A stretch of 40,328 bases of DNA from Leptotrichia sp. oral taxon 879 str. F0557 (GTDB lineage Bacteria; Fusobacteriota; Fusobacteriia; Fusobacteriales; Leptotrichiaceae), in NCBI RefSeq assembly GCF_000469385.1, contig NZ_KI271347.1, positions 1 through 40,328 on the forward strand, in the 5' to 3' direction. The notes beneath the pieces are model-generated. The model was given only the letters and a program-made list of their open reading frames with translations. It had not been told where the DNA came from and ran no database searches. Of the stretch, positions 1 through 40,328 are shown one piece after another. The position numbers were made by a program, and so were the translations under genes. Position 1 is the first letter of the stretch. Every line of letters begins with the position of its first letter.

Positions 1-44
1 GATGTCTTTTTACATTTTTCTGCAAAGGGACATCTCCTTTTTTT
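1..44 (+). terminator. Probable terminator of a gene upstream of the window
   Basis: GATGTC at 1-6 can pair with GACATC at 29-34, and a run of T follows (38-44). The left side may be cut by the window edge, so the stem could be longer. No coding sequence is visible in 1-286 apart from this hairpin and the aconitase promoter region. Confidence 0.5.
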
Positions 45-219
45 ATATAAATTAATTTTTTTTGATAATATTTTTCAAAACAATTTATTTGATATTCAAA
101 TAATAAAAAGTTTGATTAAGAAACAAGATTTGAATATACAAAAAGGCTGTATTTATTAGCTTAAAACAAAAGATTTATAATATATATGCAATTATATAAA
201 AAATATATAATATATATCG

Positions 220-248
220 TTGACACCGTTAATGATTAGTAATATAAT
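220..248 (+). promoter_or_regulatory. Consensus sigma-70 promoter of the TCA operon
   Basis: TTGACA at 220-225 and TATAAT at 243-248 are separated by exactly 17 bp, matching the housekeeping consensus perfectly. The start of transcription would be near 255, giving a leader of about 30 nt before the aconitase ATG. An 8-bp inverted repeat (85-92 and 96-103) lies about 120 bp upstream and could be an operator, but nothing else supports that. Confidence 0.85.
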
Positions 249-286
249 GGAAGTATAATTGAAAGTTATGTAAGGAGGGCAATATT

Positions 287-2266
287 ATGTCTATAAGTAA
301 AAATTTGAACTCTAATAATATGAGTTTAACGTATAAGATTTTAGCTAAAAATCTTTTAAAGGGTGAATTGAAAGCCGGAAATGAAATTGCTGTCAGAGTT
401 CATCAGACACTTACACAAGATTCCACGGGAACGATGGCTTATCTGCAGTTAAATGCTATGGATGTCGATAAAGTTGCAACTGAAATTTCTGTAGCTTATG
501 TTGATCATAATATGCTGCAGTCTAGTTTTGAGAATGCAGATGATCATGAGTTTATTAAAACATCAGCTGAAAAGCACAACATAGTTTTTTCAAAACCGGG
601 AAATGGAATTTGTCACAGATTACATTTGGAAAGATTTGGAAAACCTGGGAAAATACTGATTGGATCAGATAGCCACACTCCAACTGGAGGAGGACTTGGA
701 ATGCTTGCAATTGGAGCTGGGGGACTTGATGTTGCGATTGGAATGGCGCGAGGACTATATTATTTAAAAGTTCCGAAAGTTTACAATATTGAGCTAAGAG
801 GGAAATTACAGTCTTGGGTGTCAGCTAAAGATGTTATTTTGTATGTCTTGAAACAGCTTACAGTAAAAGGTGGAGTTGGATACGTGATGGAATATACTGG
901 AGATGGGATTAAATCACTATCAGTTGAGGACAGAGCAACAATTACAAATATGGGAGCTGAGTTAGGGGCAACAACATCAATTTTTCCAAGCGATGAGTAT
1001 ACAAAAATTTTTTTGGAAAAACAGTCACGGGGAGATGATTTTATAGAATTATTGCCTGATGAAAATGCGTTTTATGATGATAAGTTAGTTGTAAATTTGG
1101 ATGAGCTGGTACCACTTGCAGCTTTTCCTCATAGTCCTGACAATGTACATAAAATTCCAAAGGACAAAAAATTAAAAGTCGATCAGATTGCGATTGGTTC
1201 ATGTACAAATTCATCGTATTCAGATTTTATGAAGCTTGCAGCAATTTTAGATGGGAAAAAAGTTCATCCAGATGTAAGTCTTGTATTATCGCCAGGTTCA
1301 AGCAATATTATGAAAATGATTTCAGAAAACGGTGCATTGGCAAAGTTTATAGCAGCTGGAGCAAGATTATTAGAAGCTGCGTGCGGACCTTGTATTGGAA
1401 TGGGGCAAGCGCCAAAAACGGATGGAATTTCACTTAGAACATTTAACAGAAATTTTAAGGGAAGATGTGGAACAATGAGTGCTGGAGTATATCTAGTAAG
1501 TACAGAAACGGCAGCTGCGTCAGCAATTATGGGATATTTGACTGATCCTAGAGAATTGGGAGCAGAAATTATTGTAGAAGAGCCTGAAAAATTCGAAATA
1601 TCAGATAACTATTTTATTTTCCCAAATCCAAATGAAGAAGAAGCAAAAAGGGAAAGAGAAGCAGTAAAAATCGTAATGGGACCTAACATTAAGCCATTTC
1701 CGATTGGAGAAGAGTTACAAGACAGTATTACACGGAAAGTTATCTTAAAGACGGGAGATAATATTACAACAGACGATATTTGTCCATCAAATGCCGCATT
1801 ACTACCATTCCGTTCAAATATTCCAAAATTATCCGAACATTGCTTTGAAACAATTATTCCAGATTTTAAGGAAAGAGCTGAAAAAAATAATGGCGGAATA
1901 GTTGTTGGAGGAGAAAATTATGGGCAAGGTTCAAGCCGTGAACATGCTGCATTATTGCCGCTTTATCTTGGTATAAAAGCAGTTATTGCAAAATCCTTTG
2001 CAAGAATACATAAGGCAAACTTGATAAACAGCGGAATTATACCATTAGAATTTGAGAATGTGGAAGATTACGATAAAATTGACGAATACGATGAATTACA
2101 GCTGTCGGACATTCTAAATTCATTGGTAAATGGAAGATTTATAATAAAAAATATTACTAAAAATACTGAATTTCCTGCAAAATTCAATGGTTCAGAGAGA
2201 GAACTTAAAATCTTAAAATTTGGAGGATACTTGAAATTTGCAACAAGTGATGAGTTTTTAAGTTAA
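287..2266 (+). CDS. acnA: Aconitate hydratase
   Basis: Aconitase isomerises citrate to isocitrate through cis-aconitate with a [4Fe-4S] cluster. The 659-residue protein has the expected layout. The N-terminal three-domain core contains GSDSHTPTGGG and the cluster cysteines C306 (in GSCTNSS), C366 and C369 (in ACGPCIGMG). The C-terminal swivel domain has GDNITTDD and the active-site loop GQGSSREHA. The length is that of the shorter aconitase subfamily and well below the ~890 residues of E. coli AcnA, so the symbol is only approximate. The start is an ATG with AAGGAGG 9 nt upstream and a consensus promoter before it. It leads an operon with isocitrate dehydrogenase and citrate synthase, so it forms part of a route from acetyl-CoA and oxaloacetate to 2-oxoglutarate. 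Confidence 0.93.
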   Translation: MSISKNLNSNNMSLTYKILAKNLLKGELKAGNEIAVRVHQTLTQDSTGTMAYLQLNAMDVDKVATEISVAYVDHNMLQSSFENADDHEFIKTSAEKHNIVFSKPGNGICHRLHLERFGKPGKILIGSDSHTPTGGGLGMLAIGAGGLDVAIGMARGLYYLKVPKVYNIELRGKLQSWVSAKDVILYVLKQLTVKGGVGYVMEYTGDGIKSLSVEDRATITNMGAELGATTSIFPSDEYTKIFLEKQSRGDDFIELLPDENAFYDDKLVVNLDELVPLAAFPHSPDNVHKIPKDKKLKVDQIAIGSCTNSSYSDFMKLAAILDGKKVHPDVSLVLSPGSSNIMKMISENGALAKFIAAGARLLEAACGPCIGMGQAPKTDGISLRTFNRNFKGRCGTMSAGVYLVSTETAAASAIMGYLTDPRELGAEIIVEEPEKFEISDNYFIFPNPNEEEAKREREAVKIVMGPNIKPFPIGEELQDSITRKVILKTGDNITTDDICPSNAALLPFRSNIPKLSEHCFETIIPDFKERAEKNNGGIVVGGENYGQGSSREHAALLPLYLGIKAVIAKSFARIHKANLINSGIIPLEFENVEDYDKIDEYDELQLSDILNSLVNGRFIIKNITKNTEFPAKFNGSERELKILKFGGYLKFATSDEFLS

Positions 2267-2309
2267 GATTTTGGCTTTATTGTTCAAAATTAAGTTGGTA
2301 AAAACATAG

Positions 2310-2336
2310 AAATTGAGAAAATTACTTTCAATTTTT
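2310..2336 (+). terminator. Weak AT-rich hairpin between aconitase and isocitrate dehydrogenase
   Basis: AAATTGA (2310-2316) pairs with TCAATTT (2328-2334), which runs into five T residues. The stem is short and AT-only apart from one pair, so it would at most attenuate transcription. No strong promoter is visible between it and the next gene. Confidence 0.3.
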
Positions 2337-2389
2337 GAATTTTAAAGTTTTAATCGTATAGAAAAATAGAATAGGAAGAGTGATTTTTT

Positions 2390-3391
2390 ATGAAGAAAGT
2401 AACATTAATACCTGGAGATGGGATTGGATATGAAATATCTGAAAGTTTAGTGGAAATTTTTAAGGCTGCTAAAGTTCCAATTGAATTTGAAACTGAAAAT
2501 GCAGGAGCAGATGTTTATGAGAAAACAGGAGAATTAATACCAAACAGCCTTTATAAAAGCGTTGAAAAAAATAAAATTGCTATAAAAGGGCCGATTACTA
2601 CACCGATTGGGAAAGGGTTTAGAAGTATAAATGTGTATCTTAGAAAAAAATATGATTTATATACAAATTTTAGACCCTCAAGAAATTTACCGGGAATTAA
2701 GACTCGGTATGAAAATATTAATTTAGCAATTTTTAGAGAAAATACTGAAGGAATTTATATTGGTGAGGAAAAGTATGAAAATGATGAAAAGACAAGTGCA
2801 ATTGCTATAAAACGAATTACAAGGAAAGGAAGCGAACGAATTATAAGAAGTGCATTTGAATATGCAAAAAATAACGGACTTTCTAAAGTTACAGTTGTAC
2901 ATAAGGCAAATATACTGAAATTTACAGATGGAATGTTTCTGGAAATTGCAAGAGAAGTTTCAAAAAGTTATGAAGGAATTGAACTGGAAGAGCTTATTGT
3001 TGATAATATGTGTATGCAGCTTGTTACAAATCCAGAAAGATTTAGAGTAATTGTTACGATGAATTTATATGGAGATATTTTATCGGACTTAGTGGCTGGA
3101 CTTGTAGGGGGACTGGGAGTTGCCCCGGGAGCAAATATTGGAGATGATATAGCTATTTTTGAAGCTGTGCATGGCTCTGCACCGGATATTGCGGGGGAAA
3201 ATAAGGCAAATCCTTTGGCATTGCTGCTATCTTCATTAGAAATGCTAAAATATTTAAAGCTGAATGATTTTGCAGAAAATATAGAAAATGCTATTTTAAA
3301 GGCATTGGAAGAAGGGTGTAAAACGAAAGATTTGGGTGGAAATGCTGCAACGACTGAATTTACAAAAAAAATTATTGAAAATTTAGGATAG
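2390..3391 (+). CDS. icd: Isocitrate dehydrogenase, NAD-dependent type
   Basis: This 333-residue enzyme belongs to the isocitrate/isopropylmalate dehydrogenase family and oxidatively decarboxylates isocitrate to 2-oxoglutarate. It begins with the family N-terminus LIPGDGIGYEI. It carries the substrate-binding FRPSRNLPG stretch, the AIFRENTEGIY motif, the metal-binding NLYGDILSD segment and the GSAPDIAG nucleotide loop. The length and the absence of the insertions seen in the ~415-residue NADP enzymes favour the NAD type. Isopropylmalate dehydrogenase is the main alternative, but no leucine genes are nearby, and its position between aconitase and citrate synthase settles the call. It ends 9 nt before the citrate synthase start. 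Confidence 0.9.
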   Translation: MKKVTLIPGDGIGYEISESLVEIFKAAKVPIEFETENAGADVYEKTGELIPNSLYKSVEKNKIAIKGPITTPIGKGFRSINVYLRKKYDLYTNFRPSRNLPGIKTRYENINLAIFRENTEGIYIGEEKYENDEKTSAIAIKRITRKGSERIIRSAFEYAKNNGLSKVTVVHKANILKFTDGMFLEIAREVSKSYEGIELEELIVDNMCMQLVTNPERFRVIVTMNLYGDILSDLVAGLVGGLGVAPGANIGDDIAIFEAVHGSAPDIAGENKANPLALLLSSLEMLKYLKLNDFAENIENAILKALEEGCKTKDLGGNAATTEFTKKIIENLG

Positions 3392-3400
3392 GAGGGCATT

Positions 3401-4732
3401 ATGAAAAGTGATTTTATAAATGAGCTAGGCACGTTATTTAATCAGAATAATTCGATTTCAGACGATATTTACAATAAGCTTGATGTGAAAAGAGGGCTTA
3501 GGAATAAAAATGGGACAGGGGTTCTGGTTGGATTAACTAAAATTGGGTCAGTTTTAGGGTATTCGGTAAACAAAAAAGGGAAAAAGATTCCAGAAAAAGG
3601 AAAGCTTTATTATAGAGGAATTTCGATTGACAAGCTTGTTGAGCAGTTTGAGGAAGAGAAGACATTTTGCTTTGAAAAAACGATGTTTTTGCTACTTTTT
3701 GGAAAAGTTCCTTCTAATTTCGAATTAAAAATGTTTGTAAGCACGTTGAAAGAGTACAGGCACTTGCCGGATGAATTTATAGAGGATTTTATCTTGAGAA
3801 AACCTAGCACAGATATAATGAATCATCTTCAAAGAGCTGTTTTATGCCTGTATACGTTGGATGAAAATCCAGATGACGTGAGCTTATCAAATTTAATAGA
3901 TCAGTCTTTAAGTTTAATTGCAAAATTTCCAAGTTTATTAGTATACTGTTATCAGGCATGCAATTATAAGCATTTTAAAAAGAGTTTGATAATTCATAAT
4001 CCAATGGAGGAATACAGCATTGCTGAAAATATTCTTCATATGCTTAGAAGCGACAGCAAATTTACAAAACTGGAATCTGAAATACTGGACTTAATTTTAG
4101 TTATACATGCAGAACACGGTGGTGGAAACAATTCAACATTCACTTCGCACGTAATTTCTTCCACAAGGACAGATACCTATTCTTCAATTTCTGCTTCAAT
4201 TGGTTCGTTAAAAGGGCCTATGCATGGTGGAGCAAATTCGATGGTTACAAAAATGATAAAGGATATGAAAAAAAATTCCAATCCTTATGATGAAATAAAA
4301 TTGAAAGAATATTTAAAAAAAATATTTGAAAAAAAAGTATTTGATAAGACAGGACGAATTTATGGAATGGGACATGCAGTTTATACAGTTTCAGATCCAC
4401 GTGCTGAAATTTTGAAAAAAAAGGCTTACGAACTGGCAAAGGAAAAAGATGCGCTTGAAGAATTTCAACTTTTTTCAAATGTTGAAAAATTTACGAAAGA
4501 AATAGGAAAAGAATTAAAAGGCAAAGATTTTGAAATTTGTGCAAATGTTGATTTGTATTCAGGATTTGTGTACAAACTTCTGAATATTCCACAGAATATA
4601 TTTACACCATTATTTGCGTTGTCGAGAATAGCGAGCTGGAATGCACACAGGATGGAGCAGATTCTTGTTGATAAAAAATTAATTCGTCCAGCATATAAAG
4701 CAATTGATGAAGATGGAAATATATTTTTATAA
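3401..4732 (+). CDS. gltA: Citrate synthase
   Basis: It condenses oxaloacetate and acetyl-CoA to citrate, the first step feeding the two genes upstream. The 443-residue protein has the two catalytic histidine regions, GPMHGGAN and GMGHAVYTVSDPR (the latter with the catalytic aspartate region downstream), and the family EHGGGNNSTF segment. GGAGGG overlaps the icd stop codon 5 nt before the ATG, so translation is probably coupled. A 2-methylcitrate synthase is a formal alternative, but no propionate genes accompany it. The operon ends just downstream at a strong terminator. The unusual order (acn-icd-cit) and the absence of other TCA genes suggest a biosynthetic role, making 2-oxoglutarate for glutamate. 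Confidence 0.92.
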   Translation: MKSDFINELGTLFNQNNSISDDIYNKLDVKRGLRNKNGTGVLVGLTKIGSVLGYSVNKKGKKIPEKGKLYYRGISIDKLVEQFEEEKTFCFEKTMFLLLFGKVPSNFELKMFVSTLKEYRHLPDEFIEDFILRKPSTDIMNHLQRAVLCLYTLDENPDDVSLSNLIDQSLSLIAKFPSLLVYCYQACNYKHFKKSLIIHNPMEEYSIAENILHMLRSDSKFTKLESEILDLILVIHAEHGGGNNSTFTSHVISSTRTDTYSSISASIGSLKGPMHGGANSMVTKMIKDMKKNSNPYDEIKLKEYLKKIFEKKVFDKTGRIYGMGHAVYTVSDPRAEILKKKAYELAKEKDALEEFQLFSNVEKFTKEIGKELKGKDFEICANVDLYSGFVYKLLNIPQNIFTPLFALSRIASWNAHRMEQILVDKKLIRPAYKAIDEDGNIFL

Positions 4733-4741
4733 TTTTTTTAG

Positions 4742-4774
4742 AACAGGGAGAAGATTTTATTCTCCTTGTTTTTT
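4742..4774 (+). terminator. Rho-independent terminator of the TCA operon
   Basis: AACAGGGAGAA (4742-4752) pairs at 10 of 11 positions with TTCTCCTTGTT (4760-4770). A 7-nt loop separates the arms and a T run follows to 4774. Confidence 0.9.
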
Positions 4775-4787
4775 ATCTATTTTTCCA

Positions 4788-4816
4788 TTGTCATTTTGCA
4801 ATTTATGGGATATAAT
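4788..4816 (+). promoter_or_regulatory. Promoter of the gntR/two-component operon
   Basis: TTGTCA (4788-4793) and TATAAT (4811-4816) are separated by 17 bp. The promoter sits between the TCA terminator and the GntR gene, so the regulators form a separate transcription unit. Confidence 0.8.
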
Positions 4817-4848
4817 AAAATTGATGTTTCTTGAAAGGAGTTACACCA

Positions 4849-5553
4849 GTGAGTAAATATAAGGAAGTTTATAATGATATAAAGGAAAAGATTACAAATG
4901 GAACATTTAAGGCAAGAGAATTTTTAAAAAGCGAATCTGAACTTGCACGTAAATATTCATATTCAAAAGATACGATAAGAAAAGCCTTGTCAATGCTTGA
5001 ACTAGATGGATATATTCAGAAAATTAAAGGAAAAAATTCGATGGTTCTTGAGAATGGAAGATTTAAAAATAGCCTGTCAAATTTACGTACTTCAAAGGAA
5101 CTGAATCAAATTGAAAATATTAATATAAAAACCAATCTCATTGATTTGAGACTTATTCAGGGAGACTCTGAACTTATGAGAATTTTTGAAGTATCTGAAG
5201 AAGCTTTGTTTTATAGGGTTTTACGTACAAGAGTTTTGGATGGGGAAGCGCTTGAATATGAAAAGACTTACTTTGATAAGCGAATTGTACCATTTTTAGA
5301 TAAAAAAATTGCAGAAAGTTCAATTTACGATTATCTTGAAAAAAAATTACATCTAAAAATATCCCATTCACGACGAGATATAAAATTTAGATATGCTACT
5401 GAAAATGAAAAAAAACATATGGATTTAAAAGACTTTAATCTAGTTGTCGTAATTGAAAGCCATACTTATCTTTCTAATGGAACATTGTTTCAGTATGGCG
5501 TAAATTTATATAGGCCTGATAAATTCGTTTTTTCAACAGTGGCAAAAAGATAG
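4849..5553 (+). CDS. GntR family transcriptional regulator with UTRA domain
   Basis: This is a 234-residue cytoplasmic DNA-binding regulator. Residues 1-70 form a GntR winged helix-turn-helix (LARKYSYSKDTIRKALSMLE, then DGYIQKIKGKNSMVL). The rest fits a UTRA effector-binding domain (RVLRTRVLDGEALEYEKTYF and SHTYLSNGTLFQYG), as in HutC/TreR-type regulators. The start chosen is a GTG with AAGGAG 8 nt upstream; an in-frame TTG at 4831 lies upstream of this ribosome binding site and is less likely. The ligand is unknown. UTRA domains usually bind sugar phosphates or other small molecules. The gene is directly followed by a response regulator, and the neighbouring TCA operon is a possible target, but that is only inference. 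Confidence 0.85.
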   Translation: MSKYKEVYNDIKEKITNGTFKAREFLKSESELARKYSYSKDTIRKALSMLELDGYIQKIKGKNSMVLENGRFKNSLSNLRTSKELNQIENINIKTNLIDLRLIQGDSELMRIFEVSEEALFYRVLRTRVLDGEALEYEKTYFDKRIVPFLDKKIAESSIYDYLEKKLHLKISHSRRDIKFRYATENEKKHMDLKDFNLVVVIESHTYLSNGTLFQYGVNLYRPDKFVFSTVAKR

Positions 5554-5568
5554 GCAAGGTGAAAATTT

Positions 5569-6252
5569 GTGAGAATTTTAGTAATTGAAGATGAAAAGAA
5601 TCTGAATGATATAATTGTAAAAAAGCTAGTATTGGAAAAATATTGTGTGGATAGCTGTTTTAATGGAAATGATGCGCTGGACTATATTTTTTCTGTTGAA
5701 TATGATGTTATTGTTTCTGATATTATGCTTCCTGGGATAGATGGATTTGAAATTTTAAGAAGAATAAGGGAGAAAGAAATAAAAACACCTGTTTTATTAT
5801 TGACTGCAAGAGATGGAATAGAGGACAGGGTAAAGGGGCTTGACTATGGAGCTGACGATTATTTAGTAAAACCATTTGCTTTTGATGAACTGATGGCAAG
5901 AATAAGAGTGCTTTTAAGAAGAAATCCGTCAAGCAGTAATTCAAATGCAAATAATATATTCTCAATTGCAAATTTAACAGTTAATTGCAACTCTCACGAT
6001 GTTTTTCGCGATAAAATGCCGATAAAGCTGTCAACTAGGGAATTTACAATTTTGGAATATATGATTAGAAATAAAGAGCGTGTGCTTTCAAGAGAACAAA
6101 TTGAGCAGCATATATGGAATTATGACTATGAAGGCGGTACAAACGTGATAGATGTCTATATCAGATATTTAAGAAGAAAAATTGACAAGGATTTTGAACC
6201 TAAATTAATTCATACAATTCGTGGAGTCGGCTATGTGTTAAAGGCTGAATAG
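5569..6252 (+). CDS. OmpR/PhoB-type response regulator
   Basis: This 227-residue protein is the output half of a two-component system. The N-terminal receiver domain (1-120) has the acidic pocket in VIEDEKN, the phosphorylated aspartate D51 in VSDIMLPG, the conserved T in LLLTARDG and the lysine in LVKPFAF. The C-terminal winged helix (about 130-227) contains LSTREFTILEYM and the recognition region NVIDVYIRYLRRKID. The start is a GTG preceded by AAGGTGA. It lies 15 nt after the GntR gene and 36 nt before its sensor kinase, so the three are probably co-transcribed. Confidence 0.94.
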   Translation: MRILVIEDEKNLNDIIVKKLVLEKYCVDSCFNGNDALDYIFSVEYDVIVSDIMLPGIDGFEILRRIREKEIKTPVLLLTARDGIEDRVKGLDYGADDYLVKPFAFDELMARIRVLLRRNPSSSNSNANNIFSIANLTVNCNSHDVFRDKMPIKLSTREFTILEYMIRNKERVLSREQIEQHIWNYDYEGGTNVIDVYIRYLRRKIDKDFEPKLIHTIRGVGYVLKAE

Positions 6253-6288
6253 GTTTTAAATCTAAATAAAAAGGAATAAAAATAAACA

Positions 6289-7644
6289 ATGAAAAGATTT
6301 TTTAATAACAGTTCAATAAAGTTAAAAATTGGTTTATGGTACATGGGAATTATGATTTTGCTTGTATTTTCATCACTGGCTATAGTTTTTTATATCAGTG
6401 AAAATATTATTCATTCGAGTGTACGAACTTATCTAAAAGATGTAGTAATTCATAGGCTTGACTATTTGACTATAAAAAATGGGGAAATTATAATTGACAG
6501 CAACTTTGATACAATGATTCAGAATGTGGAAATTGCCATTTATGACAAGGATTTCAAATTTCTTTACGGAAATTCACCAAATGGATTTGAGATGGACAAT
6601 AGAAAGTCAAAGGATGATAAAATTATGATTATTAGAAGCAATAATCAGAAATGGTATGTCTATAACAAGACAATTGAACTTGGAAATTATGGAAAAGTAT
6701 GGATTCGAGGAGTAATGCCTAATATTGGACAATCAAGTGCCATTGAAACAGTTATTCAGATTTCCTTTGTAATTTTGCCATTTTTCCTTATACTTTCAGC
6801 AATTGGAGGCTACATTATTACAAAAAATGCCTTTACGCCAATTGAAAAGATTAGAAGAATTGCAGAAAAAATCAACGAAGGAAATGACTTGTCACAGCGA
6901 ATAAATCTTGGAAAAGGCGATGATGAGCTTCACACACTTGCAAATACTTTTGATGTAATGTTCGATAGGCTTCAGACATCTTTTGAAAATGAAATTCAGT
7001 TTACTTCGGATGTTTCGCATGAATTAAGAACACCGATTACAGTAATTTTGACACAGGCGGAGTACGGGAAAGACTCGATAAGTTCAGTCGAAGATGCACA
7101 AAAATCCTTTGGAATTATTGAAAAAGAAGGGCAAAAAATGTCAAAACTAGTCTCGCAATTACTAACTTTAGCTAGAATGGAACGAGGAAGACAAAAACTG
7201 AATATCGAAAACATCAATTTAAGTGAATTGCTAGAAATGATTATTGAAACTCAGACTTTAAGTGCAAATACTAAAAATATAAAATTTGTTACAAATATAA
7301 TGCCTGAAATTTATGCAAGTATTGATGAAATGATGATTATGCGAGTTTTTACAAATCTAATTTCAAATGCAATTTCGTATGGAAAACAGAACGGAACAGT
7401 TACAGTTGAATTATTTCTTCAAGAAAATAGGATTGTCAGTAAAATTTCAGATGATGGAATAGGCATTTCGGAAGACAAGCTGGATAAGATATGGCTAAGA
7501 TTTTATCAAGTAGATCCGTCTAAAAATGGTGATAATTCAGGACTTGGGCTTTCAATGGTAAAAAAGATTGTAGAACTGCATAAAGGAGAGATTTTTGTAG
7601 AAAGTGAACTTGGGAAAGGAACAACTTTTACAATAATTTTATAA
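6289..7644 (+). CDS. Membrane sensor histidine kinase
   Basis: This 451-residue inner-membrane kinase pairs with the response regulator just upstream. A first transmembrane helix spans about residues 15-37, followed by a ~115-residue periplasmic sensor region. A second helix lies at about 155-177, then a HAMP domain (to about 235). A HisKA domain has H244 in SHELRTPIT. The ATPase domain has an N box (NLISNAISYG), a DDGIGI G1 box and GLGLSMVKKIV. The domain set is complete. The two small exported PepSY proteins that follow suggest an envelope signal, but the stimulus cannot be read from the sequence. Confidence 0.94.
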   Translation: MKRFFNNSSIKLKIGLWYMGIMILLVFSSLAIVFYISENIIHSSVRTYLKDVVIHRLDYLTIKNGEIIIDSNFDTMIQNVEIAIYDKDFKFLYGNSPNGFEMDNRKSKDDKIMIIRSNNQKWYVYNKTIELGNYGKVWIRGVMPNIGQSSAIETVIQISFVILPFFLILSAIGGYIITKNAFTPIEKIRRIAEKINEGNDLSQRINLGKGDDELHTLANTFDVMFDRLQTSFENEIQFTSDVSHELRTPITVILTQAEYGKDSISSVEDAQKSFGIIEKEGQKMSKLVSQLLTLARMERGRQKLNIENINLSELLEMIIETQTLSANTKNIKFVTNIMPEIYASIDEMMIMRVFTNLISNAISYGKQNGTVTVELFLQENRIVSKISDDGIGISEDKLDKIWLRFYQVDPSKNGDNSGLGLSMVKKIVELHKGEIFVESELGKGTTFTIIL

Positions 7645-7990
7645 AAACTGAAAAAATCAAAAAAAATTTTACACTCTAAAATAGTGATAAATAGCGGATA
7701 ATATACAAAATTGAAAAAAATTTTTTAAAAAATGTAAAAAAATTAAAAGTTCTCATTTTTCTTTAATGTTTATATGGTACTATTATCTTGTCAGGAGGAG
7801 ATGATATAATAGTTCAATTTTAGAACAAATTACTCGAGTAAAAAATAATCAGTAAATTGCTGTGAAAAAATGAAGAAATTAGTTAGTTATCAATTCAGAA
7901 AGGGAAGGAGGGAATTTATCAGGTAATTGTATATTGAAGAAAAAAGAGAAATAAATATTAGACAGAATTAGAAAGAAGGGGATGAAAGCG
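7645..7990 (+). other. Non-coding gap between the kinase and the PepSY genes
   Basis: About 345 bp without a convincing gene. TATAAT at 7805-7810 and an extended -10-like TGGTACTAT (7775-7783) are possible promoter parts, but neither has a good -35 at the right distance. A GGAGGAG at 7794-7800 is followed only by a two-codon frame. The gap probably holds the promoter of the PepSY pair and possibly sites for the adjacent response regulator. Confidence 0.4.
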
Positions 7991-8278
7991 ATGATGAAAA
8001 ACAAATTACTAATATCAATGTTATCTGGAGTTTTAATTATCAATATAATGAGTTTTTCAGCTATGAAGGATCGTAAAAAAGTACCAGCGGTAAAAGCGAA
8101 ACAAATAGCTCTAGCTAGAATCCCCGGAGCAACATTTGCAAACGTTCTTGAATTTGATTCAAAAGGCAGTAAATCTTATAAAGGACAAATTAATTACAGA
8201 AATACTGTCTACAATTTTGAAATAGACGTCTATACTGGAAAGATTATTAATTGGAGTGAAGAAAAAAGTAATAGATAA
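7991..8278 (+). CDS. Small exported PepSY-like protein 1
   Basis: This is a 95-residue protein with an N-terminal signal or anchor (KNKLLISMLSGVLIINIMSF) and one PepSY-like unit. The unit has AKQIALARIPGA, a central beta strand, and a C-terminal YNFEIDVYTGKIINW, the usual E-hD-h-TGKhh pattern. PepSY units occur in extracytoplasmic proteins and are thought to modulate peptidases or sense envelope state. AAGGGG at 7976-7981 gives 9-nt spacing to the ATG at 7991, whereas the in-frame ATG at 7982 directly abuts it. It overlaps the long frame of the next gene and follows a two-component system, which suggests co-regulation. Confidence 0.75.
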   Translation: MMKNKLLISMLSGVLIINIMSFSAMKDRKKVPAVKAKQIALARIPGATFANVLEFDSKGSKSYKGQINYRNTVYNFEIDVYTGKIINWSEEKSNR

Positions 8279-8306
8279 AAATAAAAAAGAGTTTATGGAG
8301 AAAAAT

Positions 8307-8663
8307 ATGATAAATAAAAAAATAATAAAAAAAGGGAATTTAAATTATACAATTACACTGATGGTTTTCCTGCTTTCTGTCAATCTTTTGGCAAAAGGAA
8401 GCACTGATTATGTTAAAAAGGAGAAATTAGTTCCGATGGTAAACATAAAAACATCCAATGGACAGATAACGCCAAGCAGGGCAAAGGAAATCGCATTGGG
8501 ACACGTTGGAGTCTCAGAAGGTTCAGCTAATTTTAAAAAAATAAAATTAGATAATAAAAATGGAAGACCTGCCTATGAAATAGAGTTTATTGCAAACAGT
8601 TCCAGATATGAATTTACTATTGACGCTGTAAATGGCTCAATTATAAAATTTGAAAAGAGATAA
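8307..8663 (+). CDS. Small exported PepSY-like protein 2
   Basis: This 118-residue protein has a signal peptide (ITLMVFLLSVNLLAKG) and one PepSY unit: ITPSRAKEIALGHVGV, then a C-terminal YEFTIDAVNGSIIKFE. It is related in layout to the preceding gene and is probably an old duplicate. The frame is open from a GTG at 8256 that overlaps the previous gene. The ATG at 8307 is preferred because GGAG (8297-8300) lies 6 nt upstream and the signal peptide then starts normally. A clear terminator follows, so the pair ends this transcription unit. Confidence 0.75.
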   Translation: MINKKIIKKGNLNYTITLMVFLLSVNLLAKGSTDYVKKEKLVPMVNIKTSNGQITPSRAKEIALGHVGVSEGSANFKKIKLDNKNGRPAYEIEFIANSSRYEFTIDAVNGSIIKFEKR

Positions 8664-8672
8664 AATAAAAAT

Positions 8673-8715
8673 AAAGACTATATGGAAAATGAATAATATC
8701 TATATAGTCTTTTTA
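8673..8715 (+). terminator. Rho-independent terminator after the PepSY pair
   Basis: AAAGACTATAT (8673-8683) is perfectly complementary to ATATAGTCTTT (8702-8712), and more T residues follow. Confidence 0.85.
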
Positions 8716-8740
8716 TAATATTTAAATTTTATGGTGTTTT

Positions 8741-8815
8741 ATACTATTTCCCATTTAAATAGCAAAAATCAGGGAATTCATGAAATTAAAGCCTTTTTTA
8801 AATGGTGTTTAGTAT
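8741..8815. repeat. Palindromic intergenic element, copy 1
   Basis: The arms at 8741-8759 and 8797-8815 are inverted repeats matching at 15 of 19 positions. Both outer ends read ATACTA and the inner part is CCATTTAAA. A second element of the same design, with near-identical end sequences, lies at 16845-16916. Both sit downstream of a + strand gene. The element could be a small mobile palindrome or an RNA hairpin. Confidence 0.6.
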
Positions 8816-8875
8816 TAAATTATAAAATAGAGTTATTATAAATTCTTGTTTTCAAAGTTAAGTAGTTTATCAGTT

Positions 8876-8908
8876 AAATAAAAGATAATTTTTTTGAAAA
8901 TCTTATTT
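8876..8908 (-). terminator. Possible terminator of the ROK kinase gene
   Basis: AAATAAAAGAT (8876-8886) and ATCTTATTT (8900-8908) can pair with one bulge. On the minus strand the hairpin comes right after the stop codon, but the following U tract is poor. Confidence 0.35.
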
Positions 8909-8917
8909 AGCCGTAAA

Positions 8918-9862
8918 TTACATCATTCCAAGATAGGCAGCACCTAAAATTCCTGCATCATTTCCAAGAGTTGCTGTAACAATTTTTAGATTTTCCAAAA
9001 TCGATGGGAATGCTACATCTTTTAATTTTTCTTTCACACGGTCAAACAGGAAATCTCCAGCAAGAGCAACTCCTCCACCTACTACAACGATTTCAGGATC
9101 TAGTATGCTAAGCAGATTTCCAATTCCTAATGCTAATTTTTCCGCTTCATAATCAACAATGTCAATTGAAAATTCATCACCTTTTCTAGCAGCGTCAAAT
9201 ACATCTTTTGCTTCTAAATCTCTACCTTTTGTCATTTCATAAAGAAGGTTTTGTTTATTTATTGCAAGACGGCTATTTGCTTCACGGATTATCCCTGTAG
9301 CAGAAGCGTAGGCTTCCCAGCATCCTTTTTGTCCACATCCGCATAGTTTTCCATTTGGTTCAATTTTAATGTGTCCAACTTCTCCGCCAGCTCCGTGTTC
9401 TCCGCTTACAAGTTTTCCATCAACAATAATTCCGCCACCAATTCCAGTTCCGACAGCAAGACCTAGTACATTTTTATATCCTTGCGCAGCACCCTTCCAC
9501 ATTTCTCCAAGTGTAATAACATTAACATCATTATCAACTTTTACTGGTTTACCAAGATTTTTTTCGAATTCCAATGCTAAATCCATTCCATGTTTCCAAG
9601 GGAAATTTGCCCAAAACTTAACAACTCTGGAATTTAACACAGGTCCTGGTACTCCAACACCAACTGAGACAACATTATCAAAATTAACATTAGTTCCTTC
9701 AATTTGAGTAATTAGAATTTTTGACAATCTTTGAATTGTCTCAGAAAATCCTTCCATTGAATCAGTTTTTACAATAGTCGTAAAAATGATATTCCCTTTT
9801 TCATCAACAAGTCCAATCTTTGTATTAGTTCCTCCTAAGTCAATTCCTACATAATATTTCAT
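8918..9862 (-). CDS. glcK: ROK family sugar kinase, probable glucokinase
   Basis: This 314-residue cytoplasmic kinase probably phosphorylates glucose at C6 with ATP. The N-terminal phosphate loop is GIDLGGTNTKIGLVD. The sugar-binding region includes DNDVNVITLGE (catalytic aspartate) and GTGIGGGIIVDGK. The ROK zinc motif is complete as CGCGQKGCWEAYAS, preceded by GEVGHIKIE, whose HI supplies the zinc histidine and the sugar-binding glutamate. The C-terminal DPEIVVVGGGVA matches the family. AGGAGG lies a few bases before the ATG. The substrate could also be another hexose such as mannose or fructose. It is the only gene on this strand and has no metabolic partner nearby. Confidence 0.88.
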   Translation of the reverse strand: MKYYVGIDLGGTNTKIGLVDEKGNIIFTTIVKTDSMEGFSETIQRLSKILITQIEGTNVNFDNVVSVGVGVPGPVLNSRVVKFWANFPWKHGMDLALEFEKNLGKPVKVDNDVNVITLGEMWKGAAQGYKNVLGLAVGTGIGGGIIVDGKLVSGEHGAGGEVGHIKIEPNGKLCGCGQKGCWEAYASATGIIREANSRLAINKQNLLYEMTKGRDLEAKDVFDAARKGDEFSIDIVDYEAEKLALGIGNLLSILDPEIVVVGGGVALAGDFLFDRVKEKLKDVAFPSILENLKIVTATLGNDAGILGAAYLGMM

Positions 9863-9957
9863 ATTTCCTCCTAAGTACAGTTTTATTTATATAACACATA
9901 GCAAAACATCTTTAAAATTAATTGTTATATCAATATAAGTTTACCTTATTTCTTCTA

Positions 9958-9998
9958 CTTTTTCAATATTTTACAAAATTTTTTTTTAATGATATAAT
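9958..9998 (+). promoter_or_regulatory. Promoter of the three-paralog cluster (repeated promoter module, copy 1)
   Basis: TTTACA (9970-9975) and TATAAT (9993-9998) are 17 bp apart with a T-tract spacer. The 41-bp block matches the trpS promoter block at 29316-29356 at 38 positions. It points at the paralog cluster, leaving a leader of about 125 nt. Confidence 0.8.
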
Positions 9999-10130
9999 GA
10001 AAATATATTTTTTAAATACAGATATTTATTTTAAAGAAGCAATAATAAATGAGAAGGAAATAATTATAAGTACAAAATTATTTATATAGCTGGTAAAAAT
10101 AAATTTTTTTGAAAGGAATGATATAATAAA

Positions 10131-10778
10131 TTGAACGAAATAAAAAAAGGAATAATAATAGGTTTGTTATTAACTTGTGTCTACAGTATAGGAGCATATA
10201 TTTATAAATATCAAGTTAAAAAGAAAACGGAAATTCAAATAAAAAACAGAAAAAATAATGAAACAAGTAAAGAAAATGCAGAAAAAGACATTGATACACA
10301 AAACTTACAAAATGAAAATGATAAGATAATCAATGGCTATAGACATAAAAATGGCTATGTATATAAATGGTCAGATAATGAAAAATCTTCATTTGTAAAA
10401 AGAAGCCTTGGATATGAAAAAAGATTTTCCAAAACAGCAAGTCAAGAAGAGCTGGACAATGGATTAAAATCAGAATATTGCGATGCAATAAAGGAAATTG
10501 AGAAAGTTGACCAGAAAACAGTTCCTGGAACTGATATTCCTTTTAGAAAGGCAACTTATACACAGGTGGATGATGCATATAAGAAATACTTGCAAAAAAT
10601 AGCTCAAATAAGACAGGTGGTTTCTATTATAAAACCAGATAATCTAGATAACGAGATATACTTTGAAACTCGTATAAAGTGTTGGTATAAAGGAACTAAC
10701 TGGAATAATGCCAATTCAAAATTCAAGCATTTGGCAAGAGATTTTTATAGTGCGGAAGTTAATGACTATTATAAATAA
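10131..10778 (+). CDS. Membrane-anchored protein of unknown function, paralog 1
   Basis: This 215-residue protein matches no family I recognise. It has one N-terminal transmembrane helix (KGIIIGLLLTCVYSIGAYIY), then a basic and polar linker, then a soluble domain outside the membrane. The domain begins at NGYRHKNGYVYKW and runs through SLGYEKRFSK, SEYCDAIKEIEKVDQK and PGTDIPFRKATYTQ into a helical YLQKIAQIRQVV and a C-terminal basic, tryptophan-containing segment. It is nearly identical to paralog 2 in the domain core. The start is a TTG; its codon aligns with the CTG of paralog 2 before GEIKKG, so this copy lacks the first six codons of that gene. GAAAGGA is 13 nt upstream. Confidence 0.7.
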   Translation: MNEIKKGIIIGLLLTCVYSIGAYIYKYQVKKKTEIQIKNRKNNETSKENAEKDIDTQNLQNENDKIINGYRHKNGYVYKWSDNEKSSFVKRSLGYEKRFSKTASQEELDNGLKSEYCDAIKEIEKVDQKTVPGTDIPFRKATYTQVDDAYKKYLQKIAQIRQVVSIIKPDNLDNEIYFETRIKCWYKGTNWNNANSKFKHLARDFYSAEVNDYYK

Positions 10779-10841
10779 TCCATTGATATTAAAGTATGAA
10801 AATTTATAAGGAGATAAAAATATATTTACAGAAAGGAAGAT

Positions 10842-10886
10842 ATGATATTTAGTTTATTATCATCGCTAAGTAAAAAATGGAAATAG
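10842..10886 (+). CDS. Possible 14-codon leader ORF upstream of paralog 2
   Basis: An ATG with GAAAGGAAG just upstream opens a 14-residue frame whose stop TAG (10884-10886) overlaps the ATG of paralog 2 in another frame. Paralog 2 itself lacks a ribosome binding site, so translation may be coupled. The ATG-to-ATG offset is 35 nt, exactly as in paralog 3. It could instead be the remnant of a longer ancestral N-terminus. Confidence 0.4.
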   Translation: MIFSLLSSLSKKWK

Positions 10887-11518
10887 GGAAAATACTGGGT
10901 GAAATAAAAAAAGGTATAATAATAGGATTGCTATTGATAAGTTTTTATGGCATAGGAGTGTATGTTTATAAGAATAAAAATAAAGTAGAAACTAAAATTG
11001 AAATAAAAGACAGAGAAAATAATGAAATAAACAAAGAAAATACATTAAAAGACATTGACGCACAAAATAAAAATGATAAGATAATCAATGGTTATAGACA
11101 TAAAAACGGCTATGTATATAGATGGTCAAAAAATGAAAAATCTTCATTTGCAAAAAGAAGCCTTGGGTATGAAAAAAGGTTTTCAAAAACAGCAAGTCAA
11201 GAAGAGTTAGAAAATAATTTGAAAAAGGAATATTGTGATGCAATAAAGGAAATTGAAAAAGTTGATCAGAAAATAGTTCCTGGAACTAATATTCCTTTTA
11301 GAAAGGCAACTTATACACAAGCAAATGACGCCTATAGGGAATATTTACAAAAAATAGCTCAAATAAGACAGGTAGTTCGTGCTATATTACCAGATAACAA
11401 GGAAGCTTTTGAATATCATATAAAGTGTAGATATAAAGGAACTAACTGGAATAATAAAAATTCGGAATATTCAGTAGCTAGTTTTTATAGTGAAGAAGTT
11501 AATGATTATTACAAATAA
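10877..11518 (+). CDS. Membrane-anchored protein of unknown function, paralog 2
   Basis: This 213-residue protein is a close copy of paralog 1. It has an N-terminal transmembrane helix (KGIIIGLLLISFYGIGVYVY), a charged linker rich in K, E and N, and the same domain: NGYRHKNGYVYRW, SLGYEKRFSK, KEYCDAIKEIEKVDQK, PGTNIPFRKATYTQ, YLQKIAQIRQVV. It ends in the same EEVNDYYK tail. The linker and the tail vary more than the core. No Shine-Dalgarno sequence precedes its ATG, whereas one precedes a short ORF that overlaps it. The start-to-start distance from paralog 1 is about 746 bp, consistent with tandem gene duplication including the intergenic DNA. Confidence 0.72.
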   Translation: MEIGKILGEIKKGIIIGLLLISFYGIGVYVYKNKNKVETKIEIKDRENNEINKENTLKDIDAQNKNDKIINGYRHKNGYVYRWSKNEKSSFAKRSLGYEKRFSKTASQEELENNLKKEYCDAIKEIEKVDQKIVPGTNIPFRKATYTQANDAYREYLQKIAQIRQVVRAILPDNKEAFEYHIKCRYKGTNWNNKNSEYSVASFYSEEVNDYYK

Positions 11519-11579
11519 TTCATTAATTCTAAGTTTTAAAAATTTTTGGAATACCATGTATATTTACGGAAAGGAAAAT

Positions 11580-11603
11580 ATGATATTTAATACATTATCA
11601 TAA
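11580..11603 (+). CDS. Possible 7-codon leader ORF upstream of paralog 3
   Basis: An ATG behind GAAAGGAAAAT opens a 7-codon frame ending in TAA at 11601-11603. Its first bases are homologous to the leader ORF of paralog 2, and it also lies 35 nt before the main ATG. The frame is shorter here, so it may be a decaying remnant. Confidence 0.3.
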   Translation: MIFNTLS

Positions 11604-11614
11604 ACAAATATAGA

Positions 11615-12190
11615 ATGAGAAGTGGAAATATTGGAAAAATACTGACAGAAGTAAAAAAAGGGATTGTAATAGGTTTATTATTAATAAGTTTTTATGGTGT
11701 GGGAGCATATATTTATAAAAGTCAGACTAGAAATGAAGCAGAATCTGAAATCAAAATAAAAGATGATGACAAAAATAAAGGAAACATTGAAGCTAATTAT
11801 GAAATTTATGGATATAGGTATAAAAATGAAGGTGATAAAGAATCTAAAGTTTTAAAAAGAAACTTAGGTTATGAAAAAAGGATTGCAGAAGCAGTAAATA
11901 AAGAAGAAGTACATAATAAGCTAAAATTAGAATATTGCGCTTCAATAGCCGAAATAAAAAAAGTTGATAAAAAAATAATGCCAGGTACAAATATTTCTTT
12001 TACGCAAGCTGCCTATACTCAAGTAAAGAATGCTTATGAAGGATATTTGCAAAAGATAGCTCAAATAAAACAAGCAATATTAACAATCGAAAATAAAGAT
12101 ATAGAAAGAGAGACAGGGTGTTATTATGAACCAACTAGATGGGACAAAGTAAATAATTTAAACTATAGATTGAAGGATTTTCTTCAGTAG
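11615..12190 (+). CDS. Membrane-anchored protein of unknown function, paralog 3
   Basis: This is the most diverged and shortest member (191 residues) of the tandem family. The membrane helix (KGIVIGLLLISFYGVGAYIY) is almost the same as in paralog 2. The linker is shortened and the NGYRHKNGYVY segment is reduced to YGYRYKNEGD. The core is still recognisable: NLGYEKRIAE, LEYCASIAEIKKVDKK, PGTNISFTQAAYTQV, YLQKIAQIKQAI. The C-terminal EVNDYYK tail is missing. It ends shortly before a strong terminator, so the three genes probably form one transcription unit. Function is unknown; a secreted or envelope role is inferred only from the anchor. Confidence 0.7.
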   Translation: MRSGNIGKILTEVKKGIVIGLLLISFYGVGAYIYKSQTRNEAESEIKIKDDDKNKGNIEANYEIYGYRYKNEGDKESKVLKRNLGYEKRIAEAVNKEEVHNKLKLEYCASIAEIKKVDKKIMPGTNISFTQAAYTQVKNAYEGYLQKIAQIKQAILTIENKDIERETGCYYEPTRWDKVNNLNYRLKDFLQ

Positions 12191-12267
12191 ATATGTATTA
12201 GCTATAAAAGTTGAAATAATTATAGCTTTTGGATTTTTAGAAAAATTTAAATACACTTAAACATAGA

Positions 12268-12308
12268 AAAGCTATTTTGGGATAATGTTTTCCTAAGATA
12301 GCTTTTTT
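12268..12308 (+). terminator. Rho-independent terminator of the three-paralog cluster
   Basis: AAAGCTAT (12268-12275) pairs with ATAGCTTT (12298-12305), extended inward by partial pairing with TTCCTAAG. A T run follows. The DNA from here to 12490 is very AT-rich and I see nothing else in it. Confidence 0.85.
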
Positions 12309-12490
12309 AGTTTGTTAAATATCAGATTAATTTCTACATATTTTAAAATATGCTATAAAACTTTTTAATACGAAAATAGAATAATTTATATAACTTATTT
12401 CAAAATGCTATAAAACAATATATTTATTATATTTTTATATATAACATAATTATATTTATGCAAAAAAATAAATATTTATAAAAAAATATA

Positions 12491-12519
12491 TTGACACATT
12501 ATATAAAATACAGTATAAT
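12491..12519 (+). promoter_or_regulatory. Consensus promoter of the autotransporter operon
   Basis: TTGACA (12491-12496) and TATAAT (12514-12519) are separated by 17 bp, a perfect housekeeping consensus. Transcription would start near 12526, so the untranslated leader before the first gene is about 290 nt, unusually long for this window. Confidence 0.82.
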
Positions 12520-12739
12520 ATTTCTGTAATAAAAAATAAGAATAATTTTTATAAAATTAATTCGTACAAATAAATATTTATTTTTATAAACTTTAACTCG
12601 ATATAAAAAGAAAGAGAGGGCATTTTTTGAAGAAGATAAAAAAATTATAAATACACTAATAAAAATTTTTACATAATTAGTACGCAAAAAGCAATTTTAT
12701 AAAAAAATTTAGTTTTTATTTTTCAAACACAAAGAATGT

Positions 12740-12779
12740 ATACCCTATTTTTTACTTTAAAAAAAAGTTAGAAGGGTAT
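12740..12779 (+). promoter_or_regulatory. Leader hairpin just upstream of the autotransporter operon
   Basis: ATACCCT (12740-12746) pairs with AGGGTAT (12773-12779), and inside it ACTTT (12754-12758) pairs with AAAGT (12764-12768). The hairpin ends about 30 nt before the ribosome binding site of the first gene. There is no T run directly after it, so it is more likely a control or stability structure than a terminator. Confidence 0.5.
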
Positions 12780-12818
12780 GATATAAGGGAAATTAATTAA
12801 ATAAATTTGGAGGTATTT

Positions 12819-13148
12819 ATGAAAAGTAAACTAAAACTAATATTATTAGTAACTATGATTAATTTAAACTGTGTGAGCTATTTTTCTAATTTTTGTAAAG
12901 TGGCTGGAGAAAAGAATACAAGTAAAAAAAGAATTTGTACTTTTTATAAAGCAGGTAAAAAATTATTTGGTGAATCTAGTAAGGTACTTGGAATTGCACT
13001 TGATATGGGTATTAATGGAAATAGAGTTGTTAGTAAAAAGACAAAAGCAAAGACAAAGAAAGGTAAAAATTTAAAAACAGATGTTGAAAAGATAAGTAGT
13101 ACAGAAACTGCAAAAGAACCAAAGAGAAAAAATAAAAAACAAATATAA
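12819..13148 (+). CDS. Small basic exported protein preceding the autotransporter
   Basis: This 109-residue protein matches no family I can name. It begins with a signal-like segment (KSKLKLILLVTMINLNCVSY). A short middle part has cysteines and a KAGKKLFGESSKVLGIALDM helix. The tail is dominated by lysine (KKTKAKTKKGKNLK, then KRKNKKQ) and could bind nucleic acid, LPS or peptidoglycan. The ATG is chosen because GGAGG lies 5 nt upstream; an upstream in-frame TTG at 12807 precedes that site. The gene ends 29 nt before the autotransporter start and shares its transcript. The context suggests an accessory protein for the autotransporter, but this is inference only. Confidence 0.65.
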   Translation: MKSKLKLILLVTMINLNCVSYFSNFCKVAGEKNTSKKRICTFYKAGKKLFGESSKVLGIALDMGINGNRVVSKKTKAKTKKGKNLKTDVEKISSTETAKEPKRKNKKQI

Positions 13149-13177
13149 GATAAAGAATGAGTAAGGAGAGATCGAAT

Positions 13178-16100
13178 ATGAATAAAACAAAAAAATTAAT
13201 GTTAGCGATATTTTCGTTAATTGCTATTGTAAGTTGTGGAGAAGCAGGTAAAAGTGGTGATTCAGGAAGTGGTACATCAGCAACAACTCCTACTGCTCCT
13301 GTGACATCAGGACCCTCAACAAGTCCAGCGACGACAATAAGTAATATGCCAAGATTCATAAAAACAGACTTAAGTAAACTTGCTAATAATGTAGATATTT
13401 TTAAATATGCTGTTGTTGGAGAAAAATGGATCCCAAGTGCTCGAAATACAACTAGAACTCGTTATGAAGTTGGAAATCATCAAATCGGGCTTGAATTAAG
13501 CGGAAGTTCTTCATCTCCACTTACTGTAACTAGGTCAACAACGATTAATGTAAAAGCTGGTGGAGCAGCATTGAGTTTTGATTATTACAGAACTGCTGAA
13601 TCAAATTCAGATTTTGCTAATGCTCCTCAACTAGCTATGAGAAAATATTTAACTGAATATTTAAAGAATGCTAATAAGTTGACAATTAATATGGAACCAG
13701 GCTCATATTTATTTGTATTTAAAGGTATGGACGTAGAACTATCTAAAAATAATATTGCAAACCCTTTGTCCGCAGTTCCGGTAAGTTCAAGACCTACAAT
13801 TAATGGAACAGGATATAAAATATTTAAATTCGATAATTCTACACTTTCTATTGATCAAAATGTAAATTTAGATGATCCTAATGATTTGTATAATCAAGTA
13901 GAATTTACAAATACAAATACTCATGTTTTGAAAGATTTTAAAATTGTTGGAACTAAGGATAATCAAATCGGTATTAAAAGTACAGAGTCATTTGATAGAG
14001 GTGGATGGAATATTTCTAACTCAAATCAGGGTACAATTGACTTAAAGGGAAATAATACTGTTGGAGTTTACAATACACGTGCAAGTTTTACTAATTACTC
14101 TAACGGGAAGATTTCTGTAAATACAAATTCTATCGGTATTTATTCAATAGATAACAATATTTTAGGAAATTCAGCAGGTGAAATAGAAAATAATGGTCTT
14201 ATCAAACTGGGAGAAAGTTCTACAGGTATTTATTATGAAAAACGTTGGATTGATTATAATGGCAGTGTTCTTAATGATTATCTTGGAAAGATTGAAAGTA
14301 ATTCTAATAATGTTATTGGAATAAGTGCAAATGTTCGTAATCAAAAAAAAGATCCTTCATCTCCTATTTGGGTCGTTGATATAATTAGAAATTATGGAAA
14401 TATAAATTTAAATGGAGATAAATCAATTGGAATATATGCTGGTGGAGATGCTAATTATAATGCAATTAATGATGAACGGTATGGTAACGTAGGCGTAATT
14501 AAAATAGGCGATTCATTTGAAAAGAAGAATCCGAGCATGGGAATGTACAGTGATAATAAAAATGCAGTTTTAATAAATAAAGGAATTATTGAAATTGGGA
14601 AAAACTCTGTTGGTATGGCTGGATCCAAGAGCACTGTGCTAAATGATGCTGGAGGAATTATCAAAATTACTAAAGATGGTGGAGTTGGAATGTATTTAGG
14701 AGATGGTGCAGCAGGAACTAACAACGGAACTATAACTACTGTTGGCTCTCCAAAAAATGCAATTGGTGTAGTTGTTGGAAAAAATTCAGAATTTACAAAT
14801 AATGGAACGATTCATATTGATTCTGCTGGTGGTGCTGGAATTGTTATCGCTGGTGGTGTAGTTAAAAATTATGGAAATATTGAAGTTAGTGGCGGAGCTG
14901 TGAGAAGCCGTACTGACAATACATATACTGTAAAAGTTTTATCAAATAGAGTAAAGCCAGTAGATAGTGACTTAGGAGTTTATGTAGATACTCTAGGAAG
15001 AACAAAACCAATTGAAGGACTTTCTAACTTAGGATTAAAAAATGCTGATTTACTAATTGGTGCTGAAGCAACTGAAAAAACTAATGCAACAGAAGTAACA
15101 GTTGGAAATGATGTGCTTGATCCATTTAATAAATCTATTGAGGCAAGTAATATTGCGAACTGGAATGTAAAAACAGGTTCTTTAGTTTGGGAAGCTGATT
15201 CTGAAATTAAAAATAACAAAGTAGAAAAAGTTACTTTGAAAAAACAATCTTATGCCAAGTTTGCTGATAGTGAAACAACTGAGGAAGTAGCAAAAGGATT
15301 GGATGAAAAATATACTGAAACTACTGTGGACTCAAAAGATAAAGAAGTATTCAATTATTTGAATACATTAAATAATAGAAAATTATTAGCAAAAACTTAT
15401 AAAGAAATTGATGGAAATCAATATATCAATGTTCAACAAAGAATAGCACAAACTGATAATATTTTAGACAGCAAACTTTCTGATTTGCAAAAAGAAAATG
15501 TAGATAAATCTGGACATCATGTGTCTACTTTCTTTAATAAAGATAAACATGAAGCAAGAACTCCAGAAATAGCGAATACAAACAGCTCAGCTTACGGAAT
15601 TTCATATTTATTCAATAATGCTGATGCAAAACAGGGAATTTATGCTGGAACAGTTATTAACAACTTCAAATTTAAAGACAATGGAAAATCAAAAGAAAAT
15701 GTAACAATGTTTAAATTAGGTGCTTACAAGACATTTGACTTGAATAATCTTGAGTGGACTTTAAGCGGAGATGGATTTGTTTCTAAAAACGATATGAAGA
15801 GAAGATTTGTGATTGGAAATAATGTTTATGAAAATAAAGCTGGTTATAATGCTTATGGATTTGTATTGAAAAACGAATTTGGTAAAACTTTCAGCATTGG
15901 AGAAAATATTACGGTTAAACCTTATGCAGCTTTAAAACTTGGTTATGGAAGATTCTCGAAAATTAAGGAAAAAGATGGAACTTTGAATATGGAAGTTAAA
16001 GGAAATGACTTCTATTCTGTAAAACCATCTGCAGGAGTTGAATTTGGTTATTCTAATTCAATTACAGCAAATACTAAATTTAAGGCATCTTTAGGACTTG

Positions 16101-16330
16101 GCTATGAACATGAACTAGGAAAAGTTGAAAGCAAGGTAAATGAAGCTAAATTTGCGAACACAAGCACTAAAATCAACTTAAAAGGTGCAAAATACGAAAG
16201 ACGTGAAAATTTCAAAAGCAATGTAAAAGTTGGATTTGAAGCAGGAAACTTTGACCTTACAGTAAATGGTGGATATGATACGAAAGATAAAAATGCTCAC
16301 GTTGGTGTGGGACTTGGTGTTTCGTTTTAA
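13178..16330 (+). CDS. Autotransporter with an N-terminal lipoprotein signal
   Basis: This is a 1050-residue outer-membrane surface protein. Residues 1-20 form a lipoprotein signal ending in the lipobox AIVSC, with C20 as the predicted lipidated residue. A Ser/Thr/Pro/Gly linker follows (to about 55). The passenger has beta-helix-like turns with recurring NNGTI, NYGNI and NKGII motifs and GIY/GVG positions (about 270-580). The last ~270 residues form an autotransporter beta-barrel with strands such as AGVEFGYSN and GLGYEHEL, closing on GVGLGVSF with a terminal phenylalanine. AAGGAG is 9 nt before the chosen ATG; an in-frame ATG at 13157 lies upstream of that site. The role is probably adhesion or surface display. 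No protease motif is visible in the passenger. Confidence 0.85.
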   Translation: MNKTKKLMLAIFSLIAIVSCGEAGKSGDSGSGTSATTPTAPVTSGPSTSPATTISNMPRFIKTDLSKLANNVDIFKYAVVGEKWIPSARNTTRTRYEVGNHQIGLELSGSSSSPLTVTRSTTINVKAGGAALSFDYYRTAESNSDFANAPQLAMRKYLTEYLKNANKLTINMEPGSYLFVFKGMDVELSKNNIANPLSAVPVSSRPTINGTGYKIFKFDNSTLSIDQNVNLDDPNDLYNQVEFTNTNTHVLKDFKIVGTKDNQIGIKSTESFDRGGWNISNSNQGTIDLKGNNTVGVYNTRASFTNYSNGKISVNTNSIGIYSIDNNILGNSAGEIENNGLIKLGESSTGIYYEKRWIDYNGSVLNDYLGKIESNSNNVIGISANVRNQKKDPSSPIWVVDIIRNYGNINLNGDKSIGIYAGGDANYNAINDERYGNVGVIKIGDSFEKKNPSMGMYSDNKNAVLINKGIIEIGKNSVGMAGSKSTVLNDAGGIIKITKDGGVGMYLGDGAAGTNNGTITTVGSPKNAIGVVVGKNSEFTNNGTIHIDSAGGAGIVIAGGVVKNYGNIEVSGGAVRSRTDNTYTVKVLSNRVKPVDSDLGVYVDTLGRTKPIEGLSNLGLKNADLLIGAEATEKTNATEVTVGNDVLDPFNKSIEASNIANWNVKTGSLVWEADSEIKNNKVEKVTLKKQSYAKFADSETTEEVAKGLDEKYTETTVDSKDKEVFNYLNTLNNRKLLAKTYKEIDGNQYINVQQRIAQTDNILDSKLSDLQKENVDKSGHHVSTFFNKDKHEARTPEIANTNSSAYGISYLFNNADAKQGIYAGTVINNFKFKDNGKSKENVTMFKLGAYKTFDLNNLEWTLSGDGFVSKNDMKRRFVIGNNVYENKAGYNAYGFVLKNEFGKTFSIGENITVKPYAALKLGYGRFSKIKEKDGTLNMEVKGNDFYSVKPSAGVEFGYSNSITANTKFKASLGLGYEHELGKVESKVNEAKFANTSTKINLKGAKYERRENFKSNVKVGFEAGNFDLTVNGGYDTKDKNAHVGVGLGVSF

Positions 16331-16376
16331 AAGAAGTGAAAAATTATAAATAAAATATAGAAAGGAAGATTAATTT

Positions 16377-16805
16377 ATGAAAAAATTGATTTTATTAGGG
16401 AGTTTGATTATCTCAAGTTTTGTTTTTGGAAGACAGTATACTTTTATAGCAAAGAATGCTTATTGTACACAACCCGTATCGGAATATAATACTTTTACAT
16501 CTGTTGGTGAACTTGGATCTGGAACAGTATTTCCTTTTAGAAATTGTTATAATAATGGAAAAAAATTTAATTATCAAGGTACGTTTATTGTATCACCTAT
16601 GGATAAAAGTACTTATGATAAAATTATTAAACAAAATTATCCATATCTTTTTTTCAAAGATGGTTCAGAAATCCATGTAATAGAAGCTACAGCAAAATCT
16701 ACAAATGATGCAGGTTATTTTTTAATCGATATTAATGACGGCAAGAGCAATTTTTTGTTCTCACATAAATATGCGTATCCTAGTAGAAGTGATTGGGAAG
16801 ATTAG
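16377..16805 (+). CDS. Small secreted protein of unknown function
   Basis: This 142-residue protein has a clear signal peptide (KKLILLGSLIISSFVFG) with cleavage probably before RQYTF. The mature part is about 124 residues and contains two cysteines (in NAYCTQ and RNCYNN) that could form a disulphide. The rest is rich in aromatic and polar residues, for example NYPYLFFKDGSEIHV. I recognise no family. It follows the autotransporter by 46 nt with AAAGGAAG before its ATG and no terminator between, so it belongs to the same operon. The second palindromic element comes right after it. Confidence 0.65.
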   Translation: MKKLILLGSLIISSFVFGRQYTFIAKNAYCTQPVSEYNTFTSVGELGSGTVFPFRNCYNNGKKFNYQGTFIVSPMDKSTYDKIIKQNYPYLFFKDGSEIHVIEATAKSTNDAGYFLIDINDGKSNFLFSHKYAYPSRSDWED

Positions 16806-16844
16806 TTAATCTATAAAAATTTAGGCAATAAATTACTAAAATTT

Positions 16845-16916
16845 ATACTATTTCTCATTAAACATAATTAGATTTATCGTAAATATAATTTCTATTTTTT
16901 TAATGGGATTTAGTAT
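16845..16916. repeat. Palindromic intergenic element, copy 2
   Basis: The arms at 16845-16862 and 16899-16916 are inverted repeats matching at 15 of 18 positions. They share the ATACTA ends and the CAT...AAA core with copy 1 at 8741-8815. The loop is AT-rich and not conserved. The rest of the gap to the next gene (16917-17173) shows no promoter I can support and no gene. Confidence 0.6.
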
Positions 16917-17173
16917 TATGAAAACTTATTTTTTAAAAAAGAAACTAGCACTAAGTAGATAATTGTAATTTTAGAAGGAATTAATAATTATGTTTGGCAG
17001 CTTATAGTTTAAAATTATAAATTGCAAAATTTAACAGAAACAGCATATTTAATGTCTTTTAGAAAATATCTAGGGATATAAAAGAACTTAGGGATTTATT
17101 TATCAATATTTAATAAATTTTCAAATAGGATAAATCAAAAAAACAGGAATAAAGGACATGAAAGGAGAAAAAC

Positions 17174-19441
17174 ATGAAAAAACTGATAATAACGTTAAAT
17201 TTAATTTCAGTTATTGTCTATGGAGCAAGTGAGTTAAGATATGTTAACAGTCAAACATATACTCGGAATAAAGATGATTATATAGTATATAAAAAGAATG
17301 AGGCAAGAAAGTCTGGAATAAATGACTATATTGGACTTTTTGATGGAACAATAGACTTGGATGATGTGAGCAAACTAGCAGGAATTCCTTTTCCAAAAGT
17401 ATGGTATTTTCCAGGGGCAGAAAACGAGGAGTTTCAAAAGGTAAAAAAGGATAAAAGCAGTGATAATCATCTTTCATCAATGTTCCGTGCATTCATAATG
17501 ATGGTAGGAAATGATTGGGGGTCACAAAATTACGGAAGACTTTATACAAGTTCATTGCAGGGGGAAAATCAGGCTGTGATGCCTTATGGGATTGCACAAA
17601 GCTCATTGACGATTACTAACAACTATAGCGGGCATTTGACCTCGCAAGCTCCGTATTACGGAAATGTGATAAACGAGATGTCTGCATTGCCAATGACAGG
17701 CAGAAGAATGCTTGATGCAGATTATACTGAAAACGGAAACCTGTTCATACAAGCCATGGAGAATGAAACTCCAATAAATACTGTGAAACTACAGAAAAAT
17801 ACATCAGGAACGAAATCAGGTCTTGTGAATATTGATAATTACACGGCAGTATCAAGCGGATATGGAATAGAAGCTCAGAAACTCATGAGAGCTGAAAGCA
17901 TACATGTTATTCAGGAGATTTGCGGAGGATGGAGTAGAGGATGGGAACAAGGGGGAGACTACAAGAACAGCTGGAAAGATGTTACGACTCAAAGCTCAGG
18001 AGAAACTACCTTGGATTTTTTGGACAAAGAAAAAAAATTGAGAAATGGAAAGCTTGCCAAAATGGTGGAACATGGATACGCAAAGAATGAATGTGTGCTT
18101 TCATCCGAAAAGACGGATATTGCTTCACTACCCCTGTTGTCAAGAGCGCATACTGTGGTTGCCAATGGACAGGTATGGAATGGAAATAGGGTAACAAATG
18201 GAACTTCCTTTGCAGCTCCAAAGATTGCAGGACTTGCAGCTAAGATACAGGAGAAGTTTCCAGGGATGAGCTATCATCAAATCAAACAGCTGATACTTAC
18301 GACAGCAAACAGAACAGAAGACAGATTATCTAGTTTCATAGGGTGGGGTACGCTTAATGAAACTAAGGCATTGAATGGTCCTTCTATGCTTAATGCAGGA
18401 CTTATTGAGGAAGAAAAATTTTTTACAGGGATGTACGATAAAGTAATGGCAAAAGATGGAACTAAATTTTTTTGGGCTGAAGTTCCGCAAGGAGCAAAGT
18501 GGAAATGGAGCAACGACATATTTCCGGGATTTGAGGACAAACCTAGTGGATATGATACATTTGACACGGCTCTTACAGGGGAGCGTCCTGATGGAAGAAT
18601 GGCAAGTGCACTGAGTTATGCTTCTGTTGTTGAAGGAATAAATATTGCAAGATATGTACCTAATGAAAAGAACTTCTACTATGACGAAGATGACATGGAA
18701 ACAAGAGCAGGATTAAGAAAGGCTGGAAATGGAATATTGGAGCTTAATGCAAATTTGAGATACAGGGAAGTAACTCAAATTCTTCAAGGGAAATTTATCC
18801 TTAATGGAAACTCTGATAGTGAACTAAGAGTATTCAAAAACGCAACACTGGAAATCAATGGAAATAGGAATATCCAAAGTTTAATTGCTGATGGAGGAAA
18901 AGTGAGCCTTAATGGAAACATGACAATAAATCATTTTGGAATTGATTCAGGGGATATAAGTTTTTCTGGAAATATCACAATAAATAACCTTTATGTAAAA
19001 AATGAGGCAGAAAAACAGAAGTACATGTCAATGAAAAATCTTAAAATAGGTAAAGTGTTTTTTAGAGATTTTGAGCCTGTAAATGCGATAATTAATAATA
19101 AGAAGGTCGCAAATATTAAGCATGAATACTTTATGAATAATTTTTCTTCTTCCCCTAAGACTTTAGGGATATATGATATAGACAAGAAAGAAATTTTTGC
19201 GAAGATTAGGGAAAGATACAAAACAAATGCAGATTCTCCAAACAGGGAATATATTCCAGGATACAAAGATGGAGGATTTACAGCTGACAGAGATCCCGAC
19301 GCTGAAAGATTTAATTATAGATACTACCTAGGTGGTACAATGTGGTTCATGGGATTTAGTCCAAACCTTAAAACAACAGGTAAGGACTGGAAAATGTATG
19401 ACTATCAGGCAGTACAAGGAAAATTTAAAAAGATAGAATAA
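17174..19441 (+). CDS. Divergent subtilisin-like (S8) serine protease, exported
   Basis: This 755-residue protein has a signal peptide (KKLIITLNLISVIVYGASEL). The serine motif is clear: NGTSFAAPKIAGLAAKIQ with S345. The other two catalytic motifs are poor. D57 in IGLFDGTIDL is a plausible aspartate. H99 in DNHLSSM is a candidate histidine, but the usual HGT is absent. Downstream is a beta-helix-like stretch with repeated LNGN, INGN and FSGN turns (about 530-620), as in fusobacterial serine autotransporters. The protein ends without a recognisable membrane barrel. It may be a shortened autotransporter, a protein anchored by another route, or an inactive relative. Cleavage of surface proteins, possibly the autotransporter upstream, is a reasonable guess. 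Confidence 0.75.
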   Translation: MKKLIITLNLISVIVYGASELRYVNSQTYTRNKDDYIVYKKNEARKSGINDYIGLFDGTIDLDDVSKLAGIPFPKVWYFPGAENEEFQKVKKDKSSDNHLSSMFRAFIMMVGNDWGSQNYGRLYTSSLQGENQAVMPYGIAQSSLTITNNYSGHLTSQAPYYGNVINEMSALPMTGRRMLDADYTENGNLFIQAMENETPINTVKLQKNTSGTKSGLVNIDNYTAVSSGYGIEAQKLMRAESIHVIQEICGGWSRGWEQGGDYKNSWKDVTTQSSGETTLDFLDKEKKLRNGKLAKMVEHGYAKNECVLSSEKTDIASLPLLSRAHTVVANGQVWNGNRVTNGTSFAAPKIAGLAAKIQEKFPGMSYHQIKQLILTTANRTEDRLSSFIGWGTLNETKALNGPSMLNAGLIEEEKFFTGMYDKVMAKDGTKFFWAEVPQGAKWKWSNDIFPGFEDKPSGYDTFDTALTGERPDGRMASALSYASVVEGINIARYVPNEKNFYYDEDDMETRAGLRKAGNGILELNANLRYREVTQILQGKFILNGNSDSELRVFKNATLEINGNRNIQSLIADGGKVSLNGNMTINHFGIDSGDISFSGNITINNLYVKNEAEKQKYMSMKNLKIGKVFFRDFEPVNAIINNKKVANIKHEYFMNNFSSSPKTLGIYDIDKKEIFAKIRERYKTNADSPNREYIPGYKDGGFTADRDPDAERFNYRYYLGGTMWFMGFSPNLKTTGKDWKMYDYQAVQGKFKKIE

Positions 19442-19619
19442 TGAATCTTTTTAATTTATAGAATGATAGGAAATATTACTGAAAATACAGAATATCATAG
19501 TTTTTTAAAAAAGGACTTAGTTGATATTTTGAAAATTATTCTGATAAATCAAAAGATAATCAACATATGATTATAACTGATGTAAGGTTTGAATAAAAAA
19601 AATTGTATATTTAATTTTT

Positions 19620-19678
19620 AAGATATTTTTGTTATTAGAGTTACTATTGTAATTTTTAACTAAGATATCTTTTTTTTA
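19620..19678 (+). terminator. Probable terminator after the subtilase gene
   Basis: AAGATAT (19620-19626) pairs with ATATCTT (19665-19671). An inner GTTA/TAAC pairing is present and a T run follows to 19677. The loop is long, so confidence is moderate. Confidence 0.55.
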
Positions 19679-19814
19679 TTCAAAATTATTTAGAATCAGA
19701 TTTTATATAGTTTTGTTTTCTTCTTTAAATATTTAAATAATTATAATTATGTTTTATAAAAAAGAAATAAAAGTATAAAAATTACAAAATAATTTATTAT
19801 TTTAAATAAAAGTG

Positions 19815-19843
19815 TTGATAAAAAACAAAATATATATTATAAT
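19815..19843 (+). promoter_or_regulatory. Promoter of the M48 protease/DKNYY operon
   Basis: TTGATA (19815-19820) and TATAAT (19838-19843) are 17 bp apart. The transcript would begin near 19850 and first meet a short ORF at 19930 before the protease gene. Confidence 0.75.
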
Positions 19844-19929
19844 TACTTTATAAAAATACAGAAATAAAATTATGTTATTGCTAATAGAAATTTCTATAAA
19901 AAAATTAATTAAGAAAGGAGGTTAGATTT

Positions 19930-19971
19930 ATGAAATTTAATTTTACCAATGAATTTAATTTATTGTGTTGA
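19930..19971 (+). CDS. Possible 13-codon ORF with a very strong ribosome binding site
   Basis: AAGGAGG (19915-19921) lies 8 nt before an ATG that opens a 13-residue frame (MKFNFTNEFNLLC) ending in TGA. It is the best Shine-Dalgarno match in this region and sits on the leader of the next operon. It could be a leader peptide, a small protein, or the start of a lost gene. No other feature explains this ribosome binding site. Confidence 0.4.
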   Translation: MKFNFTNEFNLLC

Positions 19972-20049
19972 TAATGAAAAATATTAAAATTATTAATTTT
20001 TGATTGTAACTGAATAATAAAACAAATAACTAAGTTAGGAGAGATTAGA

Positions 20050-20253
20050 ATGTATTTTATTGATTTTTTTAAAAAAGTATTTAAGTTAAAAAATATTGGG
20101 ATAATTGTATGGATGGTAATAAATTTATATATAATAATTAGTTTTTTTCCAACAACTGAAGGAGTCACAAATGGCTCTGAGGCATTAGTGGCCATAATTC
20201 GAGGAGTTATTGTATATGCGATTTGTAGCGTTGGCATTATCTCCAATAGGTGA
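20050..20253 (+). pseudogene. N-terminal fragment of an M48 metalloprotease, cut off by a frameshift
   Basis: The 67-codon frame encodes the amphipathic start and first membrane helix typical of HtpX-like proteases (IGIIVWMVINLYIIISFF) and then a second hydrophobic stretch. It is terminated by TGA at 20251-20253. The rest of the protease continues in the +1 frame from about 20210. Removing one base near 20220 would join the two frames into one protein with an uninterrupted second helix running into ALSPIGEAI. AGGAG is 8 nt before the ATG, so this is the natural start of the gene. A sequencing error is possible. Confidence 0.7.
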
Positions 20254-21928
20254 GGCGATTTTTAGGTCAATGAACGGATGTAGAGAAATTGTTGATTCAT
20301 CCATTCTTAACCGATTGACACCATTATTTAATGAAATTTATGAAAAAGCTAAGTTAAAAGATCCGAATTTGTCACAGAACATTAAACTGTACATCGTAGA
20401 CCAGCCCTATCCAAATGCCTTTGCACTTGGAAGAAATACAGTTTGTGTAACAAACGGACTGTTGCATCTGGATGATGCTGAAATAAAAGGTATTTTTGCT
20501 CATGAGTTTGCACATCTGTCAAATAAAGATACAGATATTGCGTTGTTTATATATGTAGGAAATTTACTTGCTTCGTTGATGTTTCTTATTCTTAGAGTCA
20601 TACTTTTTATAATAAGTTTTCTTATGATAAGTTTTTCTGAATCAAACAGCACATATGAAACGTATGATGCTTATGGAAGACGACAAAGAAAAAAAGGTGG
20701 AGCTTTAAAAGGATTTGTCTTGGCAGCAGGTCTTGATATGATTTATGTGGCGATAATTGGACTATATACAAAATTAGGAATAATTTTAGTAAGTCATTCA
20801 AGCAGAAATCATGAATTTGCAGCAGATAAATTTGCGTATAACTTGGGGTATGGAAGGGAGTTAAGAGACGCTTTGGTAGAATTGCAGGGAGAAGCTGAAA
20901 AGCCAACAGGCTTTGTAGCAAACCTTATGGCAACTCATCCTAAAACAGCATTAAGAATTGAAAAATTAAATATGTATTTATCAGGAAATTTTGATGATGA
21001 TTTGAATAAATCTATAGATGAAGAGCCACAAACATCAAATGACAAAACTGACACAGCTGATTATAATACAAGTAAAACAGATTATTCATCAGCTAGTTCA
21101 AACGATACGGCTTCCTTTAACAAAGAAGAGAGAAAATATTCAGTTGATTCCAATGACACAATGAGACAGCCAACAATTAACGGTGTAATTTTTATTGATG
21201 ATGATATAAATTCTGATAAAAATATCAATAATATTAAGAATCAGAAAATTATAAACGAAAGAACAACAGCTTCAAATACAGCAACTTTTAATAAAAATGA
21301 AGAAAAAATTAGTTCAACTGATGTATCAAAACAGCATAATGATACAACTTTCAGGGAAGATAATAGCAAAAAGGGTAGTTATGAAAAAATAGAGGATACA
21401 AAAGCAAAAACGAAAGTGGAAGTGACTAGCTCAAGTCAAAAAAATAATGATAGAATATTTTATATAGGATTATTTGCTTCAAGTTTTATTCAAATTATTC
21501 CAGCGATTTTTACAAAGACTGCTTTTTTGTTACTTAATGTTGGAGTTATATTTGGTGATAAATTCCAGCTATATGACTTAGCTATAAGCATTACTTATTT
21601 TGCCGATGCACTTGGTGAAGTATTTGATAAGATAATATATTTATTTACACGAGAATTATATTTAGCATGTGATATAATTTTAATATTATTATCAATACTA
21701 ATAATTATAAAATTAAATAAAGAAAACAGGGGAAATGAATTAAAACGAATAAATTATTTATCAGCAATAGTTGGGAGCTGTATGCGTATTTTTATTCGAA
21801 TAGCAAGTTATTATTATATAATGGATTTAAAGAATTTAGATAATTTGTGTGATGTTATTTTATTAATATCAGCTATCACAAATGGAATTCTTATCTTCAA
21901 AAGAAAAAAGAACAATAAAAAATATTAA
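20216..21928 (+). CDS. htpX: M48 family membrane metalloprotease (HtpX-like), catalytic part
   Basis: This is a zinc endopeptidase of the inner membrane, of the kind that degrades misfolded membrane proteins. The zinc site is complete: HEFAH (H96, E97, H100) and the third ligand E200 in RNHEFAADKFA. Two membrane helices lie at about 115-140 and 165-190. After the protease domain comes a ~150-residue low-complexity linker rich in S, T, N and D. It is followed by a C-terminal hydrophobic region with several helices, which standard HtpX proteins lack. The N-terminal anchor is in a different frame just upstream. GAGGAG at 20201-20206 is 9 nt before this ATG, so the catalytic part might still be translated alone; a TTG at 20210 is the other option. 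Confidence 0.75.
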   Translation: MRFVALALSPIGEAIFRSMNGCREIVDSSILNRLTPLFNEIYEKAKLKDPNLSQNIKLYIVDQPYPNAFALGRNTVCVTNGLLHLDDAEIKGIFAHEFAHLSNKDTDIALFIYVGNLLASLMFLILRVILFIISFLMISFSESNSTYETYDAYGRRQRKKGGALKGFVLAAGLDMIYVAIIGLYTKLGIILVSHSSRNHEFAADKFAYNLGYGRELRDALVELQGEAEKPTGFVANLMATHPKTALRIEKLNMYLSGNFDDDLNKSIDEEPQTSNDKTDTADYNTSKTDYSSASSNDTASFNKEERKYSVDSNDTMRQPTINGVIFIDDDINSDKNINNIKNQKIINERTTASNTATFNKNEEKISSTDVSKQHNDTTFREDNSKKGSYEKIEDTKAKTKVEVTSSSQKNNDRIFYIGLFASSFIQIIPAIFTKTAFLLLNVGVIFGDKFQLYDLAISITYFADALGEVFDKIIYLFTRELYLACDIILILLSILIIIKLNKENRGNELKRINYLSAIVGSCMRIFIRIASYYYIMDLKNLDNLCDVILLISAITNGILIFKRKKNNKKY

Positions 21929-21960
21929 ATTATTTAAAAAATGTGGTTGGAGGGATTTTT

Positions 21961-23904
21961 ATGAAGAATAAATTTTTTAGAGTTATATTAGGGGTATTTG
22001 TTTTAGCGAATCTGGGAATGGCGGAATATGTGAAAAGGAATAATGAAATTTATTATAAGTATTCTAAAGAAGACGATATAGGGATTAAGGTAAAAAATGT
22101 TAATTTAAATACATTTAAAATATTGAATGATAGATATGCAAAAGATGATAAAAGTGTTTATTTTTCAGGAAATAAATCGTTTGAAGATGTGGACAGTAAA
22201 ACTTTTGAAGTGCTGCCAAACTATTATTCAAAAGATAAAAATAATGTTTATAGGCCAATTAATGAATGGATCCGCAAAATAAATGGAGCAAATCCAAAAA
22301 CAATAAAAGCTTTGGGTTATTTTTATTCAAAAGATGATAAAAATGTGTTCTATGGTTCAGATAAAATTTTAAATGCAGATGTAAATTCGTTTGTGGTTTT
22401 GGAGGGAGACCATAGTTATGCAAAAGATAAAAATTCAGTCTATTATTCAGGAGAAAAAATTGAAGGTGCGAATCCAAAAACATTTAAAATAATTTCGGAT
22501 GGAATGTATTCAAAGGATGATAAAAATGTGTATGCGACAGTAGACATTATAAAAGGTGCAGATCCTCAAACTTTTAGAAGAATTTCTGAAACAAATTATG
22601 CCAGAGATAAGAATAACCTGTATTATTACTTTGGAGAGGTTAAAAATCTTGGAAAAATAAATGAAAAAGATTTTAAAGTTTTGGATAGTGATTTGGTTAA
22701 AAATGGAAATGAAATCTACTATTTGGGAGAAAAAGCGAATATAAAAAATCCTGAAAAATTTGAACCAATAAAAGCTTCAGATGATAAACGTATTCTTTAT
22801 GGAAAAGATGATGAAAATGTATATGCAGTAACGTCAGATGAAAAGCATGGATATTTTAAGGTTATAAAAAATGCTGATAAAGATACTTTTGAAGTAATGG
22901 AGAAAGATACCAGATATTCAAAAGATAAAAATAATGTTTATTATGCAGGGTATAATGTTGTGCAGTTACAGGATGCAGATAAAAATAGTTTTACTATTGT
23001 AGAAGATGAAGATTTTTCATACGATAAAAAAAATGTTTATTATGCAGGAAGAAAACTAAATGATATAAGTCCAAATGGCTTTAAAGTTACAAGACTGGTT
23101 AATAGACGAAATATACCGCTTAATTTTTTAAATGACAATAAGAATATATACAAACTTATTGACATATTTGATGAAGAAACTGGCGAGCTGAAAAGTGTAA
23201 AAACAGCCGTTGTAAAAAATCCTAAGGTAGATTCTAAAACTTTTGAAATATTTAGTTATTCGGAAAATTATTTCCGTGATAAAAATAACGTGTATTATGA
23301 AAATGAATTGTATAAAATGGGCTTGAAAAAAATAGAAGGTGCAGATAGAAACAGTTTTGAAGTTTTGAATGATGAATTTTCAAAAGACAAAAACAATGTC
23401 TATTATTATGGAAATAAAATGAAAGGTATAAGTCCAGTTGGATTGGAGTTTGTGGATAGTAACTTTAAAAATGGTGAAGATATTATTTCTTTTTTTAAAA
23501 CTAAAGATAAAGTTTATGCCTTGAAAACTAGAACTGGTAAAGAAGCATACGAAATAGTCCCTTTAAATTTTGACGCAACTTCTTTTAAAGATTCCAATGC
23601 TGATTATCCGTATGGATCTAAATTTGAGGGTTATTTTCAGGACAAAAACGGAGTTTATTATTTTGACATGTCTAAATTGGATAAATTAACTCCAAATAAT
23701 ATTTTTTCAAAAGTAGAAGGTGCTGATACTTCGTCATTTGTACAGTTAATGTTTGGTTATGCAAAGGATAAGAACAAGGTATATCGTGGGAATCAGGAAA
23801 TTAAAGGTGCAGATCCAGAAAGTTTTAAAATAATTGAGACAAGCGGGAAAGTTATAGTAAAGGATAAAAATAGGGCTTATAGGGAAATAAAAGAAGAATT
23901 TTAA
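21961..23904 (+). CDS. Exported DKNYY-repeat protein
   Basis: This 647-residue protein has a signal peptide (RVILGVFVLANLGMAEYV). It then consists almost entirely of DKNYY units, about fifteen copies of a YxKDKNNVYYxG motif alternating with GADxxTFxxL segments. The repeats probably form an extended beta-rich fold. The family is common in envelope proteins of Gram-negative bacteria and its function is not established. The ATG is chosen because GGAGGG lies 6 nt upstream; an in-frame GTG at 21943 precedes that site. It follows the M48 protease by 32 nt without a terminator, so the two are likely co-transcribed. Confidence 0.85.
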   Translation: MKNKFFRVILGVFVLANLGMAEYVKRNNEIYYKYSKEDDIGIKVKNVNLNTFKILNDRYAKDDKSVYFSGNKSFEDVDSKTFEVLPNYYSKDKNNVYRPINEWIRKINGANPKTIKALGYFYSKDDKNVFYGSDKILNADVNSFVVLEGDHSYAKDKNSVYYSGEKIEGANPKTFKIISDGMYSKDDKNVYATVDIIKGADPQTFRRISETNYARDKNNLYYYFGEVKNLGKINEKDFKVLDSDLVKNGNEIYYLGEKANIKNPEKFEPIKASDDKRILYGKDDENVYAVTSDEKHGYFKVIKNADKDTFEVMEKDTRYSKDKNNVYYAGYNVVQLQDADKNSFTIVEDEDFSYDKKNVYYAGRKLNDISPNGFKVTRLVNRRNIPLNFLNDNKNIYKLIDIFDEETGELKSVKTAVVKNPKVDSKTFEIFSYSENYFRDKNNVYYENELYKMGLKKIEGADRNSFEVLNDEFSKDKNNVYYYGNKMKGISPVGLEFVDSNFKNGEDIISFFKTKDKVYALKTRTGKEAYEIVPLNFDATSFKDSNADYPYGSKFEGYFQDKNGVYYFDMSKLDKLTPNNIFSKVEGADTSSFVQLMFGYAKDKNKVYRGNQEIKGADPESFKIIETSGKVIVKDKNRAYREIKEEF

Positions 23905-23942
23905 ATTGCACAGAAAAAGTTAGTGAAATTTAGTGATAAATA

Positions 23943-23951
23943 TGCTATAAT
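23943..23951 (+). promoter_or_regulatory. Extended -10 promoter of the chaperone cluster
   Basis: TGCTATAAT (23943-23951) is an extended -10 element. No good -35 is present at the usual distance, as expected for this class. It lies about 90 bp before the GrpE-like gene. Confidence 0.55.
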
Positions 23952-24039
23952 ACAATAAATTGTCTAAATGTATTAAAAACATATTTAATATTAAATATAA
24001 TTTGGTAAGAAATTAAGGATACATGAAAGGACAATGATT

Positions 24040-24633
24040 ATGGAAGCGGAAAAAATTGAGAAAAGGGGCGTATCAAAAATATTTCATCCAGCTTTAAAAA
24101 ATGAAGCAGTAAAATTGGATGCTGAAGAAAAAAGTGTATTTGAAGAGATTCAGGAACTTAATGAAAAAATGGATGTTATGAATGATACGGTTTCTCAAAA
24201 AATCTTAAATATAGATTTTGAAAAAAATATAGTCGACAAATTGCACAAGGAACTTCAAGACTATAAAGATGATCTTTATTTTCAGCTTATAAAACCTCTT
24301 ATAATGGATTTGATAAATATGAGGGAAAGGATGAGAAGAGCTGTAAAACATTCTTCCAAAGAAACTGATGAAAAAAAAGTTGAAATGCTTGAAAGTTATG
24401 TGGAAGAAATTGAAACTATTTTAGAAAATAATAATATAGAAATTTACGAAACTAAAAAAGAAAAAGATGATTACAAGGTAAAGAAACAACGTATAGTAAA
24501 ACAAATAAAAACATCAGATGAAAAATTACATGGAAAAATTTGTAATATTTTAACGAATGGATATATTTATACAGAAAAAAATAAAATTATCTTTCCAGAA
24601 AAAGTAGAAGTATATGTTTATAAAAACAATTAA
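24040..24633 (+). CDS. GrpE-like nucleotide exchange factor of an accessory Hsp70
   Basis: This 197-residue protein probably releases ADP from the Hsp70 encoded next. It has the GrpE plan: a long charged coiled coil (about 25-80), a central helical part with DYKDDLYFQLIKPLIMDLIN, and a C-terminal beta part (NGYIYTEKNKIIFPEKVEV) that resembles the GrpE wing ending in GY...RPAxVxV. The similarity is in layout rather than strict identity, and the N-terminal ~20 residues are not typical. The ATG at 24040 has GAAAGG at a normal distance; the ATG at 24034 is too close. The stop codon directly abuts the reading frame of the Hsp70 gene, which indicates one operon. The genome presumably has its main grpE elsewhere. 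Confidence 0.65.
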   Translation: MEAEKIEKRGVSKIFHPALKNEAVKLDAEEKSVFEEIQELNEKMDVMNDTVSQKILNIDFEKNIVDKLHKELQDYKDDLYFQLIKPLIMDLINMRERMRRAVKHSSKETDEKKVEMLESYVEEIETILENNNIEIYETKKEKDDYKVKKQRIVKQIKTSDEKLHGKICNILTNGYIYTEKNKIIFPEKVEVYVYKNN

Positions 24634-24651
24634 ATGAAAGGAAGAATAAAA

Positions 24652-26298
24652 ATGTCAAAATATGTATTTGGAATTGATTTAGGAACAACATATTCTTGTA
24701 TAGCTCGTGTAGATGAAACAGGAAGAGCAGAAGTGATTAAAAACTTAGAAGGCGAAAACATAACACCTTCTGTAGTAGCTTTTGAAGATAATAGTGTAAT
24801 CGTGGGAAGCGATGCAAAAGAAGAATCAAGCATAAAGCCAGAAACAACAGTGTTATTAGTAAAATCTTACATGGGGAAAAAAACTAGCATGCTTGATTAT
24901 AATGGCGAGCCTAAAATGCCGGAAGAAATTTCATCATATATTTTAAAAAAACTTGCAAGAGATGCTTCGGAACGGCTTGGAGTCGAAGTGAGAGATGTTG
25001 TGATAACTTGTCCTGCATATTTTGGAACAGCAGAACGTACAGCTACTAAAAATGCTGGTAAAATTGCTGGATTGAATGTTTTAGAAATTATAAGCGAACC
25101 GACAGCTGCAGCAATATATTATGGCTGCACAAGAAAACATGATGAAAAGACAGTTCTAGTGTATGATCTTGGTGGAGGAACGTTTGATGTTACAGTTATG
25201 AGAATAAGTGCTGATAAGATAGAAGTTATATGTTCTGACGGAGATCATGATTTAGGCGGTAAAAATTGGGATGAAACATTAATGTCTTATTTAATTAATC
25301 AGTTTAGTGAAAAAGTTGGATATGAAGTGGAACCAGATGAATACTTGGATCAGAGATTAAGGGAACTGGCTGAAAAATTAAAAAAGAGATTAACTTCAAG
25401 CACTAAAGCAAGTGGAATACTGGAAGGTGATGGAAGGCAGGAAAAATTAACAATAACTAGAGAAGAATTTGAGAGAATGACATCGGTATATCTTAGAGAA
25501 ACAATGAATAAAGTGGACTCTGTACTTGAAATAGCGCAAAGTAAAGGATATCAAGTTGATGAAGTTCTTTTGGTTGGGGGATCAACAAGAATGCCTCAAA
25601 TAAAGGAAACGCTGGAGAAAAAATTTGAAAAAGAAAAAGTTCAGTTTCTTGAACCTGACGAAGCTGTAGCTAAAGGAGCCGCAATTCATGCTGTGAATGT
25701 TTATGTAAATAATCAGAAAAATCTTACCGAAAAGGATTTTGAATCTGAAGAAGACGTGCAAGTAAATATTGATGGAGATATAAAAGAGTTAAATGCAAAA
25801 GACTATAAGGAAAAATTAAGTTTTTCTCCAGAAATAATGAGTCTAGGAGGTAAGGCAAGGGAAGTTGTTATGGCAACAACAAAAAGCTTTGCATTAAATC
25901 CTATTGTAAATGGTAAACAGATTGGTTATAATATGATTATAAAGAATCAGCCTTTAAATAACGGTTTTTTAGAAGTTTCAAAAGTTTTTGGAACTTATCT
26001 TGAAAATCAAGAAAGTGTAAATATAGCAATATATGAAAATGACAGTATGGAAGAGTATTTTGAATTGGAGGAAAATTTGAAACTAGGAGATATAAATTTG
26101 GAATTGCCTAAAATTCTTCCAAAACAATCTCCAATAGAAATAACTTTAAAATTAACTAAAGAGGGAATCCTTGAAGTAAAGGGACTTGACAAAACTAGTA
26201 ATAAGGAAGTAAAGGTTGAGATGAATACAAAAGGGATTATGTCGAAAGATGAACTGGAGAAAATAAAACTTAAGGTTCAAGGTATAACATTAATATAA
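24652..26298 (+). CDS. Accessory Hsp70 (DnaK-like) chaperone without a lid domain
   Basis: This 548-residue protein has a complete Hsp70 ATPase domain (1-375): phosphate loop FGIDLGTTYSC, ISEPTAAAIYYG, second phosphate loop VYDLGGGTFDV and adenosine motif VLLVGGSTRMPQI. The interdomain linker and the start of the substrate domain are unusual. The normal DVTPLSLG is replaced by an acidic insertion of about 45 residues leading to IMSLGGKAREVV. The beta-sandwich follows, but the chain ends after NTKGIMSKDELEKIK, so the helical lid is missing. It is about 90 residues shorter than DnaK. Its neighbours supply an exchange factor and a J-like protein. It is probably a specialised chaperone with its own clients and not the housekeeping DnaK. 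Confidence 0.88.
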   Translation: MSKYVFGIDLGTTYSCIARVDETGRAEVIKNLEGENITPSVVAFEDNSVIVGSDAKEESSIKPETTVLLVKSYMGKKTSMLDYNGEPKMPEEISSYILKKLARDASERLGVEVRDVVITCPAYFGTAERTATKNAGKIAGLNVLEIISEPTAAAIYYGCTRKHDEKTVLVYDLGGGTFDVTVMRISADKIEVICSDGDHDLGGKNWDETLMSYLINQFSEKVGYEVEPDEYLDQRLRELAEKLKKRLTSSTKASGILEGDGRQEKLTITREEFERMTSVYLRETMNKVDSVLEIAQSKGYQVDEVLLVGGSTRMPQIKETLEKKFEKEKVQFLEPDEAVAKGAAIHAVNVYVNNQKNLTEKDFESEEDVQVNIDGDIKELNAKDYKEKLSFSPEIMSLGGKAREVVMATTKSFALNPIVNGKQIGYNMIIKNQPLNNGFLEVSKVFGTYLENQESVNIAIYENDSMEEYFELEENLKLGDINLELPKILPKQSPIEITLKLTKEGILEVKGLDKTSNKEVKVEMNTKGIMSKDELEKIKLKVQGITLI

Positions 26299-26317
26299 AA
26301 ATTATTTTTATAAAATG

Positions 26318-26359
26318 CTCAAGTTTTTTAATATCTAAATTGATATTATGGAATTTGAG
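26318..26359 (+). terminator. Imperfect hairpin after the Hsp70 gene
   Basis: CTCAA (26318-26322) and TTGAG (26355-26359) enclose AATATC (26330-26335) and GATATT (26342-26347). A T-rich tract follows. It may terminate or attenuate before the J-like gene. TATAAT at 26388-26393 lacks a clear -35, so a promoter in this 200-bp gap is uncertain. Confidence 0.4.
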
Positions 26360-26498
26360 TAAATTTTTATTTGTTAATCATAGATTGTATAATAATTGCG
26401 AGAAATTTAAAATTACTATTTGAATTGTAATGTGGCAGTTTAATTTTAATGTAGTTTTGCTGAATTTGAATAAATAAGAATGCAAAGGAGAATATACA

Positions 26499-27503
26499 GT
26501 GTCAAAAGAAATAAAAGATAATTGGTATGTAGTATTGGGATTGGATTTTTATCCTATTGCTGAGGAAAATGAAGAAATTATAAAGAATAGAATAGAAGAA
26601 AAGAAATCTGAGTGGGAAAGAAGGAAAGTTCGTGCTTATAATAAAGAAAATTTTATAAGATACATTAATTCATACGACACTATAAAAGAGGAAATGTTAG
26701 GGAGTAATAATATAAGAAAAGAATTAATAGAAGATGCCATCGCTCCTGTAGACAATGCTTTAAAAATGGGAGAAGGAAGCATTAAAGTCTTTACAGATGA
26801 TATTATAAAAAAAATTTCAAGGGAAACAAAGAGAAGTGAGAAAGTCGTAAGACAAAGAATTATGGAAAATCCTAATTTTGAATTGTATGATGAAACAATT
26901 TACAATGATTATCTTAACATTATTAAAAATAAGACTGATTTTGAAATAATAGAAAAATCATTAAAAATATTGAATAGCAAAGATATTTATAGCTTTTTGA
27001 GTTCTCAAAATTTAAAATTTGAAACTTTAGATAACAGTATTATAAATAAAGAAAGGAAAAAACTGACAAATCTTCATAATAATATTTCTTCTGCTAAAAA
27101 CAAATTATATAGTCAAATTGAAAATATGGTTAACAATAATGAAGAAAAACAAAAATATGATAAATATTTAAAGTATAGTAAAGTAATGAAAGAGCTAAAT
27201 TATGTAAAAATATACAAAAACGGAACTGTAGGAATTAAACCTGTTCAAAACATCAAAAAAATATTAGGCAATGAAAAAGAAGCAACTAATATTTTTATAG
27301 GCTTTTGTGAAGAAAATAATATTGCATACAATCTTTCGAATAACTCGGATACAGTAATTTCAGATACTTTAGATGATGAAAATGAAAATTTTAAAATTAC
27401 ATCTGATAATAAACAGACTAACTATATGATCAGATATGTTGTGGCTTTAGCAGTATTCGCTTTAGGAGTTTTTGTAATAAATACATATTTTATAGGAATA
27501 TAA
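26499..27503 (+). CDS. Tail-anchored J-like co-chaperone lacking the HPD motif
   Basis: This 334-residue protein starts with a J-domain-like segment (DNWYVVLGLDFYPIAEE, then helices with IEEKKSEWERRKVRAY and FIRYINSYDTIKEEML). The normal HPD tripeptide between helices 2 and 3 is absent. A long helical middle region follows. The C-terminus is one transmembrane helix (YVVALAVFALGVFVINTYF) with only a few residues after it, so the body would be cytoplasmic and tail-anchored. The start is a GTG with AAAGGAG 8 nt upstream. Its position after the GrpE-like and Hsp70 genes suggests it recruits this Hsp70 to the membrane. The J-like assignment rests on the start motif and context only. Confidence 0.55.
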   Translation: MSKEIKDNWYVVLGLDFYPIAEENEEIIKNRIEEKKSEWERRKVRAYNKENFIRYINSYDTIKEEMLGSNNIRKELIEDAIAPVDNALKMGEGSIKVFTDDIIKKISRETKRSEKVVRQRIMENPNFELYDETIYNDYLNIIKNKTDFEIIEKSLKILNSKDIYSFLSSQNLKFETLDNSIINKERKKLTNLHNNISSAKNKLYSQIENMVNNNEEKQKYDKYLKYSKVMKELNYVKIYKNGTVGIKPVQNIKKILGNEKEATNIFIGFCEENNIAYNLSNNSDTVISDTLDDENENFKITSDNKQTNYMIRYVVALAVFALGVFVINTYFIGI

Positions 27504-27513
27504 AAGAATAATT

Positions 27514-27535
27514 ACATAGTATTCTGTGTTTTTTT
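27514..27535 (+). terminator. Terminator after the J-like gene
   Basis: ACATAG (27514-27519) pairs with CTGTGT (27524-27529) through a TATT loop, including one G-U pair, and a T run follows to 27535. Confidence 0.65.
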
Positions 27536-27536
27536 G

Positions 27537-27545
27537 TGTTATAAT
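27537..27545 (+). promoter_or_regulatory. Extended -10 promoter of the HsdS-like pair
   Basis: TGTTATAAT (27537-27545) is an extended -10 located right behind the terminator and 35 bp before the HsdS-like start. The pair therefore has its own transcription unit. Confidence 0.55.
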
Positions 27546-27579
27546 AAATATGGAAAAAATAAAATAAGAAGAGGTAGAA

Positions 27580-28167
27580 ATGAAATTAGGAGATAATGTA
27601 GATATAATAGCGCCATTAAACGTAAAAACGGCTGATTCTGAAACAGGATATTTTTTACTAAATCCAACAATGATAAGCAACGGAAAAATAGAAACTTTTG
27701 ACTATGCAGAAGTTCCAGACAGATATAAAAATGGAAAAAATAAAATAGCCGATAAGTATTTTATAAAAAAGGATGATGTGCTATTTCAAGCTAAAGGAAG
27801 TAAAATAGATGTAGTGTATGTAGATAAGGATTATGAAAAAGTTCTTCCATCAACACTTTATTTTATTTTAAGACCAAATGAAAAAATAAATCCCAAATAT
27901 CTTCAATGGCTTTTAAAAACAGAACTGGTATTATTGTATTTTGAAAAGAAATATAAAACAATGGGGACTGTTAGGGCTGTGAACAAGGGAGACATAGTGG
28001 ACCTGAATGTGAAGATACCCGAAAGAAAAATTCAGGACGAAATGGCTAAAATAATAACAAGTTTTGAAGAGGAAGAATACAGTACAATGAAATATTTAAA
28101 CATAAAAAGAAAGTACATTGAAGAAAGAGTTATTGAAAACAATCAGGTGATAATAGATGAAGAATAA
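27580..28167 (+). CDS. Single-TRD HsdS-like (type I restriction specificity) protein
   Basis: This 195-residue protein looks like one half of a type I specificity subunit. It has one target-recognition domain (about 1-150): KLGDNVDIIAPLNVKT at the start, then DKYFIKKDDVLFQAKGSK, LPSTLYFILRPNEKINPKYL and the end motif VNKGDIVDLNVKIPERKIQ. A single helical conserved region follows. Full HsdS proteins have two such units and about 400 residues. It would bind DNA, probably as a dimer. No hsdR and no intact hsdM are present. The stop codon overlaps the next gene by 11 nt, which indicates tight coupling with that gene. Confidence 0.65.
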   Translation: MKLGDNVDIIAPLNVKTADSETGYFLLNPTMISNGKIETFDYAEVPDRYKNGKNKIADKYFIKKDDVLFQAKGSKIDVVYVDKDYEKVLPSTLYFILRPNEKINPKYLQWLLKTELVLLYFEKKYKTMGTVRAVNKGDIVDLNVKIPERKIQDEMAKIITSFEEEEYSTMKYLNIKRKYIEERVIENNQVIIDEE

Positions 28168-29290
28168 ATTTTTTAAAGTTATGAGCGAAGAACTTGAAAA
28201 TGAAAAAAAATCAAAAAAAATAGATATACTTAAAACATCATTATTTTTATATATGACTGTAATAAGTAAAGTTCTTTATGAAGAACTGGAAGTTTTGAAA
28301 AATAGTAATTATTTATTTTTAGAATATTTAAATAATATAGGTTTTACGTACAATTTAAAAGAAAATTATTTGAAAAATATGAAGAATCTATCAAGTAAAA
28401 TAAAGATATTTGAAGATACCTATAAAGCTATAGAAAGTCGTTTGAACAGGGAAGAGCTGATTGAAGATGCAGGAGCTATGGAAATAGATCTTAAACTAGA
28501 CATTTTCAGAGGACAATGTGTAAAAATAGCTAAGAATTATATTGATAAAATAATCAACAGCGCAGTAATACCTAATGACAACACAGTTCAGCTGTTATCA
28601 GAAATTCTTGGAATAAAAAATAACGAAATTTTATATGCTATAAATTTTTTTGAAGAAAACATGTTTTATGATTACGAAATACCAAAAAATGAAATAGATA
28701 CTATTACTGATATTTTATTTTCCATAGCTAATTTAAAAAAGAAAGAAAAAATATCAATAATTTTAACAAAAGAAATAACATCAAAAGAATTAATATATGA
28801 ATCAATAAAAAATAATAAAAAAGGCATAGTGGAGAAAAGCGTTATTGATTCGTTAACTTTAGAAGAAAAAGAGGGATTAGTAAAGTCAGATAAAATTCAA
28901 TGCGTAATATCTGTACCGTTTAATAATGTATTAAAGAATCAAGTAATAATATTTAACGAAGAAAAAGAAGAAAAAGAACATATATTATTTGTTCAAACAC
29001 AAGATTTTTTTGAAAAAGGGAATGAAAAAATTAAAGTTGAGAACTTTAAGGAATTGTTAAAAATTCTTGATGAAAAAGAGGAAGTTAATGGAGTCTTAAA
29101 ATCAGTTTCCAATGATGCAGTATTAGAGAAAGAATGTAATTTTGATATTTTAAATTATGTCTTTAAAATAAAGGAAAAAATTAATTTGGAAGAATTAATG
29201 GCAGAAAAGGATGAAAGTTATAAAATAATGATAGAAAAAAGAGAAAAATGTGATAAGTTATTAAGAGAATCTTTAGAGGTAAAAAAATAG
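28157..29290 (+). CDS. Unknown protein with an HsdM-like C-terminal half but no methylase motifs
   Basis: This is a 377-residue protein. Residues 1-190 are helical and I do not recognise them. The C-terminal half follows the pattern seen after the catalytic core of type I methyltransferases. DKIQCVISVPFNNVL resembles the 'LIeaVIxLP' strand, then come HILFVQTQDFFEKGNEK, an 'eEi' segment and CNFDILNYV, and finally a charged helix (EELMAEKDESYKIMIEKREK) like the one that contacts HsdS. The SAM-binding DPxCGSG and catalytic NPPY/F motifs are absent, and the core is too short to contain them. It overlaps the HsdS-like gene by 11 nt. A catalytically dead partner of that protein is a plausible reading, but an unrelated function is possible. 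Confidence 0.5.
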   Translation: MKNKFFKVMSEELENEKKSKKIDILKTSLFLYMTVISKVLYEELEVLKNSNYLFLEYLNNIGFTYNLKENYLKNMKNLSSKIKIFEDTYKAIESRLNREELIEDAGAMEIDLKLDIFRGQCVKIAKNYIDKIINSAVIPNDNTVQLLSEILGIKNNEILYAINFFEENMFYDYEIPKNEIDTITDILFSIANLKKKEKISIILTKEITSKELIYESIKNNKKGIVEKSVIDSLTLEEKEGLVKSDKIQCVISVPFNNVLKNQVIIFNEEKEEKEHILFVQTQDFFEKGNEKIKVENFKELLKILDEKEEVNGVLKSVSNDAVLEKECNFDILNYVFKIKEKINLEELMAEKDESYKIMIEKREKCDKLLRESLEVKK

Positions 29291-29315
29291 ACATTATTTT
29301 ATTCCGCTTTTTAGG

Positions 29316-29356
29316 CTTTTTCAATATTTTACAAATCTTTTTTTTAGTGATATAAT
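29316..29356 (+). promoter_or_regulatory. trpS promoter (repeated promoter module, copy 2)
   Basis: TTTACA (29328-29333) and TATAAT (29351-29356) are 17 bp apart. The surrounding 41 bp match the block at 9958-9998 at 38 positions. The leader before trpS is short and shows no T-box or attenuator. Confidence 0.82.
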
Positions 29357-29415
29357 ACAGATATGTTTTTAAAAATATAAGTATCTGTTTAATAATATAA
29401 ATTATGGAGGTTTTT

Positions 29416-30387
29416 ATGAGAAGCTTATCGGGAATACAGCCCAGCGGGATTTTACATATTGGAAATTATTTTGGAGCTATTAAGCAGTTTGTAGAGCTGC
29501 AGGATGAATATGAAGGTTTTTATTTTTTGGCAAATTATCACGCTTTGACGTCTTCACCAAAAGGAGAGGATTTGAAGGCTAATACGATTGGTGTAATTTT
29601 GGACTATTTGGCTTTGGGACTGAATCCTGAAAAATCAACACTGTTTTTGCAGTCGGATGTACCTGAACATGCCGAATTATCTTGGATTTTGTCAAATATT
29701 GCTCCAATGGGGCTACTAGAAAGAGCTCATTCATATAAGGACAAAGTTGCGAAGGGAATCAAACCAAATGTGGGGCTTTTTACTTATCCAATACTTATGG
29801 CTGCTGACATTTTAATGTATTCGCCAGATATTGTGCCTGTTGGAAAGGATCAAAAACAGCATTTGGAAATGACTCGTGATATTGCAACTAAATTTAATGA
29901 AACTTACGGCAAGGAAGTATTTAAATTGCCAAAAGAAAAAATCGTTGAAAATGTAGCGACTGTGCCAGGAACAGATGGTGATAAAATGAGCAAGTCCTAT
30001 GGAAATGTAATAAATATGTTTGGTTCAAAAAAAGCATTGAAAAAACAGATAATGAGCATTGTAACAGATTCAACACCTTTAGAAGAACCAAAAGATCCTG
30101 ATAACAACATCACAAAATTATATGCTCTTTTTGCAACAGAAATGGAAGTAGAAGCACTAAAGGAAAAATTCAGAGCAGGAAACTTTGGATATGGACACGC
30201 TAAAAATGAATTGTTTGATAAATTTATGGATTATTTTTCTCCATTCCAGAAAAAAAGAGAAGAACTGGAAAATAATATGGACTATGTGTATGGAATTTTG
30301 CGAGAAGGTGCAAATAAGGCTAGAAATATTGCAACTGAAAAGATGGATGAAGTTAGAGATGTAGTGGGGCTTTTGAAAAAAAATTAG
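29416..30387 (+). CDS. trpS: Tryptophan-tRNA ligase
   Basis: This cytoplasmic class I aminoacyl-tRNA synthetase charges tRNA-Trp. The 323-residue protein has the normal length. It begins with SGIQPSGILHIGNYFGA, which contains the HIGH-type HIGN motif. It has the tryptophan-pocket region VGKDQKQHLEMTRDIA and the KMSKS loop as DKMSKSYGN, then the helical anticodon-binding part to the C-terminus. GGAGG lies 5 nt before the chosen ATG; an in-frame ATG at 29404 overlaps this site. The gene has its own promoter and appears to be a single-gene unit ahead of the rimP operon. Confidence 0.95.
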   Translation: MRSLSGIQPSGILHIGNYFGAIKQFVELQDEYEGFYFLANYHALTSSPKGEDLKANTIGVILDYLALGLNPEKSTLFLQSDVPEHAELSWILSNIAPMGLLERAHSYKDKVAKGIKPNVGLFTYPILMAADILMYSPDIVPVGKDQKQHLEMTRDIATKFNETYGKEVFKLPKEKIVENVATVPGTDGDKMSKSYGNVINMFGSKKALKKQIMSIVTDSTPLEEPKDPDNNITKLYALFATEMEVEALKEKFRAGNFGYGHAKNELFDKFMDYFSPFQKKREELENNMDYVYGILREGANKARNIATEKMDEVRDVVGLLKKN

Positions 30388-30391
30388 GGGC

Positions 30392-30420
30392 TTGAAAAAA
30401 AAGCGAAAATGTGTTATTAT
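30392..30420 (+). promoter_or_regulatory. Promoter of the rimP-nusA-infB operon
   Basis: TTGAAA (30392-30397) and TATTAT (30415-30420) are 17 bp apart, beginning just after the trpS stop codon. Confidence 0.7.
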
Positions 30421-30445
30421 AGTTATAGAAAATAATTTTAGGTAG

Positions 30446-30465
30446 AGAGTGGGTTAGCCCACTCT
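30446..30465 (+). promoter_or_regulatory. Perfect hairpin in the rimP leader
   Basis: AGAGTGGG (30446-30453) pairs perfectly with CCCACTCT (30458-30465) around a TTAG loop. It is followed by a broken T tract and lies 27 nt before the rimP start. It is by far the most GC-rich stretch locally. A hairpin of this kind before rimP is common in low-GC bacteria and may be a NusA-responsive attenuator. Confidence 0.6.
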
Positions 30466-30492
30466 TTAGTTTTAGATACGAGGTGTAATTTT

Positions 30493-30981
30493 ATGGAACA
30501 AATTTTAAATGAGTTTGAGAAGAAAATCGAATTACATTTAAAAGAAATGAATCTGGAATTGGCAGATTTAGAATATGTAAGAGATGGTGGATATAATTAT
30601 TTGAGGGTATATGTGGAGAAACTGGATGGAACTACGACGCTTGATGATTGTATTGATTTTAGTCGTGAGATTGACGGGATTGCGGATGACTTGATTGAGG
30701 AGAAGTTTTTTCTGGAGGTTTCGACACCTGGGGTTGAGCGTAGATTGAGAAAGCCTAAGGATTTTGTGAGATTTTCGGGAGAGAGAATTAATGTTCAGGC
30801 TAAGAGCAATATTGAAGGAGCGAAGAGGTTTTTAGGAAAATTGGAAAAATTTGAGAATGATACGGTTTTTCTTTTAGATGATAAATTGGAAAAAATAGTG
30901 GAAATACCACTTTCTAAATTAAAGAAAGCAAATTTAATATATGAATTACCAAATGGCATATTAAATAGTGAGGAGGAATGA
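30493..30981 (+). CDS. rimP: Ribosome maturation factor RimP
   Basis: RimP binds the 30S subunit and helps its maturation. The 162-residue protein has the two expected domains: an N-terminal alpha/beta part with LELADLEYVRDGGYNYLRVY and the DCIDFSREIDG helix, and a linker with FFLEVSTPGVERRLRK, the most conserved family motif. A C-terminal small beta-barrel follows (RINVQAKSNIEGAKRFLGKL). It leads the translation operon. Its stop codon overlaps the nusA start by one base (TGATG), so translation is coupled. Confidence 0.93.
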   Translation: MEQILNEFEKKIELHLKEMNLELADLEYVRDGGYNYLRVYVEKLDGTTTLDDCIDFSREIDGIADDLIEEKFFLEVSTPGVERRLRKPKDFVRFSGERINVQAKSNIEGAKRFLGKLEKFENDTVFLLDDKLEKIVEIPLSKLKKANLIYELPNGILNSEEE

Positions 30982-32138
30982 TGAAAGGGCGAGATCAAAA
31001 AATATTTTTGGAAGCACTTGATGAACTTGAAAAAGAAAAGGGAATTTTAAAGGAAGAATTGCTGGAAACAATAGAAACTGCATTGCTTGCGGCATACAAA
31101 AAAAATTATGGTGAAAAGGACAATGTAAAGGTAACAATTAATAGAAATAGTGGAGATGTAAAGGTTTATTCACAAAGACTGATTGTAGAAAACGTAGAAA
31201 ATCCCGAAGAGGAAATTAGTCTGGAAGATGCAATTTCTGTTAAAAAGCGTTCTAAGCTGGGAGATATTCTGGATTTGGAAATTAATGCGGAAAGTTTTAA
31301 GAGAAATGCTATTCAGAATGCAAAACAGATTGTTGTACAAAAAGTCAGAGAGTGTGAAAAAAGAAATATCTTTAATAAATTTAAGGAAATTGAAAATTCA
31401 ATTGTTTCTGCAAATGTTAGAAAGACTGATGAAAAAGGAAATTTGTATGTAGATATAAATGGACTTGAAGCAATTGTACCAGCAAAGGAATTATCGCCAG
31501 TAGATGTATTCAGACAAGGAGATAGAATTAAAATTTATATCGGCGCTGTGGAAGAATCTACAAAATTTACAAAAACTTTTGTTTCAAGAAAATCTGAAGA
31601 ATTACTTCGAGGACTGCTTGAATTAGAAGTTCCTGAAATTTATGAGGAAATTATTGAAATCAGAAACATCGCAAGGGAAGCGGGAAGCCGTTCTAAAGTG
31701 GCTGTTTACTCAAATGATGAGAATCTGGACGTTAAAGGTGCATGTATTGGACGTAATGGGATGAGAATCCAAAACATCATCGATGAACTTTGTGGAGAAA
31801 AAATCGACATTGTTCTTTGGAATGAGGATATAACAGAATTTGTCAAAAATGCCTTGAATCCTGCAGAAGTTCTGTCAGTGGAAATCATTGAAGAAGGCGA
31901 AGAAAATATGAAAGTTGCAAGAGTGCTTGTAGCAGAAAATCAATTATCACTTGCAATTGGTAAAAAAGGTCAAAATTCAAGACTTGCGGCAAGACTGTGC
32001 GGTGTGAAAATTGATATTCATACAGAGCCTGCTGAAATTGATGGATTTGAAGAGTACGAAGAAGATACGGCTTTTAATGATTCATTTGAAGATGAAGCTG
32101 AGGAAAGTGCATTTGCTGGACTTCACGAGGAAGACTAA
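30981..32138 (+). CDS. nusA: Transcription termination/antitermination factor NusA
   Basis: NusA binds RNA polymerase and modulates pausing, termination and antitermination. The 385-residue protein has the polymerase-binding N-terminal domain (1-130, ending near ECEKRNIFNKFKE) and an S1 domain (about 135-200). It then has two KH domains (GACIGRNGMRIQNIIDELCGE and LAIGKKGQNSRLAARLCGV) and a short acidic tail rich in E and D. The acidic C-terminal repeats of E. coli NusA are absent, as in Bacillus. The ATG at 30981 is preferred over the adjacent one at 30978 because AGGAGG ends at 30976. It may regulate its own operon through the rimP leader. Confidence 0.95.
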   Translation: MKGRDQKIFLEALDELEKEKGILKEELLETIETALLAAYKKNYGEKDNVKVTINRNSGDVKVYSQRLIVENVENPEEEISLEDAISVKKRSKLGDILDLEINAESFKRNAIQNAKQIVVQKVRECEKRNIFNKFKEIENSIVSANVRKTDEKGNLYVDINGLEAIVPAKELSPVDVFRQGDRIKIYIGAVEESTKFTKTFVSRKSEELLRGLLELEVPEIYEEIIEIRNIAREAGSRSKVAVYSNDENLDVKGACIGRNGMRIQNIIDELCGEKIDIVLWNEDITEFVKNALNPAEVLSVEIIEEGEENMKVARVLVAENQLSLAIGKKGQNSRLAARLCGVKIDIHTEPAEIDGFEEYEEDTAFNDSFEDEAEESAFAGLHEED

Positions 32139-32202
32139 AATTTGTAAAAATTATAAAAGATAAGTATTGAAAAAGTATCAAACAAGGAGATGATTAGAGA
32201 GT

Positions 32203-32772
32203 TTGGATACATTAATAAAAGAAAAAAAAGAAAGTAACAAACCTGAAAGAATGTGTATTTGCTGCAGGAAAAAAGGTAAAAAGATGGATTTTTTCAGGAT
32301 AACTGAGCAAGACGGAAAATATGTTTACGATAAGGAAATGAAGGTGCAGGCAAGAGGATTTTATGTCTGTAAAACGAATGAATGTATTGAAAGACTGTCA
32401 AAACACAAGAAATATAATGTTGAAATAGAACAGCTTGTACGAATGCTTGAGGAAGTAAAAAAACAAAAGAAAAATATAATTGATATTTTAAAGCCGATGA
32501 AAAATTCTGAATATTTTGTTTTTGGAGTGGAGGAAACAATTAACGGAATAAAGCGTGAAAAAGTAAAGCTTGTTATTATTCCAAAAGATATAAGGGCAAA
32601 ATATATTGAGGAGTTTAAAAAATTAACTGAAAAATTTAATTTTAAAATTGTATTTGTTGAAAAGAAAATTGAATTAATAGAGCTTTTTTCAAGAGATGTG
32701 AATGTTGTCGGTATTTTTGACAAAAAAGTAATCAAAGGAATATTAAGCAAAGTGGAGGTGATGAATGGATGA
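32203..32772 (+). CDS. YlxR-type RNA-binding domain fused to an L7Ae-like domain
   Basis: This 189-residue protein combines two small proteins that are separate in Bacillus (YlxR and YlxQ), in the same place between nusA and infB. Residues 10-85 are YlxR (DUF448), with the RMCICCRKKGKKMDFFRI start and the ARGFYVCKTNECIERLSKHK signature. Residues 95-189 match an L7Ae/L30e-like fold (YFVFGVEETINGIKREKVKL, VGIFDKKVIKGIL). The start is a TTG, with AAGGAG a rather long 13 nt upstream. The first in-frame ATG (32251) would cut into the YlxR domain. It overlaps infB by ATGA. Confidence 0.85.
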   Translation: MDTLIKEKKESNKPERMCICCRKKGKKMDFFRITEQDGKYVYDKEMKVQARGFYVCKTNECIERLSKHKKYNVEIEQLVRMLEEVKKQKKNIIDILKPMKNSEYFVFGVEETINGIKREKVKLVIIPKDIRAKYIEEFKKLTEKFNFKIVFVEKKIELIELFSRDVNVVGIFDKKVIKGILSKVEVMNG

Positions 32773-35700
32773 AAGTGCATGAATTAGCAAAGGAAAATGG
32801 TTTTACGGCAACAAAATTTATGGAGGAAATCAGAAAAATTGGGGTAGATAAAAAACACCACATGAATGTACTGAGTGATGAAGAAGTAAGCCTTATAAGG
32901 AAAAAACTTCAAAAAGGTGTCCAAAATAATCAAAATAACGGTAAAACGGAGAATCTGAATAAAAAAGAAATTAAATCAAATGAAAATATTGCAAAAACAG
33001 TAAATAGCCATTCAGACAATCAAAAAAACAATAGTATTGAACATAATAAAATTAATGAACAAGAAAACATTAATAAAAATTATGAGAAATCAAAACAGCC
33101 ATTGGAAAAAGATATTAAACTAAATGCAGAAAATAAATCAGATAATAGTAATAAAAATAATCTGAATAACATAAAAGATTTAGATAATAATAAAAATCAT
33201 AAATTTGAGCAGTCAAATAAATTTGATAAAAAAGAAAATAAAAAGAAAATGGAGATGAAAGTTAATTTGAGTAGTCAGAGTAATAAAATGAATGAAGTAA
33301 ATAAAGATAAGCAGAATTTTCAAAATAGAGAGAACAGAGAAAATGGAGGAAGAAACTTCCAAAATCGAGACAATCGAAATAGGGAAGACAGAAACAAAGA
33401 CGGATTTAGAAGAGAAGGAAGAGATAATTTCAGAAAAGATAATAGAAACTTTAACAGAGATGGAAATTTTCAATCAAGAGATAGCCGTGATAACCGAAGC
33501 TTCCAAAATAAAGATAATCAAGACAATAGGGAAAATGGAGGAAGAAATTTCCAAAATCGAGATAACCGAAACAGAGAAGATAGAAACAAAGATGGATTTA
33601 GAAGAGAAGGAAGAGACAACTTCAGAAAAGATAATAGAAACTTTAACAGAGATGGAAATTCTCAATCAAGAGATGGCCGTGACAACCGAAGTTTCCAAAG
33701 TCGAGATAGAGATAACCAAAGTAGCACAAGAAACTTTAGAGACAGACAGGACAATAGAGGATTTTCTGATAAAGGTGGATTTAATAAGGACAGAGATGAC
33801 TTTAGAAGAGACAGCCGAAGTTTTTCTAATGCTAAAAAGGAGCCAGCATCTGAAATTCCTTCAGCAACAGTAGCTGAAAAAGGGAAAGCTGGTGGAAAAG
33901 GAAAAGGAAAATTTGAGAAGAAAAAATACGAAAAAAATAGAAGAGACAGAGAACATCAAGAAAAAGAACTTCGTTCAGACTTTAGAAAAGATGACAAAAA
34001 GAAAAAGAAAAACAAGAAGCAAGAAAAAGTTGTCAAGGATGAAATTGTTAGAATTGAAGGAGAGAGCATAGGAATGATAACAATTGGAGAAGAAATTGTT
34101 ATTAAAGATTTAGCTGAAAAACTAGGAATCAATGTTTCTGATATAATTAAAAAATTCTTTATGGAAGGAAAACTTCTTACTGCAAATGCAATTTTATCAT
34201 TTGAAGAAGCTGAAGAAGTGGCACTTGAATATGAAGTAATTGTGGAAAAGGAAGTAATTGAAGAAGTTAGTTATGGCGAAAAATATCATCTTGAGCAAGA
34301 AGACAAGGAAGCTGAACTTGTAACAAGAGCACCTGTTATTACAATAATGGGACACGTTGATCACGGTAAGACATCGTTATTAGATGCACTTAGACATACA
34401 AATGTAATGGGTGATGAAGCTGGAGGAATTACGCAAAAGATAGGAGCTTATCAAGTAAACTGGAAAGGTCAGAGAATTACATTTATTGATACTCCAGGAC
34501 ATGAGGCATTTACTGAAATGAGGGCAAGAGGAGCGAATATTACAGATATTTCGATTCTAATTGTAGCAGCTGATGATGGGGTAAAACCTCAGACTGTAGA
34601 GGCAATTTCTCATGCTAAGGAAGCAGGAGTTCCAATAATCGTTGCAATTAACAAAATTGATAAGCCAGGTGCAGATCCTATGAAGGTTAGAACTGAATTG
34701 ACTGAATACGGACTGATGTCACCTGAATGGGGAGGAACTACTGAATTTGTTGAAATTTCTGCAAAACAGAAAATTAATTTAGAAGAACTTCTTGAAACAA
34801 TATTAATTACAGCAGAACTTGAAGAACTGAAAGCTAATCCAAATAAACGTCCAAAAGCAGTTGTAGTAGAGTCAAGACTGGATCCAAAAATGGGAGCAGT
34901 TGCCGATGTACTTGTGCAGGAAGGGACACTTAAAATTGGAGATGTGTTCGTAGCAGGGGAAGCTCATGGTAGAGTCCGTTCAATGCTTGATGACAGAGGT
35001 AAAAAAATAAATAAAGCCATTGTTTCACAGCCAGTAGAAATTACAGGATTTAATGTTGTGCCAAATGCAGGTGATGTTTTATACGGTGTAGAAAGCGATA
35101 AGCAGGCTAAAAAAATTGTAGAGGACTTTATTAGAGAGAAAAAAGTAAGCGAGCAGAACAAGAAAAAACACATTTCACTGGAAAGCTTGTCTCAAGAATT
35201 AGAAGAACAAGAATTAAAAGAATTGAAATGTATTATAAGAGCTGATTCAAAAGGGTCTGTTGAAGCACTAAGAGAATCGCTTGAAAAACTTAATACTGAA
35301 AAAGTTGTAATTAATGTAATTCAAGGAAGTGCAGGAGCTGTAACAGAAGGAGACGTAAAACTTGCAGAAGCATCAAATGCGATTATAATTGCATTTAACG
35401 TACGTCCAACAACACCAGCTAGAATCATTTCTGAAAAAATTGGAGTAGAAATTAGAAACTACAACGTAATCTACCATGCAACTGAAGAAATTGAGAAGGC
35501 AATGAAAGGAATGCTTGATCCTGAATTTAAAGAAGTTTACTATGGAAGAATAGAAGTTAAGCAAGTGTTTAAAGTATCAAATGTTGGAAATATCGCTGGA
35601 GCAATCGTTGTTGATGGAAAAGTTACAAAAGATTCAAAAATTCGTGTAATTCGTGATGGAATTATCATTTTTGATGGTGAATTAGGTTCGTTAAAACGAT

Positions 35701-35822
35701 TTAAAGATGATGTTAAAGAAGTTGTAATGGGACAAGAATGTGGAATTGGTATCCAAGATTTTAATGATATTAAAGCTGGAGATATTATTGAATCGTACAT
35801 TATGGAAGAAATCCCAAGATAA
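32769..35822 (+). CDS. infB: Translation initiation factor IF-2
   Basis: IF-2 is a GTPase that brings initiator tRNA to the ribosome. The 1017-residue protein has a short N-terminal helical domain (HELAKENGFTATKFMEEIRK), then a ~350-residue low-complexity region rich in N, R, D, K and F. Next come the IF2N domain (near 435-490) and the G domain from residue 528, with GHVDHGKTS, DTPGHEAF, NKID and SAK. Domains II, III (GTLKIGDVFVAGE) and IV follow. The low-complexity part contains two consecutive copies of a 64-residue unit. The ATGA overlap with the previous gene and GGAGG 10 nt upstream fix the start. The length is above the usual ~700-900 because of this region. Confidence 0.96.
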   Translation: MKVHELAKENGFTATKFMEEIRKIGVDKKHHMNVLSDEEVSLIRKKLQKGVQNNQNNGKTENLNKKEIKSNENIAKTVNSHSDNQKNNSIEHNKINEQENINKNYEKSKQPLEKDIKLNAENKSDNSNKNNLNNIKDLDNNKNHKFEQSNKFDKKENKKKMEMKVNLSSQSNKMNEVNKDKQNFQNRENRENGGRNFQNRDNRNREDRNKDGFRREGRDNFRKDNRNFNRDGNFQSRDSRDNRSFQNKDNQDNRENGGRNFQNRDNRNREDRNKDGFRREGRDNFRKDNRNFNRDGNSQSRDGRDNRSFQSRDRDNQSSTRNFRDRQDNRGFSDKGGFNKDRDDFRRDSRSFSNAKKEPASEIPSATVAEKGKAGGKGKGKFEKKKYEKNRRDREHQEKELRSDFRKDDKKKKKNKKQEKVVKDEIVRIEGESIGMITIGEEIVIKDLAEKLGINVSDIIKKFFMEGKLLTANAILSFEEAEEVALEYEVIVEKEVIEEVSYGEKYHLEQEDKEAELVTRAPVITIMGHVDHGKTSLLDALRHTNVMGDEAGGITQKIGAYQVNWKGQRITFIDTPGHEAFTEMRARGANITDISILIVAADDGVKPQTVEAISHAKEAGVPIIVAINKIDKPGADPMKVRTELTEYGLMSPEWGGTTEFVEISAKQKINLEELLETILITAELEELKANPNKRPKAVVVESRLDPKMGAVADVLVQEGTLKIGDVFVAGEAHGRVRSMLDDRGKKINKAIVSQPVEITGFNVVPNAGDVLYGVESDKQAKKIVEDFIREKKVSEQNKKKHISLESLSQELEEQELKELKCIIRADSKGSVEALRESLEKLNTEKVVINVIQGSAGAVTEGDVKLAEASNAIIIAFNVRPTTPARIISEKIGVEIRNYNVIYHATEEIEKAMKGMLDPEFKEVYYGRIEVKQVFKVSNVGNIAGAIVVDGKVTKDSKIRVIRDGIIIFDGELGSLKRFKDDVKEVVMGQECGIGIQDFNDIKAGDIIESYIMEEIPR
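33339..33715 (+). repeat. 192-bp in-frame tandem duplication inside infB
   Basis: Unit 1 (33339-33530) and unit 2 (33531 to about 33715) are nearly identical and encode the RENGGRNFQNRD...FRRDG-type segment twice (64 residues each). Differences are mostly silent or conservative. Homology fades after about 33710. The unit is rich in NRD and FQ motifs. Confidence 0.9.
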
Positions 35823-35844
35823 CGAATAGATAGGTGATAATTGT

Positions 35845-36213
35845 ATGAATGATAGAAGAAAAAGAGGACTGGAAAAGGAAATATCAAGAATTATCGGAAT
35901 GACACTTTTAACAGAAATAAAAAATGACAAAATAAAAAATCTTGTATCAATTCACAAGGTTGAGCTGACAAAAGATGGAAGATACCTTGATTTAACATTT
36001 TCGGTACTAGATTTGAAAGATAGGGTAAATAAAGAAAAAATCGCCGAAGATTTGAATAAGTTAAAAGGTTTTTTTAGAAAGAAAATAGGTTCACAGCTGT
36101 CGATAAGATTTGTTCCAGAAGTGAGAATTCATTTGGATGACAGCGTTGAATATGGAGTAAAAATTGCTTCGATATTGAACGAAATAAAAAAGGATGATCA
36201 CAATATCGAATAA
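35845..36213 (+). CDS. rbfA: Ribosome-binding factor A
   Basis: RbfA helps the late maturation of the 16S rRNA 5' end on the 30S subunit. The 122-residue protein has the single KH-like domain of the family: the start RRKRGLEKEISRIIGMTLLT, the strand VSIHKVELTKDGRYLDLTFS, the helix KIAEDLNKLKGFFRKKIGS and the typical RFVPEVRIHLDDSVEYG. It lies 22 nt after infB with AGGTGA before its ATG and closes the usual nusA-infB-rbfA order. Confidence 0.94.
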   Translation: MNDRRKRGLEKEISRIIGMTLLTEIKNDKIKNLVSIHKVELTKDGRYLDLTFSVLDLKDRVNKEKIAEDLNKLKGFFRKKIGSQLSIRFVPEVRIHLDDSVEYGVKIASILNEIKKDDHNIE

Positions 36214-36220
36214 AAAACAT

Positions 36221-36266
36221 GGATCTGCTTTAAAAATATAGAACTAGTTTGATTTTGAAGCAGTCC
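36221..36266 (+). other. Hairpin between rbfA and recJ
   Basis: GGATCTGCTTTAAAA (36221-36235) pairs with TTTTGAAGCAGTCC (36253-36266) with one bulge and one mismatch. There is no T run after it, so it is unlikely to be a classical terminator. It may be an RNA processing or stability element. Confidence 0.5.
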
Positions 36267-36302
36267 TTCAACTAAACAAAAAAGGAAGCGATTAATCTTG
36301 TA

Positions 36303-38000
36303 ATGAAATGGGAATTAAAAAGCTATAATGAAGATTATTTGACATCAAAAAGTTCTGAATTTGGTGAAAGCAGATTAATTTCAAGGCTGCTTTTGAATCG
36401 AGGAATTGACACAAAGGAGAAAGTTTCAAAGTTTTTAAATTCAGATAAAAAAGATATTCATAATCCATTTTTATTTGAAAATATGGAAAAAGTTGTAGAA
36501 AGAATAAAAAAGGCTGGGAAAAATAAAGAAAAAATTGTAATTTATGGAGATTATGACGTTGATGGTATATCTGGAGTAGCATATCTAGTAATAATGATAC
36601 GAAAATTGGGACTTAATGTTGATTATTATATTCCGAATCGTGTTCACGAAGGGATAGGTATAAATAAAAACCTTTTAAATTTTTTGAAAAAACGGGATGC
36701 AAAATTATTTATAACAGTTGATGTTTCAATAAATAACCATGAAGAAATATTAATGTTAAAAAATAGCGGTATTGATATAATTATAACAGATCATCATAGG
36801 CAGATTGGAGTTCTGGAAGATAAGAATCAGGAAAAAGAATTGGGTATTCTTACAATAAATCCAAAGACTAGTAAAACTTATCCAAATAAATCTTTGTCAG
36901 GTTCAGGAGTTGCCTTTAAACTTGCTGATGCTATTTATGAAAGATATGGTGCAAATAAAAAAATACTGTATGATTATATGGATATTATAATGATTGGAAC
37001 AGTTGCAGATGTAGTACCAATGACTGATGAAAACAGATTTATCATAAAAAAAGGACTAAATAATTTAAAAAAAACCAAAATAAAAGGTTTAAAGTATATT
37101 ATTAACTATTTGAAGATAAATCCTAGAAATATAACAACCAGCGATATTGGATTTTTCATTGCACCAATTTTTAATGCACTTGGAAGAATTGATAATTCAA
37201 AAATTGTTGTAAATTTCTTTATTCAGGAAGATGACTTTAAACTTTTCTCGATTATTGAGGAAATGAAAAGAGCTAATAAAATCAGACGTTATTTGGAAAA
37301 TGAGATTTATAATGAGCTGGAAGAAAAAATACAGCGTCTAGAACGCCCAAAATATATTTTTATGAAAAGTAGAAAATGGCATTCTGGCGTAATTGGGGTA
37401 GTCTGCTCAAGAATCTCAATAAAATACAATATTCCAGTAATTCTTATTTCAATAAAAAATGGATATGGAAAGGCATCGTGTAGAAGTATCGAAGGAATTA
37501 ATATTTTTGATATTTTAAAAAGTGTGTCAGACAAACTGGAGCGATTTGGAGGGCATGACTTAGCGGCAGGATTTCTTGTTTCAGAAAAATATTTAGGCGA
37601 AATTGAAAAACATCTGCGGCAAAGACTTGCAAGAAAAAACAGAGAAAATGTGCAAAAAACTTTGTATGTTGATGCATGGTTGAACATTGAATATTTAAAC
37701 AAAAGAAAATTACATGAAATAAATAGGCTATCGCCTTTTGGGCTAGATAATCAGGAGCCGAACTTTATGGATTCAGACATTAATTTTCTAAATTTAACGA
37801 GATTTGGGATAAATAATCGACATTTTAAAGGATTTGTCAGAAAAAATAACCGTATTATTTCAGTAATTGGATATAATTTAGGACATAAATTGAAGGCAAA
37901 TAATTTTTATAAGAAAAAATTTAAAATAGTTTATACTCCGATATTTAAGTCTGGACATTCAGATTTATTTATCGAATTGAAAATAAAGGATTTTAAATAA
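36303..38000 (+). CDS. recJ: Single-strand-specific exonuclease RecJ
   Basis: RecJ degrades single-stranded DNA 5' to 3' in recombination and repair. The 565-residue protein has the DHH phosphoesterase motifs: YGDYDVDG (81-88, motif I), FITVDVSINN, and DHH (D163-H165, motif III) in TDHHRQ. GTVADVVPM comes next, and the DHHA1 domain contains KWHSGVIGVVCSRI, GYGKASCRSIEG and RFGGHDLAAGF. A C-terminal OB-like region follows. The ribosome binding site is weak: AAAGGAAG lies about 15 nt before the ATG. An upstream in-frame ATT at 36291 would be better spaced but is a very rare start. The length is near the family norm. Confidence 0.92.
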   Translation: MKWELKSYNEDYLTSKSSEFGESRLISRLLLNRGIDTKEKVSKFLNSDKKDIHNPFLFENMEKVVERIKKAGKNKEKIVIYGDYDVDGISGVAYLVIMIRKLGLNVDYYIPNRVHEGIGINKNLLNFLKKRDAKLFITVDVSINNHEEILMLKNSGIDIIITDHHRQIGVLEDKNQEKELGILTINPKTSKTYPNKSLSGSGVAFKLADAIYERYGANKKILYDYMDIIMIGTVADVVPMTDENRFIIKKGLNNLKKTKIKGLKYIINYLKINPRNITTSDIGFFIAPIFNALGRIDNSKIVVNFFIQEDDFKLFSIIEEMKRANKIRRYLENEIYNELEEKIQRLERPKYIFMKSRKWHSGVIGVVCSRISIKYNIPVILISIKNGYGKASCRSIEGINIFDILKSVSDKLERFGGHDLAAGFLVSEKYLGEIEKHLRQRLARKNRENVQKTLYVDAWLNIEYLNKRKLHEINRLSPFGLDNQEPNFMDSDINFLNLTRFGINNRHFKGFVRKNNRIISVIGYNLGHKLKANNFYKKKFKIVYTPIFKSGHSDLFIELKIKDFK

Positions 38001-38056
38001 AAATAAATTAATTAAAAAATTATATATAATAAAAAATTTTAGGAGGAATTAAAAAG

Positions 38057-39343
38057 ATGGCAGTAAAAAAATTAAATGAATCTACTTATGAAGTATCAGC
38101 AGTTAGGGAAGGAGAAGAGTTAAAACACTTAAAAGAGCATGTTTTAGTACATTTTAAAGATGCAAAAGTTGATGGATTCCGTCCAGGACATGTACCTGTA
38201 AAAGTGATTGAAGAAAAATTCAAGAAAGAAATTGAAGGAGAAATATTAAACCACATTATTTCTGATGAATACAGAAAAGCAGTTGCAGAAAATGAATTAA
38301 AACCAATTGCTGATATTAAACTTGAAAAATATGAGCTTAATGATGACAAAATTGAGGTAGTATTTACAATACCTGTATTGCCTGCATTTGAATTGGGACA
38401 ATATAAAGGTGTGGAAGTAGAAAAGGAAAAAGTAGAAATTACTGATGAAAAAGTAAACGAAGAAATCGAAAGATTAAGAGAAAATGCTGCAAAATTAAAA
38501 GAGGTTGCAGAAAATGAAGAAGCTAAAAATGATGACGTTGTAAATATTAACTTTGAAGGATTTATAGATGGTAAAGCATTTGATGGCGGAAAAGCTGAAG
38601 GATATGACTTAACATTAGGTTCTCACAGTTTTATTGACACTTTCGAAGATCAAATCGTAGGACATAAAAAAGGTGATGAATTTGACGTAAATGTTACATT
38701 CCCTGAAGAATATCACGCTGATAGCTTAAAAGGAAAACCAGCTTTATTCAAAGTAAAAGTAAACTCAATCAAGAGAAAAGAAGAAGCTGAATTAAACGAT
38801 GATTTAGCAAAAGAATTAGGATTTGATTCTGTTGAAGATATGACAGCTAAAACTAGAGAAAATATTACAAAAAGAGAAGAAGCAAGAGCTGAAAATGAAT
38901 TTAAGAACAAAGTTATAGACGCTGTAGTAAACGGAACAGAAGTTGAAGTTCCAGAAGCATTAGTTCAAAGAGAAATTGACTATCAAATCAACAGATTTGC
39001 ACAACAATTGCAAATGCAAGGAATTAATCTTAACCAATACTTCCAAATGACTGGACAAACAATGGAAGCAATGAGAGAAAGCTCAAAAGAAAATGCTGAA
39101 AAAGCAGTAAAAACAGAATTAGTACTAGCTGAAATCGCAAAAGCTGAAGGAATTAAAGTAACTGATGAAGAAGTATCAAAAGAAATTGAAACATTAGCTG
39201 CAATGTATGGACTTGAAAAAGATGCATTAATTGCTGATGTAAGAAAAAATGGAAATTATGAAAGATTCATTGATGAAACAAACTATAGATTAGTAAATCA
39301 AAAAACAATTGATTTATTAGTAAAAGAAGCAAAAGTTAAATAG
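38057..39343 (+). CDS. tig: Trigger factor
   Basis: Trigger factor is a ribosome-bound chaperone with peptidyl-prolyl isomerase activity that meets nascent chains. The 428-residue protein has the complete architecture. The N-terminal ribosome-binding domain has the signature GFRPGHVPVKVIEEKF. A central FKBP-type domain (about 150-245) has INFEGFIDGKAFDGG and GSHSFIDTFEDQIVGHKKGD. A long helical C-terminal chaperone domain ends at LLVKEAKVK. AGGAGG is at a normal distance before the ATG, and TATAAT in the short AT-rich gap may be its -10. A strong terminator follows. Confidence 0.95.
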   Translation: MAVKKLNESTYEVSAVREGEELKHLKEHVLVHFKDAKVDGFRPGHVPVKVIEEKFKKEIEGEILNHIISDEYRKAVAENELKPIADIKLEKYELNDDKIEVVFTIPVLPAFELGQYKGVEVEKEKVEITDEKVNEEIERLRENAAKLKEVAENEEAKNDDVVNINFEGFIDGKAFDGGKAEGYDLTLGSHSFIDTFEDQIVGHKKGDEFDVNVTFPEEYHADSLKGKPALFKVKVNSIKRKEEAELNDDLAKELGFDSVEDMTAKTRENITKREEARAENEFKNKVIDAVVNGTEVEVPEALVQREIDYQINRFAQQLQMQGINLNQYFQMTGQTMEAMRESSKENAEKAVKTELVLAEIAKAEGIKVTDEEVSKEIETLAAMYGLEKDALIADVRKNGNYERFIDETNYRLVNQKTIDLLVKEAKVK

Positions 39344-39388
39344 TAATTTTGAGAAAATTGTTAACTAAAAAGAATATTTTGATTTTAG

Positions 39389-39430
39389 AAGAATTTTGTG
39401 ATAAAATAGTTTATTGCGAAATTCTTTTTT
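39389..39430 (+). terminator. Strong terminator between tig and clpP
   Basis: The arms 39389-39405 and 39410-39426 form 17 pairs (14 Watson-Crick and 3 G-U) with an ATAG loop. A T run follows to 39430. Confidence 0.9.
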
Positions 39431-39524
39431 CTCTATATTTAAATTGTAAAATGTTAAAACAATTTTGTAATAACAAGAGAAAATAAATAATGAAAGAAAA
39501 TTGACAGAAATAGGAGGAAATAAT

Positions 39525-40100
39525 ATGTCAGCATATAGTCCAGTAGTTATTGAAAATGATGGGCGTGGGGAAAGAAGCTATGATATTTATTCAAGACTTT
39601 TAAAGGATAGAATAATTTTTGTAAGTGGAGAAGTTGAAGATGGAATGGCAAATGCGATTGTCGCTCAATTATTATTTTTAGATGCACAGGATAATGAAAA
39701 AGATATAGTTATGTATATAAACAGTCCGGGAGGAGTAATTACCGCTGGGCTTGCGATTTATGACACAATGCGTCACATTAAAAGCGATGTTTCTACAGTA
39801 TGTGTAGGACAGGCGGCAAGCATGGGAGCAGTGTTATTGGCGGCTGGAGCAAAAGGTAAAAGATACTCGTTGCCAAACTCAAGAATCATGATTCATCAGC
39901 CACTAGGCGGAGCAAGAGGTCAAGCAACAGACATTCAGATTCAGGCAAAAGAAATTGAAAGAATGAAGGAAATTACAAGCAAAATTTTATCAGAAGCAAC
40001 TGGAAAATCAGTAGAAGAAATCTATGTAGATACTGAAAGAGACAACTTTATGTCACCAGAAGAAGCTGTAAATTATGGATTAATTGATAAAATTTTATAA
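39525..40100 (+). CDS. clpP: ATP-dependent Clp protease proteolytic subunit
   Basis: ClpP is the barrel-shaped serine protease that degrades proteins unfolded by ClpX or ClpC. The 191-residue protein has the standard length and the full catalytic triad: S99 in [10 protein letters not shown]124 in MIHQPLGG and D173 in [11 protein letters not shown]. The N-terminus [20 protein letters not shown] is typical. AGGAGG lies 7 nt before the chosen ATG; an in-frame TTG at 39501 lies upstream of it. The order tig-clpP is common and clpX often follows. The remaining 228 bp of the window show no gene. Confidence 0.96.
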
Positions 40101-40218
40101 AAACTTTATTTAAAATATATTTTTAAAATTATAGAAAATTTTATTTATGATAGTTTCATTTTTAATTATCTAAACCTTTATTTAATTAAAATAAGTATTA
40201 AGCAAAATTTCGTTAAAA

Positions 40219-40314
40219 GAAAAATAGCTGTCTGAGCTTTTAAAATAAATTTTAAATTGATATAAAATTATTTGTGTTGAAATAATTTATATTTAAAAGC
40301 GAGTTCTATTTTTC
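40219..40314. repeat. Long imperfect palindrome at the right edge
   Basis: GAAAAATAG (40219-40227) is complementary to CTATTTTTC (40306-40314), and GCTTTTAAA (40236-40244) to TTTAAAAGC (40292-40300). The intervening DNA is AT-rich and partly self-complementary. A T-rich tract follows, so it might terminate clpP, or it may be another dispersed element. It differs from the ATACTA elements. Confidence 0.5.
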
Positions 40315-40328
40315 TTTTATAAGAAAGT

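Follow-up and report, generated by a model that had tools for sequence, protein, structure and literature searches.

A half-S subunit and an HsdM-fold pseudo-methylase that move together with Hsp70-like genes in Leptotrichia: a candidate DNA-binding arm of a chaperone module

Introduction

Type I methylases are usually seen only as enzymes. The closest described arrangement to the gene pair reported here is that of the 'Type 1 1/2' methyltransferases M.AhdI, M.BsaBI and M.PshAI, in which M and a half-S subunit with one recognition domain are encoded by separate genes (PMC3874165). Enzymes built on a half-S are assemblies of 2M+2S, and a likeness between half-S dimers and transcription factors has been pointed out (PMC3874165, PMC6158711). 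In the Type I HsdM/HsdS/HsdR systems, represented by EcoR124, PacII and EcoKI, S carries two recognition domains, and a third kind of relative is formed by Esub1 (PDB 8vsq, 8vsr) and by Firmicutes M~half-S proteins annotated as 'N-6 DNA methylases', in which both parts are fused in one chain beside a complete Type I system.

We analysed a 40,328-nt stretch of Leptotrichia sp. oral taxon 879 str. F0557 (contig NZ_KI271347.1, positions 1 to 40,328; hereafter the window), which contains a half-S gene (S) coupled to an HsdM-like gene (M). The pair shares with the 'Type 1 1/2' enzymes the separate half-S and M genes, the single recognition domain per S and the HsdM fold, but its M lacks the SAM and catalytic motifs, no Type II nuclease is adjacent, and its neighbours are Hsp70 genes. 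It likewise shares the fold of M and of half of S with the Type I systems, whereas none of their defining traits was found, namely an HsdR in the locus, a two-domain S, or a catalytic M with motif I and NPP(Y/F). With Esub1 and the Firmicutes fusions it has in common the one-domain half-S and, in the three fusions read, a degraded motif IV; unlike those fusions, the Leptotrichia pairs are two chains and are not sited beside a full Type I system, and M is only distantly similar.

Results

S (27580..28167, + strand) encodes a 195-aa HsdS-like half-subunit with a Methylase_S match (PF01420, 37.7 bits against a Pfam cut-off of 22, E 3.1e-9). Its AF2 model (pLDDT 89.6) comprises a single target-recognition domain followed by a long 40-residue dimerisation-type helix (residues 149-188), in agreement with the one recognition domain of the original prediction. 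In a Foldseek search of this model, Esub1 was the best match (E 1e-10, TM 0.77, 15% identity), followed by BsaXI, PacII and other S subunits, which places S in the Esub1-like half-S fold. A PDB sequence search with S additionally returned polyubiquitin hits; these were rejected as an artefact of weak repeat scores that added up. The M gene (28157..29290, + strand; 377 aa) starts within the end of S, and the ORF positions confirmed the coordinates and frames reported earlier as well as the 11-nt overlap between the S stop and the M start (ATGAAGAATAA, 28157..28167, + strand), which is kept at 12/12 Leptotrichia loci.

The AF2 model of M (pLDDT 87, pTM 0.81) has a methylase fold, so that this check did not go against the earlier reading. 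Its best PDB matches were Type I HsdM in every case, aligned from residue 1 to residue 339 or 373, with PacII HsdM as the top match (Z 15.7 over 301 residues, model range 1-339), and the structural comparison extended over the N-terminal helical domain of HsdM. Because HsdM structures align from residue 1, the helical N-terminal half, which had been taken to be novel, is better described as a diverged HsdM N-terminal domain. The HsdM-like pattern proposed for the C-terminal part was borne out by a PF02384 match at positions 198-308, above cut-off in the genome profile search (a plain hmmscan on the window copy alone gave no match), and by a match of the M family profile to EcoR124 HsdM (E 1.5e-11, residues 238-371). 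Motifs were read from an alignment of the Leptotrichia M proteins with an intact HsdM from the same genome as the window (L063), three M proteins of another Fusobacteriota family and three Firmicutes fusions. Motifs X, I (SAM) and IV (NPPY) are missing from every Leptotrichia M, which extends to the whole family the motif loss first noticed in the window copy, and all of them also lack about 50-60 residues surrounding the catalytic loop, while Rossmann-like strands are partly retained in the model. As modelled, M is a complete HsdM fold with a shrunken methylase core, in which the N-terminal helices and the C-terminal S-binding part are retained.

The pair family has 12 loci in 9/13 Leptotrichia genomes; G000, G069 and G070 hold two apiece. 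Identities to the window proteins are 74-99% for intact S copies and 41-98% for M copies. Between corresponding loci, dN/dS ranges from 0.015 to 0.053 for S and from 0.06 to 0.19 for M; by this measure purifying selection acts on both genes, and more strongly on S. The recognition domain of S is the most conserved part (mean pairwise identity 89%) and the pseudo-core of M the least conserved large part (48%), a pattern that, as far as sequence comparison goes, is the one expected of a fixed-specificity DNA-binding complex with a disused active site. Two copies are damaged: M is frameshifted in G071, and S is broken in G080 by an insertion carrying a TnpB-like gene. The broken pair of G080 follows a gene for a 546-aa Lon-like AAA protease (L030:4645-6285) rather than Hsp70 and J-like genes, again a protein quality control function. 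An intact hsdM in place of the pair, which would have pointed to simple decay, occurs in none of the 13 Leptotrichia genomes. The inspected 50 ORFs of the window include no HsdR-like one, as had been stated for the surroundings of the pair. Strict peptide patterns, run against species genomes and viral contigs, matched only L. hongkongensis (G071, JMUB5056) and gave no viral relative of the pair, which, with patterns of this strictness, is no proof of absence outside Fusobacteriota; plasmids searched for M gave no match.

Directly 5' of the pair lies an operon that the original prediction overlooked, although it is the best clue to the task of S and M. It encodes a GrpE-like protein (24034..24633, + strand; 199 aa, PF01025 E 9.8e-10), a short Hsp70-like protein (24634..26298, + strand; 554 aa, PF00012 E 1.4e-112) and, adjoining S, a 334-aa J-like protein (26499..27503, + strand) with a C-terminal membrane helix at about 314-332 by hydropathy. 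The label 'J-like' refers to position and a short N-terminal pattern, with no Pfam J-domain match; the family is present in 10/13 Leptotrichia genomes, with one strong membrane helix in every protein scanned. A search of other genomes for recurrent neighbours returned these same genes: at 10/12 loci the pair lies 3' of Hsp70-like and J-like genes, at three chromosomal positions, namely P1 beside trpS (G000, G069, G070), P2 beside an endonuclease/exonuclease/phosphatase-type (EEP) gene (G000, G070, G071, G072, G076, G078) and P3 beside a saccharopine-dehydrogenase-like gene (G069, where one small gene separates J from S). At the two remaining loci (G077, G080) the pair is away from Hsp70 genes. 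This type of Hsp70 (59-100% identity to the window protein, versus about 45% for DnaK) is present in 9/9 pair-bearing genomes. Among the four pair-less genomes, G074 carries the Hsp70 operon, this Hsp70 type is missing from G075 and G079, and G073 has only a 39% Hsp70 relative on an element with recombinase genes. The resulting co-occurrence (one-sided Fisher p = 0.014, uncorrected for kinship, 13 genomes of one genus) overstates the association, because the loci are not independent. Inter-locus distances of S or M correlate with those of Hsp70 or J at 0.88-0.97.

A vacant P2 site is preserved in G079, where malQ and the EEP gene lie about 270 nt apart. The left flank of the G071 locus matches this empty site up to the -10 of the EEP promoter and its right flank resumes just behind M, while in G000 the match on the right begins again at the stop codon of M; about 20 nt of the empty site are shared by both flanks. 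Since the flanks match in this way, Hsp70, J, S and M entered P2 as a single four-gene insert ending with M, which in G071 separates the EEP gene from its promoter, and at the level of sequence the G079 empty site is the strongest evidence for the proposed chaperone link.

Several further features of this neighbourhood were observed. The GrpE-like gene is nearly identical between G000 and G069 (dS 0.01), whereas its neighbours have dS 0.4-0.5, which suggests recent recombination or transfer of this gene. In G071, G072 and G078, trpS adjoins a ROK kinase gene, and the roughly 19.5 kb that separate the two in the window (9862-29404) are therefore accessory; this segment contains autotransporter, S8 protease-like, M48 peptidase and DKNYY genes besides the Hsp70 operon and S-M. 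At 10131-12190 the window holds three clearly related ORFs in tandem (215, 213 and 191 aa) that have a hydrophobic stretch at the N-terminus. In the P3 J-like protein of G069 (L026:9284-11242) the membrane helix is followed by a terminal YARHG domain, as though the protein sensed something beyond the cytoplasm.

S is preceded by a pair-specific, promoter-like extended -10 block (ATAGTATTC-N12-TGTTATAAT; 27516..27545, + strand). The form ATRGTATTC-N12-TGNTATAAT is kept at all three positions though the surrounding sequence has diverged, and in the 2.4-Mb genome the pattern has exactly two occurrences, each preceding a pair, against 0 for the reversed control. The block may be a promoter with a regulator's site. 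The claim that the pair has its own terminator-bounded promoter therefore holds for the promoter-like block and not for the terminators: none was detected on either side of the pair, and the sole terminator-like site between 26500 and 30500 lies at 30443, behind trpS. No palindrome is common to all promoter blocks; CCATA-N6-TATGG was considered and rejected, being perfect in some P2 loci and absent in P1 and P3.

Motif loss is graded among the relatives of M. The intact reference L063 has FTP, DPTCGSG and NPPY, whereas motif IV reads NPPF in G030 (C48), DPPY in G006:C3 and HIPF in G006:C8, the three loci of the other Fusobacteriota family. There, PF02384 covers most of its domain (156-163 bits), compared with the C-terminal third only in Leptotrichia M. 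By hhalign the Leptotrichia M family matches these proteins over residues 40-372 (E 5.5e-13), an alignment that likewise speaks against a novel N-terminal half; kinship with the Firmicutes fusions is much looser (E 0.009). The G006 and G030 pairs resemble those of Leptotrichia in S-M gene order and in a half-S 43-45% identical to S, and G006:C3 also has the 11-nt overlap; they differ in a longer M (425-434 aa) that keeps motif I, with NPPF or DPPY in 2/3, and in their location, which is within restriction or defence islands rather than next to Hsp70 genes. The graded motif loss and the hhalign kinship indicate that M derives from a short HsdM that partnered a half-S in a 'Type 1 1/2' arrangement. 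This ancestor was probably an active methylase, because one relative still keeps NPPF and one DPPY. The window's own genome also holds an intact HsdM gene (L160:8499-10073) without an obvious adjacent HsdS, followed by ORFs of 308 and 1359 aa.

Discussion

We propose, at about even confidence, that S and M form a non-catalytic clamp of fixed specificity, which would serve as the DNA-binding arm of a chaperone module and bring transcription under chaperone-gated control. On the model of natural and engineered half-S enzymes, two copies of S would pair via their helices and each carry one M, giving an M2S2 clamp that would sit on a split, symmetric DNA site; because half-S subunits dimerise and support M2S2-like enzymes, a non-methylating clamp on such a site is the natural reading (PMC3874165, PMC6158711). 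The clamp would bind without methylating, as M has no SAM pocket and no catalytic loop, and would not cut, as there is no HsdR. The pair would belong to a mobile module with the short Hsp70 and the membrane-anchored J-like protein, often joined by the GrpE-like one, and would most likely be its DNA-binding arm. We infer that S and M assemble, bind DNA and contact Hsp70 or the J-like protein with a regulatory output, such that the chaperone may load, release or remodel the clamp at fixed chromosomal sites and thereby control transcription. Chaperone-controlled repressors are known, in that DnaK controls HspR and GroEL controls HrcA. These DNA-binding proteins are likewise encoded with a chaperone operon, a comparison of working principle only, since they are not homologous to S-M and no CIRCE operator was matched in the window at up to three mismatches. 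The original suggestion of a DNA-binding complex recruited for a new task is in keeping with the retained fold, the lost motifs, the purifying selection and G069, which has two pairs and no full HsdM; silencing, named there as an example, is one of several tasks left possible. The pair-less Hsp70 operon of G074 and the Hsp70-distant pairs of G077 and G080 weigh against the proposed link.

A defence module, in which the S-M clamp reads a fixed motif on invading DNA or decoys phage anti-restriction proteins and signals via Hsp70 and the membrane-anchored J-like protein, is possible, though we consider it rather unlikely. The pair is accessory and mobile. Outside Leptotrichia its closest relatives are located in restriction or defence islands, and one of them neighbours both a full HsdM-HsdS-HsdR set and a Z1 helicase similar to MzaC. 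The structure of Esub1, to which S is structurally most similar, was determined in complex with the phage protein Prx; DnaJ-dependent phage sensing is moreover known for bNACHT25 (PMC12169576). The module, however, contains no nuclease, toxin or other effector, its recognition domain is under strong purifying rather than diversifying selection, and PADLOC gave no match for M, the J-like or the GrpE-like protein. We rank chaperone-gated transcription control first and anti-phage sensing or decoy second because the module lacks an effector gene and its specificity is not diversifying.

The remaining explanations concern what became of the methylase itself. The two damaged loci and the lost catalytic motifs would fit a functionless, decaying relic carried along with Hsp70 genes, but ten further loci keep both frames open and have dN/dS values far below 1, and the deletions are common to all members, so the loss is old; a relic is accordingly improbable. 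It is more improbable still that S acts in trans, lending an additional specificity to an active HsdM or a full Type I enzyme resident in the genome: half-S proteins are able to work with full HsdM (PMC6158711) and several Leptotrichia genomes have an intact HsdM elsewhere, yet S is translationally coupled to its own M in all cases, and G069, with its two pairs, has no N6_Mtase match (E 1e-10) beyond them, that is, no full-length HsdM, for which reason a resident HsdM as required partner was rejected in this genome. It is hardly credible that M remains active as a methyltransferase with atypical motifs: some Rossmann-like strands are left in the model, but no Leptotrichia member retains any of the three motifs or the catalytic-loop residues, and conservation is lower in the pseudo-core than elsewhere.

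Under the preferred reading, a chaperone-linked S-M clamp, S-M would be a natural 'dead' methylase used for DNA binding, and the fact that it moves together with a short Hsp70 and a membrane-anchored J-like protein points to concrete partners and offers a first lead on the role of such short-Hsp70 operons. More tentatively, and with less than even confidence, we suggest an undescribed system in which these two proteins act on a dead Type I methylase clamp at fixed DNA sites, as a chaperone-gated, sequence-specific switch made from restriction-modification parts; for the terms tried, a literature search gave no paper that links Hsp70 to half-S or dead HsdM. Pseudo-methylases beside Type I systems possibly form a wider class, and the parallel loss of motif IV in the Firmicutes fusions suggests a recurring class of half-S pseudo-methylases annotated as active enzymes. 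In the three Firmicutes or viral-contig M~half-S 'N-6 DNA methylases' that were read (L157:2624-4426, L158:2609-4438 and L159:3795-5390), motif IV is degraded to VPPF, FPPI and SVPT, and each fusion lies directly 5' of an intact HsdM and HsdS.
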